DNA of 64,000 nt from Kaistella flava (ex Peng et al. 2021) (GTDB lineage: Bacteria > Bacteroidota > Bacteroidia > Flavobacteriales > Weeksellaceae), in the NCBI RefSeq assembly GCF_015191005.1, contig NZ_CP040442.1, positions 1,116,001 to 1,180,000 on the forward strand, read 5' to 3'. Below the pieces are notes generated by a model, which searched no databases, had not been told where the DNA came from, and saw only the letters and a program-made list of their open reading frames with translations. Positions within the stretch are counted from its first letter, which is position 1. The number at the start of each line of letters is the position of its first letter. Shown piece after piece: positions 1 through 64,000 of the stretch. Position numbers and translations under genes: made by a program.

Positions 1-33
1 CTGGATTACAAGAATAAACATGGAAGAATTTAA
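1..33 (+). CDS. 3' end of upstream gene, probably recC (partial)
   Basis: An open frame runs from the window edge and ends in TAA at 31-33, giving the tail LDYKNKHGRI. It overlaps the first 14 nt of recB. In RecBCD loci recC commonly lies directly upstream of recB with translational overlap, so recC is the likely identity. Ten residues cannot prove it. Confidence 0.4.
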   Translation: MDYKNKHGRI

Positions 34-3000
34 AGTGGAATCAGTTGATCTTTCGGGAGCAAATATTATCGAAGCCAGTGCAGGAACCGGCAAAACATTT
101 TCGATTGCAGTATTGGTAGTTCGATTATTGGTTGAGAAATGGATACCAATCGAAAAAATGTTGTTGGTTACTTTTACGGAATCAGCAGCTGCAGAATTAA
201 AAGAACGTTCTATAAAATTCATAAGAGAAGCCCTGTTAGAAATAGAGAACTCTGGATCATCCGGAAATGAAATTATTAAGGGAGTGGTAGAAAATGCGCT
301 TAACAATAATCAGACGAGTGCTGACATTGAAAATAGACTTCGCAAAGCCTTGTTGAACATTGATAATGCGATGATGTGTACAATTCATAGTTTTTGCCAG
401 CAAACGCTGAATGAATTTGCTTTTGAAACCAATCAGATTTTTGGTAAGGAATTAAAATCGGATATTTCAGATATTGTGACGAAACATACGAATGGATTTA
501 GACGCGCAGTTTTAAATATAATAAATCCTGAATTATTCGAAATAAGCGAATTAAGCAATGAGAAAATCTTAACTGGAATCATTAAAAATGCTTTAAGTGG
601 ACAAAAACTTCACGGAGATCATGCTGAAGTTCATTCTCTTTTAGAGTACAATCAAGAGTTAGAAAAGATAAGAGATGCCACAATTGAATATTTGCAAAAC
701 AGCAAAGATTCAATGACTAATACTATAAATAATTATGTAAAAAAGGGATACGGCAAAGCATCAGCTTTATCTAAAATTGAAGATAATAATAAACTATTAA
801 TTTATTTTGAGCTAGATGCAGATAAAATAAAATTTGATTTTAACGATCTTTTCCCAATTGAAATTGCAGAGTGCAAAAAGAATAAACAGGAAAGAGACCT
901 TTATTCCTGCTCGACTAAAAATGTTTTTTTTCAGCAAGCCATCGACTGGATCCTTCCAAAAGTTAAGCAAGAATTGAAGTCTAAAAACCATTTCACCTTT
1001 GATGATTTAATCGATCAATTACACGGATCGCGAGACAAGGATGCGCTAAAGCTATTAATGAGAGCGAAGTATGATGCTATTTTTCTTGATGAATTTCAGG
1101 ATACCGATAAAAAACAATATGCTATTTTCAAGGAAATTTTCCAACACGATCCTTCCAAAATAATTTTCTATATCGGTGATCCAAAACAATCTATATACGC
1201 CTGGAGAAAAGCGGATTTAAATACCTATTTCGAAGCACGAAACGCTATCGTCTCGGAAAAACGTTTTACGATGAAGACGAATTTCCGGTCCACAACAAAT
1301 TATATCGATGCTTTAAACAAGTTTTTCCTGCCCAACACTGATTTCGATACTTTCGAAAATGGTGCAGTAGAGGGTCACCAAAAAATAAAATACGAAGTTG
1401 TAAAAGCAAAACAACAAAATGCTGAAGGCCTCAATATAGATAACAAGTTGCTTTCCCCATTAACCATAATTGATGGATATAAGAGTGAGGAAGAGGTCAA
1501 CGCTATAGTACGAAAAACCATTCGACATTTATTAAAAGGAGACGTGACCTTAAATAAAAAACCTTTAAAACCTTCTAATATCACTATCTTAATCAGAACC
1601 AATCGTGAAGGAAAAACACTAAAAAGAATACTGGAAAGTGAAAATATCCCTTCCGTAATTTTGGATGACAGCAAAGTGGTTCAGTCAGCAGAAGCAAATG
1701 AATTATTGTTTATCCTGCAAGCGATTCTTAATCCAAAAAAAGCAGCCATTCAAAAGGCGTTTCTAACTTCTGTATTAGGGAAAAAAGTTATTGATCTAGA
1801 AGATATTGATTTCGATTATTGGGTTGAAAAATTTTCTACCTATCAAAAAAACTGGACAAAAGACGGTATTTTTGTAGCATTAAATCAGGTGATTAATGAT
1901 TTTAATTTGATAGCAAAAAACCAGTCAGATATCACGAAAGGACATCGAATCCTTTCGAACATCAGGCAATTATTAGAGTTGCTGCAGGAAAAAGAACAGA
2001 ATAATGCCTTAACACCAAATGAAGTTTATTTTTACTTATACAATCAGACAAAATCAGTTGATGATACAGAAAACAAAGAACTTTCGCAACGGATAGAAAG
2101 TGATGAAGATGCAGTAAAAATTGTTACCATTCATAAAAGTAAAGGATTAGAATATGATGTCATCATAGCTCCTTATCTGAATCTGAACGAGAATGAAAAA
2201 GGTGAGTTTAGTAGTATAAGAATAGAAAAAGAAGGTGAAAGTGATTATGTTTTTACAAGAAAGCCAATAAGTGATCTTTCCTTGAAAGTTCAATTTATAA
2301 GTCAGCAAAATCAAGAAAACAGACGTCTGCTATATGTTGCTTTGACCCGTGCTAAATATAATGCGATTGTAATTAGTAAGGTTGGAAAAAGTACCCTTTC
2401 AAACCTACTGGCTAAATTACAAACGACAAACAACAATATTAAACTTTATAAAAAAGAAGATATTGTCGACTGGAATCCGGATCCTATTACATTACAAGAG
2501 GAAACGATACCCTCTTCTGATAAGACAATTCCAAAACTCGTTTTTGCAGATAAAAATTATAACAAGATGAGCTACTCTTTTCTGTCTGCTCATCCTTCAA
2601 AATCTACCAAACAAGACGGAACTTCTTATGAGAAAAGTCACTATGACCATTTTGTTTTTAAAGATTTAAAAAAAGGCGCCCAAATAGGAAATTTACTGCA
2701 CAACATCTTTGAATTTATTAATTATTCAGACACAGACAATTGGACGGAAGTTATTCGTACTTCTGTGCAGTGTTTTGCGCCATCTAATATTGAAGACACT
2801 GTTTTTTTAGAGAACTTATATCAACTCGTTCACCATACTGTTCATGCTAATTTAGGCACAGACGCTTATGGAAACACCTTTTCATTACAAGCTATAGAAC
2901 GGGGAAAAAGAATCAATGAGATTGAATTCAATTTCAAAATTGCAAATGAATTTGGAATGATGGATTTAGAAAGCGTGATGATGGATCATTCACAGATTCT

Positions 3001-3385
3001 AACAAAACGTTCAGGCGATGTCAAAGGCATGATGAATGGTTTAGTCGATTTGTTTTTTGAGCATGAGGGAAAATATTACATCCTCGACTGGAAGTCTAAC
3101 TTCTTAGGAGATTCGATTGCATGTTATCACGCAGACCAGCTCAATGAGTCCATGAATGAGAGCAACTATCATTTGCAGTACTGTATTTATACCGTCGCTA
3201 TGAAACGGTTTGTCGAAAGCAAACTGGGAGCTGATTTTGATTATGAAACTCACTTTGGAGGAGTTATTTATTTATTCTTAAGAGGAGTTCGTGAGGGACA
3301 AAGTACAGGAGTGTATGTCAACAAGTTGCCTAGTAATAAAGTGGAGGAATTGGAAAGGATTTTTCAATTAGAAGCAGTGATGTAA
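20..3385 (+). CDS. recB: RecB-like UvrD-family helicase/nuclease (exodeoxyribonuclease V beta subunit)
   Basis: This is the ATP-dependent 3'-5' helicase and nuclease subunit of the RecBCD recombination-repair machine, acting in the cytosol on double-strand DNA ends. At 1121 aa it has normal RecB length. Visible motifs in order: Walker A EASAGTGKTFS near residue 19, Walker B LDEFQDTD near 357, motif III GDPKQSIYAWR near 390, and the later helicase motif TIHKSKGLEYD near 711. The C-terminal RecB-type nuclease signature is GLVDLFFEHEGKYYILDWKS near 1014-1033, with an acidic residue and the DWK lysine, followed by YHLQYCIYT. The ATG at 20 overlaps the preceding frame, which suggests translational coupling. 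No recD is seen downstream on the plus strand. It lies next to a BREX locus but is a housekeeping repair gene. Confidence 0.93.
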   Translation: MEEFKVESVDLSGANIIEASAGTGKTFSIAVLVVRLLVEKWIPIEKMLLVTFTESAAAELKERSIKFIREALLEIENSGSSGNEIIKGVVENALNNNQTSADIENRLRKALLNIDNAMMCTIHSFCQQTLNEFAFETNQIFGKELKSDISDIVTKHTNGFRRAVLNIINPELFEISELSNEKILTGIIKNALSGQKLHGDHAEVHSLLEYNQELEKIRDATIEYLQNSKDSMTNTINNYVKKGYGKASALSKIEDNNKLLIYFELDADKIKFDFNDLFPIEIAECKKNKQERDLYSCSTKNVFFQQAIDWILPKVKQELKSKNHFTFDDLIDQLHGSRDKDALKLLMRAKYDAIFLDEFQDTDKKQYAIFKEIFQHDPSKIIFYIGDPKQSIYAWRKADLNTYFEARNAIVSEKRFTMKTNFRSTTNYIDALNKFFLPNTDFDTFENGAVEGHQKIKYEVVKAKQQNAEGLNIDNKLLSPLTIIDGYKSEEEVNAIVRKTIRHLLKGDVTLNKKPLKPSNITILIRTNREGKTLKRILESENIPSVILDDSKVVQSAEANELLFILQAILNPKKAAIQKAFLTSVLGKKVIDLEDIDFDYWVEKFSTYQKNWTKDGIFVALNQVINDFNLIAKNQSDITKGHRILSNIRQLLELLQEKEQNNALTPNEVYFYLYNQTKSVDDTENKELSQRIESDEDAVKIVTIHKSKGLEYDVIIAPYLNLNENEKGEFSSIRIEKEGESDYVFTRKPISDLSLKVQFISQQNQENRRLLYVALTRAKYNAIVISKVGKSTLSNLLAKLQTTNNNIKLYKKEDIVDWNPDPITLQEETIPSSDKTIPKLVFADKNYNKMSYSFLSAHPSKSTKQDGTSYEKSHYDHFVFKDLKKGAQIGNLLHNIFEFINYSDTDNWTEVIRTSVQCFAPSNIEDTVFLENLYQLVHHTVHANLGTDAYGNTFSLQAIERGKRINEIEFNFKIANEFGMMDLESVMMDHSQILTKRSGDVKGMMNGLVDLFFEHEGKYYILDWKSNFLGDSIACYHADQLNESMNESNYHLQYCIYTVAMKRFVESKLGADFDYETHFGGVIYLFLRGVREGQSTGVYVNKLPSNKVEELERIFQLEAVM

Positions 3386-3572
3386 ATGTGTGCGAAAATA
3401 TATGATACTAATTTTTTCAGTTTTACGAATATTTGCTGAATCGTAATCTTTCGTGTAGTTAAAAAGATATATTTATAATCTAGAACTCAAAAAAGAGTTA
3501 TTAATTTGATGCTTTTTTAATCTCCCAAAAGGAAATGCAAAATTCGTCTTCAAAAGATTTGGATCCTCATTT

Positions 3573-4109
3573 TTATTCAGTTACATTGTAAGTATAAGTG
3601 AAACTTTCGTTATTTTTCGAATCACGACTGCTTGTTAAGATAGATTTTCCTTTCGACTTTTGTTTAGTACTTTTTGAAGCTATTGTAGCCTTTGTTTTTC
3701 TAATAGGGGAAATAATTAAATCAGCGTTCTTACTGTCATAAACAATGTTACCTAAAAACATATCTAAAGCCTCATATAAACGATAATTTTGTTTGAGCTC
3801 ACCATCCTGTGGGAAGATTTGATTTCCAACCGAAAAGCCTAACAACTCTATGATTATGCGCGGACTATCCGGATTATAACCGCCTTGAAATAAAATGTGA
3901 GTTTTAGGTTTCATTTTCTGAAATTTCTTTTCTGCATTTTTTGAAAAAAGCCTGCTTAAATATAATTCTGTTACTTCCCGATACTCAGTGTTTTTGGCAC
4001 CATCTCTCATTTCCTGAATATTAACATTCTCAATAGTCAAGTAAAGAATATTTTCTTTTTTTATCCCTAACTCTATCATCTTTGCCTCAAGTTCCTCCGA
4101 ATATGCCAT
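3573..4109 (-). CDS. hypothetical protein, 178 aa
   Basis: I do not recognise this protein. It has no signal peptide or membrane segment. The N-terminal two thirds looks globular with alternating helix/strand character, including QGGYNPDSPRIIIELLGF near residue 76. The last 45 residues are Lys/Ser/Thr-rich and probably disordered. It is convergent with recB and lies about 150 nt downstream of the WYL regulator on the same strand, so it may share that transcript. AT-rich flanks show no obvious terminator. Confidence 0.6.
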   Translation of the reverse strand: MAYSEELEAKMIELGIKKENILYLTIENVNIQEMRDGAKNTEYREVTELYLSRLFSKNAEKKFQKMKPKTHILFQGGYNPDSPRIIIELLGFSVGNQIFPQDGELKQNYRLYEALDMFLGNIVYDSKNADLIISPIRKTKATIASKSTKQKSKGKSILTSSRDSKNNESFTYTYNVTE

Positions 4110-4262
4110 ATTAAAAAACTTTTTATTAATCCTAAAGATAATGAAAATTAAGAAGTCATTATCGAATTAAACAGAAACAAAACCAATTTCATTAAATTTC
4201 ATAAAAATACTTGTAGTTTTATTTAAAACAATATTATCAATTCACCTCTTAAGATAAAAATT

Positions 4263-5267
4263 TCAATAATTCCCGACGGCCTGTTTTAAAATAGAAGCAA
4301 TCTTATCTCTTAAACTTTCAGGAGTAATAACGGTTACCTGCCAACCAAAAGAAAGAATGAGTTTTTGCAGTTCAAAATTAGGAATAACTTTGATGCGAAC
4401 TTCTAACTGATCATTAATTTCTCTTGCCTTTTGGGACTGATGAATAGGCTTCGTTAATATATAGGGCTTCGCTTCGGCACTAAAGAGTAATTTCACTTCT
4501 TCCGCAACTGCGTCAAAAGGTCTGCTCACTCCTACGATATCGGAGAAATAATCTTCCCAGTCAATGTCTGCATCAACATAGGTTTTGTTAGTTTCTTTTA
4601 CTCCACTAACCCTGTCTAACGCTAAATTCCAGGTTTTGATTCCATTCTCCTCATTTCGTCCAAATACGAACCAGCGATTATTGTATTGTTTTAAATGATA
4701 AGGATGAAAAACTATATTTACTGACTTTTCCTGCGTGAAGGGATGATAAGAAACATTAAGAACGCGTTGGTTATGAATCGCATTAAAAATCACCTTAATG
4801 TACTCAGTTCCTACATAATCAATATTCGATTCATAACTAATGATATGCTCACTTTCCGGAATTGCGCCGAATTTTGATTCTAATCTGGGTAACATTTCAT
4901 CCATCCATTCAAACTGAGGGGCACCAGAAAAACGTGACAGAATCTGTAGGGCCGATTGCATTTGAAGTGCTTCAGCTTCATTAATGGGTTCATTTCTGAT
5001 GCTGAAATCCCTATCTGAATATCGATAAATTTTCCTTCGTCCATCTTTTATCTTATCTAAAGGAATCGAAAAACCATCTTCGCTTTCCATGTACTTAATG
5101 TCTTCGAATAATTGGCGGCGTTGAATTCCTGTATTGTCTGGATCACGTTCAAATAATCTATCGTTTATTTCTTTTAACAAATCATCGATGTTATAAGTTC
5201 TTCCCGTATTGCGAAAGCAATTATCCAAAATTTGGTATCGGAAGTAAGCATTTTTATTGATTGCCAT
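4263..5267 (-). CDS. WYL-domain transcriptional regulator
   Basis: This is a cytosolic DNA-binding regulator of 334 aa, a typical length for the family. The N-terminal part (about 1-90) is a winged-helix-like segment with the pattern YNIDDLLKEINDRL..RRQLFEDIKYME. Residues about 140-230 form the WYL domain: VLNVSYHPF..., FHPYHLKQYNNRWFVFGRNE and a basic/aromatic strand ending in WNLALDRVSGV. The C-terminal WCX-like extension is at about 255-330. WYL proteins bind nucleotides or nucleic acid and often control defence loci, including BREX (BrxR). Here the gene is divergent from a DUF2130 operon and lies at the far 3' side of the BREX operon. Its direct target is therefore more likely the 5268-5344 divergent promoter region; control of BREX is only an inference. 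Confidence 0.82.
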   Translation of the reverse strand: MAINKNAYFRYQILDNCFRNTGRTYNIDDLLKEINDRLFERDPDNTGIQRRQLFEDIKYMESEDGFSIPLDKIKDGRRKIYRYSDRDFSIRNEPINEAEALQMQSALQILSRFSGAPQFEWMDEMLPRLESKFGAIPESEHIISYESNIDYVGTEYIKVIFNAIHNQRVLNVSYHPFTQEKSVNIVFHPYHLKQYNNRWFVFGRNEENGIKTWNLALDRVSGVKETNKTYVDADIDWEDYFSDIVGVSRPFDAVAEEVKLLFSAEAKPYILTKPIHQSQKAREINDQLEVRIKVIPNFELQKLILSFGWQVTVITPESLRDKIASILKQAVGNY

Positions 5268-5284
5268 AGTAGAATTATTTAATA

Positions 5285-5318
5285 TGCAGATTCACTGCAC
5301 AAGATACAAATACTTTTG
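5285..5318. promoter_or_regulatory. divergent promoter/operator between WYL regulator and DUF2130 operon
   Basis: The 77-nt divergent spacer holds a perfect inverted repeat TGCAG-ATTCA-CTGCA at 5285-5299. It is followed by TACTTTTG at 5311-5318, a match to the Bacteroidota -7 element TAnnTTTG, 27 nt before the DUF2130 start. A second palindrome (TACAAA/TTTGTA, 5305-5320) overlaps the -7 box. Placement next to a WYL regulator makes these candidate operators. No clear TTTG -33 element is seen. Confidence 0.45.
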
Positions 5319-5344
5319 TAGAGTAAATAAATAATAAAACATAA

Positions 5345-6628
5345 ATGATGAAAACTGAAAATCAAATTATCAAATGCCCGAAATGTGGAACTGAAATCGA
5401 CGTGAATGATGTGTTGTCACATCAAATCGAAGAAAGTTTAAAAATAAAACTTCTTGCCAAAGAAAATTCTTTAAAAGAAGAATTTCAGAAAAAAGAAGAA
5501 ACTCTCCATGCAGAGAGAAAAGCAGTCGAGGATTTAATGAAAAATCAAGACTCAATTCTGCAGACAAGACTGGAGGAAGAAAAAAAGAAAATTGAAAAAG
5601 AGGCAGAGGCAAAAATGAAACTGAAGTTGCAGGCAGACCATGAAGAAATTCTCAAAATGAAGGATGACGAACTTAAAGAGAAATCTGAGCAGGTTAGAGC
5701 TTATAATAAAATGAAAACAGATTTTGCCAGAATTGAACGTGAGAAAAATGAACTGAAAGAAACCCTTGAAGCGGAAAATGAGCAAAAATTAAATACAAAA
5801 ATTGAAGAAGAACGACAAAAAATTCAATTACAGATTATGTCTAAACATGAACTGGAAATAAAAGACTTCCAGAAGAAATTGGATGATCAGAAAAAACTTA
5901 CGGAGGAAATGAAACGCAAACAGGATCAAGGATCAATGCAATTGCAGGGAGAAGTGATGGAACTGGCAATTGAAAATTTCCTTGCTTCTAATTTTCCATT
6001 GGATACCATTGAAGAAATTAAAAAAGGTGCTTCAGGCGCAGACTGTCTTCAAACCGTAAACACTTTCGATACCCAAAACTGTGGCACCATATATTATGAA
6101 AGCAAGCGTGCGAAGAACTTTTCGTCTGGCTGGATTGAAAAATTCAAAAATGATATTCGTGAGAAAGGCGCAGATATTGGGGTTTTGGTAACCGAAGTTT
6201 TACCTACCGGAATGGAAAGAATGGGATTTCATCAGGGAATTTACATCTGTCGTTTTGACGAATTCAAAGGGCTTTCTAATATTTTGCGACAGTCATTAAT
6301 CACCATCAGTACCGCGATTCAGTCGCAGGAAAACAAAGGTGATAAAATGGTGATGCTTTATAACTTTCTTTCTGGTACAGAATTCAGAATGCAAATGGAA
6401 GGAATCATCGAAGGTTTCCAGCAAATGGAAATAGATTTGAACACCGAAAAAAGAGCGATGATGCGCAGTTGGAAACAACGCGAAAAGCAGATTCAAAAAG
6501 TGATCAACAACACCGTGAATATGTACGGCTCGATTAAAGGAATTGGCGGAAATGCAGTGCAAACTATAGAACTTTTAGAACTTGGATATACCGCAAATCA
6601 AATTGAAAACACACTAGATTATGAATGA
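5345..6628 (+). CDS. DUF2130 domain protein (zinc ribbon, coiled coil, restriction-endonuclease-like core)
   Basis: 427 aa. The N-terminus has a zinc-binding motif CPKCGTEID near residue 11. Residues about 30-200 form a long Lys/Glu-rich coiled coil. The C-terminal half is the DUF2130 core: GADCLQTV, then GTIYYESKRAKNFSSGWIEK near 244-260, where D...ExK resembles a PD-(D/E)XK nuclease core. Biochemical function of the family is not established; a DNA-end or DNA-damage role is inferred from the fold-like motif. It is the first gene of a plus-strand operon, overlapping the next gene by 8 nt. An alternative start lies one codon later (ATGATG). Confidence 0.85.
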   Translation: MMKTENQIIKCPKCGTEIDVNDVLSHQIEESLKIKLLAKENSLKEEFQKKEETLHAERKAVEDLMKNQDSILQTRLEEEKKKIEKEAEAKMKLKLQADHEEILKMKDDELKEKSEQVRAYNKMKTDFARIEREKNELKETLEAENEQKLNTKIEEERQKIQLQIMSKHELEIKDFQKKLDDQKKLTEEMKRKQDQGSMQLQGEVMELAIENFLASNFPLDTIEEIKKGASGADCLQTVNTFDTQNCGTIYYESKRAKNFSSGWIEKFKNDIREKGADIGVLVTEVLPTGMERMGFHQGIYICRFDEFKGLSNILRQSLITISTAIQSQENKGDKMVMLYNFLSGTEFRMQMEGIIEGFQQMEIDLNTEKRAMMRSWKQREKQIQKVINNTVNMYGSIKGIGGNAVQTIELLELGYTANQIENTLDYE

Positions 6629-6968
6629 AACAGTAAGAAAAAAATTGATCGAGGTTGCAAAAGATAAAGCAGTTATCACGTATCAGGAATTATGTAATGT
6701 CTGCAATTTAAAACTCGACATGCGAGAGAATCCAGCAGACCGAACAGAAATCGGTAGAATTCTGGGCGAAATCTCAGTACACGAATTTAATCACCAACGA
6801 CCGCTTTTAAGCGCAGTAGTTCTTTCGAAAAATGGTGAAGAAGGCGACGGATTTTATAAACTCTGCCAGGAATTAGGTTTTACAAAAAACTGGCGAAAAT
6901 TAAAAGAAGAAGGAATCTTCAGTATTAAGGAAATTATAAAATGTCATCAATATTGGTCTAACAATTAA
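6621..6968 (+). CDS. hypothetical small cytosolic protein, 115 aa
   Basis: The start overlaps the DUF2130 stop by 8 nt, so the two are probably translationally coupled. The N-terminal part (ITYQELCNVCNL) looks like a short winged-helix segment. A conserved-looking centre follows: RTEIGRILGEISVHEFNHQRPLLSAVVLSKNG. This pattern recurs in small proteins of unknown function near defence and repair genes. No catalytic motif can be named. Confidence 0.7.
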   Translation: MNETVRKKLIEVAKDKAVITYQELCNVCNLKLDMRENPADRTEIGRILGEISVHEFNHQRPLLSAVVLSKNGEEGDGFYKLCQELGFTKNWRKLKEEGIFSIKEIIKCHQYWSNN

Positions 6969-6979
6969 AATTATTTATT

Positions 6980-7606
6980 ATGGAAAAGCAACATGTACAC
7001 AACCTTATTATTTTAGATGAAAGTGGCTCCATGCACAGCATTAAATCCCAAATCATTTCGGGCTTTAACGAAACCGTTCAGTCGATTAAAGGTTCTCAGA
7101 AAAAATTCCCTGAGCAGGAACATTTTATCTCTGTCGTTAGTTTTAATGATCTTGGCAACAAATTGTTGCACTTCATTGATCCTGTAGAAAAACTTAATGA
7201 GATCGATGCTGATCTCTATCAGCCAAATGCCTGTACTCCACTTTTTGACGCTATCGGATTCTCGGTGACTAAATTACATCAGGTCGTAAAAGATCAGCAG
7301 AACTGTAATGTCCTGGTAACTATTATGACCGATGGTGAAGAAAATGCATCGAAGGAATATTCTGGAAAACAGATTAAAGAATTGATTGAAAAGTTGAAAC
7401 AAGAAAAATGGACTTTTACCTATATCGGAACCGATCACGACGTAGATCAAATCGCACTTAATCTTTCCATCACCAATACTTTGATTTTTGAGAAAAACGA
7501 AGCCGGCATTAAGAAAATGTTTGAAAAAGACAGAACTTCGCGCGATGTTTATTATTCAAAAGTCCAAAGAAATGAGGATACGAAGGATAATTTCTTTGAG
7601 GAATAA
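6980..7606 (+). CDS. vWA domain protein
   Basis: A 208-aa stand-alone von Willebrand factor A domain of the bacterial cytosolic type. The MIDAS metal site is LDESGSMHS near residue 10 (DxSxS). The distal threonine lies in NACTPLFDAIG near 76 and the third motif is IMTDGEENAS near 114. There is no signal peptide. Family members act as Mg-dependent scaffolds for partner proteins. It lies 11 nt after the preceding gene, so the DUF2130, 115-aa and vWA genes form one operon closed by the hairpin at 7641-7668. Related stand-alone vWA proteins occur in stress and Ter-type conflict operons; no ter genes are present here. Confidence 0.82.
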   Translation: MEKQHVHNLIILDESGSMHSIKSQIISGFNETVQSIKGSQKKFPEQEHFISVVSFNDLGNKLLHFIDPVEKLNEIDADLYQPNACTPLFDAIGFSVTKLHQVVKDQQNCNVLVTIMTDGEENASKEYSGKQIKELIEKLKQEKWTFTYIGTDHDVDQIALNLSITNTLIFEKNEAGIKKMFEKDRTSRDVYYSKVQRNEDTKDNFFEE

Positions 7607-7640
7607 TATGGCGTAATTCTTCATTATTTTATATAAAAAT

Positions 7641-7668
7641 AAAAGCTCGGATTTAATTCTGAGCTTTT
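7641..7668 (+). terminator. Rho-independent terminator after vWA gene
   Basis: Eight-bp perfect stem AAAAGCTC (7641-7648) / GAGCTTTT (7661-7668) with a 12-nt loop, followed by a T-rich tract. It lies 35 nt after the vWA stop and closes the DUF2130 operon. The A-rich 5' flank could also let it work on the opposite strand. Confidence 0.8.
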
Positions 7669-7758
7669 GTTTTATTTTCTAATTTGGTAGTTAGTCATAT
7701 CCAGCAATTCGAATTGAGGGAAACTCCTTAAAGTGGATTATCGCCATTTTATTCGAAA

Positions 7759-8946
7759 TCATTTCAATAATTTTTTAATTCCCTGAACAAATGCATCTCT
7801 ATTATTGTGCTTGAGAGATTGATAATGTTGAAGTTTTTGTTTAAGCTGGAGTGAATTTACATCTTTATTCCAAAATACAATCCTTTTTTGTAAGATCTCA
7901 GGATCTTGGATATATGTTGTTAAGTTTCGCAGCACTTTATCAATCTCTTCATTTCCTGCTCTAAAAATATGCGTTCCCCTCAAATCATTACAATTTTCCC
8001 AAACAATATAAAATCTGCTTTTTGACTTTATTGTAAATAAAAAACTAACTTCTTTGACAGTATCTCGCTGTTCAATTATAGGAACGATTTTTCGGGTAGC
8101 GCTATGCATACTAGCTAGCAACTGGATATAATAAGATTTACTTCTATTACCGATATATTTTTCAATAATTTCTTCATTAGTCAAATTCTCAACGGAAGGG
8201 AGCTGAACTAAATTTTTGTTACTACCACTTCTATTGAAATTTAATTCACTCCTTACCCGTTCTTCAACTAAAACTACAGTATCCTGTATTTTATCCCAGC
8301 CTGGTGATTGTTCTTTTAAAACAATTGATTTATGCACTAAAAATTTAAGGAGGGTATTATAATATTTTTTAAAATAACCCTCTTTTAGCAAGTTCATTTC
8401 TTCCACAATACCTTGCATATCAATAGGTAAAATAAATTCAGTTTTATGTTTAAAACTTATTTTATTTTTTCCAAAAACTACATCTTCCCAAACCATATAG
8501 ACGGTTTTGCTTTCACTAATTTTCAAATCAAGAATTTGCTTTGCCCGTTTTTCTTCTTCTACAATAGCTGCCCTAATTTTTTCTTCTTTTTCTCTTTTAA
8601 GATTTTGTCTTTCTATACTAAGAAGTTTCTCTCTTTTTTCGTTCTCTTTTAATTGAAAAGCGCTAAACTCCCTTTCTTTAGGTTTTATATAATTCTCAAC
8701 TGCATGATTTATCTCAGCTTCACCACCCCTAAATTCTTCTGTAAGTTCAAAGATTGCATTTACTTTTGTACATCTCAATAAATAAGCAGACCAATATTTA
8801 TTAGAAACATCTTCATTATGAACATCTGCTAAATGGATTAGAAACTTTTTTATCCCGAGGGTCTGTTTGCACTTTTGACATTCAAATAAATGTCTTTTAG
8901 AGGTAATTTTCTTTGAAAAGTATTCTATGTCAACTGATAATAACAT
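7759..8946 (-). CDS. hypothetical protein with zinc-finger-like N-terminus and coiled coil
   Basis: 395 aa, family not recognised. The N-terminus has a C2H2-like pattern, CQKCKQTLG...HLADVH (residues 23-40). A charged coiled coil follows at about 85-145 (KEREFSAF..KREKEEKIRAAIVEEEKRA). Two similar segments, SKTVYMVWEDVVFGKN near 145 and SRFYIVWENCNDLRGTH near 310, suggest an internal duplication of a small beta-rich domain containing [FY]-x-VWE. It starts 100 nt after brxL on the same strand with no terminator between them, so it may be the last gene of the BREX transcript. No function is claimed. Confidence 0.65.
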   Translation of the reverse strand: MLLSVDIEYFSKKITSKRHLFECQKCKQTLGIKKFLIHLADVHNEDVSNKYWSAYLLRCTKVNAIFELTEEFRGGEAEINHAVENYIKPKEREFSAFQLKENEKREKLLSIERQNLKREKEEKIRAAIVEEEKRAKQILDLKISESKTVYMVWEDVVFGKNKISFKHKTEFILPIDMQGIVEEMNLLKEGYFKKYYNTLLKFLVHKSIVLKEQSPGWDKIQDTVVLVEERVRSELNFNRSGSNKNLVQLPSVENLTNEEIIEKYIGNRSKSYYIQLLASMHSATRKIVPIIEQRDTVKEVSFLFTIKSKSRFYIVWENCNDLRGTHIFRAGNEEIDKVLRNLTTYIQDPEILQKRIVFWNKDVNSLQLKQKLQHYQSLKHNNRDAFVQGIKKLLK

Positions 8947-9046
8947 TTATTTACTTGAACTTTTATTGATAATTAAATACTCCTGACGTCTTTCAAATTT
9001 TTAAAAACGTAATACTTTCCATTTTAAAAATCCAGAAATTCTCACA

Positions 9047-11146
9047 TCATTCATCACTTCGAATAAAGTCAAAACTCGTTTCTAAACACGGTCTCAAACT
9101 TTGATCATTCGCACCAATCTGCAAATAATTACCAGCTAGAGACTGAAAATAATCCAAACCTCTATCCATCACAATTCTCCAACCATTGCTTGTTTTAACT
9201 TCGCGCCCATGGATGGTATCTGAGAATTCGAATGTAAACTGGATATCATTTTCATACAAGCTATCCGCAATCTGTTCAAAAGCAATTTTATTTTCTTCTC
9301 GCTGGTCTCGATCATCACGTGAGGTGATAAGATGAATTTTTTTGCAGTCTCCAATTTTCACAATCATTTCTGCCAATTTAATAAAATTGGAAATTTGATG
9401 CTTCAATCTAATATAGGGATCCTGAATAGTAATAGATTCTGCACCGATAAAATAACTTTTAAATACATCTTCGTAACTGTACCCAATGTCACCGTAAAGA
9501 ATTTTGAGATTCTTCGGTTTAGTTTCAGTTTGTTTTGTGAAATTCTCAGATTGAACTTCTGGAGTACGATCAGCATCGAAATTTAGTTCCGCATTTACAC
9601 TTTCGATTTGCAGAGTATTATCTTTTCCTTTCTTTAAAGAAATACCTTGTAGCACCGCTTTACTTTCCGGACAGTAAATAATTTTTTCAATTCCGTCCTT
9701 ATTAAAATATGATAAATCTACACGACTGTATTCATCATCATCTTTCATTTTATCCATTTGCTCCTTTACTCTGCGTCGTCCTTCAATCGCATACTCCAAG
9801 ATTTCATCAAATTCCTCATCAGTTGGATTAGCATCTGGATGGATAATTTTCAATAAGGCCATTGAAGTCTTCTGAATAGCTAGATCATCACGTCCTTCCA
9901 CATTTGGTCCGAGTCTCATTTTAGACGAAAGTATATTGCTATATGCGCTGCTATTTTTAAGCATGTGATGAAATGCTTCTGCAAAATAATCTGTAATCAA
10001 TCCATAGTTGGACGCATACCACCTTGGATCCATTTTAGGAATTTCCCAGCCTGGTAAATAGTAAAAAAATCGGTCTTGAATTGCAAAGTCAAAGGCTTTT
10101 GGTAGGGTTATAAATAAAGAGTGATCAGAGGAGCGCACTACCTGTTCTATAGAATGATCAATGTTTCCAACAAAAGCAAAACTTGCATTGGCAATCACTT
10201 CTCGACCACGGCTAAATCTACCTTTGGCCATATAATCCTTCATAATCTGAATTGTATCCGTATCTGTAATTTTAAGATTACCTACTTCATCAAAACCAAT
10301 GGTATCCCAATACCCAACCAGACCAACTTTTTTTCGAGCATTATTGTAAAGTAAGGTTGCAGTACTGGCTTTACCACCACTGATTAAAGTACAATAGGGA
10401 GAGAACTCACTGTAGAAGTGAGATTTTCCAGTTCCACGAGGTCCCAATTCAATAAAGTTGTAATTTGCTTGAACCAATGGAATCAAGCGTGCTAAAAAAT
10501 GAAACTTCAATCTTTTTCCTTCCGGAACTCTGCCTTTATATTCTGGTGGAAGATGATCGATAATTTCAGGATTAATACCTACACTTCTCAGCACCACATT
10601 TATCCATTCTTCAGTAGTAAAGTTTCTTCGGCCTTCCAGAAATTTATTGAAATCAAATCGAGATAACTGAATGGGTTTTAAATCTTCTATGTAAAAGGCA
10701 TAATCATCATCTTCAATTTCGTTATAACCCACGGTAACTTCTGCCCACACTCCGCCTTCTAATAGCTTTTCATTGTCTTTGTAGAATTTTTCGTTAATGG
10801 CAATGCGGTTAGAGCCGAAATTCTCCATTTCCGCCCAGTGCCGTTTTTCTCGTTCTTTATATTTTACATGAATTCTATCTATAAATTTATGACGTCCTTT
10901 TTGCTGCACCATTGACTGGGCTTTATTCGCTTCATCCGGTCGAACATAGTTTTTCTCAACAACTTCCAGAACAGCCATTTTACCTGCAATGATTTCCTCG
11001 GGATCATCTGTTGCACAATATTTAGCCAATAGAAATTCCAAAACAAAAGCTGGAACATTCGCCGCTTTTTTAATATCGTGAACCAAATCTTTTCTAACCA
11101 CTTTTCCGGGATAGAATTCGTTTAATTTTAAATCTAATTCATCCAT
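9047..11146 (-). CDS. brxL: BREX protein BrxL, variant with C-terminal MIT_C-like domain
   Basis: 699 aa. The N-terminus (MDELDLKLNEFYPGKVVRKDL) and AAA+ core match the BrxL family. BrxL is a DNA-binding, ring-forming ATPase that executes BREX phage exclusion. Walker A is GPRGTGKSHF near residue 234 and a Walker B-like segment is WDTIGFDEVGNL near 287. The expected C-terminal Lon-like protease dyad region (GPSAG-type motif) is not visible. Instead residues about 555-695 read like the MITD1 C-terminal domain, a phospholipase-D-like fold: DPYIRLKHQISNF, KKIHLITSRDD, IHGREVKTSNGW, DRGLDYFQ and LRPC. The gene follows pglZ after 4 nt. The variant tail could change membrane or target binding; that is inference. 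Confidence 0.88.
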   Translation of the reverse strand: MDELDLKLNEFYPGKVVRKDLVHDIKKAANVPAFVLEFLLAKYCATDDPEEIIAGKMAVLEVVEKNYVRPDEANKAQSMVQQKGRHKFIDRIHVKYKEREKRHWAEMENFGSNRIAINEKFYKDNEKLLEGGVWAEVTVGYNEIEDDDYAFYIEDLKPIQLSRFDFNKFLEGRRNFTTEEWINVVLRSVGINPEIIDHLPPEYKGRVPEGKRLKFHFLARLIPLVQANYNFIELGPRGTGKSHFYSEFSPYCTLISGGKASTATLLYNNARKKVGLVGYWDTIGFDEVGNLKITDTDTIQIMKDYMAKGRFSRGREVIANASFAFVGNIDHSIEQVVRSSDHSLFITLPKAFDFAIQDRFFYYLPGWEIPKMDPRWYASNYGLITDYFAEAFHHMLKNSSAYSNILSSKMRLGPNVEGRDDLAIQKTSMALLKIIHPDANPTDEEFDEILEYAIEGRRRVKEQMDKMKDDDEYSRVDLSYFNKDGIEKIIYCPESKAVLQGISLKKGKDNTLQIESVNAELNFDADRTPEVQSENFTKQTETKPKNLKILYGDIGYSYEDVFKSYFIGAESITIQDPYIRLKHQISNFIKLAEMIVKIGDCKKIHLITSRDDRDQREENKIAFEQIADSLYENDIQFTFEFSDTIHGREVKTSNGWRIVMDRGLDYFQSLAGNYLQIGANDQSLRPCLETSFDFIRSDE

Positions 11147-11150
11147 AATT

Positions 11151-13628
11151 TTACATGTAATTGGTTGTTAGTTTTAATTCTGAAAGGATAAGACCTGTAG
11201 CGGGTGATTTTGCATATACAGTAAATTCACCTTCAAAATCCTCCTCCATTGCAAGTGAAAATTTCATGGTCGTGTTTTCCGCGATTTCAACATATCCTGT
11301 CGTTGAATTAACCGATTCTGAAGGCGCTGGAGTACCAACGACTTTATCTCCACTCACCGCTTCAATCTGAACATCATTAATTTCTCCGAAAAGAGATTCT
11401 CCAAAAGCAGCAAGTTCCAAAGAGGGTCTTAATGTAGTGATACTACCTGACGATTTACCTTTGTAGGTTAAATTGATTTGAATGTCTTCTTTTTGCGAAA
11501 CTTTCTGCGGGCGATAAGTCAAGCATGGGGTAATAATTTCCTGCAACGAAATACCTTCATGGAAAAATTGCTTACCGCGTTCATAAGTAGCATAATTTTT
11601 TAAAAATAAAAATTGATCTACTTCTGAATTAATACCTAATTCTACCGCTGACAATTCGATATGGTCATTATTTGTTGCACCCTTTCCAGCGAGACATCGT
11701 GTTTTTTGAAGATACCAGTCTCCAACAGGTTTGGTACTATTGTTACCTGCTTTAAATTCATTTAGCAAAACAAATCCATGATCGGCAGCCAATACAAATT
11801 CCTCATAACCTTCGTCTTTCAACTTACTGGAAATTTTAAGGATTTTCATCAATGCCTGTTCAATGAGCAATTGTGCGTTATCTGGAGAATTCTCTCCTGC
11901 CTGATCAATTTCAGTTGTGGTCACAAACAACAAATCTGTTTTATCATATTTGTCGGTCAATATATCTTTATCCCACGCCCAAGAAGCTTTATCTCCTAAG
12001 ATTTGAGAAGTATATTTTATACGACTCTCCCGCGTAGAAGATTCAACGTCAGAGAGATAAGGTTCTAATTTTTCGTTCTTTATTTTGAGTGATAAATTCG
12101 AAGATGCTTTTGGCATTAAGGCTGCCATTGCATATTTAGTAACCGTAGGAGAAAAAGCCAAAGCCGGTTCCAGTTCAGTATCAAACTGATTTCTTTCCAA
12201 TCTTTCCTTCAATTGACTTGCCAGTTCGTAACGCATTGCATCCGCTAAAAAATAAACGGTCTTTTTACCTGATTTAAAAAGTGGCTCTACTCTTTTGTCA
12301 AATAAATCGATATTTCGTTGAATCGAAAGGGTGCTCAAACCTTGACCTTTCACTTGATCTAAAAAGGTTTTTTGTAAATCTTCCACAAAAATCAAATAAG
12401 CATCTACTGCGTATTTATGAACTTCTTTTAGTATCGGAGAAGCGGATATTAACTCAGCATAACTTTTATCCAGTTCTCTGTGCAAGGTATCTAACTGGTG
12501 AACTTCGGCCGCATACCAATTTACTATGGAATTAAGGTCAGTATATTTTTTGGCATCAACAGTTAATTTCTCAACCAATTTTTTAATAAGATGCGCCTTT
12601 TGACCAATCAACCAAGAAGATCTTCGGTCATCATCATAGGTGCTCCAAATAGATTCATGGTTGAGAAGTGATTCCGCTTTTTTTAAATCACCGGAAACGA
12701 GTTTATCTTTAAATTCATTAAAGAAAGTAGTGTCTTCAAAAGCGAAGGTATTAATACGACCTAAGTCGGTTTCTTGAGCAAATAGTTTCGGCAAAGAAAG
12801 TTCTTCACTCACGCGCTGTGCTTGATTTACATAAATTTCTTCAACATCTTTTGTTTTTCTTAGTTGTGTACAAACCTGTTGAATCAAAACCATTGTATTT
12901 GGTTGTGCAAGCGGGACATCTTTAAGTTGTTTCGGCAGTTCAATTGGTAAATCATGTACAAATTCACTGTATAAAACAAGGTTCCATAATTCCTGCGAAA
13001 CAGACTCAAACTTTTGGTTTTGTAAAGTAATCCCTAAAACGCTTTTTGTAAAAGTTTTTAATTCTTTAATCCAAGTTTTATCGGCTTGTAAAAATTCCTT
13101 TTGAGCCGTGGAGGGAATCAACATTGCGATCAGAATTTCTGCGTTTGAGGAGGCATTTAATCCACTTTTTAATTTTGGGTAATTATTGCCTCCCTGCAAT
13201 GCATCGATTGCGTCGAAGGAAGGATATTTTTCATCTCTAAAAAACTCTTCAATTTTAGTTTCTTTCTCCGGAAGAGCGGCGAGGCATAGCTGTTTATATT
13301 CATCTGCAGCCTGGTCCGGAAATACGCAACCTCCGGAAGAAAATATAATAAATGGATCAAAGGTTAAATCATCCTGATCTCTTTTTACTTCAAAGGGAAC
13401 GTAGACCACGATTTTCGCGTGTTTATTTTTAGGCATCACATTGACCCAATATTCCAGGGCATTTTCCCGAGCGGTCACTACATTTTCTGAAGCATCAAAA
13501 ACTTTGACATCATCGTTTTCTAAACCTTGGACAATTTCCTTGTAAAATAAAGTGGGATCATAAATAACCAAACCATAACCTGAGTCTAGTTTTTTTTGAA
13601 AATGTTGATGGATATATTCTTTTATCAT
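11151..13628 (-). CDS. pglZ: BREX phosphatase-like protein PglZ
   Basis: 825 aa, usual length for type A PglZ. The alkaline-phosphatase superfamily core is marked by VYFLADAMRYELA near residue 459, TTTEIDQAGENSP near 570 and VLAADHGFVLL near 613, where Asp/His residues would bind metals. PglZ is an essential BREX component thought to form a complex with the other Brx/Pgl proteins; its substrate is not settled. The start abuts the stop of the DUF262 gene (shared base at 13628) and brxL follows after 4 nt, so the genes are one transcription unit. The C-terminal 100 residues look like a beta-sandwich. Confidence 0.93.
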   Translation of the reverse strand: MIKEYIHQHFQKKLDSGYGLVIYDPTLFYKEIVQGLENDDVKVFDASENVVTARENALEYWVNVMPKNKHAKIVVYVPFEVKRDQDDLTFDPFIIFSSGGCVFPDQAADEYKQLCLAALPEKETKIEEFFRDEKYPSFDAIDALQGGNNYPKLKSGLNASSNAEILIAMLIPSTAQKEFLQADKTWIKELKTFTKSVLGITLQNQKFESVSQELWNLVLYSEFVHDLPIELPKQLKDVPLAQPNTMVLIQQVCTQLRKTKDVEEIYVNQAQRVSEELSLPKLFAQETDLGRINTFAFEDTTFFNEFKDKLVSGDLKKAESLLNHESIWSTYDDDRRSSWLIGQKAHLIKKLVEKLTVDAKKYTDLNSIVNWYAAEVHQLDTLHRELDKSYAELISASPILKEVHKYAVDAYLIFVEDLQKTFLDQVKGQGLSTLSIQRNIDLFDKRVEPLFKSGKKTVYFLADAMRYELASQLKERLERNQFDTELEPALAFSPTVTKYAMAALMPKASSNLSLKIKNEKLEPYLSDVESSTRESRIKYTSQILGDKASWAWDKDILTDKYDKTDLLFVTTTEIDQAGENSPDNAQLLIEQALMKILKISSKLKDEGYEEFVLAADHGFVLLNEFKAGNNSTKPVGDWYLQKTRCLAGKGATNNDHIELSAVELGINSEVDQFLFLKNYATYERGKQFFHEGISLQEIITPCLTYRPQKVSQKEDIQINLTYKGKSSGSITTLRPSLELAAFGESLFGEINDVQIEAVSGDKVVGTPAPSESVNSTTGYVEIAENTTMKFSLAMEEDFEGEFTVYAKSPATGLILSELKLTTNYM

Positions 13629-15439
13629 TATATTTTCCAGATTTTTATCGCCTTATCTGCTAAATCTTTTGATCTGCTCGCAACCTGATCAAATTTAAAT
13701 TCTTCATAATTTTCAGCGATTTCCTTAGTTATTTTCAGCGATGATTTATTGTATTGTTCTACTTTATCCTCAAAAGGATTATTGGATGCAACAATATTTA
13801 ATTTTTGTCCCAATAATGTTAAGTTCCCAATTCTGTTAACTACATCACTGTGCTTGTGTTTCGCACCTTCTCCTAAATACAATTCCCAATCACCAAATTC
13901 TTTCTTTGATTTTTTGGTAGTTATCGTTTGGGGGATAATATGTTCCAAATGAACTTCTACACCAGAATTAATAGTAAACTCTCCTTCGGTTTCATGGAGT
14001 TTATATTCAAATTGCTCTAGAACATATTTAGCTCTATTGATACTTCTCTTGTAATCTGCTTTTACAAAATTTAATTTAAACTCTTCATCATCAGGAATAT
14101 CTTTACTCAACCGCTTACCTACTGCATCGATAATATTGTGTTTATCTAACATGTTTACTAAGTCTGAAAATATATCGTCCAATATAGCAGTCTGTCTCAA
14201 GCAAATATGTCTTCTAAGCATAAATACTGCGACCATTTTCAGAATAACAATTCTATCCGAATCGGTGATATTGTCTCGAGAGAACAATTCCAATAAAAAA
14301 GTATAGGTTGGAATTGACTTTATACGTTGTAAATCTAATATAGCGTTGTTTATTTTATTATTGGAGAACTTTCGATTTCTGATATAGGAATATGTTTTTG
14401 CATAATTTGCCAACATTTCAGTAAAAGAAACGGCTGTAATCTTTTGTTCTTCACTCTTCTCATCTTCAACTTCTTCTTTACTGCTATTTTCTATTTCCTC
14501 ATCGGATTCAAGTTCATCTTCAATATCATCTTCCTCCTTTTCAATTTTCATTGTACTGTAAACTCTATACTCGGCTAGACCTTCACAGGCTTCTACGGAA
14601 TTAACATATAATTTTTTAAACTCATCATTCAAAAATGTATAAGTGATTTTTTTCCTTAATTGAGAACACATAAAGTGTCTGAAGAATTCGTCGGTATCTA
14701 TTCCATCAAGTGAGATAATTATATCCCTCCAATTTTCCTTTACCGCTGTTAAAGTCTCCTGATCCAAGCTTGAAGCATGGCCTAACAGAAAATTTTTAAT
14801 GATGTCGGTGGGACTTAAACTTAATCCTCGATTGTTGATGGTTTCAAAAAGTTTGTAAGCATCTTTCGCTTGGAAAACATCTAAACGAATCACCGATACT
14901 TTATCCATCAATTTATAATAGAATGAATTGAACTCATCATCCGTCAGTTCTGAAATCCATTCTGTAAAATAGGCAAAGTTATTTTTAAGATTTTCATTGT
15001 GAATGGTTTCCGGATCAGCATCCTTTAAAACTTTAATGTAATCGGGATTGTCCAGTTCGCCCAATGTTACTTTATTTTCCTTCACGCGATCAACTCCACT
15101 TGCTTTAAGGTAACCCTCTATTTTACTTGCCTCTTCAGTATCTTTCTTTTCTTCAAAAGCTTTACTTAATGCCGTTAGCAGTAGAGACAAAGTCGTAATT
15201 CTTTGTTGCCCGTCAATCACTTCTAACTGATTAATTTTCGCAGTGTGTGCGCCTGTTAAACAAACTAAATTGCCGAGTAGATGAGAATCATCATCGGTTA
15301 AGTTTTTGATATCGTTAAATAAGTCTTTACACTGCTTCCATTTCCAGGCATATCTTCTTTGGTAGGCAGGGATGAAAAATTGCTCATTCCGAGTACTGAA
15401 CAATTGACTTATCGTAAGTGGTGTTGGTGTTATTTTCAT
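13628..15439 (-). CDS. DUF262-DUF1524 nuclease (GmrSD / BrxU-like) embedded in BREX
   Basis: 603 aa. The N-terminal DUF262 (ParB-like NTPase) domain has FIPAYQRRYAWKWKQ near residue 21 and the hallmark VIDGQQRITTLS near 73. The C-terminal DUF1524 HNH-type nuclease domain has VHLEHIIPQT near 508 and VVNRIGNLTLLG near 542. Single-chain GmrSD/BrxU enzymes are type IV restriction nucleases that cut modified phage DNA, and they are known accessories of BREX loci. The gene sits between pglX and pglZ, 27 nt after pglX and touching pglZ, so it is an integral part of this operon. A Glu/Asp/Lys-rich insert at about 300-335 is probably a disordered linker between the domains. Confidence 0.87.
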   Translation of the reverse strand: MKITPTPLTISQLFSTRNEQFFIPAYQRRYAWKWKQCKDLFNDIKNLTDDDSHLLGNLVCLTGAHTAKINQLEVIDGQQRITTLSLLLTALSKAFEEKKDTEEASKIEGYLKASGVDRVKENKVTLGELDNPDYIKVLKDADPETIHNENLKNNFAYFTEWISELTDDEFNSFYYKLMDKVSVIRLDVFQAKDAYKLFETINNRGLSLSPTDIIKNFLLGHASSLDQETLTAVKENWRDIIISLDGIDTDEFFRHFMCSQLRKKITYTFLNDEFKKLYVNSVEACEGLAEYRVYSTMKIEKEEDDIEDELESDEEIENSSKEEVEDEKSEEQKITAVSFTEMLANYAKTYSYIRNRKFSNNKINNAILDLQRIKSIPTYTFLLELFSRDNITDSDRIVILKMVAVFMLRRHICLRQTAILDDIFSDLVNMLDKHNIIDAVGKRLSKDIPDDEEFKLNFVKADYKRSINRAKYVLEQFEYKLHETEGEFTINSGVEVHLEHIIPQTITTKKSKKEFGDWELYLGEGAKHKHSDVVNRIGNLTLLGQKLNIVASNNPFEDKVEQYNKSSLKITKEIAENYEEFKFDQVASRSKDLADKAIKIWKI

Positions 15440-15466
15440 GAAATATTTTTACTAATCTGCGTTTAT

Positions 15467-18400
15467 TTATTTTACTATTTTTCCCTTTGTTTCCTTCGGC
15501 TTTACCGTACAAATATCTTCTAAACCGTGAGCGATTGCCATGCTCAGATCTTTTACACATTTCTTGCGGACGCGATCCGGCCAAATGCTGTAGGCCAAAT
15601 GTGCCCAGTCATAATCTCCTTTTTCAAGTTGTTTCCAACAGTCCTGGGTGGCTTTTTTCCATTTCGGGTGGCGGAAAAGATTGTGTAGTGGTGCAGCAGT
15701 GATGAGGACACCGTCATCTTGATTGGGTTGGTAAGGCAATTGCGCAACTCGTAGCAATTCTTCTTTGAAATCTTCTAACTCGGCTAAAAATAATTTTTGA
15801 TCATTTAATTCTTTACCAGTCCCATTAAATTCTAAACCCTCTACTTCTTTGGCGACTTCTTTGATTTTTGGATCAACCAGTTCATTAATTATTTTGAAAA
15901 GAGAACCCGCGTTAAGTTTTGGATAATAAACCCAAACATTAAACTTGCCGGAAGGAACACCCAAATGCCAGTAAATTGGTGAGACTCTTTTGTTGCGCGA
16001 GTAATCTTTTAAATGCGCCTCAAAGAATTTAGAATGTTTGTCAAATATTTCAGAAAGTTCGTTGACTTTAAAATGCTCGGTTAATTCTTCTTCAATGGTG
16101 CCATGAGTTTCCGGCCAGAAATATTGGATAACTTCTTTTAGTTTGCCTACAATCGGATTGATATCTGAAACAGTGGCAACCTCTTCCAATACTTTAATTG
16201 GATAAGGGATTTCCCAAATTTCTTTTATTTTATCGTGGTATTCTGGAAGCACCAAATCTAAAGTTGATTCCCTCTTTCCATATAAAAAAGGGCTGTGTTT
16301 TCTAGCTTTAAAAATATCTTCATCACTCCATTCTTGATCCCAATGTTTTAGAATACGGATATCCCACCTGCCAAAAGCAGAGCCTACTAATATTGTCAAT
16401 ATTTTATCAAATTGAGACTTTTTGTCAATTTGAAATATCTTTCCCTCATCATCTTCTCCAGCTTTTAACACAATTCTCAAAATTGCATCTCTCTCCAATT
16501 CTGTAATCTGAAAATAATTAAAAACTAAGGAATTCAGTTCGCTCAGATCAGACACATATTGATCTCTATAATTTTGTAATTTTTCGGTTATATTTTGCAA
16601 GAAAATAGAGATAGACTTTTTATTCACAAAAGTGTTAAATTTAAAGTTAACACTTTTGGAATCAAGTGCTTTGACGTATTTTAATTTTTCATAATTTGTT
16701 AAAACTATTTGCTTAATCGCATTAACAAGAACCGCATTTAAATGTGGAATTGGTAAATTGTTAACTGTTCCATTATTATATGCTGGTTGATAATCCTTCT
16801 CTAAATTCAATTTAATAATATAATCATAAAGTTGCGAATTAAATAATCCACAAATTACTGAAATATCATCAGCATGGGAGAATACCATCAAAGATTTAGA
16901 ACTTGTTGGTATAAATCCTTTTGGAATTATGTGAGGTTTAAAATAAACACTTCTAAAAGCCCAGCTTAAACCTTCTTTGAAATATTCTTTTTCATTTCTG
17001 ATATTTCCTCCGTAAACTTTTACTTCCTTACCTTTCTCTTTCCAATTAATAACTGTGTAATAATCCCCGAATATCCTAGTACTTTCTTCATTAAGAATAA
17101 AAAACTCCCAATTATTTTGTTCAATTATTTCCCACTGATTTCGGATAAATCTAAAATTATTTCCCGTATCTAACCCTTTTTTAGCACTTGCGGTAGTATC
17201 ACTTATTTTCGGATTATCTTTTGAAAGATCAAATGCTTTATTTATTGCCCAGTAGCAAAGAGGAGCATTTGGTAATAATAAAAATAAATTTGGATTTAAT
17301 TTATAGGTATTATTAGATAAAGAATCTAAAAGAACTGTCTTTAAATTTAGTTCTTTATCTTGATAATCAGTCAGTCTGAAAAATATTGATTTGTTAGTAC
17401 TTTTTCCTTTTTTAATTACATAAGCTGAAGTTTCTACCATCGCATCAAGAACTCCTCCACCCAAATCTATCATCGTTTGGATTTGATTTTCCTCAAGGAT
17501 GTATTTTCTACGCCAAGCAGAATAAGTGCTTAGGAAAAATATTGTTCTGGTAGTAATACTTCCTAAATTGGCATCGTTAGAAAGCATAAGAAGCATTCGA
17601 TCTATAAATACTGATGCTAAATCTGCCTTACTTAGAGAATAATTATCTTCAATATATTTTTTAGAGTTTTTCGAAGCTGCTCCAAATGGTGGATTCATGA
17701 CAATGACGTCATACCTTTTTCTGCACAATTCTATAAATGCAAAACCGCGTGCAGTATCTTCTGCAAAGAGTAATTTCTGAAAAGCATCACTACCTTCTGC
17801 ATTTTCAGAGAAACGTTGTAAAGCTTTCAACACTTCATCTTCCGCGGTATCAAAAAAGTCTTTGCTGATCTTTTGACCTTTGCCATAAATGGCGGCCATT
17901 TCTCGCATTTTAAGTTCAGGGCCTTCATCAAAAATGCTCAATTGAGCAGAGCTGTCTTTGTGTTTTTCGTACTCCGCTTTTGTAATTTCAATTTCTTTCT
18001 TCAGTTCCTCTTCAATTTTCAATAGAAGTCCGGTTTCACCAACTAACTGCATTTTATCCCAAATTACGCGCACCAATTTTCCAATTGGGCCTGGTAAACT
18101 TTGGGTAAACTCAGCCAACATATGTACATCTCCCGGCATAGGTTCTGCCAAGACCAAATTACTTTTGCTGATCGCAGGTCGGTCTGCAGGCTGTAAGTTC
18201 AGTCGGTCAAATGTCTTCTGCGCCCGCAACCATAAACTGAGTCCGGCAATCTGTATCGCACGAGGATCGATATCTACTCCATGAATATTATAACGAAGAA
18301 TAAAACCGGGAATCATTTTAATAAAATCTTCCCGCAAATAATCTGCTCTTAGATCTTGCATTAATTCCGGATGATTATCCCAAGCTTCGATATAAATCTG

Positions 18401-19414
18401 TTCATAAAGATCAAAACAATACAATCCAAAGTGCATGGATCCACAAGCAGGATCGAGCATCAGTATTTCCCGTGGATCTTTTAATTCTCGGTATTCAATA
18501 TAATTGGCGCCTTCAATGGTGGTCTCAGGAATTGATTCTCCTTTTTTCAGAAAAATCTCATGTTCTCTTTTCACCATATATTGGCAGGAATCAACCAGAG
18601 AAGTTTGTCCATTGGTCATTTCAAACCATTGTCTTCCCAAACTGTTATCCACCAAAAACTGCACGACATATCTCGGCGTGAAGAACTGATTTCTAACGGC
18701 TAACTCCCGACTGTTTCTGGGAGCACCGGAAGCGTCGCGCATTTCAGAAATTTCCTCGCGGCTATTGTAATACTGGTAAATCCAACCGATTGTTTCATCT
18801 TCTATCCATAGGTTTACAGGTTGTTGTCCGGTTTCCCGATACATCTTCAACTCGTCATCATTGATGATGGTGAGTAATTCAAGCAAGACTCTTTCAGAGG
18901 GGAACAATAAAGCGTAGGGAGAAAAACGGTCAAACACCGCTGGGAGATCGATTGCCAGTTCATCAAAAACATGACCGATATACCAAGTATAGCGCGTAAA
19001 TTCATCTGCTGTTTTGGCACCGCCGGTCAACTGATCGTAGACAAGGAAGCCTTCCGATTGAAATCCTTTACGAATAGATTCGCGGATGATATTTCTTTCC
19101 TCCGACATTCTTACGGCAGCGAAACGGTTCAAAATAGTAAAGGCCTGTTCACGTATTAACTGCCGTACTGCTTCGGGAGCTTTTTTGGTACCCGCAATTC
19201 CTTCTTCCAAATAATGAAGACGCTGCCGGAGTAATCGTGCAGTTTCAATTTCGGATGCTTTGCGCGTTGTTAATTCCTCTACCAATAAATAAGAACCATC
19301 CGGACGAATGCCATAATACTGTTGTAATTGACTTTCGAACTCGTTCATCAGCAATTTTTTCGCAGACTGAACAACGGATCTTATTTTATTTCTTGCGCCT
19401 TGTGTTAATGCCAT
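15467..19414 (-). CDS. pglX: BREX adenine-specific DNA methyltransferase PglX
   Basis: 1315 aa. Catalytic motifs: the SAM-binding motif I DPACGSMHFG near residue 322 and motif IV NPPFGAAS near 576, the NPPF signature of N6-adenine methylases. FFTPRYVVQFLVDN near 245 is the typical entry to the domain. PglX marks host DNA at a non-palindromic site so that BREX spares self and blocks phage. The C-terminal half carries target-recognition and complex-binding regions. The frame is intact, and I see no homopolymer tract that would suggest phase variation. It follows brxC after 1 nt, so translation is probably coupled. Confidence 0.95.
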   Translation of the reverse strand: MALTQGARNKIRSVVQSAKKLLMNEFESQLQQYYGIRPDGSYLLVEELTTRKASEIETARLLRQRLHYLEEGIAGTKKAPEAVRQLIREQAFTILNRFAAVRMSEERNIIRESIRKGFQSEGFLVYDQLTGGAKTADEFTRYTWYIGHVFDELAIDLPAVFDRFSPYALLFPSERVLLELLTIINDDELKMYRETGQQPVNLWIEDETIGWIYQYYNSREEISEMRDASGAPRNSRELAVRNQFFTPRYVVQFLVDNSLGRQWFEMTNGQTSLVDSCQYMVKREHEIFLKKGESIPETTIEGANYIEYRELKDPREILMLDPACGSMHFGLYCFDLYEQIYIEAWDNHPELMQDLRADYLREDFIKMIPGFILRYNIHGVDIDPRAIQIAGLSLWLRAQKTFDRLNLQPADRPAISKSNLVLAEPMPGDVHMLAEFTQSLPGPIGKLVRVIWDKMQLVGETGLLLKIEEELKKEIEITKAEYEKHKDSSAQLSIFDEGPELKMREMAAIYGKGQKISKDFFDTAEDEVLKALQRFSENAEGSDAFQKLLFAEDTARGFAFIELCRKRYDVIVMNPPFGAASKNSKKYIEDNYSLSKADLASVFIDRMLLMLSNDANLGSITTRTIFFLSTYSAWRRKYILEENQIQTMIDLGGGVLDAMVETSAYVIKKGKSTNKSIFFRLTDYQDKELNLKTVLLDSLSNNTYKLNPNLFLLLPNAPLCYWAINKAFDLSKDNPKISDTTASAKKGLDTGNNFRFIRNQWEIIEQNNWEFFILNEESTRIFGDYYTVINWKEKGKEVKVYGGNIRNEKEYFKEGLSWAFRSVYFKPHIIPKGFIPTSSKSLMVFSHADDISVICGLFNSQLYDYIIKLNLEKDYQPAYNNGTVNNLPIPHLNAVLVNAIKQIVLTNYEKLKYVKALDSKSVNFKFNTFVNKKSISIFLQNITEKLQNYRDQYVSDLSELNSLVFNYFQITELERDAILRIVLKAGEDDEGKIFQIDKKSQFDKILTILVGSAFGRWDIRILKHWDQEWSDEDIFKARKHSPFLYGKRESTLDLVLPEYHDKIKEIWEIPYPIKVLEEVATVSDINPIVGKLKEVIQYFWPETHGTIEEELTEHFKVNELSEIFDKHSKFFEAHLKDYSRNKRVSPIYWHLGVPSGKFNVWVYYPKLNAGSLFKIINELVDPKIKEVAKEVEGLEFNGTGKELNDQKLFLAELEDFKEELLRVAQLPYQPNQDDGVLITAAPLHNLFRHPKWKKATQDCWKQLEKGDYDWAHLAYSIWPDRVRKKCVKDLSMAIAHGLEDICTVKPKETKGKIVK

Positions 19415-19415
19415 G

Positions 19416-22400
19416 TTACCAAGTTATTTCAATTATATTTCCTGCATCTAATTCTTCTTTGATGTTTTGCAGTTCTTCGATAAGAAGATTCAATTCGCTT
19501 TGACTAGAAATCGTTTTTGAAAAAGCAGATAAACTTTTTGTAACCTTACTCTTTTCGATTATCGTGGGTTCAGGATTCGGATTTGGAACCGGAGGATCTG
19601 GAACTACAACGGGTTCAATTATAATTACAGGTTTAATTTTTGTGTACTCCGTTATTTGCTCACGAACTTCCTTTAAGTTATTAGAAATGGTATAATTGTA
19701 TTTTAAAATATTTTTAATTCCTTCCAAGCCCTGTTGGTTTTCGATTTTCAAACCTTCCAATCGTGTCGCAATCTCTTTTTGCTGATCCTCTTTTAATCTA
19801 CTCCAATCTTCAGCGGACTTTATTTGCGAAATCTCTGCAGTGATATTTTCATTTTCAGCAGACAGCAATTTTTGTGAATAATCTGAACACAAGTTTTTAA
19901 TATTGCTATTTGCTTCTTTTAAATCAGATATTTTGGATACGAAATTAGTATTGTTTGTAATTTGATGTACAATATCGAAATCGTTTTGGGCATTTTCTTT
20001 CAAATCTTTTAGAAGGCCGGAATCAGGAAGTTCAGAAATACTCTTTTTTAAATCATTTGCTTCAATAAAAGATTCTTCAATTCCGTTATCAAATCCTTTT
20101 TGGACTTCGGCAATCCAAATTAAATTTGTAAATAAATCAGAAACTGGCTTGCCTAATCTGAATGCAGCATCTGAACCTTCGCCTTTCAAAATTTCAGCAA
20201 TACCGTCCTGTACTTCCTGTGCTTTATCCTGTCCCGGCAAGCCCAAATACTGAAGTTTGGTTTTAACGGAGGAATATTTAGTTTGAAATTCAGGGAAATA
20301 ATGTCGTACTGCCTCCGCAATTTTGTCTGGAAGAGGGGCAATCACCTTTCCAGTAAGTTGACCTAACCGCTGAATTGATAACGAAACCATTTCGGCAGAA
20401 GGCTTTTCATTTGCCTGAAAAGCAGAGATTGCAATTTTACTGAACCCATTTACATTTTTTAAAGCTTCAATTGCTTTGGGTCCAACCACCTTAATATCCT
20501 CCCCTGAAATTCTCAATTTAACATCGGAAGCAATAAACATAGCAGAGATTAAAAACCGCGTTGTATCCTTGCTCCAGCCATACGGTGCTGCATCGAAATG
20601 CTCCAGCAGTTTACGGCCTTCTACTTGATCCTCTTTAATGATAAATTCTCTGATAGATTTGAGCGATTCCTTATCTAATTCAATACTTCCATCGCCTTTA
20701 ATCAAATCAAAATGATTAAGAGATGACGGCAAAACTTTTAAATTTGGAAAATTCAATAATTTCTCTGCATCAGAACCTCCAATATTAATAGGAGCCTGAA
20801 TGTATTTATCGTATACCAAATTAGCAACTTCGCTCAGTTTACTATTGGTACAGTCTCTAAATTTATTCCCATAACTGGTAACAGGCTTATTGCTTCCTCT
20901 GAAAACAAATTCACCTTTTTCAAAAGCCTGGACAATAACTCTAGTTACTAGTTCTTTCAAGCGGGAAGCTTCCTGTTTCTGGCTGTTCAGATAATCAGTA
21001 ATCTCTTTGTCATTATATTTATTTCTCGTACTATAAATCGCTTCATTTTTAACGATTTCCATAATGTTGTCATCAATATTTTTTTCGATTTTACCGATTA
21101 GAAATATTTTGGATGACGATGAACTGTCAGTACTGTTTCTGATGAGATCGATCACCAGTTGAGAATATTCAACAGCATTAGAAATAATCACATCCGTTTG
21201 AATTTCCTCATTAGGTTCGAGCAGTTTAGATATTTTACCGTTTTGATTTAAGTTAATTCCGGTTCGCACCGTTTTAGTGTTTAAGAGTCTCGCCTGCGGA
21301 ACGGGAGAGAATATATCTTTGATAATGTCTTCATAAACCTTTCTAATTTCACTAGAAGTTGGCAGGATCTTATTCTTTTCGATCTCAATGTTAATAATAG
21401 CATCGGTCATGAATCTTAATTCACCATCGATTTCATTTAGAGTACAACCCGGTGTATTTTTTAATTCATCAACAATCGCTGTAACTTTTTCAATCACAGA
21501 ATCACTTGTTGCGTTTGGATGCATCAATACTGCTACATTTTTTGTTGACAAATAGAAATCATCTAATAACTGGAGAACTGCTATGGATTTTGCAACTTGC
21601 GCATGCTCAGAAGATTCACCATAAAGCGCCGCGATTTTATCGACTGCTCCTACAATATGGCTGTACGATTTTCTAATATCTGCTTTTAAGACATCATAGA
21701 TATGGTAAGCAGTTGCAAGTTTTCCTAAGTCAAACTCTGCTAATGCTTTATCTTCAGAAGACAGTTTAGCGGTAAGAACATCTTGGATTACTTTAATTGC
21801 CGAACGCAAACCTACTCCACCGGTAATCTTAGCTAACCTTCCCAATAATGAAATGATAATTTCAAAATGCTGTGGTAAAAATGGATATAGATTGGTAAAT
21901 AATTGTTCGTCCAAATCATCTTTACTGTACATGGTTCGCTCGCATTTCTCAAGCTTGGTATAATGACGAAGTTTTTCTCCGTGCGCTTTGTACAACTGCT
22001 TAAGTTGATCAGAAGATGTGGGGGATTTTCCTAAAATTCTTTGCGTACAAATTTCTTTAATATCAGAAGCTTCAATTTCAGCTTTAATGGGAAATCGGTC
22101 TTTTAACTTATAAAGTTTATCTGAATTTAAACGGGAATTAGGATTATCTTCAGTTAATGTTTGTTGTGCGGTCGCAAGTAACCAGGCCTTTCCACCTCCA
22201 ATATCTTTCAAATTTTCGAGTGTTCCCTGGAGAGAAAGAATCAAACTTTCTTTAGCAGAAATGTATTGTCCCACTTCATCGACAACAAAAATAATATTTT
22301 CTTTACCTGTGATTTTCCGAATTGTTGAAAGCAGCTCTTCTATTTTCTGCTTATCGGTTCGCATGTCATCAACCTTTGTGGTTTTGAATGATTTGTCATC

Positions 22401-23069
22401 TCTCCAAATTTTCGGATAGAAATTAGCGGCCAATGTCGAAGCAATTCCTTTTGCTTTTAACTGGTCATGCATTTTTATCTCGTGCCAGTCTTCATTATGT
22501 TCTGTTTGAATTTCATTAATAAACGTGTCCAATTTACCATCTTTTTGTAGCATTTGCTCCAAATTAGCTAATTGCCCATCTGTAGAATAACCCGCCAATT
22601 GATTTACTTTCGCAATTAGCAGTTCCAATATTGGAGGAAGTGTTCCGCCTTTAATTTGTTCTGTAGCACAATCTAACAGAACAACTGCTGGATCATAATT
22701 TTCAACAATTCTCTTAAAAAGTTGAGAGGTAGGTATTGAATTAATCCTGTTTGATAAGCGGTCTAAAAATAATTGACCATCAACTGTATAATCTTTCTGA
22801 AGCCCATATCCTAAGTATTTAGCAAAAGAACTTTTACCTGAGCCATAAAAACCAGAAACCCAAATTCCTACTTCAGTAGATTTTTCTCCCATTCCATGAT
22901 GTAAGGCATCCAGAATTTTATCGAAATTGTCTTTAAGTCTGTCCGTAACTACATATTCGGAAATCTCATTTTTAAGATTAAGTTCTGTAGCGTTGCCAAA
23001 AGTTACTACCTTTTCTATGGAGCGGTAGATATTTTTATCTGCGCCAAATATTTCTCTAATTTTTGTCAT
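19416..23069 (-). CDS. brxC: BREX P-loop ATPase BrxC
   Basis: 1217 aa, normal family length. Walker A is GFYGSGKSSFAKYLG near residue 70 and Walker B is IIFVVDEVGQYIS near 260. The large central region and a coiled-coil C-terminal third (about 1000-1140) match BrxC/PglY layout. A Pro-rich linker (PVVVPDPPVPNPNPEP) precedes the last 60 residues. BrxC is a core ATPase needed for both methylation and exclusion in type 1 systems. It starts 12 nt after the brxB stop and ends next to the pglX start. Confidence 0.95.
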   Translation of the reverse strand: MTKIREIFGADKNIYRSIEKVVTFGNATELNLKNEISEYVVTDRLKDNFDKILDALHHGMGEKSTEVGIWVSGFYGSGKSSFAKYLGYGLQKDYTVDGQLFLDRLSNRINSIPTSQLFKRIVENYDPAVVLLDCATEQIKGGTLPPILELLIAKVNQLAGYSTDGQLANLEQMLQKDGKLDTFINEIQTEHNEDWHEIKMHDQLKAKGIASTLAANFYPKIWRDDKSFKTTKVDDMRTDKQKIEELLSTIRKITGKENIIFVVDEVGQYISAKESLILSLQGTLENLKDIGGGKAWLLATAQQTLTEDNPNSRLNSDKLYKLKDRFPIKAEIEASDIKEICTQRILGKSPTSSDQLKQLYKAHGEKLRHYTKLEKCERTMYSKDDLDEQLFTNLYPFLPQHFEIIISLLGRLAKITGGVGLRSAIKVIQDVLTAKLSSEDKALAEFDLGKLATAYHIYDVLKADIRKSYSHIVGAVDKIAALYGESSEHAQVAKSIAVLQLLDDFYLSTKNVAVLMHPNATSDSVIEKVTAIVDELKNTPGCTLNEIDGELRFMTDAIINIEIEKNKILPTSSEIRKVYEDIIKDIFSPVPQARLLNTKTVRTGINLNQNGKISKLLEPNEEIQTDVIISNAVEYSQLVIDLIRNSTDSSSSSKIFLIGKIEKNIDDNIMEIVKNEAIYSTRNKYNDKEITDYLNSQKQEASRLKELVTRVIVQAFEKGEFVFRGSNKPVTSYGNKFRDCTNSKLSEVANLVYDKYIQAPINIGGSDAEKLLNFPNLKVLPSSLNHFDLIKGDGSIELDKESLKSIREFIIKEDQVEGRKLLEHFDAAPYGWSKDTTRFLISAMFIASDVKLRISGEDIKVVGPKAIEALKNVNGFSKIAISAFQANEKPSAEMVSLSIQRLGQLTGKVIAPLPDKIAEAVRHYFPEFQTKYSSVKTKLQYLGLPGQDKAQEVQDGIAEILKGEGSDAAFRLGKPVSDLFTNLIWIAEVQKGFDNGIEESFIEANDLKKSISELPDSGLLKDLKENAQNDFDIVHQITNNTNFVSKISDLKEANSNIKNLCSDYSQKLLSAENENITAEISQIKSAEDWSRLKEDQQKEIATRLEGLKIENQQGLEGIKNILKYNYTISNNLKEVREQITEYTKIKPVIIIEPVVVPDPPVPNPNPEPTIIEKSKVTKSLSAFSKTISSQSELNLLIEELQNIKEELDAGNIIEITW

Positions 23070-23081
23070 CTTTCTGTCTAT

Positions 23082-23648
23082 TTAAAAATGCTTTGATCTG
23101 TAATTTCCATCTTCTGGATAAAATCCTAAGTACTTAAGGGCTGAGCCTGATATTTCCCCCGGATACATTACGATAATGGGAACTTCTACTTTAGTATATA
23201 TTTCTTGTTCTATTGGTCCAAAACGGCTGTAAGGATGAATTGCTTCAAGATCTGTGATGATCAAGACGCCATCCTTTAAACTCTTTACATTTTCTTGTTT
23301 GTCTAAAATTGCATTCTCTAACACTTGCCGCTGTTTCATATTTTCCCCTAAGCTGTTATAGGTTTCTTTCATTTCTTCTTCATCTTCCACCGCATCTTCT
23401 CCCGCTGTAATTCTATAATCATCTTCGATAAAAAAATCTTTTAAAACTTCATGTAGAGAAAGTACTATGGGATTAATTCCTTTGTGCTTGGCAATGTCTA
23501 ACCAGCCTTCATTAAGTTTTCGTTTAACGTGCTGTATTTTTTCCGTTGGAAAAGTGAGGTAGCAGATAGTTTTATCTCCACTGTGATCATGCGCTTTTGG
23601 CTGCACCAAATAGTCTAGCAAATCTGTAAATCTTTTATCTATATTCAT
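23082..23648 (-). CDS. brxB: BREX protein BrxB (DUF1788)
   Basis: 188 aa, a typical BrxB. The DUF1788 pattern is visible: ERFxxLLDYL-type N-terminus (here KRFTDLLDYLVQPKA), ICYLTFPTEKIQHVKRKL, a central ATP-independent alpha/beta core, and DLEAIHPYSRFGPIEQEIY near the C-terminus. BrxB is required for BREX assembly with BrxC, PglX and PglZ. Its start overlaps the brxA stop by 14 nt, which supports translational coupling. Confidence 0.92.
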   Translation of the reverse strand: MNIDKRFTDLLDYLVQPKAHDHSGDKTICYLTFPTEKIQHVKRKLNEGWLDIAKHKGINPIVLSLHEVLKDFFIEDDYRITAGEDAVEDEEEMKETYNSLGENMKQRQVLENAILDKQENVKSLKDGVLIITDLEAIHPYSRFGPIEQEIYTKVEVPIIVMYPGEISGSALKYLGFYPEDGNYRSKHF

Positions 23649-24402
23649 TTTCTATAAATTCATCCATATTATGGTACTTCCATCCAATTCTTAATATCTC
23701 GCCTGAGTGTTGAAAAATGAAAGTTCCTTTAAAAGAAATCTTCTCAATTTCGGTTATAATATCATTTTCTGATAACCCAAATAATTTCCATACTTTATTT
23801 TGTACAATTGCACCGTCACTTAGGCCCATAAAGTGAAGTTCGTGGAGCAAATAATTAACAACCATTTGGTTGGGATGATTCATTTTCAAAGTCCCTTCCC
23901 TATCAATTAAATCGAAATCCTTTAAACATGAAATGAGATAGGAAGAAACACGCTTGATAATTGAATCACTCCACGCTGGAGCTTTTAAACTTGATATCGC
24001 TCTTAAAAGAAAACTCTTTGATGTTTCATTATTAATCTTTTGATTCTGGTTCGACTCACCCAACTCCAAAACAAAATCAAATAATACTTGATTTGCTCTC
24101 GCGGTGTACACATAAAAAAGTGATTTTAAACCTTCTAAACTTAATCCGTATTCTCTTAAGTCTTTTAGGTTCTTTACTACTTGATAATCTACATTCCAGT
24201 ACCGCTGATAAAAGACCAAATTAATAATATCTTTGGTCCTATGCTCTGTTGATTTGTTTAAAATATTGTGGGAAATGCACCTATTTAAGAATGATTCTTT
24301 TGAATCGCCCTCTTTATAAAATTCGGTAAGAGTCAAGGTTTCATTTATTAAACCTGTACCCTTAGCCAAATTAGCATTGTATACGTATTTAATCGCAGTC
24401 AT
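23635..24402 (-). CDS. brxA: BREX protein BrxA (DUF1819)
   Basis: 255 aa, somewhat longer than many BrxA proteins (about 200). The DUF1819 features are the N-terminal KGTGLINETLTLTEFY, the RYW/LLREYG-like segment (YWNVDYQVVKNL) and the NYLLHELHFMGLSDG motif near residue 190. BrxA is a small helical DNA-binding protein of the BREX core. Its start shares one base with the stop of the upstream brxE-like gene. Order and spacing are those of BREX type 1. Confidence 0.9.
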   Translation of the reverse strand: MTAIKYVYNANLAKGTGLINETLTLTEFYKEGDSKESFLNRCISHNILNKSTEHRTKDIINLVFYQRYWNVDYQVVKNLKDLREYGLSLEGLKSLFYVYTARANQVLFDFVLELGESNQNQKINNETSKSFLLRAISSLKAPAWSDSIIKRVSSYLISCLKDFDLIDREGTLKMNHPNQMVVNYLLHELHFMGLSDGAIVQNKVWKLFGLSENDIITEIEKISFKGTFIFQHSGEILRIGWKYHNMDEFIENEYR

Positions 24403-24872
24403 TAATTTAAATAGGGATGTACTTTATGATGATTTAAAAATGCAGAATAATATTGTGATGCGAATGCCTGAACAATGTCGGAATTTAGCTGATCCGAATT
24501 TCCAATATTAATTGGTCCATTGTTAACTTCGACTGTTAAGCCGTCAGATAACTGCTCTAAAATATGTAAAGCTTTTTCATCGCTATTTATCGATTCTTTA
24601 ATATCGAAAGTGATTTTGTGCAATTGCTCTTCAAGTTCCACGGGGAGTCGAAACAAATGATAATAATTCGCACCTACTTCAGCATCTACAGAAAATTTTA
24701 TTGAATCTAAAAAAAAGCCAGCATTTTCCTTAGTTGATTTGGGAAATATGTAACCCAAATAATCATTTGCGTGGGGGGCGAAAAATGTACTGTTCCACCA
24801 TTCCTGTTTTTCAATCATATACCCAACGGCTAAGCGCAGTTCTGTAATTTTATGAAGTAATTCTTCTTTCAT
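24402..24872 (-). CDS. BrxE-like protein, first gene of BREX operon
   Basis: 156 aa. The N-terminal pattern ITELRLAVGYMIEKQEWWNSTFF, with the WW pair and the following NDYLGYIFPKS, resembles the BrxE family. That family was first tied to type 6 BREX and is also annotated beside other BREX operons. Function is unknown. It is the promoter-proximal gene and abuts brxA, so it belongs to the operon. The assignment rests on recall of the family pattern; a profile search would settle it. Confidence 0.65.
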   Translation of the reverse strand: MKEELLHKITELRLAVGYMIEKQEWWNSTFFAPHANDYLGYIFPKSTKENAGFFLDSIKFSVDAEVGANYYHLFRLPVELEEQLHKITFDIKESINSDEKALHILEQLSDGLTVEVNNGPINIGNSDQLNSDIVQAFASQYYSAFLNHHKVHPYLN

Positions 24873-24977
24873 TTTTATCGTTTGTTATATCACTTATTAC
24901 TATGTTAGATTACTGAGATTTTTAATCATTTAAAAATAGCAATATTTAAGTTTTATTCAATATTAAGATGCAATTCT

Positions 24978-25008
24978 CAAATATAGCGACTATTCCTTTT
25001 GATAGCAA
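24978..25008 (-). promoter_or_regulatory. predicted promoter of the BREX operon
   Basis: Read on the minus strand, TATATTTG (24978-24985) matches the Bacteroidota -7 consensus TAnnTTTG. A TTG (25006-25008) lies 20 nt upstream at the -33 position. The predicted start near 24970 leaves a leader of about 100 nt before the brxE-like ATG. No operator-like palindrome is obvious around it. Confidence 0.5.
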
Positions 25009-25122
25009 TTTTTTTATGATATTAAATTTAGGCTACAATCGGCAATAATTTTTTATTTCAACTATATTTTTAGTTTATAAATTTCTATAGTAACACTATA
25101 AAATTTCAAGATGAATTCTATA

Positions 25123-25434
25123 TTAAACAACGTTTACTTTAGGTTTGATAAATATCGATATCAAAAGTCCTATCCCCACAATGACATCCACGGTATTCCA
25201 AATTTCTCTGCCCAATGCGATTTTGAAAAACGGCTGAAAAAGCAAAGCTAGTCCTATGTAAATAATCATTATTGTTGACTTCCCCTGCTGATTCGCATGA
25301 AAAGACAACAAGGCAAAACCGACTAAAGCTAGCATTCTTACCAATTGATAGAATCCGTAAGGCATTGGTAGCAAACATAGAAAAAAGAGAATGGCTAAGA
25401 GGATTTTAATAGCGGTAGGTAAATTTAATTTCAT
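25123..25434 (-). CDS. small integral membrane protein, DUF6804-like
   Basis: 103 aa with four predicted hydrophobic helices (about 8-24, 29-45, 52-70, 82-98). The motif LCLLPMPYGFYQLVRMLALVG resembles a widespread small membrane-protein family (DUF6804-type, from memory). Function is unknown. It lies between BREX and the amidohydrolase gene on the same strand, separated by more than 100 nt from each, and shows no functional link to either. Confidence 0.68.
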   Translation of the reverse strand: MKLNLPTAIKILLAILFFLCLLPMPYGFYQLVRMLALVGFALLSFHANQQGKSTIMIIYIGLALLFQPFFKIALGREIWNTVDVIVGIGLLISIFIKPKVNVV

Positions 25435-25561
25435 TTAAAAAGTAGTTTAAGTTATTTATTTAAAAGAAGTAGTAGAAAGTAAAAATAAGAAAATAGACAA
25501 TAATAAAAAAGTTCAAATTTGTACAAAATTACCTGTTAAAAATATCTTCATTTAACCTATA

Positions 25562-26308
25562 CTACCATTCTATATTTTTCATGGTCTTAACAAACTCTCC
25601 TACCACTTTTTTAATCTCTAAATAACTTTCAGATTTTTCATTTGAATCTTCTTTTAAATAAAGTTTCCTGTTGACTTCGAGCATAATGGATTGTACATTT
25701 GGATTTTTTCTATAATATTCAAGTGGAACTATAGAACCTGTGTAAGGCCAGTCGATTCCTAAAGAAAATCCTCTGTCATTAAAAAAAGTTTCTGAAGCCT
25801 CCACTAACTTGGGACTGGTGTGAAATAAATCGGTACCAATATTAAAATCAGGCCGGTTCAGATTCTTATCTAAACTTCTTTTAAGTGGAATATGCGGGAA
25901 TGAATGCCCATCGATAATGAGCGACTGACCGTATTCATCCAATTGATTTTTTACGGCGTTGGTCAATGCATTATGATGAACCCAGTAATAGCCGTTTAGA
26001 ATTTTCGTTCTTAATTCGGGCGTAATATCACGAATCAGTTTGCCTTCATCGCTTTTTGTGTAAAGCACTCCCATTCCAAACCTGGCCATGACTTCTTGCT
26101 CGTCATCTGCAAATCTTTCAGGATCACAAAAAATTCTTGAAAAATTAGCTTTAATGATGATATCATTTTCAGAGTAAAATAAATCATCGGTATACCAGTC
26201 AGTAAGTTTTAAAATTTCCTTCTCTAAAAAATCACCGTTAACGGTATAACCTTCGAGAATGGGAATGCGCGTTGAGGAATGCGGAATATGAATAACTGCC
26301 TGTTTCAT
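25562..26308 (-). CDS. N-formylglutamate amidohydrolase family protein
   Basis: 248 aa. The N-terminal HIPHSSTRIP motif near residue 7, LTDWYTDDLFY near 35, the DGHSFPHIPL motif near 133 and PYTGSIVPLEYY near 193 are characteristic of the FGase (HutG-like) family of zinc amidohydrolases. His and Asp/Glu residues in HxxHS and DGHSF would bind zinc. It removes formyl groups from N-formylglutamate or similar substrates in the cytosol. No histidine-utilisation genes are nearby, so its real substrate is open. Confidence 0.85.
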   Translation of the reverse strand: MKQAVIHIPHSSTRIPILEGYTVNGDFLEKEILKLTDWYTDDLFYSENDIIIKANFSRIFCDPERFADDEQEVMARFGMGVLYTKSDEGKLIRDITPELRTKILNGYYWVHHNALTNAVKNQLDEYGQSLIIDGHSFPHIPLKRSLDKNLNRPDFNIGTDLFHTSPKLVEASETFFNDRGFSLGIDWPYTGSIVPLEYYRKNPNVQSIMLEVNRKLYLKEDSNEKSESYLEIKKVVGEFVKTMKNIEW

Positions 26309-26389
26309 TTTTTGTAGATTATAATATTGATGGATTAGATCTACAAAGCAAACGGCAAGTTGTGCATTTGACCTGCACTTACATGAATT

Positions 26390-27235
26390 TTACACTGCAG
26401 TTTTTTCAGGTGCCTTTAACTGGTTCAGCAGCTCTTCATAAGAAATGAAAAAAAAATTAATGTTCTCAATAAACTTTAAAAGGTGCGAAAAATCGTAAAT
26501 AAGTTGCCCCTCATCTGATTCACTAATGGAGGTGAAATGACGGTTGTGAGCGATATAATTCCTTAGTTTTGTTAAGGATTTTGGTGAGAATATATTTTCA
26601 TCCAGAATATTTTGATCTATTGCAAATGACAAAATATCGGAGAAGTAAAAAGTTTGAAATGGGAAAACACTTTTTCTTTCCCGCTCTTTCAATGATTTGT
26701 GTTTTTCATCCAGAGGAAAATAAGACTTAAACTTGTTTGTCCAGTAATCTGAATCGATGTCATTATCATTGACTTCAATATCTCTTTGATGACCTAACCA
26801 CGAAAGGAAATCCTCATTGGTCAACTTTTCGCGTATAAGTAGGGTTCTCAAGTTATTTTCAAACTTAAAAAAAGCACGGTACAACTCTACTGCTACAAAT
26901 TCGTTATTATAATCAACAATATGAACCACACCAACAATTTTTTCATTTTCAGTAACAAACTTAATTTCATGTTCATTCACCTTTCTGAATTTTTCCAAAG
27001 TAGTCTCTTCAAAAAGCAAATCTTCCGGTGAAAGGCACATATGATGATGCAGCTCTATTTCTGCAAATACATTCTTAATGAGTCTGTACACTTTTTTCCG
27101 GTCTTTCGATGGTAAATAAGAAATAGAATTCCTGTGGCAAAACTGGACAAGTCCTTCAACATCGCTGTCATCATAGAAAATTAATTCTTTTACAGCAATA
27201 TCATTAATGGTGGCATTTTTCAGAGAAGTAATCAT
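26390..27235 (-). CDS. hypothetical protein, CBS-like N-terminus and HEPN-like C-terminus
   Basis: 281 aa, cytosolic. Residues about 1-50 (ATINDIAVKELIFYDDSDVEGLVQFCHRNSISYLP) and 85-125 (EIKFVTENEKIVGVVHIVDY) resemble the two halves of a CBS-domain-like unit. The C-terminal part contains KLRNYIAHNRHF near residue 235, the R-x4-6-H type motif seen in HEPN/Abi-like helical domains. That hints at a possible RNA-binding or RNase role, but neither domain is certain. It is divergent from the first structured-RNA element. Confidence 0.6.
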   Translation of the reverse strand: MITSLKNATINDIAVKELIFYDDSDVEGLVQFCHRNSISYLPSKDRKKVYRLIKNVFAEIELHHHMCLSPEDLLFEETTLEKFRKVNEHEIKFVTENEKIVGVVHIVDYNNEFVAVELYRAFFKFENNLRTLLIREKLTNEDFLSWLGHQRDIEVNDNDIDSDYWTNKFKSYFPLDEKHKSLKERERKSVFPFQTFYFSDILSFAIDQNILDENIFSPKSLTKLRNYIAHNRHFTSISESDEGQLIYDFSHLLKFIENINFFFISYEELLNQLKAPEKTAV

Positions 27236-27282
27236 CGGTCTATTTTATAAAATCAAATTTAAAAACTTTTAATTGAATTTCA

Positions 27283-27480
27283 CTGTGCAGATAAAATGCA
27301 TATATCGTGTTTTACTTTGCAATAGAAATCAACGAAACAAATCATCAGGAGAGTCCCGAACAAAGTCACGGGAACACCAACCGAGAGTTAAGCCTCCACG
27401 GTGGTATAGAATGAGGGCGACCTGCCAAATATAAAAGGTTACTACAATCATTTTCCTTACTGATGATTTGATGTTTGTTT
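27283..27480 (+). ncRNA. structured RNA-like element, copy 1
   Basis: This gene-free stretch repeats at 28380-28573; the two copies match nearly base for base over long parts of 27283-27441. Predicted structure: a closing stem CAAATCATCAG (27339-27349) / CTGATGATTTG (27460-27470), 11 bp; hairpin A TCCCG (27354-27358) / CGGGA (27369-27373); hairpin B ACCAACCG (27376-27383) / CGGTGGT (27399-27405) with one bulged A. The hairpin B loop CCTC (27393-27396) can pair with GAGG (27413-27416) as a pseudoknot. A weak -7-like TTACTTTG (27312-27319) lies upstream. It ends 16-26 nt before the ATG of a paralogous gene. I do not recognise the family. Confidence 0.6.
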
Positions 27481-27495
27481 AAAAATTACAATCAT

Positions 27496-28050
27496 ATGGA
27501 AACTACTTTTGTACAATGGGCGATGGGTCAATTTTTGATCGTCAATGTAAAAATTCCAGAAAAATATTATGTGGAAATCGAGGTCATTTATCCCTATCCA
27601 GGAATAAAAGGAGAATACTTTACAGATGCCGATGACTTGCACGATGAAAATAATTTCTGGATTATAAGGAACCTTATCTTTAGAGTATCACAAGGTTACT
27701 TCTACTTTTCACGTTTTGCCAGCGATAGTCTTCATGATAAAGCCAAATTTCTGAACCATGAGTCAACCGAAAGATGTTATCATAGATTCGTTTGGAAAAG
27801 TATTGATGAGGAAGTCAGATTTGAATGGTGGGCTGATGATGATATGAAATTCTTCAGTAAACGAACCATCGAAAATATCACTCTTTCCTTAAAGCATTTC
27901 ATTTTAACGAAACAATCATCTATTGCTGACATTTATGAATATGAAGACCGTGATATCACGCTCCGAAAGATGAGAAATCTAATAACTGAACAAAATTGTG
28001 ATCATGTTTATATATATATCTATGTGATGGCAGAAATGACACCGAAATAA
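27496..28050 (+). CDS. hypothetical protein of the local P-F/Y paralogue family
   Basis: 184 aa from the ATG at 27496, preferred over an in-frame TTG at 27475 that lies in the RNA element. The N-terminus FLIVNVKIPEKYYVEIEVIYPYPG shares the I-x-x-P-F/Y signature seen in the four following family members. It is cytosolic with no known catalytic motif. The coding frame ends soon after a (TA)5 tract (28009-28019). Shifting frame there continues without a stop into the next ORF, so the protein may once have been about 100 residues longer. Function is unknown. Confidence 0.65.
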   Translation: METTFVQWAMGQFLIVNVKIPEKYYVEIEVIYPYPGIKGEYFTDADDLHDENNFWIIRNLIFRVSQGYFYFSRFASDSLHDKAKFLNHESTERCYHRFVWKSIDEEVRFEWWADDDMKFFSKRTIENITLSLKHFILTKQSSIADIYEYEDRDITLRKMRNLITEQNCDHVYIYIYVMAEMTPK

Positions 28051-28085
28051 AAAATTATCATAAAAAAATACAGCGCGAGAAAAAT

Positions 28086-28328
28086 GTGGATTTCGCACAG
28101 CAGCTTGAGATTGCCATTACGGAATCTTCATATTCTTATCCCTGCCTATCCCTTACCACTGAATCAAAGTTATTACGCCAAGAATTTGAAAAGTTTACTG
28201 ATGTAGAAAAGGAATTTTATCTTTCCAGGCATCATGTAAAAGGGAAATGGTTGCCTTATAATGACCTTGCAAAGGAGTGGTTTGACTCCAAAAATGGAAT
28301 AAATACTAAGACTGCCCGCCAAGAATAA
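28086..28328 (+). CDS. small hypothetical ORF, possibly the displaced C-terminus of the preceding gene
   Basis: 80 aa if read from GTG at 28086. The frame is open back to about 28002, across the TA tract, and would join the end of the preceding gene after a frameshift. The sequence KFTDVEKEFYLSRHHVKGKWLPYNDLAKEW is helix-rich and has no known family. I read it either as a small gene or, more likely, as the broken C-terminal half of the 27496 gene. The start codon is unsupported by any ribosome-binding signal. Confidence 0.4.
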   Translation: MDFAQQLEIAITESSYSYPCLSLTTESKLLRQEFEKFTDVEKEFYLSRHHVKGKWLPYNDLAKEWFDSKNGINTKTARQE

Positions 28329-28379
28329 TTTTCTTCATCCAAATAAGATTATTTACTATTTAATTCTATAAAAAATAAA

Positions 28380-28573
28380 CTGTGCAGATAGAATGCATAT
28401 ATCATGTTTTACTTTGCAATAGAAATCAACGAAACAAATCATCAGGAGATTCTGCAAATGCGGGACACCAACCGAGAGTTAACCCTCCGCGGTGGTATAG
28501 AATGAGGGCGACCTGCCAAAATAAAAGGTTATATCCCAACAATTTCAGCCAAAACCTCCTGTTCATTATTTCG
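28380..28573 (+). ncRNA. structured RNA-like element, copy 2
   Basis: Diverged direct repeat of 27283-27480. Hairpin A has changed sequence but keeps pairing: TTCTGC (28450-28455) / GCGGGA (28460-28465), including two G-U pairs. Hairpin B ACCAACCG (28467-28474) / CGGTGGT (28490-28496) is identical. The pseudoknot is longer here: CCCTC (28483-28487) / GAGGG (28504-28508). The closing stem uses CAGGAG (28443-28448) / CTCCTG (28556-28561) and CGAAA (28430-28434) / TTTCG (28569-28573). Compensatory change with preserved pairing supports a selected RNA. It ends 20 nt before the ATG at 28593. Confidence 0.62.
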
Positions 28574-28592
28574 ATTTTAAAATTAAAATCCT

Positions 28593-29252
28593 ATGAGAAA
28601 CAGTATTATCTATTTTGAAAACAACGACAGAATCGTCGTAGGTAATATTTCCATCAGCATGCCGACTTTGGTGGAATTACAAATACTCTCACCTTTTAAT
28701 GGTTTAGTGCTACAACGAATACCGGAAGATTCAAAAGAATTTAATGACGAAGAACAGAATTCTGCAGGTCAGGATTTGATTCAGAAATGTTTTGAAATTT
28801 CAGCGATTATTCAAGAGCATAATAAAATCATCAGAAAAGATTTTCTGCAACTGCTGACCAATCTGGAAAACTTTAATAATGGCAAAAGCGAAATCTACAT
28901 TCGTAATAGAGATGAACTTTTAGGCGTTTTTATGCGGGCTCATTTTCCTGATTTTAATGACGGAGAAAATTCTAATATCAACTTTAGCGAAGGCATCTTT
29001 ACTTTTCTTTCCCAATATTTCATCAGCAATGGTAAATGTGCAGATCTGGAAATCACTACAACTTTTACGACTAATCCCAAACCACCTTGTTTTAGTGATC
29101 TTGAACAGCAACTGAAAGAATATCTGGCGAAACCTTTTGAAGAGAAACTCTTTCTTCTTGCACAACAAAGTATGAATAAAAGAAAAGGCCATTACGACTG
29201 GTTTCTGATGCAGGAATTTATCGAAAATAATGAAAACCATATTCAAGATTAA
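28593..29252 (+). CDS. hypothetical protein of the local P-F/Y paralogue family
   Basis: 219 aa. The N-terminus carries NISISMPTLVELQILSPFNG, which aligns with IEVIYPYP, EIIFPFP, KILYPF and LKLLFPYQ in neighbouring genes. The middle is helical (QDLIQKCFEISAIIQEHNKIIRKDFLQLL). No signal peptide, membrane helix or catalytic motif is seen. It follows RNA element copy 2 by 20 nt, in the same geometry as the 27496 gene after copy 1, and precedes the next paralogue by 29 nt. Confidence 0.7.
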   Translation: MRNSIIYFENNDRIVVGNISISMPTLVELQILSPFNGLVLQRIPEDSKEFNDEEQNSAGQDLIQKCFEISAIIQEHNKIIRKDFLQLLTNLENFNNGKSEIYIRNRDELLGVFMRAHFPDFNDGENSNINFSEGIFTFLSQYFISNGKCADLEITTTFTTNPKPPCFSDLEQQLKEYLAKPFEEKLFLLAQQSMNKRKGHYDWFLMQEFIENNENHIQD

Positions 29253-29281
29253 AATACAATAACTAAAAAAACCCAACTGAT

Positions 29282-30178
29282 ATGTGTGTTATTTACCAAT
29301 TTTCGCGTGAAGAAAATAATATTATTTTTAATATTGAAAATTACATTGAACATCACTTTTATGGTGAAATTATCTTTCCATTTCCCAACATCAAGTTCTA
29401 TTATTTTACTGAAGAGCATTATTTCCTTCCATACAATATTGAAGAACATGTAAAGGAATATGTAGGAAATCTGATCTCTATTTTAGAAGATATTGCAATA
29501 AATATCGAATATATAAAAGAAATTTCTGCAAAATTTTGCCAGTATAACAAGCATTCTGAAGATGGAAAAAATAATATTCGAAGAATTGTAATAGATCCAT
29601 TTATTGAAAACACGATCAATAAATTTCCTTTCCAAAATGTAGGACTTACATTCAAGCAAAGTCTCGCGGAAGCAATATTTAAAGTTCTTATAAAAAATCC
29701 TTACTACAGCATAAGAAATAAAGAAATTCAACACGAAGATATATTTGAAGATATTTTGAGTGAATATAAATACATCATTAATTTAGATGGAGAAGAGAAT
29801 TGGAGCATTTATCCTAAACTGCACGAAAGGTTTTTTGAAGAAATGGGAGAAGATTGCAAATTGCTAAAAATGCTTCAAACGAATCACAAAAACACCAGAA
29901 TTCCTGATGAATATTTGGAACAAAGTGGGATCGATGAGTATCTCAACAAGGAAGACGGTAAACTTCCATTATTTATAGGGACACAATTTGGTATTTCACC
30001 GAAAATCATACCCGAACTGATAAAAAGAATGGAGGGACAGAAAGTTGTTTTTCTAAATAAATCACAATTATCCGGATATGAACATTCTATGGATTTAAAA
30101 CTGATTAAGAATGGCGAATTTAAAACACTTAAGAAAATTACAAGAGAACAAATTGAAAATATAAACTATGAGTTGTAA
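29282..30178 (+). CDS. hypothetical protein, 298 aa, paralogue of the next gene
   Basis: N-terminal signature IIFNIENYIEHHFYGEIIFPFPN, helical middle, and a distinct C-terminal module: DEYLNKEDGKLPLFIGTQ...MEGQKVVF...LKLIKNGEF. The same module recurs in the following 301-aa protein, so the two are clear tandem paralogues. A cytosolic protein of unknown function. It overlaps the next gene by 11 nt, which supports co-translation. Confidence 0.75.
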   Translation: MCVIYQFSREENNIIFNIENYIEHHFYGEIIFPFPNIKFYYFTEEHYFLPYNIEEHVKEYVGNLISILEDIAINIEYIKEISAKFCQYNKHSEDGKNNIRRIVIDPFIENTINKFPFQNVGLTFKQSLAEAIFKVLIKNPYYSIRNKEIQHEDIFEDILSEYKYIINLDGEENWSIYPKLHERFFEEMGEDCKLLKMLQTNHKNTRIPDEYLEQSGIDEYLNKEDGKLPLFIGTQFGISPKIIPELIKRMEGQKVVFLNKSQLSGYEHSMDLKLIKNGEFKTLKKITREQIENINYEL

Positions 30179-31073
30179 TGCGGTAAAGAATAGTGAATAT
30201 CACTCAAATAAGGAAGGTGAAGACAACAGTCACTTATACGAAATGATATCCGAGGGACAAACAATACTATTTAGAATTGATGAGTACTCACCCCATTTTT
30301 TTCAGGGTAAAATCCTCTATCCTTTCACTTTTAAGTTCGATAGTTATTCAGAACAAACATACCATTTTTTGAATTTTAAAGACAGATTAATAGTCTTTGT
30401 CAACAAAATGATTTCTTCGCTCAACGAAATATATAACTCCTTAGAAGTATTAAAGAAAGATTACGGGATTTTTTGTTTTTACAATAATGATTTGGAAAAA
30501 AGCAAAGAAGTTATTAAGCAGTATTTAATCGAAAGATTCAAATGGGTTAACACTTGTTCTTTTACGCACAAAAATCTAGGAGACACCTTTCTTCACAGCG
30601 TTTTGGATTCATTATATGAATATCTCATTGACGAACAACAATTTAAATTTAAGAGGGACCATTCGGAATTTGAAGTGACCGTAAGCAATTTTGTTACGCA
30701 ACACAGCAATATTTCATTTATAAATCCGGACTTCAGTACAATCTTCGGTCACACTTTGGTTCATGAATTTTACAAAGAGTCAGGTTGTAAAAACATAATA
30801 TTTAAAACAATTGAATCTACCTGGAATCTGGTAGCAGAAGAATACACTGAAAAATGCACAATCGATGAATATATGCTTGAAGAAGAAAATAAACTGCCCC
30901 TAATTATAAGCAGTATGAATTATCCATCGCCGAAATTAACTGATGATTTTGTGGAATTAATGGAAGGACGTGAAGTTGCACTTTACATCATTTCTGGTGT
31001 TGATCGTATTGCGGATACGCTGCAGTTGTGTAGAATAATAGATGGTGAATTTATGTTGATTAAAAGAAAATAA
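30168..31073 (+). CDS. hypothetical protein, 301 aa, tandem paralogue
   Basis: N-terminus ILFRIDEYSPHFFQGKILYPFTF and C-terminus IDEYMLEEENKLPLIISSM...MEGREVALYI...CRIIDGEF match the preceding protein segment by segment, at low but co-linear identity. The middle differs more, which suggests diversification around conserved ends. The start overlaps the previous stop by 11 nt. No known domain can be named. Confidence 0.75.
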   Translation: MSCNAVKNSEYHSNKEGEDNSHLYEMISEGQTILFRIDEYSPHFFQGKILYPFTFKFDSYSEQTYHFLNFKDRLIVFVNKMISSLNEIYNSLEVLKKDYGIFCFYNNDLEKSKEVIKQYLIERFKWVNTCSFTHKNLGDTFLHSVLDSLYEYLIDEQQFKFKRDHSEFEVTVSNFVTQHSNISFINPDFSTIFGHTLVHEFYKESGCKNIIFKTIESTWNLVAEEYTEKCTIDEYMLEEENKLPLIISSMNYPSPKLTDDFVELMEGREVALYIISGVDRIADTLQLCRIIDGEFMLIKRK

Positions 31074-31135
31074 TTAATCATCAATTTTAAAATTAAGACA
31101 ACGGTTTAATCTAATCTAAAAACATTGAAAAAGAT

Positions 31136-31669
31136 ATGGCAACTAAAACAATAGGTCAGGTTTATAAGCAAAATGTAGAAATTTCTCCAAAAGAATATCT
31201 TGAAGTTTATGCAGTTGATGAATCTTCACATGAAGATTTCATTGATCTTAAACTTTTATTTCCGTACCAGGATTACGGTTCAGAATTCTTTGTTGAGGGA
31301 GGTTTCGATGCAGAAGAAAGAGTGAAAGTCATCCGAGACATGATGGAAGGATTGGTTCTGGGTTTAGATGTTTTAGACAGAGGTCGGGAAAGTTTTAATT
31401 TTAAATTCCACTATGAATCAGATCTTAATAAAACCACCAATGAGACCGGTCGAATTCTGCTTCACGAACAATATCTTACCCGAATTAACAAAGCAATGTG
31501 TTTAAATATTTTACCTGAATATATTAGTAAAAGTTTATTACAGAAAAACAGAGAAATTGCAGTTGAATTATTGCATAAAAATCAAATTCCTAATAAAAGT
31601 AAATTTGGTAAAGATGCTTTCAGATTTATTATTTCAAAGATGACAGATAAAATAATTACGTTGGTTTAA
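31136..31669 (+). CDS. hypothetical protein of the local P-F/Y paralogue family
   Basis: 177 aa. The N-terminus VYKQNVEISPKEYLEVYAVDE...IDLKLLFPYQDYGSEFF again carries the family signature. It is followed by a helical stretch (ERVKVIRDMMEGLVLGLDVLD). It lacks the LPL..MEG C-terminal module of the two preceding genes. A 62-nt gap to the previous gene contains no terminator, so it is probably in the same unit. Function is unknown. Confidence 0.7.
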   Translation: MATKTIGQVYKQNVEISPKEYLEVYAVDESSHEDFIDLKLLFPYQDYGSEFFVEGGFDAEERVKVIRDMMEGLVLGLDVLDRGRESFNFKFHYESDLNKTTNETGRILLHEQYLTRINKAMCLNILPEYISKSLLQKNREIAVELLHKNQIPNKSKFGKDAFRFIISKMTDKIITLV

Positions 31670-31693
31670 AGCGTAATCAAAAACAAACATATA

Positions 31694-31945
31694 ATGATAA
31701 AACAGGAACAACTTTGGAAGCATCGTCTGGCTGCACAAACCGATGAAGAACTTATCAAAAGTTTCAACAAGGAAGTGTGTAATCCTGGTTGGACAACTGC
31801 ACGTGGAACCTACCTTCATCTGATGAGAAACGAATTTAGGAACAGAAGTTTCGATAGCAGTTTAATCATCAACGAAAACACTTTTAAACTTGCTAAAAAA
31901 ATCGTTATACGGAATAATATTGTTGTCTATAGAGAGGATTTATAA
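31694..31945 (+). CDS. small hypothetical protein, 83 aa
   Basis: Begins 24 nt after the preceding stop, on the same strand, so it is probably the last gene of the paralogue operon. The sequence is helical and basic (LWKHRLAAQTDEELIKSFNKEV, TYLHLMRNEFRNRSF). It has no recognisable domain and shows no convincing similarity to its neighbours. Confidence 0.6.
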   Translation: MIKQEQLWKHRLAAQTDEELIKSFNKEVCNPGWTTARGTYLHLMRNEFRNRSFDSSLIINENTFKLAKKIVIRNNIVVYREDL

Positions 31946-32280
31946 TAGTGGCATTTGAAATTTTAAAAAGCAAGTTTACCATTAAAAATAACAGAGAATG
32001 TTGTCGGGATTCAACTAGTATAAAGGTTAATAATAACTCCTAATCTATTTTTATAAAATCAATAATCTCCAAAATTTTTTGTGAGGGCATGTTTTATTTA
32101 GCTCTATTAGATATTTGGATTTGCAATACGTTTGTAATGAAGGCACAAAGACACTAATTTTTGTTTTAAAATATTGCGTAAGGCAAGTTTTAGATAATAT
32201 AAAATTAATTTCTACCTGTAATTTGTATTAATACGTCTACATCCATATGATTTGCGTTAACCGTGCGCCAATTATATGAT
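31946..32280. other. 335-nt AT-rich intergenic region
   Basis: Between the end of the paralogue cluster and a convergent gene. I see no open frame of note, no strong terminator hairpin and no repeat shared with the rest of the window. Confidence 0.6.
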
Positions 32281-33087
32281 TTAGTTTACCACTGCAAATT
32301 CAAACCAAATAGGAATATGATCCGAGATTTTTCTAGCATCCTCCAGCGAATTGAAATTTTTGTAAAAGTGAATAACTCCTGAATTGAGATGTTTGATTTT
32401 AGCCGCATTGAAATACATATTATCAAATTCTGAGGCTAAACATAAATCCTCTCGACATTCCTTTTTCAATGATGTTTTTTGGTTCATTAATATCGATCGA
32501 TAACCCATCTTCTTTAAAGGATTGAAAACCGTATGTGATTGCGGACAATTGAAATCACCCGCAAAAATCAAGTTTAAGTTAGGATATTCATGGGGCAAAA
32601 ACTTAAAGTACTTAATTTCAGTTTCCGGTTGTCTATTTTTAGTAATCGCATGAAAATTAACTACAGTGAACTGTTTGCCCTCATATTGAAAAGTACAGAA
32701 GTAGGGCTCTCTATCAATCTCTAAATGGAATTTTCGTTCAAGCCAAGCTTTTCCTATTTTCTTGACTTTACTTGTTTTCCAGATAAACGCATAGCGTTCC
32801 GTTTTGTAGGCGCTGCTACTCGTTGGGTCACTAATGGTATAATCCCATTTAGCTCCTTTACGATTCAATTCATCTGCTAATCTAGCCACTGTTTGCGCTC
32901 CACCATAACCCGCTACAACTTCCTGTATAGCTATAATATCATAGTTTTTTACGGTTTCGGCAACATAAGTGATCGTAAAATCTGATTTTGATTTGCCTAG
33001 GTTTTCGATGTTCCAAGAGAGGAGTTTGATTTGGGCGTTAAGGATTGTTATAAAAAATAGAAAGCAGATTGAAATAGCAATTTTCAT
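32281..33087 (-). CDS. secreted endonuclease/exonuclease/phosphatase-family protein
   Basis: 268 aa. The N-terminus is a signal peptide (MKIAISICFLFFITILNAQ). The EEP-fold motifs follow in order: LLSWNIENLG, IIAIQEVVAG (catalytic Glu), TVVNFHAIT, LIFAGDFNCPQS (Asp and Asn of the active site) and ISDHIPIWFEF (terminal Asp-His). The family hydrolyses phosphodiesters in nucleic acids or lipids with a divalent metal. Export suggests action on extracellular DNA or periplasmic substrate. It lies 115 nt downstream of the peptidase operon on the same strand and may be an independent unit. Confidence 0.88.
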   Translation of the reverse strand: MKIAISICFLFFITILNAQIKLLSWNIENLGKSKSDFTITYVAETVKNYDIIAIQEVVAGYGGAQTVARLADELNRKGAKWDYTISDPTSSSAYKTERYAFIWKTSKVKKIGKAWLERKFHLEIDREPYFCTFQYEGKQFTVVNFHAITKNRQPETEIKYFKFLPHEYPNLNLIFAGDFNCPQSHTVFNPLKKMGYRSILMNQKTSLKKECREDLCLASEFDNMYFNAAKIKHLNSGVIHFYKNFNSLEDARKISDHIPIWFEFAVVN

Positions 33088-33202
33088 TAATCAATTATTT
33101 TTTGTAGTTGCTCATTTAGTCTTAAAAACTCGGAAATTATAAAAACAAAATCTTCGATTAGCGTTAAAGCAGTTTACGTCTTTGCTGACGATTAATAATA
33201 CA

Positions 33203-36200
33203 CTATAAATTAAACCTCGCAATATCCTCAACATTTTCAATAGCCGCTACCTGAATTGCCACATATTTCTTCTTGTTGTCGCTTCTGAAAGTTAAAATTG
33301 GATTTATCGCCGCATCCCTATGTCTTGCAAACTCGCTAAGCTTAGAATCTTCATTACTTGAAATTTTTTCGTGAATAACATAGTTTTGAATATTGATTGA
33401 GTTTGCGGTCTGCTTTATATTACAAAAAGGCATCGACACGTTTTGAATATTTCTTATTGTACTTTGGAGAACAGGAGCAGGTTCTAAATATGGATATTCT
33501 ACTCTGTTTTGAATGTAGTCTACAATACTCATTTCTAAAATCCCGTCGATATTTTCAGAGATATTTAGAAAATAATTTTTATATAAATCATTGTAAACCT
33601 GGTCAACATTATCGGAAGCCGGATCGTAGTCTCTGTGGAAAATAGTGGAGAAATTGATTAAGTTTCTTAGAAATTCAGATTTATTCATTTCCAAATAATG
33701 AAGCAGCGGCTCTTTTTTAATAACATTAATTACAAAATCAGGAGAATTGTATTCAATTTTATCAAGCTTTTTCTTACTCTCTATTTGCCATTCTTTAATT
33801 CTGGTGTAGTAGTTCGATATCGCTTTATATCTTCTAACTAAATTTTGCCTCATGCCATCGAAGGCTTCAAATAAATTATCTGCAGCTTCAAATGCGTACC
33901 TATCTTGCTCGCCAAATCTTGGTGTTGCAGTTACAGGTACGGGATTTTCTGATACCGTTTTTTTTCTGAATAATTGTACAACTCCGATTAATATTATAAT
34001 TACGCCGAGTCCTATTGCAATTAGCAATCCCGTATGTCCAAGATCTTTCTTTAAAGCTATTGCTGCTCTTATAAAGGTTGTTCCAATGACCATTATTAGA
34101 AGCCCCCACATTTTATTTTGAGGCTTTTTTATTACAATAGGTTCTTGTACTGAAACGTTAGGCGTCGCTACCATTAATTGGTCTAGTAATCTCCTTCTGA
34201 ATATTGGATCTTTTATTTGTTCAGAGTTTCTTTCATTTTGAAAAGCTAAATCATCATAAGCTATCTTCACTTCCTTTAATTCTCTTTTCTTAGCTCTCAA
34301 TTGATATTCGACGATTAATTTTCTTCTTATAGTTGCATCTTTTAAAAATGAAAAGTTTGAATTTTCATCATAGGTGAATTTTTCATAAGACAGATCTACT
34401 ATTTCGGTAATTACAAAGGCTTCATGGCAGAATTTTGGATTTGCTATATAATCGTATGGAGCGTAGCCATATCCTCTATCACCAAATTCTTCACCCCAAC
34501 TATTTCGTATTTTAAAGAGTTTCTCTTCGTCATTATAACCAACAACAAGTAAAGCATGATTACCATGTTGTTCATATTCTGCTTCATTAATCAAAGGGAA
34601 AGGAATAATTCCCGAGGCATCTTGAGGGTAAAAGGATTCAAAAATTTTCAGACCAATAATAACCGGATGCCCATTGGCAATAGCATGTTTGAAATCTGTT
34701 TCGGTGATGTTAATTCGACTGGCTTTACTGACTACTTGATGCTTAGCTTCTGAGTAAGCATCGTCTGTTGGTAGTTGGCTGAAAGATTCAGTATCGTATG
34801 GATACATTTTAGTATAACAGGCACCTTTTTCTTTTACAGCATGGATGGCATTAACAAGGGTAGCTCCACTATCATTATTTATATTTCCATTGAGTTCTCT
34901 GGAATTATAATAAATAAAAAGTTCACTGATGTTAACATTTTTTCTATTTCTCTGTGCAAAAAATTCGTATACCGTTGAGATCGGAAAGGCTGTACAACTC
35001 TTTAGGTCTCCTTGATTTTTAACGGCAGATAAATACATCGACAAATCAAGACTAGTCGGAATATTTTCATCTGGATAGGTATAAAATTCATCGCTGGGAT
35101 TGATCGGCGAAGGAATATAACCCGATGCATTAATTCTTTTTCCATCTAAACTAAAGGTTCCATTTTTAAATGATACATTTAAATTCCTGTATATTTCATT
35201 AGAAGTTTCTTCTAAATCGCGAAGAATTCTCTCTTCTCTTTTTATTCCCTGCGATAATTCAGTAATTGAATTTTTACGTGCTTTTTGTTCAGGATATTTG
35301 ACACGATCATTTTCTTCTAAATATTTATTAAAATAATTAATAACATCAAATTCCAGATCATTAATATCTAGGCGCTCACCAGACCAATTTATACCTTCCA
35401 GTTTGTTATCATCTTCACCCAATAAGTGTGCGAGTAAAGTTTTAGATTCACCAACTTTATACTCCTCATTAGTAATGAACTGTTCTAAAGTACCCTTGAA
35501 ATCACTAATATATTTTTTAGAGTTTAATGTTAACTCTCCACTATTATTTGAAGTATAAGGAAATGCCTCCAAGAATCGGGTGAAAAAGTTCTGATGGCTC
35601 TCAATAAATGGATTGCACTTCCGGTATAAATCTCTCAGTACAACGGCATCTTCGTCAAGAATTCCTTCATCTTCAAATTTATACTGTAAAATGGTGTGTT
35701 GAATCACATTTCGAAAAAGTACTTCGTTGAAATGAATAACTCCTACTCCAAAAATTTTTGATTTTCTCAGTATCGCACCTGATCTTTCTTTTAGCATTTC
35801 AAAAACGATAAATTCAGCAAGTGCAAAAGCCAACCATTCTGTATTTAAGTTTAAAATGACTTGACCAACATTTCGATCATCTAAATAATAAATATCTGTG
35901 AGTATCGAATCGTATTCTTGCGTCATTTCCGTTATGGAAATCAATTCTTGTTGTACACCTGAATAGTTTGATGATTTAGTGTTGTCTAATTCATACAAAA
36001 TCACAAAAAGTTTAACATCAACTCCTGAAATTTGTTCGCTATCTTTTAAAATTCTTATGGCTTCCAAAAGCAGTTTTAACTGAGATGTGGCTTCTTTATC
36101 ACAAATTGAAAAAATAATATTGACATCAATTGAACTACCAACGGTTTCATTTATTAAATTACTTAATCTTCGTACTTCACCATATAATTCCACGTCAAAC

Positions 36201-36409
36201 CAAACTTTAGTGTCATCATTATGCGATGGAACAAATTGATCTTGTGAAAGAGTGAAAAGTTTGTGACCTGTATCGCCCGACTCCATGGCCGCATTAAGGA
36301 TATGATTGTTGTAAAAATCAGGTTCATGATTTTTATAATGCAGATTAATTTTATCTACAAGTCGTTTCCCTTGTCGATTAATACCAATATTGATGGATGA
36401 AGAAGGCAT
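33203..36409 (-). CDS. papain-like (C1) cysteine peptidase fused to a large N-terminal region and two membrane helices
   Basis: 1068 aa, no signal peptide. Residues about 1-250 form an alpha/beta region similar in style to partners of tubulin-like proteins (INIGINRQGKRLVDKI..., VDVNIIFSICDKEATSQL). Residues about 455-690 are a papain-fold peptidase: NQGDLKSCTAFPIS with catalytic Cys near 472, GNHALLVVGYND with His near 616, and IRNSWGEEFGDRGYGY with Asn near 637. The papain CWAF context is CTAF here. Two membrane segments lie at about 765-785 and 793-815, and a 250-aa cytosolic tail follows. It is the last gene of a four-gene operon behind the tubulin-like gene. It may cleave a protein partner of the complex. 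Confidence 0.85.
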   Translation of the reverse strand: MPSSSINIGINRQGKRLVDKINLHYKNHEPDFYNNHILNAAMESGDTGHKLFTLSQDQFVPSHNDDTKVWFDVELYGEVRRLSNLINETVGSSIDVNIIFSICDKEATSQLKLLLEAIRILKDSEQISGVDVKLFVILYELDNTKSSNYSGVQQELISITEMTQEYDSILTDIYYLDDRNVGQVILNLNTEWLAFALAEFIVFEMLKERSGAILRKSKIFGVGVIHFNEVLFRNVIQHTILQYKFEDEGILDEDAVVLRDLYRKCNPFIESHQNFFTRFLEAFPYTSNNSGELTLNSKKYISDFKGTLEQFITNEEYKVGESKTLLAHLLGEDDNKLEGINWSGERLDINDLEFDVINYFNKYLEENDRVKYPEQKARKNSITELSQGIKREERILRDLEETSNEIYRNLNVSFKNGTFSLDGKRINASGYIPSPINPSDEFYTYPDENIPTSLDLSMYLSAVKNQGDLKSCTAFPISTVYEFFAQRNRKNVNISELFIYYNSRELNGNINNDSGATLVNAIHAVKEKGACYTKMYPYDTESFSQLPTDDAYSEAKHQVVSKASRINITETDFKHAIANGHPVIIGLKIFESFYPQDASGIIPFPLINEAEYEQHGNHALLVVGYNDEEKLFKIRNSWGEEFGDRGYGYAPYDYIANPKFCHEAFVITEIVDLSYEKFTYDENSNFSFLKDATIRRKLIVEYQLRAKKRELKEVKIAYDDLAFQNERNSEQIKDPIFRRRLLDQLMVATPNVSVQEPIVIKKPQNKMWGLLIMVIGTTFIRAAIALKKDLGHTGLLIAIGLGVIIILIGVVQLFRKKTVSENPVPVTATPRFGEQDRYAFEAADNLFEAFDGMRQNLVRRYKAISNYYTRIKEWQIESKKKLDKIEYNSPDFVINVIKKEPLLHYLEMNKSEFLRNLINFSTIFHRDYDPASDNVDQVYNDLYKNYFLNISENIDGILEMSIVDYIQNRVEYPYLEPAPVLQSTIRNIQNVSMPFCNIKQTANSINIQNYVIHEKISSNEDSKLSEFARHRDAAINPILTFRSDNKKKYVAIQVAAIENVEDIARFNL

Positions 36410-36539
36410 AAATTAAATGTTAAATTGAAACTTAGGTAGAAAAATGTGGTCTATGTAAAAAGTGATTTTCCGTTCAACAAGAATCAAATAAAGAATTTGA
36501 CCAATGGTGAACGGATTAATCACAATACAAATTTTTGTA

Positions 36540-39320
36540 CTATACTGCCAGTACTTTTTTTACAAAATTAATTTCATCAGAAAATAGCTCTCTAACTTTA
36601 ATCATTTTAGAGTCTTTCAAATCGTTGTTATCAAAATTCTTTTTAGAAAAATTTTCGTTGTAGTTTGTTCCAGTCGTAACCTCTTTAATCAATTTTTGAT
36701 TTTCAGTTTCTCCCAGAGCATTTATTTTTGCGTCAATCATTCTTTTAAATTCTTCCTGAAGCTTGCGTCGCTTAAAATCATCAAATGCTTCGTCTCTATA
36801 GTGGCCTAATTCAATCCAGTAATCTTCGATGGGGTCGCCCTGTTCTTCGCTATAGGCCATATATTTTTCACCGTCAAATTTGATAAAATCATAGATAAAA
36901 CCAGTTACCCAATATTCCAAATTATGATCTTCCCGTTTAGTAGGATAAATGTCAAAATTTTCTCGCTGCATTCTTAACAGCCAATTTGCATCTATATGGT
37001 GGCTGATATTACTAATCTTACTTTTCTCTCCGTACAAAGGCATATTGGAAACTGCATAAATCGGAACCGTTGCTTCCATTCTATAGATTACAATCCGATC
37101 ATCCATATTAGTGGAATTGAAATCTGCTTTCTGATTCGCTTCAAGAAGATTCACAAATAAATTATCTTTTACAAATACTGAATTATTACTATTAGGAACG
37201 CCTACGATAAAAGCTTCATGATGTTGCCTGCTGACAACGTGACCTTGATAATTGTAGGACCACAAAGGGTTAGATTTGGTAATTAACTCCTTAATCATTT
37301 CATTTAATTTCTCAGGAGTGTACGTTGACAAAACATCATCAATTTTTCGATTTCTGAACTCCAGAGCTTTTGGTAATTCTTTTGAAAAACCCCAAAATGA
37401 ATCTTTTATTAGTTTATCAGAAATTTCTGCGAAATTAAAAATTCCCTTATCGTTGGTATGACTGGAAAAGCTTTTTATATAATCACCTACGCTAATGTCC
37501 TCATCTAAAACTACCACCGTATTTACAAAATCTCTGTGTAATTCTTTTACGAATTTCTTTGGTTCCTCATTGATTTGGTTTTGTAACCCTATGAACTGAG
37601 ATTCACAATCTTCAGCAACTTTCTTCAGCTTATATTTGATGTCCTTAACTTTAGTATACTCTTTATCAATTGTTAATAATAAATTATTGAAAAAGGTTAT
37701 TGCATATTGACGTCTTATGTGCTCATGAATATTGCCTGCAACTAAATTTACAGACTGTATCACATCGCTCTTAGTATTTTTTAAGGTTGAACCCAGTTTT
37801 CTCTGCATAAATCCGAGATCTTTTAATTCCGAAATAGTTTGATTTAACTGATTTCTAAATAGCTCATCATTATTGTGTTTCTCATCTCTCTCTTCTTTCA
37901 TTTCATTTAAGAAAAGATTGACATGCTTCGTTAAGGCATTTAAAAAACGTTCTACATTTCCAACTCCGTAAGGTTTGTTAATATGTTCAATAACAAAATC
38001 ATTTAACTTTTTATTTACATCAGTTTCTTTGGAATTAAAATTATCTTCAATATCTGTTTTAGCAGACTCAGAAACATTGCCTAAATACGCTTTTATCTCA
38101 TTTTCTACAGATTTCTCATCTTGAATAAAGGAATACTGGATTTTAGGATTTGCCGATAAGAGAGAATCGATTAAATCATTATTTTCATCTCCATTATTTT
38201 CTCTTATTTTGGCATCAGTAATAAAAATATCGTCTAAATTGAAAGAGTCTGTTTCCGCTGCAATCAAATTGTTGATAATGCTTACAGATGCTTTGTGCGC
38301 ATAAATATTCCCTAATTTATTACCATCGTAATAAAGTTCACTTAATCCTAATCCACAAGCCCAGGAATGTTTGTTTGCTACTTTCATAGAACCTCCTGCA
38401 ATTACGGTTTTCACGTTATCATATGAGCTTGACATTCCACCACTTAATTCACTAGCTCCCGTAAACATAGCAAGACCAATGAGTTCACTTAAATCATTTA
38501 CTTTGGTGTAGGTGTTGGCATTTTTATCACTATTATTTATGGTAAATACTAAATCAAATGGAGGAGATTCAACTTGAATAGTTTTGTTAGCATATTTAAT
38601 CTCCAGAGGTTTTTTATCATAATTTTGATGCATTAAGTAATCTAAATCATAAAAAGCACCATAACCATTGGGTAAAACATTAGCCATAGCTGGTCCATTC
38701 ATCATTGCGTTAAATACATCAGGTAAAATAGCAAACGCAATAGTTGAAACTCCTACATTGGCATTGATGCTTTTAGAGACCTCTTTAACAATGTAAGCAA
38801 TGTCTAAAAAAGTTCCACTACCTGTACCTCCTGCTACAGAAAACATCATATTAATTTCTACGTCATTTCCGTTAACTTTAAATTTCTCATTAGCTATGGA
38901 GTCTGCATTTAATATAGACGTAAGCTTACTCTGAATAGCGTTCTCTATCGCACCGTAATTAAAATGGGTGGCAAATCTACCGTTAGATCTAACTTGTCCG
39001 GCACCATCTGATAAATTAACAAGTAAATCTCTATTTACTTGTGGTACAAAGTCAAACAGTTCTGGTTGCTGCTTAAGAACTTGTTGTGGACCTTTAACCT
39101 GTATATATACAAATTCAGAATTATCTAAACTTATCTTTTTGTCTCCTAAATGGCTGTCTAAGCTAACATTGATACTATCTCCATCAGTGTCAAAAGCAAG
39201 GAATGCAGTCATCGGAGGTATTTCTCCATAGGTATCAATGAATCTTTTTTTTGTGTGTAAAATAGATTTTAATCCTGTGCCGCCTAAACCAATAAATAGA
39301 CTTCTTTTTAATTTTGCCAT
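36540..39320 (-). CDS. tubulin/FtsZ-like GTPase (tubulin-like domain protein)
   Basis: 926 aa. The nucleotide-binding signatures are FIGLGGTGLKSI near residue 9 and the tubulin G-box VAGGTGSGTFLDI near 163. AFDTDGDS near 43 matches the second-strand acidic motif of the family. The N-terminal 350 residues are the tubulin-like domain. The rest is a long helical region with coiled-coil segments (about 440-560) and a unique C-terminus, much longer than FtsZ. Distant FtsZ-like families like this are known from diverse bacteria and have been proposed to remodel membranes together with membrane and vWA proteins, which fits the operon here. Its polymer behaviour and target are unknown. Confidence 0.88.
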   Translation of the reverse strand: MAKLKRSLFIGLGGTGLKSILHTKKRFIDTYGEIPPMTAFLAFDTDGDSINVSLDSHLGDKKISLDNSEFVYIQVKGPQQVLKQQPELFDFVPQVNRDLLVNLSDGAGQVRSNGRFATHFNYGAIENAIQSKLTSILNADSIANEKFKVNGNDVEINMMFSVAGGTGSGTFLDIAYIVKEVSKSINANVGVSTIAFAILPDVFNAMMNGPAMANVLPNGYGAFYDLDYLMHQNYDKKPLEIKYANKTIQVESPPFDLVFTINNSDKNANTYTKVNDLSELIGLAMFTGASELSGGMSSSYDNVKTVIAGGSMKVANKHSWACGLGLSELYYDGNKLGNIYAHKASVSIINNLIAAETDSFNLDDIFITDAKIRENNGDENNDLIDSLLSANPKIQYSFIQDEKSVENEIKAYLGNVSESAKTDIEDNFNSKETDVNKKLNDFVIEHINKPYGVGNVERFLNALTKHVNLFLNEMKEERDEKHNNDELFRNQLNQTISELKDLGFMQRKLGSTLKNTKSDVIQSVNLVAGNIHEHIRRQYAITFFNNLLLTIDKEYTKVKDIKYKLKKVAEDCESQFIGLQNQINEEPKKFVKELHRDFVNTVVVLDEDISVGDYIKSFSSHTNDKGIFNFAEISDKLIKDSFWGFSKELPKALEFRNRKIDDVLSTYTPEKLNEMIKELITKSNPLWSYNYQGHVVSRQHHEAFIVGVPNSNNSVFVKDNLFVNLLEANQKADFNSTNMDDRIVIYRMEATVPIYAVSNMPLYGEKSKISNISHHIDANWLLRMQRENFDIYPTKREDHNLEYWVTGFIYDFIKFDGEKYMAYSEEQGDPIEDYWIELGHYRDEAFDDFKRRKLQEEFKRMIDAKINALGETENQKLIKEVTTGTNYNENFSKKNFDNNDLKDSKMIKVRELFSDEINFVKKVLAV

Positions 39321-39331
39321 AGTTGTGAGTT

Positions 39332-40234
39332 TTATGAGTATTGTATTTTTATTATATTTTTATTTAACATGATTGTGTATTCGCTAAACTTGTCCAGGTT
39401 AGCAACAGCTGGTTTGATTGTAACTCCCACAGGTAATTTAATCTTTATTTTATTCGCTCTTCCTGGTCTTAATATTATGTCGTTTGAATAGATTGGGTTC
39501 ACTTCATAAATAATCTTGCCTGTGAATATTCTATTAAATGCACTCTGTTTCTTAATAGTGGAAGTAAAGACAATGAGTTTTGTATTTTGATTAAATGATA
39601 CTCCTCCAAAATAAGGTGAAAGAATTTGAATCTTTCCTCTTTTAAATTTAGGATGTAACATATTGCGAAGGACTAAAAACCAAACTGATAACAAGGCAAG
39701 TATTAAAATCCCAACCCACATTAAACCTTTTTTCAATGGATTCATAACCACTTTATGTGTGGCTTCCCATTTAAAAATACGATCCTCTGATGCGCTGCCC
39801 AAATCTAAATTATTCACAACATCCAATTGATGATTTGAAATGGATAAGAATCCAGAGGTGTAGCCTTTAGGAAAATCAGGAAGCATTTGAATTCCAAGCT
39901 CGAGTTGACCCTTATTTACCTTACTTGAAATCTCAAATTCGTTTGAATCCGATTGTACTCCATTGACGAAAAATCGGATATTTTTATTTTGAATAGGTTT
40001 TTTATTCTCGTCTACCCATTTGATTTTTGCAAACGATTTTTGCTCAACTGCATAATCATTAAAATCATAGTTTAAAGTTTTACTTAAAACAACAGTATCG
40101 CTTTTTACAAATAAAAAGGGTTTGTAATATTTTGCCGTTCCAAAATCAGCAGTTTCTCCCACATAATTTTCATCCTTACAAGAACTTAGAAATAATACAC
40201 TGGTTATTAAAAGTAGAGTAATTCGTTTAATCAT
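39332..40234 (-). CDS. membrane-anchored lipoprotein of the tubulin-like operon
   Basis: 300 aa. A type II signal peptide ends in the lipobox LFLSSC (Cys19). The region to about residue 165 looks periplasmic and beta-rich. A membrane helix (GLMWVGILILALLSVWFLVLR, about 177-197) is followed by a basic cytosolic beta-rich domain. That topology lets it connect a periplasmic partner, such as the secreted vWA protein, to the cytosolic tubulin-like protein. The gene overlaps the vWA gene by 8 nt and ends 11 nt before the tubulin-like gene. Confidence 0.72.
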   Translation of the reverse strand: MIKRITLLLITSVLFLSSCKDENYVGETADFGTAKYYKPFLFVKSDTVVLSKTLNYDFNDYAVEQKSFAKIKWVDENKKPIQNKNIRFFVNGVQSDSNEFEISSKVNKGQLELGIQMLPDFPKGYTSGFLSISNHQLDVVNNLDLGSASEDRIFKWEATHKVVMNPLKKGLMWVGILILALLSVWFLVLRNMLHPKFKRGKIQILSPYFGGVSFNQNTKLIVFTSTIKKQSAFNRIFTGKIIYEVNPIYSNDIILRPGRANKIKIKLPVGVTIKPAVANLDKFSEYTIMLNKNIIKIQYS

Positions 40235-41258
40235 TTTTAGAAAAATTTAGATTCAACACTCTTTCTTTTTTATTACTAACCTGTAGCTGAATAATAGGCT
40301 TCAAAATAATCACTTCAGTAGGGCTGGATAATTTCAATTCTAAAATATTATTTATTGGGTTATTTTTAATTAAGTTAGCAAAAGAAACACCTCCTTTTCT
40401 TTTGAGTTTTAAAATGATTTTGTTGTTCTTTAATTCAGCAGAATTACCGCTCAATTCAAACAAAGTATTATCTGACAAACTTGCATTGATTACCGTCCCT
40501 TTTTTTATATACGCCCAATTATTCGCGTCAAAAGGAATCTCTATTTGGTCGGGATTATCGTGAAGATTGATTTTCAATCGGTTCATTGCGGGCTGAACGA
40601 AAGCGATATTAATATTTGTGCCCTGAGTAACGTATGCATTACATTGACTTTTAATAATGTTAATGATTTTTTGATCTACCGCTGCTGCTGTCAACATCGT
40701 ATAAAATAAGTGAACATCTTTTCCTTGAGAGAATTGACACCAATTTCCCAATGATTTTAACAGCGCATTATTATCAAATGCAACTTGATAATTTCTATTT
40801 TGTGAACTTGGAACAGCTGACTGTTCGCCGTCTGTTAATAGAAATAGATAATTAGTTCTATCAGGATCTATTTGTTTTTTCGCTTTTTCTAAGGCCGAAT
40901 AAATATCAGTATACCCTCCCGGAACGGATTTGATGGTATAAGAATCAATTACTTTTTTCATGTTACCAAAAGCTGCTTGATCGCCTGCTTTAAAAGTCCA
41001 GGAATGTAAAATATCATAGGTATAAGTAGCCTGAAACGGAATTATTGTGACTATTGTATTTGGATCTTTTATATCTCCAATTCCTTTGTATAACTCTTCC
41101 TTAACTTTATCAAAAACATCGAATGGCTTTCCTGCCAATCCCCACATTGATTTTGTGATATCTAACATATAAATACGTTTCTCCTTTTTGAAACTCTGGC
41201 CGAAGCAAAAAATTGGGACGATAAAAAATAAATATATAAGTGCTTTTTTAAAAATCAT
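40227..41258 (-). CDS. secreted vWA domain protein, first gene of the tubulin-like operon
   Basis: 343 aa. The signal peptide is MIFKKALIYLFFIVPIFCFG. The vWA MIDAS motif is LDITKSMWG near residue 33 (DxTxS). GGYTDIYSALEKA near 113 provides the Thr and LLLTDGEQSAVP near 139 the third acidic motif. A beta-rich C-terminal extension (about 235-335) looks like a sandwich domain. It is exported to the periplasm and may sense or bind a ligand in a metal-dependent way. It is the promoter-proximal gene of a four-gene operon (vWA, lipoprotein, tubulin-like, peptidase). Confidence 0.82.
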   Translation of the reverse strand: MIFKKALIYLFFIVPIFCFGQSFKKEKRIYMLDITKSMWGLAGKPFDVFDKVKEELYKGIGDIKDPNTIVTIIPFQATYTYDILHSWTFKAGDQAAFGNMKKVIDSYTIKSVPGGYTDIYSALEKAKKQIDPDRTNYLFLLTDGEQSAVPSSQNRNYQVAFDNNALLKSLGNWCQFSQGKDVHLFYTMLTAAAVDQKIINIIKSQCNAYVTQGTNINIAFVQPAMNRLKINLHDNPDQIEIPFDANNWAYIKKGTVINASLSDNTLFELSGNSAELKNNKIILKLKRKGGVSFANLIKNNPINNILELKLSSPTEVIILKPIIQLQVSNKKERVLNLNFSKND

Positions 41259-41319
41259 TGTAAGTTTTAGTTCTTGTTATTGTCCTAATTAAATAAACAT
41301 AAATACACTGGTAAATAGT

Positions 41320-41327
41320 CAAAGTTA
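41320..41327 (-). promoter_or_regulatory. -7 promoter element of the vWA/tubulin operon
   Basis: On the minus strand the sequence is TAACTTTG, matching TAnnTTTG, 61 nt before the vWA start codon. No good TTTG -33 box lies at the expected distance, so the call is tentative. Confidence 0.35.
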
Positions 41328-41545
41328 AGAAAATTTATGAGTAATAATGAAAAAATTAAATGATATTAGTAAGAAATATTAAATTCTTGTATTTTTAATA
41401 AATGAGAGCAATTATCGAAAAACGACATTTAGTTTGAGCTCCTTTTTTAGTAAAATAATCATTACTATAATTTCTTATCTTTTTTTTAAGCACAGCTTTC
41501 ACATTCATCTAATTTTAACATAATGATAAATATAGTATTAAATCG

Positions 41546-42055
41546 ATGAGTTTAAAAGTACAATTTTGTACAATGCTTATTAAACAAATTACAGATTCCG
41601 GCCAAGCATCAAACTTGGGAAAATTAAATGGAGATACCAGAAAACAACTTCTGACAAGAAGTAGATATTTGCTTTATAAAAGCCAAGAAAAATCGACGGA
41701 ATCACAACAGGGACGTGCAGAAATACTTTTTCAAAACTATCCTGATATAGAAAAAGCGTATGGTTTAACCAATGGATTTCTACAGATTTACGACAAACGA
41801 ACACTAAAAGATGTTGCGATGCTAAAACTGGCACACTGGTTTAGAGAGGTAGAAAATGCGGGCTTTAAGTCTTTTAATACGCTAGTGAGAACCATCATTC
41901 AAGATTATAATGATATTCTAAATTACTTTATCAACAGAAGTACCAATGCAAGTGCCGAATCCTTTAATGCAAAAATAAAAAACTTTAGAATGCAACTTCG
42001 TGGTGTAACGGATAGAAAATTTTTCATCTTCAGATTAACGCAGATTTTTGCTTAG
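41546..42055 (+). pseudogene. truncated ISAon1/ISL3-type transposase (C-terminal remnant)
   Basis: From about residue 28 onward (GDTRKQLLTRSRYLLYK ... to the end) the protein is a close homologue of the C-terminal half of the transposase at 43796-44787, including LKLAHWFREVENAGFKSF and STNASAESFNAKIKNFR. The N-terminal DDE part and the IS left end are missing, so this is a 5'-truncated copy. Its right end is cut off at TTAGCCCC and runs directly into another IS-end-like sequence at 42060, which points to nested insertion and deletion. Confidence 0.85.
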
Positions 42056-42067
42056 CCCCGGATCATG

Positions 42068-43413
42068 TCCAAAACTTGGGGACAAGCTAAAATTTCAGGA
42101 CGGGTCGAACTTCAGAGTTGCAACATCCAGCCTTATACACACCCTCATCCTCCCAAAACTACCCCAGCTCCACCGCAGTTTTCCCTGGCAACAGTAAGCC
42201 ACTTCTGTCAAAAAACCGGATCAGCGCAAATTTCAACAGGCCTTCATCAAAATCAAATCCCTCATTCTCAGGAATGAAAAACGAATCACACGGTAGCAAA
42301 ACCTCAAAAACAGCCTCCACATATCTCAACAAATCCTGCCCAGATTCAGGATTGATGAACCTCAGCGTCACCTCCGCTTTCGTACTTCCCTTAGGAATAC
42401 GGTCGAAAAAGAGCATCCGCTGACCATAATCATATCGGCATCTTTTTCTGTCACTAAGGTTCCAGACAAAACCGCCCAGAATTTCGTTGCCTTCAGCGTG
42501 GAGCAGCCCAAACTCTACCGTCCGATCACCCTTTCCAGACAGCACATCCATCTTCATAACATTGTGTAGCATCTTTGCCATTCTCCCATGAAGTTGGGGA
42601 TCATTCAGATCCTTTACAAACGGCTGAAGAGCACGCCGAAGTCTTCCCCCAAATTTTGAACAGCGCCCAAACTCAGACGCATTATTCCTTACGTTCACAT
42701 ATTTTTCATCCGCCCGTATTTTTTCTCCATCAAATCCGCCAGGTTTCCGCACGATGATCTTGCCGTTCATTTCATAATATGAAAGCCCGCCCAGCTTTCC
42801 GGTAATTTTCAGCACACCTTTGAGTTTCGCCATGGTATTAAAGATTAAAGGATTTAACAAAGATAACCAATCCAATAGATATAGTATGAATACAGTATGC
42901 CAAAGTGCATGTTGACTGCAGGTTAACTCACCACATATCAAAGGATAAAGACATAACCCTCAAAATCGGGTTACCTTTGTTACGTGTATAGTTATATCAG
43001 TATTTATTGAATAATCTGTATAGTTATTTCAGGTCGGATCAAGAACGGGTCACCTAAAATGGTATACTTCATAGATAAAGCATGGATAGTGTATGAGGAG
43101 TGCATGAAAAGTGTACTGAGAAATTCGCCCAAAAAACACAATTTTCATGCAATAGGATCAGTGTAATTTCAGATTTAAATAATCTTCGGTTTTAGACATA
43201 GGACCATAAAACAGCAGCGATTTAATTTTTCCTTTGATTATATTAAAAGAAATATCTAACCATAAAGTTTTTCTGGAAATTGTCTGAGTTCTATGATGTA
43301 TTCACTTCCAAATCTTGCGAAATAGATATTGAAATATTCTTTTATTGAAGATAAGCCACTTCTTTTCTTTTTATTTATCTATTAATAAATTTTCACATGC
43401 TCCAAGTTTTGGA
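42068..43413. mobile_element. possible non-autonomous cassette flanked by ISAon1-type ends
   Basis: A 12-bp perfect inverted repeat, TCCAAAACTTGG (42068-42079) and CCAAGTTTTGGA (43402-43413), flanks about 1.3 kb that carries no transposase. The left repeat lies in a 23-nt stretch (42060-42082) matching 19/23 positions of the left terminal repeat of the adjacent IS. The enclosed segment holds one passenger gene (42159-42833) and about 560 nt without a gene. It could be a cassette moved in trans, or residue of overlapping IS insertions. Confidence 0.4.
42159..42833 (-). CDS. conserved flavobacterial hypothetical protein (MAKLKG family)
   Basis: 224 aa from the ATG at 42833. The start is chosen because KLKGVLKITGKLGGLSYYEMNGK matches a recurring N-terminus of Bacteroidota hypothetical proteins, and the 36-residue upstream extension looks random. 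FGRCSKFGGRLRRALQPF near residue 60 is a second recurring motif. There is no signal peptide. Such proteins are often found beside mobile elements. GC content is visibly higher than that of its neighbours, consistent with transfer. Function is unknown. Confidence 0.68.
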   Translation of the reverse strand: MAKLKGVLKITGKLGGLSYYEMNGKIIVRKPGGFDGEKIRADEKYVNVRNNASEFGRCSKFGGRLRRALQPFVKDLNDPQLHGRMAKMLHNVMKMDVLSGKGDRTVEFGLLHAEGNEILGGFVWNLSDRKRCRYDYGQRMLFFDRIPKGSTKAEVTLRFINPESGQDLLRYVEAVFEVLLPCDSFFIPENEGFDFDEGLLKFALIRFFDRSGLLLPGKTAVELG

Positions 43414-43461
43414 TCAGTCTCAAAACTTGGGGAGAAAGAATAAATTTGATAATTTTGTTAG
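42834..43461. other. intergenic region between passenger gene and IS transposase
   Basis: About 630 nt with no credible gene. It contains the 5' flank of the passenger gene and, near its right end, the inverted IS-end-like repeat (43402-43413) and the left terminal repeat of the neighbouring IS (from 43411). Confidence 0.55.
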
Positions 43462-43815
43462 ATGCTAAACGAAACAGAAGTTCTTAAATTATTACTACCT
43501 GAATTTTTAATTGATCATTTTGAAATTGTGAAATTTGAAGAAATAAATAAAGTTGTGCATCTTTATTTTGAGGAAAAAAATACGATTCCCAAAGAATTTA
43601 CGTCCCTTACTTTGCAATCAAAGGGTTTTCTGCCCGAAATAACGGTAGATGATTTTCCGCTGCGTGGAAAGTCTGTAAAACTCCATATCAAACGCCGAAG
43701 ATGGACAGATGTGAAATCGGGAGACATTATTCAAAGAGATTGGAATCTCATCGCTAAAGGAACTCGCATGACACAGGATTTTGCAGAGTTCTTAAAAAAA
43801 ATCAGCCGATACTAA
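43462..43815 (+). CDS. ISAon1-family transposase N-terminal region protein
   Basis: 117 aa. The pattern LLLPEFLIDHFEIVKFEE..., LHLYFEE-like strand and LTLQSKGFLPEITVDDFPLRGK are typical of the separate N-terminal ORF of ISAon1 elements. KLHIKRRRW marks the DNA-binding end. It ends just after an A8 run (43794-43801) where the downstream frame opens, so ribosomal slippage could join the two parts. Confidence 0.85.
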   Translation: MLNETEVLKLLLPEFLIDHFEIVKFEEINKVVHLYFEEKNTIPKEFTSLTLQSKGFLPEITVDDFPLRGKSVKLHIKRRRWTDVKSGDIIQRDWNLIAKGTRMTQDFAEFLKKISRY

Positions 43816-44787
43816 AGCACTTCCTTGTAAAACCATCGCAGAAATGTATGGCGTGAATGGAAGAAAATTTCAACGACAATATAAAAAAAGCATTAGCGAC
43901 TTTAAAGATTGGGATCAGAAAGAACATGCTGCAGACTGGATCTTATATTCTGAAAACCTCTCTGACCAGCTTTCTTTAGATGAAGTCGCTCTTTCTGACG
44001 GGGAATTGTACACTGTTCTTACCTCCAAAAAAGCAAAGGGCAGAAAAGGAAGTATCGTAGCCATTATTAAAGGAACTCAGAGTGATAAAGTCATTGAACA
44101 AATTCTGAAAATCAGTAGAAAACTCCGACAGAAAGTTAAAGAGATCACACTCGATATGGCAGGTTCAATGAAACTCATTGCTAAAAGATGTTTCCCCAAT
44201 GCCGTGCAGGTTATTGACCGCTTTCATGTTCAAAAGCTCGCCACAGAAGCATTGCAGAACCTCAGAATACAACATCGATGGGAAGCCATTGATTTGGAAA
44301 ACACTTTACTAACCGAGGCAAAGAGAGAAAGAAGAAGCCGGAAATTGAAGTTTTTGAAAATGGTGATACCAGAAAGCAACTCTTGGCAAGGAGCCGATAT
44401 TTACTCTACAAAACCAAAGAAAAGTGGACACCAAGCCAAAACCAAAGAGCGGACATATTATTCTCGCACTATCCCGACTTAGAAAAAGCCTATCATTTAT
44501 CTGATGGGCTGAGAAAAATTTACAATCAAAATATTCAAAAGTCCGTCGCAATGCTCAAATTAGCACATTGGTTCAAAAAGGTAGAAGAATCGGGCTTTAA
44601 ATCATTTTCAGTACTCATGAAAACCATTATGAATCATTACAATGATATTCTCAATTATTTTGATCAGAGAAGCACAAATGCTTCTGCAGAATCTTTTAAT
44701 GCGAAAATAAAAAACTTCAGATTACAACTTCGAGGTGTAAAAGACAAAACATTTTTCTTGTTCAGATTATCTAAACTTTTTGCTTAG
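43796..44787 (+). pseudogene. ISAon1/ISL3-type DDE transposase, frame-disrupted
   Basis: The frame opens at 43796 and reads ADTKALPCKTIAEMYGVNG... with DDE_Tnp_ISL3 features: VDEVALSD-like LSLDEVALSDGELYT and ITLDMAGSMKLIAKRCFPNA, then VIDRFHVQKLA. Near 44350, at a run of five T, the frame shifts by -1, and the rest (GDTRKQLLARSRYLLYK to ...RLSKLFA) continues to 44787. The two pieces overlap and together give a full-length protein, so either a single T was lost or the site is a slippage signal. The homologous remnant at 41546 reads through GDTRK in one frame. Confidence 0.8.
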
Positions 44788-44853
44788 TCCCCAACTTTTG
44801 ATACTGATCCATTGTAACCTTGGGGAGGAGGTGGGGAAGAAATTTCAACAAAA

Positions 44854-44887
44854 AAAATCCCTACAAGTATTAACTTATAGGGATTTT
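44854..44887 (-). terminator. strong hairpin, minus-strand terminator type
   Basis: Ten-bp perfect stem AAAATCCCTA (44854-44863) / TAGGGATTTT (44878-44887). On the minus strand it is followed by a T run. No minus-strand gene ends here, but a tRNA-3'-end-like string (TTCTCCGCCA on the minus strand, 44887-44896) directly precedes it. That suggests the remnant of an integration site. Confidence 0.6.
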
Positions 44888-45306
44888 GGCGGAGAACTAG
44901 GGATCGTTATCAACTCTTTAAATACGTTTACAGACCGGACTTGAGATAGATTTTATAACACCTACTCACCTAATTACTCACCTTGAAAAATGTAGATTTT
45001 TGATTCGTTTTGGTAACTTCAAATTTAGTAAATAAATTAGTTTAAATAAAAAATAAGTTTATTGTTAAATTCGTTCTTTATCCATTGAATAAACCAAATA
45101 ATATTTCATCACTTTTCTTGTTCATAAACTCAAAAACATCTATAACTTCCTCCTTAACCTAGTGTTATAAACAGTTGCAAATTGATTCCAAATAGATAAA
45201 TTTAATCATGTCATATACAGATTCTTCTTTTAAGGCTTTTAAACCTCTGTTATACTAAATAGTGCAAACAGCAGATTCATTTGACAACCTAATTTAGCAA
45301 AAATAA
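44888..45306. other. AT-rich intergenic region upstream of hipBST
   Basis: About 420 nt without a credible gene on either strand. The left end carries the tRNA-tail-like string noted with the hairpin; the rest shows no repeat or hairpin I would call. Confidence 0.5.
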
Positions 45307-45447
45307 AAGTGTATTAAAACACACTTTACCACTGAATTCATTATATATTAATCAAATTCACAATTAAAGTGCACTAAATAGCACTATTGCCATAGTACAT
45401 TAAAAAATTCTTCTTACATTTGTATAAAAGTGCATTATATGACACCA
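45307..45447 (+). promoter_or_regulatory. hipBST promoter and three operator-like inverted repeats
   Basis: Three related repeats with the half-site AAGTG[CT] occur: AAGTGT/ACACTT (45307-45326), AGTGC/GCACT (45368-45385) and a weaker AAGTGC/ACACC (45428-45446). Their centres are about 60 bp apart. TACATTTG (45415-45422) matches the -7 element TAnnTTTG, so transcription would start near 45429, inside the third repeat and only about 10 nt before the HipB ATG. This is the layout expected for autorepression by a HipB dimer. Confidence 0.65.
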
Positions 45448-45648
45448 TTGACGTTAATTGAACAAATTAAAGAACGCAGGCGAGTTTTGGATGTTACGCA
45501 GGAAACATTATCAGAAGTTTCCGGTGTAGGGTTGAGAACAATCAAACAATTCGAAAGTGGAAAAGGAAATCCCACGCTTGAAACAATACAAAAAATTGGA
45601 GATGCTTTAGGCATGGAAATAAAATTTCAAATTAAAAAAACTGAATAA
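45439..45648 (+). CDS. hipB: HipB-like antitoxin/repressor (XRE HTH)
   Basis: 69 aa from the ATG at 45439; an in-frame GTG at 45430 would fall in the operator and before the likely transcript leader. The whole protein is one HTH_XRE domain: LTLIEQIKERRRVLDVTQETLSEVSGVGLRTIKQFESGKGNPTL in outline, with the canonical QETLSEVSGV recognition region. It lacks the long C-terminal arm of some HipB proteins. Family role: DNA-binding autorepressor and part of the antitoxin complex. Its stop overlaps the hipS start (TAATG). Confidence 0.85.
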   Translation: MTPLTLIEQIKERRRVLDVTQETLSEVSGVGLRTIKQFESGKGNPTLETIQKIGDALGMEIKFQIKKTE

Positions 45649-45968
45649 TGAGGGCAGCTAATGTTTTATATAAAGGCGATTCTGCGGGAATTCTAACACA
45701 AAAAGACAACGGTAGTTTTCATTTTAAGTACAATGGAGATTGGCTGTCTGATCCGTTAAAACCAGCAATCAGCCTCACATTGCCAAAAAGTCAAGATGAG
45801 TTCTATTCAGAAACTTTATTTCCTTTTTTTTATCACCTTCTACCCGAAGGTGCCAACAAACGAATAGTCTGCAGAACTTTTAAAATTGATAAAGATGATG
45901 AGTTTGGAATTTTGTTGCATACTTCTAAAATCGATACTATTGGAGCAGTAACTCTACAAAGAATCTAA
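45648..45968 (+). CDS. hipS: HipS-like protein (HipA N-terminal subdomain)
   Basis: 106 aa. It corresponds only to the HipA N-subdomain-1 (Couple_hipA): VLYKGDSAGILTQKDNGSFHFKYNGDWL, PAISLTLPKSQDEFYS, LFPFFYHLLPEGANK, DEFGILLHTSKIDTIGAVTL. In HipBST systems this stand-alone subdomain (HipS) is the antitoxin that neutralises the HipT kinase. It starts at the hipB stop and ends 1 nt before hipT, so all three genes are co-translated. The split is not a frameshift: both ORFs have their own start and clean boundaries. Confidence 0.83.
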   Translation: MRAANVLYKGDSAGILTQKDNGSFHFKYNGDWLSDPLKPAISLTLPKSQDEFYSETLFPFFYHLLPEGANKRIVCRTFKIDKDDEFGILLHTSKIDTIGAVTLQRI

Positions 45969-45969
45969 A

Positions 45970-46971
45970 ATGGAATTAAAGTTCACAAATTGTCCGGGAA
46001 GTTTAAAAGAAGGATTTTCCTCGTATAGCCCAGCCGTTCTAAAAAAAATGTTTCTTGGACGGAAAGTAAGTCCTATTCTGCCCTATGCATCTCCAACTAA
46101 TAAAAAGGAAAAGAAAACTTTCAATGAAAATCAAACTCATATTTCCATTTCAGGATTTCAGGAAAAATATTCTTTAATTCTTGATGGAAAGAATCTTCGT
46201 TTAACTCATAAACATGAACACGGACAGTATATACTAAAACCAATATCTGACTTACCAAAAAACAATGAGTATGCTCCTGCTAATGAACATTTAACGATGC
46301 AGATTGCACAACAAATTTTTAAAATGGAGGTAGCTGAAAATTCACTAATATTCTTTGAAGACGGCACTCCTGCATATATTACAAAACGTTTCGACAGATT
46401 AGAAAACTCTTCTCTCGTCGATAACAAAAAGGAAAATAAGTTAGCTGTGGAGGACTTTGCATCATTACTGCAAAAATCTCCGGCAACGCATGGTGAACAG
46501 TATAAATATGAAGGGAACTACTACGAACTTTTTGAAGCCTTGCAAAGATATATTCCGGCCTGGAAAGTGGAAGCACCAAAACTGTTCACATTGATTCTTT
46601 TCAACTATTTGTTTTCAAATGGTGATGCTCATTTAAAAAATTTTTCAATCATCGAAACGCAGCAGGGAGATTACAAGTTAAGTCCTGCTTATGATTTACT
46701 GAATACCAGAATCCATATCGAAGATTCTAAATTTGCATTAAAAGAAGGACTTCTGCCTAAATCTTTTTCAAAAGGAAATGATTTACTACAGTTTGTTCTT
46801 CTAGGTGAAAAAGCAGGTATACCTAAAAAAATCATTGAGAAGATTATGCGTAATTTAACTTCCAACCAGGGAAAAATAACTCAACTCATTGACAATTCTT
46901 TTCTGAGTGAAAAATTAAAACGCAATTACCTGCAAGCTTATCAGGGAAGATTGAATAGATTAAAGAAATAG
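45970..46971 (+). CDS. hipT: HipT-like Ser/Thr kinase toxin
   Basis: 333 aa, HipA kinase core without the N-terminal subdomain. The Gly-rich loop region reads THISISGFQEKYSL, with the pair Ser59/Ser61 placed as in HipT's SIS-type autophosphorylation motif. Catalytic loop: LFSNGDAHLKNFSI near residue 214-227. The metal-binding motif is SPAYDLLNTR near 237-246. HipA/HipT kinases phosphorylate aminoacyl-tRNA synthetases (GltX for HipA, TrpS for HipT) and arrest growth. The substrate in this host is not known. A terminator hairpin follows at 47021-47051. Confidence 0.87.
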   Translation: MELKFTNCPGSLKEGFSSYSPAVLKKMFLGRKVSPILPYASPTNKKEKKTFNENQTHISISGFQEKYSLILDGKNLRLTHKHEHGQYILKPISDLPKNNEYAPANEHLTMQIAQQIFKMEVAENSLIFFEDGTPAYITKRFDRLENSSLVDNKKENKLAVEDFASLLQKSPATHGEQYKYEGNYYELFEALQRYIPAWKVEAPKLFTLILFNYLFSNGDAHLKNFSIIETQQGDYKLSPAYDLLNTRIHIEDSKFALKEGLLPKSFSKGNDLLQFVLLGEKAGIPKKIIEKIMRNLTSNQGKITQLIDNSFLSEKLKRNYLQAYQGRLNRLKK

Positions 46972-47020
46972 GTGTTATAATAAGACATCATTCTTTAAGT
47001 TAGCAACCCTATTGAGATGA

Positions 47021-47051
47021 AAAATACCAAACTGAAACAGTCTGGTATTTT
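47021..47051 (+). terminator. terminator hairpin after hipT
   Basis: Stem AAAATACCA (47021-47029) / TGGTATTTT (47043-47051), 9 bp with a 13-nt loop, 50 nt after the hipT stop. It reads as a terminator on either strand, so it may also end minus-strand transcripts coming from the helicase remnant. Confidence 0.7.
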
Positions 47052-47100
47052 CGGGCAGCGTCCCATTAACTGTGTAAGTTAAATTAAGGTTAAAATCCAA

Positions 47101-48880
47101 TCATCTTTTCCGCCAACTGAATTCTCTCTTCTCCTCCCCTATATTTTCGTTTTTGTTGATTTCTGATTCAGTAGAAACAGACATCAATGATTGTGGGTTA
47201 TTGTGATTGACTTGTCTAAACAAAACACTGTTCTCAAAAGCTCTTTCCTTCACATAATCTTTATTCTCATTCATCATCAATTGTTGCTCTTTTTCTTTTT
47301 GATACTGAACAATTAATGCTTCTTTTATTTTTGGAAGTTCTTCCAATTTCGCATCGAGTTTCGCAATATTATCTTCGGTAGCTTTCGTTTGTTTTTCAAT
47401 TTCTGTAACATTAACACCTTTTCCGGCAAGATTTTCAATTGTTTTTTGAACTTCAATTTTAGCCAGATCTACAGTTTTCTGATAAAAAGGAAGTTGGTTT
47501 TTCCAGTAGTCAGAATTGCCATCCTCTGAATCTTTTGCATAGCCTAAAATCCTGTTGTAAGAATGTTCTGCCTTAGTAACATCCTCTTTTACTTTAATGA
47601 AATCTTCATACTTTCTCAATACAAAAGCACTATCTGCAAGAAATTTATTTTTTTCGCTCTCAATTCTTTTCTTAATTAATTCAATTTCAATATTCGCTCT
47701 CGTTTCAGGATTGGTGATGATTGAAGTTTTCAATTCCTGCGTACTGATGTCGGAAATATCTAACACATTCGCTCCCTTTTTCATCGCTTCTAAATATCTC
47801 GCTTGTTTTGACTGTAATTTTTGAAGCATAAAAACATCAATACTATCATTGGTAAGCATGAAGTTTACACGTACGTTTTCATTTTTATTACCTTGTCTCC
47901 AGGCTCTTCCTTCTATCTGCCGCAGCGACGTAAAGTTGTAAGGTAGCGTCAGTAAATAAACGTCGGTTGTATTTTCTTGAAGATTCATTCCTTCTTGAAT
48001 AGCTTCGCTTCCGATGATAACTTTAATTTTTCCAGAATTAAAATCATCCTGTATGGAAATTCGTTGCTTCTTACTTGTTGCTCCAGTAATGATTCCTATT
48101 TCTTCAGGTTTAAAATCTACTTCATTAATAAGATATTCTTTCAATTTCGGAAATTGAGAAACTGCTAATTCAGAATAAATAATTTGTCCAGATTCAGGGA
48201 TGTCTTTTTTGTTCTGACGAATCAGATTCATTGTTTCAAGCAATTTTGGCGAATTTTCTACAAATTCTTTGGTTTAAGGATCTTCACCATTATAATAAAG
48301 CGATAAATAAGGAGAAAACGCAATTAAGCGAGCGTTAAGATCGCACCTTTCTCCGTGTGATTGAAATTTTCATTTAGTAAATTATATTGTTCTTTCGTCA
48401 GATCGTTCTGTTCAATTTTATACTCTTTATTGATTTTTTTTGGACGAATCAATTCACCATTATCTTCCTCACCTTTTACATCAATAAATTCCGAAAGGAG
48501 TTGTTGGAACAGCGAATTATTTTTAAATCTTCGGACATTTGCTTTAAACTTCACATCGCCTTTTGCATCAATTTCCATATCGTTATCCGCTTCCATAAAG
48601 GTTTCAAAGAAAGTATTCACATTGAAATACCCAGACTCTTCTAGACGTTTATTTGCAATCAAAGATAAAATAGAATAATATTCCAAAGGTTTGTTGGTAA
48701 AAGGAGTTACAGAAAGAAGAGTAACATTTCTACCATTCTGTTTATCCTGAATATATTGAGCTGCCATCCAAGTATTAATCCCCAATTTTGAAGTTTGCTG
48801 ATTTTGATTCTAAAATCTGAGGAAAATCGTCGGTCTTCAACTTTCGCTTTTCCGACAATATGGTTGGCGTTATGCGAGGT
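47101..48880 (-). pseudogene. decayed fragment of a conjugative-element helicase
   Basis: This is the C-terminal part of the very large Snf2-like helicase/methylase found in Bacteroidota conjugative elements. Recognisable in order: NANHIVGKAKVEDRRFSSDF (about 48820-48878), NQNQQTSKLGINTW, LLSVTPFTNKPLEYYSILSLIAN, then GIITGATSKKQRISIQDDFNSG, SEAIQEGMNLQ and LRQIEGRAWRQGN (helicase motifs V-VI). The region has a frameshift near 48798, another near 48325, and an in-frame TAA near 48276. It is cut off just 3' of the DEAH box (LTSHN in place of DEAHN). The last 380 codons remain open. It is a remnant, not a functional gene. Confidence 0.85.
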
Positions 48881-48919
48881 TAAGCTCTACTTAATCATAA
48901 TGGTGATTATTATTTTTTT

Positions 48920-51559
48920 TTAAAGTAATTTATATTTTATTCCAACCCCCAAAAATCCTGATAGTCTGTCTGTAATCCTTTCTCTTAGAAAATTATCTTG
49001 CAAACGGTTGTCTATAATTTGTGTTTCATTAAAATTTAGTATATCATTCCCAATTAGGCTGAATTCCCAATTTTTTTTCAGAGAAATAAATACAATTTCT
49101 AAATCTATTTTCAGAAAATGTCTTGTATTATTTTCAGATTTGTTCCATATGTATGAGTTATTGAAATAATATCTAATATCGTCTTTAAATGAGCCATCAA
49201 AGTTTGCAAACAATTTCTTCGTCTCCAATTTAGTGCTCAAATTATTTTCAAATTCTGTCCTATTAACTTGGGTTTCATAGCCCAAATTATAATTAAATAT
49301 TTTATTTTTAAATTTACTGTAAAGTGAGAATTTTGAAGAAAAAAATTCTGAGGAAAACTCATTTCCTACACCGCTTATGAAATTTTGTCCTTTAAGGTTG
49401 GTATAAACAAAAGTGGTCTTTATTCGAGATTTTATAAATTTTATTCGTCTTTCAAAAGAAATATTAGAGGCTAATGTGCTGTTAACATCTGTAAGAACAT
49501 TTTTTACTGCAGTATAGTTATTAATTAAAGTGCTATTAGATGTTAAAGATTGTTTTTTATTTGAAAAATTAATATCCGCAAACAAAGCAGTTCCTGAGAG
49601 CAAATCTATATATAAATAATTAGCACCCAATTTGTTATCATTAAGCAATTGGTTTTCTCTTATTTGATTATCCTCTTTTATCGTGTAATAATTATCGATT
49701 ACTTTAGATTCGAAAATCTGATTTTGTTGTGCAAAATAATTCATTTCTTTATAATAAAATGAAAGCAAAGAAGTTGGAGAAAATTCAAATTTCGCCTGTA
49801 TAGATGGTAACAGCAATCTCTTTGGATTGCTGTTTTGTAATCGTATATAACTGAACCTGTTATATATAGAAAACTGAAAAAAACCTCTTTTTTTAGAAAT
49901 CTCAGCGTCAAAAGAAAACCTATTTCTTTCTATACTCAAATCATTTATAAATGTATTAACATTTGCATCAAGATTCGATTGGTAATCTTGTCCTGTATAG
50001 GCGTAGCCCAACCCAACAGAATAGATTATGTTTTTAGGCTTTATGATAAATTTGCTAAGAAAGCCAATTTCATTTTGTTTAAAATTTTGAGTTTGTAGAA
50101 AAACATTGGATAAATCAAACAATGATAAATCTGAGTATAAGTCATATTTATTTTTTTGATTTTTAAGTTCTTGATATGCATAAATAGAAAATAATTTATT
50201 CGAAGATAATCTATTAGCAAAACTAAGTTGTTGCCCAAAATCTATTTTCTGTTCATTTTCAGATTCGCTAATATGATTTATAGAGGTATTCTGTGTCTGC
50301 AGAATTGTTTTGTTTTGTTTTGTGATTGACGGGTCAAAAGAAAAACTGTAATTCAATAATTTTTTTTCATTTAATTGATATTCTGCCGACAATTTTGTTT
50401 GGCTGAAAAATAGATTTTCTTTTTGGAAAATTTTATTTTGATTTGTAATATGTAAATGCGGATTAAAAAAAGTATTTGTTTCGAGAATATTTCTGTTTTG
50501 AAAATTATTATTTAAAATGGTATAGGCATTTATTTTTAATTTTGTATCGGGTACATAAGATAAGTTAAATGCCCCAAAATTTAGATTTTTTTTACTCACT
50601 CTATCATCTGAAAGTAAACTTTTAGGAATACTAAAGTTATTATAGTCTGTTCTACTATCGCTTACAAAATCACTTTGTATCGATTTTTTCATATTAAAAT
50701 ATTGTTCAAAAGTAATCGATTCCTGATTCGTATTATTGCTGTTTCCTATGAAGCTAATGTTTGCTTTCTTGTCGAATCGAAATAAGTTAGCTCCTGCTTT
50801 GTACCTATTTTCATATGCTGAAGTTAGGGAAACATCACCTGTAATTTTACCTTTATATTCTTCTTTTACACTAATATTTACAGCTGTTTTATTAGAGCTA
50901 TCAAATTCTTTTATATTAGAATTATTAGTATAGTTATTAATTACATCTACATTTCCTACCATTGCTGCAGCTAGGTTTTCCGTAGCGATTTGTTGGTTAT
51001 CTCCGAAAAATTCTTTACCATCTATCAGAAGCTTATCCACCGTTTTTCCTCCGATTGCAATTTTACCATCATCTCTCACTTCAAAACCGGGTAATTTATT
51101 TAAAACATCTTTTAGATTTTTTTCATTTCCGTTTATAAATCCTTTGACATTGTATGACAAAGTGTCTCCTTTCTGCTTTATAACAGAAGATTGTCCTAAA
51201 ATTTTTACTTCATCAATGGTTTTTACTTTTTCCGAAAGTGAAAAATTTAGATTTTCTTTTTTCTCATTTTCTTTTAGTGAAAATTCTTGTATGTCCGTTT
51301 CAAAGCCTAATCTATTACACTCAACATAATAGGACGAAACGAAAGGCACATCCAACTGAAAAAAACCTTTTTCATCACTTCTTGCATAAGCCAAAACAGA
51401 CTTGTCAGAATTATTTTTTACCTGAACAATTGCCCCTTCTAACGGATTTTGGTTTTGGTTTAAAACATTTCCAAAAATTTTTATTTGAGAATGAAAATTG
51501 TAACAGAAAAGAAATGACAGGAAAATAAAAAATTTATTTTTATTTTTGGAAAACCCCAT
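48920..51559 (-). CDS. outer-membrane TonB-receptor-like beta-barrel protein
   Basis: 879 aa with a signal peptide (FFIFLSFLFCYNFHSQ). Residues about 25-110 form a carboxypeptidase-regulatory-like fold (GNVLNQNQNPLEGAIVQVKN, ARSDEKGFFQLDVP). A plug-like domain follows at about 120-220 (LKDVLNKLPGFEVRDDGKIAIGGKTVDKLLIDGKEFFGDN), then a long barrel of alternating aromatic strands. This matches the OMP_b-brl_3 / TonB-dependent-like family that pairs with GLPGLI proteins in Bacteroidota. It overlaps the upstream GLPGLI gene by 20 nt. Its cargo here may be a peptide; that is inference. Confidence 0.85.
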   Translation of the reverse strand: MGFSKNKNKFFIFLSFLFCYNFHSQIKIFGNVLNQNQNPLEGAIVQVKNNSDKSVLAYARSDEKGFFQLDVPFVSSYYVECNRLGFETDIQEFSLKENEKKENLNFSLSEKVKTIDEVKILGQSSVIKQKGDTLSYNVKGFINGNEKNLKDVLNKLPGFEVRDDGKIAIGGKTVDKLLIDGKEFFGDNQQIATENLAAAMVGNVDVINNYTNNSNIKEFDSSNKTAVNISVKEEYKGKITGDVSLTSAYENRYKAGANLFRFDKKANISFIGNSNNTNQESITFEQYFNMKKSIQSDFVSDSRTDYNNFSIPKSLLSDDRVSKKNLNFGAFNLSYVPDTKLKINAYTILNNNFQNRNILETNTFFNPHLHITNQNKIFQKENLFFSQTKLSAEYQLNEKKLLNYSFSFDPSITKQNKTILQTQNTSINHISESENEQKIDFGQQLSFANRLSSNKLFSIYAYQELKNQKNKYDLYSDLSLFDLSNVFLQTQNFKQNEIGFLSKFIIKPKNIIYSVGLGYAYTGQDYQSNLDANVNTFINDLSIERNRFSFDAEISKKRGFFQFSIYNRFSYIRLQNSNPKRLLLPSIQAKFEFSPTSLLSFYYKEMNYFAQQNQIFESKVIDNYYTIKEDNQIRENQLLNDNKLGANYLYIDLLSGTALFADINFSNKKQSLTSNSTLINNYTAVKNVLTDVNSTLASNISFERRIKFIKSRIKTTFVYTNLKGQNFISGVGNEFSSEFFSSKFSLYSKFKNKIFNYNLGYETQVNRTEFENNLSTKLETKKLFANFDGSFKDDIRYYFNNSYIWNKSENNTRHFLKIDLEIVFISLKKNWEFSLIGNDILNFNETQIIDNRLQDNFLRERITDRLSGFLGVGIKYKLL

Positions 51560-52280
51560 TTTTAATTTCTTCTAAAGATTCCAATTTCAGTTTTTCAAAT
51601 TCTTGCTCACTTATTTTTTTGCCTTTTGCAGGAATTACTACTTCAACATCTTTGCTTTCCTTGATGCTTGTTGCGAGGTAATATTTTTTATTTGTTTTCA
51701 GTTCTAAAATCAAACCCGGCAAACCAAAGTAATCTGCGGGACCACCAGAAAAAGGAATACTATTGGCATACCAAGCTTCCACCAAATTCCCGTCTATAGT
51801 TGCAAAAGCCTTATTACAATTATAATTCCCTATTTTCTTGATTTCGTTTTCTAATTTCCAGTCTATTTTTTTTGGTTCATTTTCAATTAGAAAATCTTTG
51901 CCTAATAAACTCGTTCCTTTCAAATATTTATTTGTTTTAAGATTTCTATAGATCATACTTTGGGCATTCATTGTAATGACTTGAAATTTTTGTTGAACAC
52001 CTAAGTCGTCATCTTTTTTCAAATCACTACTCTTCGATTTTTCATAATTGGACTCATTTTCATTAAATATAAGGTCAAAATAAGCAGGCTTAGTAAGTTG
52101 ACTTTTAATTTGAGCTCTTAAATTTTCATCAGGAATTTGTGATAGTTGACTATCTACATTGTTTGTTTCTTCATAAGTAACAACAGTAGTATTTTTCATT
52201 GAATTTTCCATTTTTTGTGATTTTTGTGCAGAACACGAAATAAAAATCAATAAAGCAATTAAAATATTTATATTTTTCAT
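51540..52280 (-). CDS. GLPGLI family protein
   Basis: 246 aa. The N-terminus has a signal sequence with a lipobox-like end (ALLIFISCSAQK). The family motif appears as YFGLPGLILELKTNKKYY near residue 183, after AWYANSIPFSGGPADY. GLPGLI proteins are exported Bacteroidota proteins of unknown biochemistry, usually next to outer-membrane receptor-like genes. Here the gene overlaps the receptor gene by 20 nt and lies downstream of a small exported peptide gene. Confidence 0.85.
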   Translation of the reverse strand: MKNINILIALLIFISCSAQKSQKMENSMKNTTVVTYEETNNVDSQLSQIPDENLRAQIKSQLTKPAYFDLIFNENESNYEKSKSSDLKKDDDLGVQQKFQVITMNAQSMIYRNLKTNKYLKGTSLLGKDFLIENEPKKIDWKLENEIKKIGNYNCNKAFATIDGNLVEAWYANSIPFSGGPADYFGLPGLILELKTNKKYYLATSIKESKDVEVVIPAKGKKISEQEFEKLKLESLEEIKNGVFQK

Positions 52281-52308
52281 ATTGTAATTATTATTAGTGA
52301 TAAAAAAA

Positions 52309-52329
52309 GAGGCGTACGAAATACGCCTC
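52309..52329 (-). terminator. bidirectional-looking terminator
   Basis: Perfect 8-bp stem GAGGCGTA (52309-52316) / TACGCCTC (52322-52329) with a 5-nt loop, flanked by A7 on the left and A8 on the right. On the minus strand the stem is followed by a T run, so it terminates the peptide gene ending at 52343 and insulates it from the GLPGLI/receptor genes. Confidence 0.85.
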
Positions 52330-52342
52330 CAAAAAAAATAGA

Positions 52343-52618
52343 TTAGTATTGTACAATTATAACGATTACAGTTCCATCCTCCAAAATAAAGATATAAATA
52401 TCAGTTGTCTTAACAGCATATTGTTTAGATAAAGACTCTTTTAATTCGTCAATAGATTTAATGTTTTCTGCATTTAAAGTCAAAACTGTTTTTTGACCTT
52501 TATCATCATTTAAAATTGTCGAAATTTCAGCATTAGAATTTTTTAAATTAGTCGTTGTTTTAGCAAACGAGAATGTAGTGACACCTAAAAGTAGCGCACC
52601 GAAAATTAATTTTTTCAT
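52343..52618 (-). CDS. small exported peptide, 91 aa
   Basis: Signal peptide MKKLIFGALLLGVTTFSFA, then a 70-residue mature part. It is acidic/helical in the middle (LNAENIKSIDELKESLSKQYAV) and ends in a strongly hydrophobic strand, IYIFILEDGTVIVIIVQY. No cysteine. The gene has its own terminator. Its place among GLPGLI, HTTM and DCC genes makes a secreted peptide toxin or structural peptide plausible; the sequence alone does not decide. Confidence 0.65.
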   Translation of the reverse strand: MKKLIFGALLLGVTTFSFAKTTTNLKNSNAEISTILNDDKGQKTVLTLNAENIKSIDELKESLSKQYAVKTTDIYIFILEDGTVIVIIVQY

Positions 52619-52808
52619 AATAAATTATTTTATTGTTGCTCCATTTGGTCTTGAGCGTTAAAGCGACCTTATACTTATTTTATTGTGGTCGCATAATCTC
52701 ACTATTTTATTTTTTTCCTGTGAGTAATAAACAAAACTCGCAATTCGTAGCTACTGAATATTTTTTTTCAAAAATTGTATTTACAGTGAATTTTTGAAGA
52801 ATTTGTTA
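52619..52808. other. intergenic region with hairpin
   Basis: Upstream region of the 91-aa peptide gene. It holds an inverted repeat GCGACC (52663-52668) / GGTCGC (52687-52692) that could be a terminator for the small peptide remnant to its right or an operator. No other gene is seen. Confidence 0.45.
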
Positions 52809-52951
52809 TTATTTTATTTTCCAATGGGCTCCTTTTATAGGCGGGCCCCTTGTATCATTGTCATCTAAGGAGATGGTTGTAGAATCTTTTTTAGAATGTC
52901 TGCATTCTTTGGAAGTTCTGATAACAATTTGGTCAATTTCTCATTTTTCAT
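52809..52951 (-). pseudogene. frameshifted small peptide gene related to the 57429 lipopeptide
   Basis: From ATG at 52951 the frame reads MKNEKLTKLLSELPKNADILKK and stops soon after at 52865. Adding one A in the A6 run (about 52888) continues as DSTTISLDDNDTRGPPIKGAHWKIK to a stop at 52809, about 47 aa. The joined product shares LKKDS...D..G.PP.K...W with the end of the protein at 57429. It is either a decayed paralogue or an on/off slippage gene. Confidence 0.45.
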
Positions 52952-53000
52952 TTTATTTAGAATTTGTTTAGTAATGGATTAACAAAAACTAATTTAATTT

Positions 53001-53363
53001 TTATTTTAATTCGCAACTTTCTTCTGTGCAATGCAATGGAATTATTTGCCTGTTTACTGCAAGTTGCATATATAAATATTGTCCGATTCCTGAAATTTTT
53101 AAAAACCAAAAGAAAGGAATAAAAAGCCAAAAAGTAGGAATTCTTAAAAATATTCTGAATAATGTTGTATATCCATAAGCCCAACTTCCCCTGAAAGATG
53201 CCATTTGTTTCAGTGCAAGATTGTAGTTTAGATTTGAGAGTTTTTTTAAGTCATCTGATGCCCTCAATTTTTTGATTTCAATGAAATTTAGCCAGTCTAA
53301 TTTTTCAATTACTTTTATAAATTGGGTACAGTTTTGGCAATAATTGTCATAAATAATAATCAT
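53001..53363 (-). CDS. DCC-family thiol-disulfide oxidoreductase-like protein
   Basis: 120 aa. DUF393/DCC features: N-terminal strand followed by the CxxC motif (IIIYDNYCQNCTQFI, Cys9 and Cys12), GSWAYGYTTLFRIFLRIP near residue 59 in place of the usual G..A...l, and a hydrophobic segment (FWLFIPFFWFLKISG). The family is predicted to exchange disulfides and often accompanies HTTM/gamma-carboxylase-like membrane proteins, as here. It lies 12 nt downstream of a GLPGLI gene on the same strand. The C-terminus has a second Cys pair (C110, C116). Confidence 0.78.
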   Translation of the reverse strand: MIIIYDNYCQNCTQFIKVIEKLDWLNFIEIKKLRASDDLKKLSNLNYNLALKQMASFRGSWAYGYTTLFRIFLRIPTFWLFIPFFWFLKISGIGQYLYMQLAVNRQIIPLHCTEESCELK

Positions 53364-53375
53364 TTGAAAAAGGTG

Positions 53376-54245
53376 TTAGTCACAAGTTGGTGTTAATTCG
53401 ATTGGGTTTTCAAAATTATTTATTATTTCCCATTCTTTTTTATCATATTCATCTTTTACTTCACGGCTGTTGACATCTTTTCCATTGATGACGTAAGTTG
53501 TATGTGTGGTATTAAGGTTTTCCAAAATCATCGAGGGTTGTTTTTTATATTTTTTCCAGAAATCAGTCCATTGTTTGGGAGTGAGTTCAACTGCTTTTTT
53601 ATAAGAAAATGCTCTACGACTTATATCGTTTTTTTCTTTGGTTATTCCTTTTATTTCAAAATCGTAATCGCCGGAACTGTCGGATATTTTTAGAATTAAT
53701 CCAGGTAAGCCATAAAATTTATAAGGTCCATCAGGTATTGGAATATCGGTGGTGTACCAAGCTGTCCAATTTCTACCACCAAAGCTGGTTGTTGCATTGT
53801 AGGTTTTATATCCCAATATATTTTGGCTTTGAGTATTATTGATTTTCCACTTGAATTGGCATTTGTATTTTGTAAGAAATACTGAGGTGTAAAATTTATT
53901 TTCTGCGGATATAGTATTATTTAATACATCTTTTGTGATAAATGTTCTGTATTTCGATTGGTTAGTTTCGTTTGGAAATCGTAGAGATTCTCCACCGTTT
54001 TCCATATAATCTTTTACCAATTTGGTTTTGAGAGAATCGTATCTGAATTTGTCATAAGATTGGAAATAAGAAGGTTCTTTCTCATTTGTAACCAATGACA
54101 TTAATTCTTTTTCGTAATCTGTGGAATCTTTCGAGGGTTTCCAGGTCATTTCATAAATTATTTTATATGACTGCCCATAAAAATAATTATGACTTAGCAA
54201 GGCTAACAGGATTAGCAGCAGGGCTTTTAAAATCGGATTTTTCAT
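53376..54245 (-). CDS. GLPGLI family protein
   Basis: 289 aa from the ATG at 54245. That start gives a regular signal peptide (MKNPILKALLLILLALLSHNYFYG); an upstream in-frame ATG at 54266 adds seven residues. The motif region reads GGRNWTAWYTTDIPIPDGPYKFYGLPGLILKI near residues 160-190. Exported. The closely similar GGRNWTAWF... block in the next gene shows a recent duplication within the cluster. Confidence 0.85.
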   Translation of the reverse strand: MKNPILKALLLILLALLSHNYFYGQSYKIIYEMTWKPSKDSTDYEKELMSLVTNEKEPSYFQSYDKFRYDSLKTKLVKDYMENGGESLRFPNETNQSKYRTFITKDVLNNTISAENKFYTSVFLTKYKCQFKWKINNTQSQNILGYKTYNATTSFGGRNWTAWYTTDIPIPDGPYKFYGLPGLILKISDSSGDYDFEIKGITKEKNDISRRAFSYKKAVELTPKQWTDFWKKYKKQPSMILENLNTTHTTYVINGKDVNSREVKDEYDKKEWEIINNFENPIELTPTCD

Positions 54246-54388
54246 AGTAATTAAAATAATATACAATTAGATTCCAGACAATCATATTTGATTAAAAAAA
54301 GAATAAATTAAAACTTATAACGATACATATATGCATTAATATCGTAAGGATTAGCCATTAATATTCTGCAGAGTGAGTGTGCTATAGA

Positions 54389-55222
54389 TTATTTTTTATT
54401 TTCTGGATAATGAATAGCTTTATCTATTTCGATAGGATTGTTATTTTCCCTAATATATCGTTGCCTTGATTCAGTCAATTTTTTAAATTGGCTTATGTCT
54501 TTTACATCAACACCGTTAATGCTAAATGTGGTATTAGGATTTTTTTTGAATTCTTCACGAGTTTCGTGATATGGGTCTTTATATTCGTTCATCAACATCA
54601 TATCTATATTTTTCTGGGTTGTTTTTATTGGTTTTTGACCATAAAAATTTTCAATGAACGGAGTTTTGTAGGTAGTTTTTAATTTAAAACTTTTCACTAA
54701 AGTAAAATCGAAATTATTTTTATCATCATACAATTGAAAAATTATTCCGGGTAATCCTCGAAATTTATATGGACCTTCAGAAATATTAATTTCTTTAGCA
54801 AACCAAGCAGTCCAATTTCTTCCACCAAAAGTTGTTGTTGCTTTCTGCAAAGTATAGTTTTCAAATTTTTTAGTTTCTTTTTCGAGTTTCCAATTTATTT
54901 TATCCTCTGTATCAAAAACAAATACATCATTGATTAAAGTGTAATTGCTATTTGTATTAGAGTTTTTTACTCGAACAACAACAGGAGTAGAAACATCCCA
55001 AAGCTGGCTATTTTGTCCTTTTGTGATATTGGTAGAGTCTATTGTAACGTAATGGTAGTTATAAAATTTGACATCATCTGGATTTATATCCAGAGTCATA
55101 TTTTCTTTTTTAAACTCAGCTTGCTTAGGATTTTGTTTAGATTTGAATTCATAAATAAAGCGATGAGTCTGTGCATTGGCTAGCCCGAAAATAACGGCAA
55201 AAATTAAAATAAATATTTTCAT
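54389..55222 (-). CDS. GLPGLI family protein
   Basis: 277 aa with a signal peptide (MKIFILIFAVIFGLANAQ). Family core: FGGRNWTAWFAKEINISEGPYKFRGLPGIIFQL near residue 130, with GIIF replacing GLIL. The C-terminal end IDKAIHYPENKK resembles the IELTP-type tail of the preceding member. It lies 123-144 nt from its neighbour with no clear terminator between them, so the three genes from here to the DCC gene may be one unit. Confidence 0.85.
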   Translation of the reverse strand: MKIFILIFAVIFGLANAQTHRFIYEFKSKQNPKQAEFKKENMTLDINPDDVKFYNYHYVTIDSTNITKGQNSQLWDVSTPVVVRVKNSNTNSNYTLINDVFVFDTEDKINWKLEKETKKFENYTLQKATTTFGGRNWTAWFAKEINISEGPYKFRGLPGIIFQLYDDKNNFDFTLVKSFKLKTTYKTPFIENFYGQKPIKTTQKNIDMMLMNEYKDPYHETREEFKKNPNTTFSINGVDVKDISQFKKLTESRQRYIRENNNPIEIDKAIHYPENKK

Positions 55223-55395
55223 ATTAAGTATTTTTAAGGGTGTGTGTGTTTGGTTGATAATTATTTTAAAAAGTATTTGCTATGAGTAAAAAATTAAATC
55301 TTACTATTAAATTTTAACGATGTTAAGGTTATATGTTTTTAAAATAATAAACTTACAAAAGATATTTAGAAAATAATAAGGATAAAAAACGTCTT

Positions 55396-56307
55396 TTATG
55401 CTATTTGATTCAGAGAATTATTTTGTAATTTTTTCTCTTTTACCAAACTCAATTCTCCAAAAGAAGCAATATTCCAAACAATCATTATTATTGAAAATGC
55501 AAATAGCTCCATCATTAATCCAATAAATAAATGCATTAATATCATTGCTATTACAATAATTTTTCTTGTTTTTTTAAAATTAACTAAAATTGGATAAGAT
55601 AATTCAAGTAATACTGTTGAAATACCTCCAACAATATAAATAATAGGTATTGGATAGAAATTACCATCAAGTGATGCCAAAGCATTCCAAACAGATTTAC
55701 CATTCCACCAACCAGAATCTAATGCTTTTGCTAAGCCTGAAAAAAAATAAGCTATAGACAGATGTATTTGTAATACACCCTGATAATTAAAAAACATCTC
55801 AACATTTTTCTTTTTAAAAATCAAATTATCACAAGAATAGTATTTTCCGACGGGAAAAATAAAACAATAAAATAATGAAATAGTCATAAATTGGTCATAA
55901 CCATAATTAAATTGAGCAAAACTCTTAAAGATAATTAGTTGTAAGATTAATGCGAAAAATGCAGAAAAACGAGTCAAAAATCCAATTATTAAAAATAATA
56001 AAGAAACAAGGTAAGCAGATAAAGTAAATTGATAAAAAAAATCAAATAATCCCTTTTCTTTAAGAAACAAACTAAGTGGATGTAGATATTTAAAAACACC
56101 TGTTTCCATATACATCAACTCTTGTGGAATCATAGTATTAGACGAGGAAAAGAACAAAGACAAATCCCCTTTCAATGACAATATTTCAATGATAGCTATT
56201 AAACCTATCATAATTCTAAAGAAAAGTAAAAAAGAAACTTCTGAATATTCTCGCTTGAAGTAACCTAATATTCTATTTTGCGTGGTATAAATTGCTTTGT
56301 AAAGCAT
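55396..56307 (-). CDS. HTTM / SdpB-like membrane protein
   Basis: 303 aa with about eight hydrophobic segments. The HTTM pattern (horizontally transferred transmembrane, related to vitamin K-dependent gamma-carboxylase) is visible: FLLFFRIMIGLIAIIEILSL, SLFFSSSNTMIPQEL, YDQFMTISLFYCFIFP, and HLSIAYFFSGLAKALDSGWWNGKSVWNALA near residue 180. SdpB, the membrane protein needed to mature the Bacillus SDP peptide toxin, belongs to the same superfamily. The gene overlaps its upstream partner by 35 nt, as paired sdpA-sdpB-type genes do. The substrate is inferred to be one of the local small peptides. Confidence 0.8.
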   Translation of the reverse strand: MLYKAIYTTQNRILGYFKREYSEVSFLLFFRIMIGLIAIIEILSLKGDLSLFFSSSNTMIPQELMYMETGVFKYLHPLSLFLKEKGLFDFFYQFTLSAYLVSLLFLIIGFLTRFSAFFALILQLIIFKSFAQFNYGYDQFMTISLFYCFIFPVGKYYSCDNLIFKKKNVEMFFNYQGVLQIHLSIAYFFSGLAKALDSGWWNGKSVWNALASLDGNFYPIPIIYIVGGISTVLLELSYPILVNFKKTRKIIVIAMILMHLFIGLMMELFAFSIIMIVWNIASFGELSLVKEKKLQNNSLNQIA

Positions 56308-56860
56308 ATAATTTTATTTTTTTATTGACATCTTTATAGTAATCTGGAATTATAGTTAGAAGTTCTACTCTATATGAGTTACAATTTGGAATTAAATAGG
56401 CCTTTTCCTTTCCCAACCATTTCATAGATTTTGTTATATATTGCCTCCTAAATTTAACTAAATTGGATAAACTATCTTCTTTTATTAATTTTTCTGTATC
56501 TGCTATGTAATTTGCCATATACGAAGAATACCCACCTAATCGTTGAATTCCATTTGTGCTATTTAGTCCAAAATATCTATCAGTTAGAATAAGTTTATTA
56601 TGATTATCGTAATAACTAATTTTAAAATATTTCTTAGATGAGGTTTTTATACCATAAAAACCATATCCAGTATTGATGCCTGTTAGAATATAGTACCATT
56701 CATTATTTTCATTTTGTGTGAAAAATCTGGGTAAATTAGGTTTTGATTTATAATGATAACTCCAATAATTATCTATTGTAGTATTTGCTCCTTGAAAAAA
56801 AATTAATACCAAGTGTACTATAAAAAACGAGGTTAATAAAAACTGCTTTGATTTTCCCAT
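56273..56860 (-). CDS. partner protein of the HTTM gene, SdpA-like position
   Basis: 195 aa. An N-terminal hydrophobic segment (FLLTSFFIVHLVLIFF, uncleaved anchor or signal) is followed by a soluble domain with LPRFFTQNENNEWYYILTGINTGYGFYG near residue 43-70. Location and overlap with the HTTM gene mimic the sdpA-sdpB arrangement, but I cannot confirm homology to SdpA from the sequence alone. Probably periplasmic and anchored in the membrane. Confidence 0.6.
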   Translation of the reverse strand: MGKSKQFLLTSFFIVHLVLIFFQGANTTIDNYWSYHYKSKPNLPRFFTQNENNEWYYILTGINTGYGFYGIKTSSKKYFKISYYDNHNKLILTDRYFGLNSTNGIQRLGGYSSYMANYIADTEKLIKEDSLSNLVKFRRQYITKSMKWLGKEKAYLIPNCNSYRVELLTIIPDYYKDVNKKIKLYALQSNLYHAK

Positions 56861-56990
56861 ATTATTTAACTTTTGTTTATTACTAAAAAATTTTTATTTT
56901 ATTTCTTTGCAAATAGCGATTGTATGTATTATTAAAAAGTTTTATTATACCTCAATTCATAAAATTCATAAATTGAAAATTGGGAATAAA

Positions 56991-57016
56991 AATGTCCTTC
57001 TTTCCAAAAGGACATT
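56991..57016 (-). terminator. terminator downstream of the Cys-containing peptide gene
   Basis: Nine-bp stem AATGTCCTT (56991-56999) / AAGGACATT (57008-57016), loop 8 nt. It has T runs on the 3' side on both strands, so it can act bidirectionally. It closes the peptide gene ending at 57030. Confidence 0.82.
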
Positions 57017-57029
57017 CTTTTTTTAATAA

Positions 57030-57269
57030 CTACAAAGCTTTAAGAGCAGTATCTTGAGATTTTCCTGCAGTCGATGTTTCAGTCCATCTTGTATCACATT
57101 TACTAAATGTCTGATTTGTTTGAAACTTCGCATCACAAGCTCCTCCTTCTGGAATCTTCAATGTGGAAACTTCGGTCTTGTTAATAGTGTTATTCTTCTC
57201 AGCAGGAGCAAAAGAAAACACAACAAAAGTAGCTGCTATTGCTACTGTAGAAAAAATTATTCTTTTCAT
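57030..57269 (-). CDS. small exported Cys-containing peptide (putative SDP-like toxin precursor)
   Basis: 79 aa from the ATG at 57269, chosen because it starts a clean signal peptide (MKRIIFSTVAIAATFVVFSFAPA). The mature part has exactly two cysteines in GGACDAKFQTNQTFSKCDTRW, spaced for one disulfide, and ends TAGKSQDTALKAL. The gene has its own terminator and a structured leader. Next to HTTM/SdpB-like, DCC and exported helper genes this looks like a secreted peptide substrate. Toxicity is an inference. Confidence 0.65.
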   Translation of the reverse strand: MKRIIFSTVAIAATFVVFSFAPAEKNNTINKTEVSTLKIPEGGACDAKFQTNQTFSKCDTRWTETSTAGKSQDTALKAL

Positions 57270-57282
57270 AATAAAAAATGTT

Positions 57283-57334
57283 GTTCCCAATTGTTTTTTA
57301 GTAAGAAGCTAAGTCGGGAACTTTATTCTTAGCT
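57283..57334 (-). promoter_or_regulatory. possible leader pseudoknot of the Cys-peptide gene
   Basis: Two interleaved inverted repeats lie just upstream of the start: AGCTAAG (57307-57313) / CTTAGCT (57328-57334), and GTTCCC (57283-57288) / GGGAAC (57316-57321), whose second half lies in the loop of the first. Read on the minus-strand transcript this is an H-type pseudoknot ending 13 nt before the ATG. It might control translation or simply be a terminator from the upstream gene. Confidence 0.4.
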
Positions 57335-57428
57335 ACTGGTTAAAAAATTAATTTACACTTATCTATAATCTGTTTTTATTTGTATTGCGCACTACAAAAT
57401 CCACAGATGACAAATCATTTTTTAAGAA

Positions 57429-57656
57429 CTACCATTTGATCTCATCTTTCTTTGGAGGATCACCCTCTGCATCATTTACTGTATTTGAAGTGTCCAATGA
57501 AGTATGATTTTCTGTTTTGATTTCCAAAGAATCTTTCTTTAATTTTGCATTAACGTAATTTGTTTCTGGTATAGCCGTTAGTTCTTCAGCTTCTCTACAA
57601 CTGACTACTGAAACTAATACAGCAACTGCTGCTACCCAAGAGATAAACTTTTTCAT
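57429..57656 (-). CDS. small lipoprotein/peptide, 75 aa
   Basis: Start at the ATG 57656: it gives MKKFISWVAAVAVLVSVVSC, a signal peptide with lipobox VVSC (Cys20). The longer in-frame start at 57755 would run through the palindromic leader and is unlikely. The mature part is polar and disordered (LKKDSLEIKTENHTSLDTS), ending GDPPKKDEIKW. A frameshifted relative lies at 52809-52951. Probably an outer-membrane or surface lipopeptide of the same cluster. Confidence 0.65.
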   Translation of the reverse strand: MKKFISWVAAVAVLVSVVSCREAEELTAIPETNYVNAKLKKDSLEIKTENHTSLDTSNTVNDAEGDPPKKDEIKW

Positions 57657-57684
57657 AATAATTAAATTTTGTTTTTGAAGTTTA

Positions 57685-57698
57685 TCCCGGCGCCGGGA
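57685..57698. promoter_or_regulatory. perfect palindrome in the lipopeptide leader
   Basis: TCCCGGCGCCGGGA, a 14-bp perfect palindrome that stands out by GC content, followed on the plus strand by T9. It lies about 30 nt upstream of the lipopeptide ATG within the predicted 5' leader. It could be an operator or a short hairpin. Confidence 0.5.
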
Positions 57699-57724
57699 AT
57701 TTTTTTTTGATCGAATTCTTGGGT

Positions 57725-57756
57725 CAAAACTATCTGGATAGTGCCCTTTAGGCAAA
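57725..57756 (-). promoter_or_regulatory. promoter of the lipopeptide gene
   Basis: On the minus strand TTTG (57753-57756) and TAGTTTTG (57725-57732) are separated by 20 nt, a full match to the Bacteroidota -33/-7 promoter. The start near 57718 gives a leader of about 60 nt that contains the palindrome at 57685-57698. Confidence 0.7.
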
Positions 57757-57904
57757 ATAAGTATGTCCTAATCAGTCAATTGACGAATTGTGACGTCCTA
57801 ATTGAGAAATTAAGACGGATAAGCCATTGATATTTTACACATTAGATAAAAACACCATTTTATGTAAAATCCATAAATTTTAATACAATCTTAATGATTT
57901 TGAT

Positions 57905-57912
57905 TACTTTTG
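57905..57912 (+). promoter_or_regulatory. -7 promoter element of the TPR-AraC regulator
   Basis: TACTTTTG matches TAnnTTTG. Transcription would begin only a few bases before the ATG at 57926, so translation may actually start at the in-frame ATG at 57941. Confidence 0.4.
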
Positions 57913-57925
57913 GAAACCAAACACA

Positions 57926-59680
57926 ATGATATTTCTTAAAATGCACCTCAAAAAAATTATTTTGTATTTTTTCTATGTTTCTCTCTTTTTTTCTTTTGGG
58001 AAAATAAGCGGTCAGGAAACTTTTGATAAATTGCGAAGTAAATATGAAAACTTGAGTGAGAATGACGGGTCTGCTCTTCAGCATATCAATCTTTTCATCC
58101 AAAAAGCAAAGAAAGAAGTGAACAAAGCACAATTAGTGCAAGGATACAGAGATGGTACTTTTTTTTCACCCGATAAATCCCTAAAAATAAAATATGCCGA
58201 TAGTGCTATTATTTCTGCGAAAGAAACAAGTGATAATAATTTAATTTCTACTACCTATTTACTGAAGGGGAGTTTATACTACTTTTATTACAAAAATTAT
58301 CCGGCCGCATTGACAGAATACCTAAGAGCATATGATTATTCTAAAAAAGGAAATGATGATTACCTGAAGTATAAAATAGTCTATCAAATGGGATTAGTAA
58401 AAAGCTATCTGGGATATTATGATGAAGCTCTGGAATATTTTAAAGAATGCATCGTTTATTTTGAACGTAGAACCAAAGAGAAAAATCATCCTAATCAAGT
58501 TTATAATGACTCTAAAGGCTATCTGAACAGTATGCATCAGGCAATCGCTTGTTACCAAAAAATTAATAATTATAAAAAAGCAGATTCAATAATTAATATT
58601 GGATTTAATTTTACTGATCAATCCAAAGATTTCCCATTAGAAAAAGCTTATTTTCTGAAATGCAAAGGTATTTCGGATTATTACCATAAAAATTACAAAA
58701 CAGCCGAGCAAAGTCTTACCAAAGCATTATCCGTTCTGAAAAAGAATGATGATGTTTACTGGGTTTCTGTTTCTGAGTTTTATATTGGGAAAAGTCTTTT
58801 GAGCATGGATAAAAGAGATTCTGCAATTAAGCAGTTTAAAAAGGTAGATTCTATTTTCCGAAAAAGACAATTTATTTTTCCTGAATTACAGGAAAACTAC
58901 GAACTACTTATTTCATATTCTCGAAGGAAGAATGAATATCAAAAAGAATTATCTTACACGAATGATTTACTGAAAGTGAATAGCATTTTAAAAAAAGACT
59001 TCCCCTACCTTTCTTCTAAAATACATAGAGGGTTTGATAATCAAGTTCTTGTGGAAGCGAAAACCCAACTGGAAAAACGAAGTAAATGGAGCTTAGTAGT
59101 TATTTTGATACTTACTTCCATTATTGGGATGCTGTCTTTTTGGGTCTGGAGATATTATCAAAATGAAAAACTAATAAAACAGAAATATTCTGATCTTGAG
59201 AAAAAACTGCTAGAGCAAAATAAAAACTCAGTTTCTATTTCTTATGAGAGTATTTCCGCACAAGGAAAATCCATTATCAGTGAAGATATTTTTTCGGAAT
59301 TATATAAAAAATTACAGGATTTTGAAGAGAATAAAGGCTTTAATGAGAGTGGTCTTACGATTGAACAACTTGCCGATAATTTTGCCACCAACAAATCCTA
59401 CCTTTCCCAGTATATTAATGATACCAAAGGGGTGAATTTCAGCAAATATCTTTCTACACTTCGTATTAATTATATTACACAATTAATGTATGACAATCCG
59501 AAATACCTTCGTCTGAAAGTTCAGGGATTAGCAGATGAGTGTGGAATAGGTTCCCGGCAGAATTTCTCTGATCTGTTTCAGGAAATCAATGGAATACGAC
59601 CAACTGATTTCATAAAGCAACGAAAAAAAGAACTGGAAGATGGAAATATTTTAAATGTTATATCTTCACTTGAATCTTAA
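57926..59680 (+). CDS. membrane-bound TPR / AraC-type HTH regulator
   Basis: 584 aa. N-terminal signal-anchor (ILYFFYVSLFFSFGKISGQ), then TPR-like helical repeats over about residues 30-370 (KYKIVYQMGLVKSYLGYYDEALEYFKE is typical) that would face the periplasm. One membrane helix lies near 392-412 (WSLVVILILTSIIGMLSFWVW). A cytosolic AraC HTH domain at about 475-575 contains LTIEQLADNFATNKSYLSQYIND and VQGLADECGIGSRQNFSDLFQEINGIRPTDFI. This architecture is common in Chryseobacterium. Divergent from the peptide cluster, so it may sense an exported signal or peptide and control the cluster. Confidence 0.88.
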   Translation: MIFLKMHLKKIILYFFYVSLFFSFGKISGQETFDKLRSKYENLSENDGSALQHINLFIQKAKKEVNKAQLVQGYRDGTFFSPDKSLKIKYADSAIISAKETSDNNLISTTYLLKGSLYYFYYKNYPAALTEYLRAYDYSKKGNDDYLKYKIVYQMGLVKSYLGYYDEALEYFKECIVYFERRTKEKNHPNQVYNDSKGYLNSMHQAIACYQKINNYKKADSIINIGFNFTDQSKDFPLEKAYFLKCKGISDYYHKNYKTAEQSLTKALSVLKKNDDVYWVSVSEFYIGKSLLSMDKRDSAIKQFKKVDSIFRKRQFIFPELQENYELLISYSRRKNEYQKELSYTNDLLKVNSILKKDFPYLSSKIHRGFDNQVLVEAKTQLEKRSKWSLVVILILTSIIGMLSFWVWRYYQNEKLIKQKYSDLEKKLLEQNKNSVSISYESISAQGKSIISEDIFSELYKKLQDFEENKGFNESGLTIEQLADNFATNKSYLSQYINDTKGVNFSKYLSTLRINYITQLMYDNPKYLRLKVQGLADECGIGSRQNFSDLFQEINGIRPTDFIKQRKKELEDGNILNVISSLES

Positions 59681-59686
59681 TCAATA

Positions 59687-59997
59687 TTAACGTTTTAATT
59701 TATTCTCTATCTTGTTTTCGATGTCAGTATTTTCAGATTGATAATTGTTTTTTCCTTCAAATCGTAACAAATTAAACAACTGAGATGTCTTGTTAGAATC
59801 CTTGAAAATTTCTTCAAAAGCAGAAAGAGGGATATTGCTATCGCTTGAAATTTTTCTTCCTATTTTACTCAATTCTTCAACCAATTACTGTTCATTGCCT
59901 ATTTTCAAATATGATGAAGGAAATAATCTAAAACAGAAACGCTCTCTGAAATTTCAGCAATTTCTGCAGTCGTATAAAGAGTTGGATTTGTATTCAT
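59687..59997 (-). pseudogene. decayed small mobile-element gene
   Basis: From the ATG at 59997 the frame reads MNTNPTLYTTAEIAEISESVSVLDYFLHHI and stops. A second frame resumes near 59900 (SYLKIGNEQ), hits a stop, and continues LVEELSKIGRKISSDSNIPLSAFEEIF to 59687. Together the pieces look like one small protein broken by a frameshift and a stop. The start shares bases with the stop of the upstream lipoprotein gene (TGATG), so they were once an operon. Confidence 0.6.
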
Positions 59998-60677
59998 CAC
60001 TTTTTCTTTTTCACAAACTCATTAAACTCAAAAATTTCTTTGGCTTCCTCATCCCAGTTTTTTCGTGGTAATAGTTGAAGCGTGACAAAAACATCTTTCT
60101 CTTTATTATAGGAATCAATACGCTCTAACCTTCCTGCATAGTCGATTTCAGCGTGCTTATAAATAGAATAAGGTAAAATAGTGTCGGTTGGATAAATGTA
60201 AAATCTTGAAAAACTTTTGGCAGAGTTCACTTCAAATCTTTTGTATTTTTTATTGAACAAAACCGTGTCGCTGATGTTTTTACGATGAAGATAATTGGGA
60301 ATCCATTCTTTTGAAAAAAGACCGCCCTCTTTCTTTTTCTCCACTAAAAATGGTTTCTGTTTTTTTGAAATTTCCGAAAGAACAATGCTCCTGCTATTTT
60401 CTTTTCCAAGCGAATAGCATAATGAGTCTTTTATATAATAAATTTCATTGGTGATTTCAGGAAAAGTGAGATCAGGAACTAATTCTACTAGGGTTTCTCC
60501 CGAATAATTAATCCTGGATAAATGAAAATTTTGCATTTTGTCCAATCCTTTGGAAGCGTCAAAATAGACATTTGAAATAAGGTCAATTCCTCCTTTTTCG
60601 GCTTTAATTTCTTTGTTACAAGAATTTGTAATAGAAAGGAAAAACAGTGCGGGTAATATAATGGTGATTTTATGCAT
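59997..60677 (-). CDS. hypothetical lipoprotein
   Basis: 226 aa from the ATG at 60677, preferred because it begins a lipoprotein signal (MHKITIILPALFFLSITNSC, lipobox ITNSC). The upstream in-frame start at 60752 lies next to the terminator hairpin and would bury the signal peptide. The mature part is beta-rich (FYIYPTDTILPYSIYKHAEIDYAGRLERID) with no known domain. It may belong to the mobile element or the peptide cluster. Confidence 0.65.
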   Translation of the reverse strand: MHKITIILPALFFLSITNSCNKEIKAEKGGIDLISNVYFDASKGLDKMQNFHLSRINYSGETLVELVPDLTFPEITNEIYYIKDSLCYSLGKENSRSIVLSEISKKQKPFLVEKKKEGGLFSKEWIPNYLHRKNISDTVLFNKKYKRFEVNSAKSFSRFYIYPTDTILPYSIYKHAEIDYAGRLERIDSYNKEKDVFVTLQLLPRKNWDEEAKEIFEFNEFVKKKK

Positions 60678-60744
60678 TCTAACAATTGTTTTTGTGGTAA
60701 ACTCGTACATCTGTGATTTCATAATAAATCGATTTAAAGAAAAA

Positions 60745-60776
60745 AGCGGCAAGCTTATGAATTAAGACTTACCGCT
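60745..60776 (-). terminator. terminator after the RadC-like gene
   Basis: Stem AGCGGCAAG (60745-60753) / CTTACCGCT (60768-60776), 9 bp counting one G-U pair on the minus strand, followed there by six T. It lies 27 nt after the stop of the 60803 gene. Confidence 0.8.
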
Positions 60777-60802
60777 CTTTAATAGCAATTAGTAAGTAAT
60801 TA

Positions 60803-63094
60803 TTATCTCTTAATACTCTGTTCCTTGACGTTGCTTTTTTCGTGCTTATTATCATTCTCCAAACCCTCCAAAGGTTTATTGGTATTAATCCTGTTCATAT
60901 CCTGATCATAGAGACTCAGATTTTTGTATTGAGGATTGAGCACTGCTTTTCCTTCTACCGTTTGATCATCGATCTCAAATTTCACTTTTACAACATTTCC
61001 TTTTTCTAAAGATTTTATAGTGCTTTCTCTGTATTCTGGTTGATCGAAAATTAGGTTGGATTTCGCTACAATCTGATCAGTATCGACTCCATAATTTTTG
61101 TAGAAATTTTGAAAATTATAATTTCCTTTTTCAGTCTTAGGTTCCGCAAAATTGAGTTTAACGAAAGCGGGTTCCAGTTGTTCCGTTTTCGGATTAGTGA
61201 ATTCTATTTTCACGGAACGACCTTCCAAAAGGTTGACTGCTTCTTTAGCGGTAAATGTATTTTCTCTATTTACAGGGAAATTTTGAGAGATATCTTCACC
61301 CTTCTTATTATTCAAAACGGCATGGTAGGAATTAAGAAAAACACCACCACTTTCTGTTTTATTGAATTTCAAGGTAAAATCAACCTTATTTCCAGGTAAT
61401 GCTTTGTCTGAATTTGTTTTAATTTCAAACTGTTTTTCAGCAGAATTCATTCCCGATTCTAAATCGTTGTGAAGTTGTTCTCCCTCACCAAAACCAAGGT
61501 ATTTTAATTGATTTCTTAAATAATCTACTTGGTTAAATTCTTTTTGTGTTTCCATAATTTTTGGATTTTGATTGTTAATATGATTTAATTTATTTTCAGA
61601 TTCTTTTTTTTCCTCTCTAAATCTATCTGCCCATTTTCCGCTATCACTTAATATATTGGTGTCATATCTAGATGGCTTCTCTTGGATTGTTTTAATTATT
61701 TCCGACCTTTTGTAATCATTAGTGATTTCATTTTCGTTTACCTCGCCATTCATTTCTTTTTGAGTTCTAAGTACTCCACTGTCAGCAAATGATTCATACA
61801 ATTTTCTTCCATTTTCACTGTTGAATAGAATAGCATCTAAAATCTCAATTCCTGAAAAATGAAGTTTTTTATTGTAGGCGTTAACTTGCTCCGGAGTGAT
61901 ATTGTTTCCATATAAAATGCACTTTGACCCACCGAACTTTGCAACCTTTCCAATGATAAAATCAAGTTGATTATCTGGCGGCATGATGAATTTCCCAACG
62001 ATATTCAACTGATTGTTGAGCACAAGCAATTCCGTCTTATCGGATATCCCAAATTTTTGAGACGTAATAAATTTTGCAATATCTGTTGAACTGGTTATTT
62101 TAACTGGTTGATAATTTTCGACTAAAACCTGTTTACTGAAAGAATACGGTTGTATTTCTTTAAAAGATTGTGGGTTTGATTTCATATCAATATTTTCAGT
62201 TTCATTCTCATCAAATACGACATACTTTCCACTTCGTAAATTGATAATGACCCCATTATTGACCCTTATATTTGAATCTTCTAATGCTTTTTTTAATTTG
62301 ATGATACAATCCTTATCAGCTTTTGAAACTTTCAAATTTCCGCTCGGATGGTTATGAACTAGAGTTATTTCTTTTGGCTTGACTTCCAAAACATTTCCAA
62401 TCAAAAGCCGATTATCTACAAATGCTGCATCAAAAGTTCCGGTAGAAATATGCTGAACAAAATATCCTTTATCCTCAAAATCATAGACTAAAAAAGCATG
62501 TTCTACGGCTTCATCTTCCAGTGCTTTAAATAGCCACGCAACATCATCAATACTTCCGATTTTTTCATTTCCAAAGAGTTGAAGTGATTTATTCTCAGCA
62601 AAACGCCGTTCTACTAATGCAAAATCGTTAGATTGCAAAGAATTTTCCGGTTCCCGTAGTAAATTGGATCCTGCACCAGTTTCATTGGGATTAAACAATT
62701 TAAACGGTAATTTTTCACCCGACGAGGTTTTTGCATACCTTGTTGTTTCATCTTCCTCAAAAATAAAATTTGAGTTTGCCGATATTTTCGTTTTTGCTTC
62801 TCTTGCAATCGATTGAACTTCTTTTTCATTTTGAGTTAAATTGGGGTGGTATTTATCTTCGAGTTCTTTTCTAATTTCCTGAATCGGAACAACTGCATCG
62901 TAATCGATGAGATGTGGCTTTTTTCCTTCTTCTAATCTCACGATCAAAGATTCTCCAGTTTTAAAATAATTGAATCCCATTTTCATAAATTCGAGATTAG
63001 CTATCGCTTCATCGATGTCAGAAAATTCCATTTTCTGAAAGCCCGCAGATTCAATTTGTTCGTTGTACTTGCCTATTTCTAATGTTACACTCAT
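60803..63094 (-). CDS. large conjugative-element protein with RadC-like JAB domain
   Basis: 763 aa. Residues about 180-295 form a RadC/JAB domain: LVHNHPSGNLKVSKAD near 248-263 is the JAMM metal site (HxHPSGxxxxSxxD). A second, weaker RadC-like unit lies at about 330-430 (LLVLNNQLNIVGKFIMPPDNQ). The C-terminal 240 residues (about 515-763) hold two similar beta-rich segments (YLRNQLKYLGFGEGEQL, NFYKNYGVDTDQIVAKS, VNLLEGRSVKIEF / KSLEKGNVVKVKFE) like the DUF3945-type regions of Bacteroidota mobile elements. The coupling to the next gene (35-nt gap) supports an element operon. Confidence 0.75.
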   Translation of the reverse strand: MSVTLEIGKYNEQIESAGFQKMEFSDIDEAIANLEFMKMGFNYFKTGESLIVRLEEGKKPHLIDYDAVVPIQEIRKELEDKYHPNLTQNEKEVQSIAREAKTKISANSNFIFEEDETTRYAKTSSGEKLPFKLFNPNETGAGSNLLREPENSLQSNDFALVERRFAENKSLQLFGNEKIGSIDDVAWLFKALEDEAVEHAFLVYDFEDKGYFVQHISTGTFDAAFVDNRLLIGNVLEVKPKEITLVHNHPSGNLKVSKADKDCIIKLKKALEDSNIRVNNGVIINLRSGKYVVFDENETENIDMKSNPQSFKEIQPYSFSKQVLVENYQPVKITSSTDIAKFITSQKFGISDKTELLVLNNQLNIVGKFIMPPDNQLDFIIGKVAKFGGSKCILYGNNITPEQVNAYNKKLHFSGIEILDAILFNSENGRKLYESFADSGVLRTQKEMNGEVNENEITNDYKRSEIIKTIQEKPSRYDTNILSDSGKWADRFREEKKESENKLNHINNQNPKIMETQKEFNQVDYLRNQLKYLGFGEGEQLHNDLESGMNSAEKQFEIKTNSDKALPGNKVDFTLKFNKTESGGVFLNSYHAVLNNKKGEDISQNFPVNRENTFTAKEAVNLLEGRSVKIEFTNPKTEQLEPAFVKLNFAEPKTEKGNYNFQNFYKNYGVDTDQIVAKSNLIFDQPEYRESTIKSLEKGNVVKVKFEIDDQTVEGKAVLNPQYKNLSLYDQDMNRINTNKPLEGLENDNKHEKSNVKEQSIKR

Positions 63095-63129
63095 ATTTAG
63101 TTTTTAAGAATGGTGGGATTTTTAACTGT

Positions 63130-63834
63130 TTATCTTCTGAAACCTCGCGATTTCTCTTGGTCTTCTTCTCGTTCGAGTTCTTCTTCTCTTATTCGATTAG
63201 CATCTTGGTACAAATCAGGATCATTCACATTGAGTTGAACTTCTGATTGTTCTTGTTTTTGAGAATTACTCTCATTTTGAGAAATACCATTTACGGTGTT
63301 GATTTCTTTTGACACAATATTTAAATCGTTGGTTATTTCTTTTGCCATCTCAGGGAATTGATCAATTTTATCCTGAAGAAAACCTTTCAGTTTTAAAAGT
63401 TCAACTTTGTAGCGGTTTGTCTCACGAGCATCATTTTTATCAACGATAATTGCTGTCAATTCTCTTGCATTTTTAGTTAAATCAAACTCCACCAATTTGT
63501 TGGTTTCTTTATCAATTACAAATGCTTTTTTCTCAAAATTCAATTCATTATCAGATTTTGAAAAATCTTGAATATTGGAATATTCGATTTTATCTTTACT
63601 GTTGGTGAGGATTTCAGAAATGCTCTTATCTCTCTCCAGAAAAATCACATTCAGTCTGCTGTTATTTTCAACGAGTTGGAAAGTTGCTCTGCTTTTGTCG
63701 TTATCTGCGACGATGGTATATCCCTGCAAAAACTTTTGAATATCGTTGGCAGAAAGTTTTTTTGAAAAAGAGTTATCTGCATCGACGATTCCGTATTTTT
63801 TTAAGTCGTCAATTGGTAAATTGTTAGTTTGCAT
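63130..63834 (-). CDS. conjugative-element hypothetical protein, DUF4099/DUF3945-like
   Basis: 234 aa. The N-terminus LPIDDLKKYGIVDADNSFSKKLSANDIQKFLQGYTIV resembles the DUF4099 start found in Bacteroidota mobile-element proteins. RETNRYKVELLKLKGFLQDKID lies in the second half. The C-terminal 50 residues are polar, ending in an Arg-rich GFRR tail. The start overlaps the stop of the upstream peptidase frame by 11 nt. No enzymatic role is visible. Confidence 0.6.
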   Translation of the reverse strand: MQTNNLPIDDLKKYGIVDADNSFSKKLSANDIQKFLQGYTIVADNDKSRATFQLVENNSRLNVIFLERDKSISEILTNSKDKIEYSNIQDFSKSDNELNFEKKAFVIDKETNKLVEFDLTKNARELTAIIVDKNDARETNRYKVELLKLKGFLQDKIDQFPEMAKEITNDLNIVSKEINTVNGISQNESNSQKQEQSEVQLNVNDPDLYQDANRIREEELEREEDQEKSRGFRR

Positions 63835-64000
63835 AATAGGTTGCGATTAAATTGTTTGCTTTTATAAGATCATTTAGGAACCGAATAGGATTTATATAAT
63901 TTCCATTTTCAGTAACAGAAAAGTGTAAATGTGCTCCAGTAGAATTTCCAGAATTTCCACTTTTCGCGATGATAAATCCGGCTTTTACATATTCACCGAC
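63824..64000 (-). CDS. M23-family metallopeptidase, C-terminal part (runs off window)
   Basis: The open frame enters from the window edge and ends in TAA at 63824. GNSTGAHLHFSVTENGNYINPI contains the HxH of the LytM/M23 zinc site and the typical GxHLHF...NGxxxNP motif. These enzymes cleave peptidoglycan cross-links and help conjugation machinery cross the wall. The 5' part lies outside the window. Confidence 0.85.
   Translation of the reverse strand, partial: VGEYVKAGFIIAKSGNSGNSTGAHLHFSVTENGNYINPIRFLNDLIKANNLIATYYAN

Follow-up and report, generated by a model that had tools for sequence, protein, structure and literature searches.

SAM riboswitches usually control methionine genes. A list published in 2010 names the SAM-I/IV type 'SAM-I-IV-variant' (RF01725), with the entry 'several phyla, marine' and typically from metagenome sequences, and its P2 helix was stated to be without an internal loop (available part of PMC2864571). 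As RF01725 has already been described, the RNA treated here belongs to a known class; neither its regulon nor its setting appears among the literature matches listed. In open-access titles and abstract starts, none of these matches places a SAM riboswitch at a locus of BREX, of restriction-modification or of a defence island, and none of those naming SAM-I-IV or RF01725 concerns the operon genes described below. According to the available part of one BREX paper, the riboswitch used there is a laboratory construct (PMC11580459). Published WYL and BREX regulators are proteins, as far as the available parts of the sources go (PMC9122601, PMC12255303), whereas the regulator considered here is an RNA of a SAM-sensing class. 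BREX is itself vulnerable to the loss of SAM, the SAM lyase of phage T3 depleting SAM and inhibiting both BREX methylation and BREX defence (available part of PMC11842806). In the 64,000-nucleotide stretch of Kaistella flava analysed in this work (the window), two tandem SAM-I/IV riboswitches, each with its own expression platform, very probably place an accessory operon under repression by SAM (Table 1). The likeness of this locus to type I BREX systems is one of position, as it adjoins a complete BREX operon.

The preliminary description of this DNA had presented the two RNAs as unrecognised. Both score above the RF01725 gathering score of 41.1 bits, with E-values against Rfam of 3.7e-6 (copy 1) and 2.6e-6 (copy 2) in a search of 2.2 kb, which supplied copy 2, the scan of the whole window having returned copy 1 only. 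By this model of sequence and structure, both are SAM-I/IV riboswitches. The hairpins originally called A (TCCCG/CGGGA in one copy, TTCTGC/GCGGGA in the other) and B are real and correspond to P2 and P3 of the aptamer, and the pseudoknot between the P3 loop and GAGGG is discernible by eye in both copies. On inspection, P2 is interrupted by a one-base bulge only, plus one mismatch in copy 1, and matches in both copies the published description of a helix without an internal loop; the innermost P1 pair is mismatched in both. The window copies thus resemble SAM-I/IV in model score, conserved core and P1 to P3, and would be expected to bind SAM. They are related to SAM-I (RF00162), but their best match within the clan is SAM-I/IV. 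What sets them apart from SAM-I/IV as described is that they lie 1.1 kb apart, each ahead of its own gene, and that the genes they precede belong to no known family and adjoin a BREX operon.

Conservation of the aptamer was examined in an alignment of 37 members, picked for diversity from the RF01725 places found and including copy 2 and a named Bacteroidaceae locus. At eight core nucleotides, 37/37 aptamers agree; we take these nucleotides to be G11, A12, C44, A45, A46, C47, U57 and G58 in SAM-I numbering, which would give the two classes the same core. Under the Rfam structure, pairing extends to 83.8% of cells (65.4% after shuffling), two-sided changes occur in 154 cells (53 after shuffling) and the covariation score is 0.417 (0.145 after shuffling), none of these three values being reached in 500 shuffles. 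Two of the five measures are weaker, namely the number of pairs with double changes (17 against 15.3; 44/500 shuffles as high) and that of further pair types (43 against 37.9; 16/500). As a control, partners slid by 1-3 columns left only 32-47% of cells paired. The covariation check proposed at the outset therefore supports P1, P2 and P3 across the 37 aptamers, with two of the five measures less decisive.

The two leaders are duplicates of one another. Positions 27283-27495 and 28380-28592 share 160 identical among 207 aligned positions, which bears out the long shared blocks first noticed in these gene-free regions. Outside the P2 hairpin, the promoter-like region and most of the aptamer are near-identical; the final ~60 nt ahead of the gene differ. 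The promoter-like element of copy 1, TTACTTTG, is near the TAnnTTTG consensus of -7 elements; the strict motif occurs within 45 nt upstream of 12/31 aptamers, against 3.7% of shuffles, and is absent at both window copies. A plasmid or phage origin of the two-copy stretch was considered and set aside, as blastn gave no match in a plasmid or phage collection.

Table 1 Features of the tandem leaders and their surroundings, in positions of the window.
Feature	Position	Strand	Remark
Complete BREX operon	9047..24402	-	PADLOC: BrxL, PglZ, HEC-06/Orf5-like gene, PglX methyltransferase, BrxC, BrxB, BrxA
Divergent gene, 281 aa	26390..27235	-	RNYIAH motif; 54% identical homologue in L055
Promoter-like -7 element TTACTTTG, copy 1	27312..27319	+	Read from sequence
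SAM-I/IV riboswitch aptamer (by model), copy 1	27337..27442	+	Rfam RF01725, 47.8 bits, full-length 1-99
Predicted start-codon hairpin, copy 1	27452..27502	+	Encloses ATG at 27496
Predicted anti-P1 segment CTGATGATTT, copy 1	27460..27469	+	Alternative partner of 5' P1 strand AAATCATCAG at 27339-27348
Gene 1, behind copy 1, 184 aa as read	27496..28050	+	Frame broken
Promoter-like -7 element TACTTTGC, copy 2	28410..28417	+	Read from sequence
SAM-I/IV riboswitch aptamer (by model), copy 2	28434..28533	+	Rfam RF01725, 48.5 bits, full-length 1-99
Predicted anti-P1 segment CCTCCTGT, copy 2	28555..28562	+	p 0.05
Predicted hairpin GATTTTA/TAAAATC, copy 2	28573..28590	+	Just before 28593 start codon; same in both folds
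First gene behind copy 2, 219 aa	28593..29252	+	No known family
298-aa protein	29282..30178	+	Family without known match; 28% identical to 30168 protein
301-aa protein	30168..31073	+	Family without known match
177-aa protein	31136..31669	+	Distant member of 29282/30168 family
83-aa 'NPGW' protein	31694..31945	+	Its family is the most consistently tied to SAM-I/IV

In both copies the 5' strand of P1 has an alternative partner ahead of the gene, the predicted duplex amounting to -17.4 kcal/mol in copy 1, with 0/300 shuffles as low, and to -10.1 kcal/mol in copy 2, at the p value given in Table 1. The long-range closing stem of different bases reported earlier is real in both copies, but it is an alternative to P1 and lies outside the aptamer. 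The same pairing was sought in 21 leaders, picked from the places found for a clear start codon, by comparing the first 18 nt of the aptamer with the stretch ahead of the start codon. It was found at p<=0.05 in 17/21 (combined z -14) and lay above p 0.05 in L044, L050, L067 and L007. Between the end of the aptamer and the start codon lie 33-66 nt in 21/21 leaders, and this stretch folds into a start-codon hairpin (combined z -6.8; positive z in four leaders). This hairpin overlaps the anti-P1 strand by at least 4 nt in 17/21 leaders, so that the two structures compete.

The four leaders without such an overlap include both window copies (1 nt in copy 1 and 0 nt in copy 2), whose start-codon hairpins are no better than those of shuffles (z -0.01 and -0.97, respectively). 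In copy 1, ATGATT at 27463-27468 pairs with AATCAT at 27490-27495 and TTTCC at 27452-27456 with GGAAA at 27498-27502, and the hairpin enclosing the start codon appears once P1 is forced; in copy 2 the start zone is identical with the P1 or the anti-P1 fold. In a folding model without ligand or pseudoknot energy, the ligand-free anti-P1 form is lower by 13.9 kcal/mol in copy 1 and 3.7 kcal/mol in copy 2. Anti-P1 pairing and a competing start-codon hairpin lead to the reading of a translational OFF switch, with genes on when SAM is low, which is well supported for the leader group and only moderately for the two window copies. Binding of SAM would let the aptamer form together with P1, leaving the downstream segment available for a hairpin that covers the start codon and keeps translation low; as SAM falls, the 5' P1 strand would pair with the downstream segment, the start codon would open and the genes would be translated.

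Copy 1 precedes a damaged gene, the frame of which is lost at 28009-28019 and continues in another frame to about 28328; an intact 303-aa homologue is found at L036:8268-9179. The TA dinucleotide tract at 28009-28019 is slippage-prone. Copy 2 is followed by five genes, starting at 28593, 29282, 30168, 31136 and 31694, with gaps of at most 62 nt, which probably form an operon. In the libraries run, which differ by protein, the operon proteins had no match above the family cut-off in Pfam or NCBIfam and weak matches at most in PHROGs; the 83-aa protein was searched against these three libraries. Profiles of three operon-protein families gave weak matches to solved structures (PDB) and no convincing relative, and in PADLOC 5/6 operon proteins had no match at E<=0.1, nor did these 5/6 match a known BREX or defence protein model. 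The genes behind the two copies had been described as paralogous. BLAST finds no alignment between the 27496 and 28593 proteins, and the relationship holds at the level of family profiles, which match in the N-terminal halves only (126 columns, probability 65%, E 6e-5). In the same profile comparison, the 28593 family resembles the 29282/30168 family in the N-terminal half only (probability 65%, E 6e-5). A second family of about 200 aa lies directly behind SAM-I/IV in L041, L045, L048, L051, L063, L064, L069, L070 and L071, its N-terminus being, by eye, like that of the 83-aa protein. In P0020 a D12 methyltransferase carries a homologue of the 83-aa protein at its start; this was tentatively taken as a chimera at a shared short word and left aside.

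The SAM-I/IV module appears to be accessory rather than core. In the window's genus, SAM-I (RF00162) is above the cut-off in 34/36 genomes and SAM-I/IV occurs sporadically, in 7/36. The genome of the window has two SAM-I copies which, by eye and unlike the SAM-I/IV copies, stand ahead of metX-like and metY-like genes.

Across the Weeksellaceae, RF01725 is above the cut-off in 96/296 genomes; the genome search missed window copy 2, and these counts, like that of SAM-I/IV in the genus, are therefore lower bounds. The 83-aa protein family has 23 places in 21/296 genomes, and 19 of these 23 places have a same-strand SAM-I/IV match no more than 6 kb upstream (within 110 nt in 9), a figure that is partly circular since 11/23 places supplied the profile. 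Outside the profile set, 8/12 places are linked. The 28593 family occurs in 3/296 genomes, behind SAM-I/IV in 3/3, the same three having built the profile. The 29282-type family occurs in 9/296 genomes, with three members behind SAM-I/IV, four scanned without a match and two weak members outside the scan; in G146 and G166 the scan showed no SAM-I/IV ahead of the related proteins. Beyond the family, SAM-I/IV stands ahead of small-protein homologues at 3/7 scanned places. One of these (L118), a Bacteroidaceae MAG contig, was found by protein pattern and has SAM-I/IV directly before the gene (43.1 bits); the other two (L136 and L137) were reached by searching 395 genomes of the phylum with the protein alone, and each of the two other genomes so found has SAM-I/IV upstream (48.0 and 55.2 bits). 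Five further places, in four genomes, emerged from 246 genomes of the order; four of these five, in two other families, were scanned and had no SAM-I/IV. The cis-acting, duplicated leader repeatedly tied to the same proteins that had been proposed is thus borne out by the family linkage. Random placement of homologues relative to the downstream genes, which would have spoken against it, is mostly not seen, the exceptions being these order places, the four 29282-type members scanned without a match, and G042, G083, G144 and G249, where no SAM-I/IV was found in the scan beside the 83-aa homologues. In L121 a small-protein homologue and a piece of the 29282 family (6874-7185 and 7283-7498) lie side by side with no riboswitch detected, so both gene kinds co-occur there without the RNA. 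The putative regulon comprises a small-protein family that accompanies SAM-I/IV in several families of the Bacteroidota and an operon beside BREX, and the linkage offers a handle on genes left nameless by homology searches.

The surroundings of the module were compared in two locus sets that we chose from the places found, 17 module loci and 17 controls, the controls being other SAM-I/IV loci. Defence genes lie within about 6 kb in 8/17 module loci and near at least 2/17 controls. The former comprise BREX in two loci, type I restriction-modification parts in L034, L038, L040 (with LmuB) and L043, a type III system in L055 and AbiEii in L039; the latter have a DNA methyltransferase in L054 (orphan/type II) and L068 (type I), and their count may be 3, as two matches of the pooled control scan, one to a type IV restriction enzyme and another, the second of its kind, to mad2, may belong to a further locus. 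Pooled PADLOC scans returned 171 families among 148 module-neighbour proteins and 57 among 133 control proteins, of which the best 25 in each case were considered, so that further matches may exist on both sides. Proteins of module loci were also run singly, having been picked by eye, and 2/10 of one batch had no match; the pooled Pfam scan contained two BrxA and two BrxB members. The one-sided Fisher test gives 0.029 for 8/17 against 2/17 and 0.071 against 3/17. Leaving out L039, whose defence gene, at a distance of about 4.9 kb, falls beyond the 4.2 kb that the pooled scans spanned, changes these values to 0.059 and 0.129; leaving out the window gives 0.046 and 0.105, and leaving out both gives 0.093 and 0.188. 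The enrichment is suggestive only.

Several neighbours recur. L036, of the same genus, carries by eye BREX genes beside tandem SAM-I/IV copies, and its BrxC is a relative of the window's. WYL-domain genes adjoin SAM-I/IV in L036, L038 and L055, which recalls the WYL proteins that regulate defence islands. One integrase family is represented in L033, L034, L035 and L118 (L131 covers the L034 place), and L118 also has, by eye, DNA-methyltransferase-like genes and an AbiE-like pair. The divergent gene next to copy 1 encodes a protein with an RNYIAH motif which we take to be that of HEPN RNases; PADLOC gave it weak matches to candidate families only, and its homologue in L055 is near the WYL gene and SAM-I/IV. 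A CBS domain seen by eye in the same protein was unsupported by Pfam and was dropped. Within the BREX operon, the gene at 13628-15439 (-), between PglX and PglZ, is HEC-06/Orf5-like and also SspE-like. An N-formylglutamate amidohydrolase gene lies near BREX at 25562-26308, and its relative at L043:6768-7508 has its own SAM-I/IV upstream and shares its locus with a type I methyltransferase gene.

An antitoxin or guide-type RNA, as also entertained in the preliminary description, is extremely improbable, and was set aside on the full-length RF01725 match of both copies: they correspond to a metabolite aptamer from end to end, with its conserved core and an alternative-pairing platform, no antitoxin- or guide-type Rfam family scored above its gathering score at either copy, and the position of the aptamer end 33-66 nt from the start codon throughout the leader group also argues against it; nothing was found in its favour. 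What the proteins do is a separate matter. They may serve methionine and SAM homeostasis under ordinary sulfur regulation, the proximity to defence genes reflecting hitch-hiking on mobile islands. This would agree with the general role of SAM riboswitches, with SAM-I/IV copies in relatives that, by eye, also precede an NhaC-like antiporter gene and a homoserine-dehydrogenase-like gene, and with the ordinary chromosomal surroundings, again by eye, of several small-protein loci (L044, L047, L050, L065, L067, L143 and L144), by which defence is not the sole setting. We consider it somewhat unlikely, given that SAM-I/IV is sporadic in a genus where SAM-I is nearly universal, that the operon proteins tested resemble no family above cut-off in Pfam or NCBIfam and have only weak matches in PHROGs and PDB, and that BREX, type I/III restriction or mobile elements adjoin about half of the module loci.

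Because the module often adjoins SAM-dependent BREX and restriction-modification systems, we propose, tentatively and as a doubtful but reasonable possibility, that the operon products come into play once SAM no longer suffices for methylation or defence by those systems, and then either back up defence or put a brake on self-restriction; an operon that opens as SAM falls, beside SAM-dependent systems, would act just as these fail. Taken singly, each form is unlikely. As a brake, the products would damp restriction or BREX when SAM is scarce and so shield under-methylated host DNA. Most of the neighbouring defence systems found are SAM-dependent DNA modifiers and the pI of five of the six proteins is acidic (4.8-5.6), but this acidity is modest, the 83-aa protein is basic (pI 9.5), and no anti-restriction family, such as those of ArdA and Ocr, is among the operon-protein matches, which confines the likeness to the proposed role. 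Restriction alleviation is known for type I systems (available part of PMC11109961). A back-up acting by abortive infection, set off by a phage SAM lyase or by SAM exhaustion, is improbable to us as well: it would suit the inhibition of BREX by SAM loss (available part of PMC11842806), the HEPN-like motif of the divergent neighbour with a relative beside another SAM-I/IV locus, and the AbiEii, LmuB and restriction-modification proteins near other members, but no effector domain was recognised in the riboswitch-controlled genes.

In our reading, the locus is a SAM-depletion response module, often carried on mobile defence islands. In its defence-linked form, which we hold to be less likely than not, a phage or starvation would strip the cell of SAM and thereby disarm BREX or restriction-modification, the riboswitches would open, and small proteins not described before would be made, which would take over defence or prevent self-restriction. 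If so, we know of no earlier case in which an arm of a methylation-based defence island is controlled by a riboswitch, and an operon answering to SAM loss during infection would amount to a metabolite-level alarm for anti-defence. Three SAM-I/IV matches barely above the cut-off (43.9-44.3 bits; L058:4402-4508, L060:5084-5186 and L062:5361-5464) lie 104-117 bp before integrase-like genes of mobile elements, and these integrases are possibly SAM-controlled.
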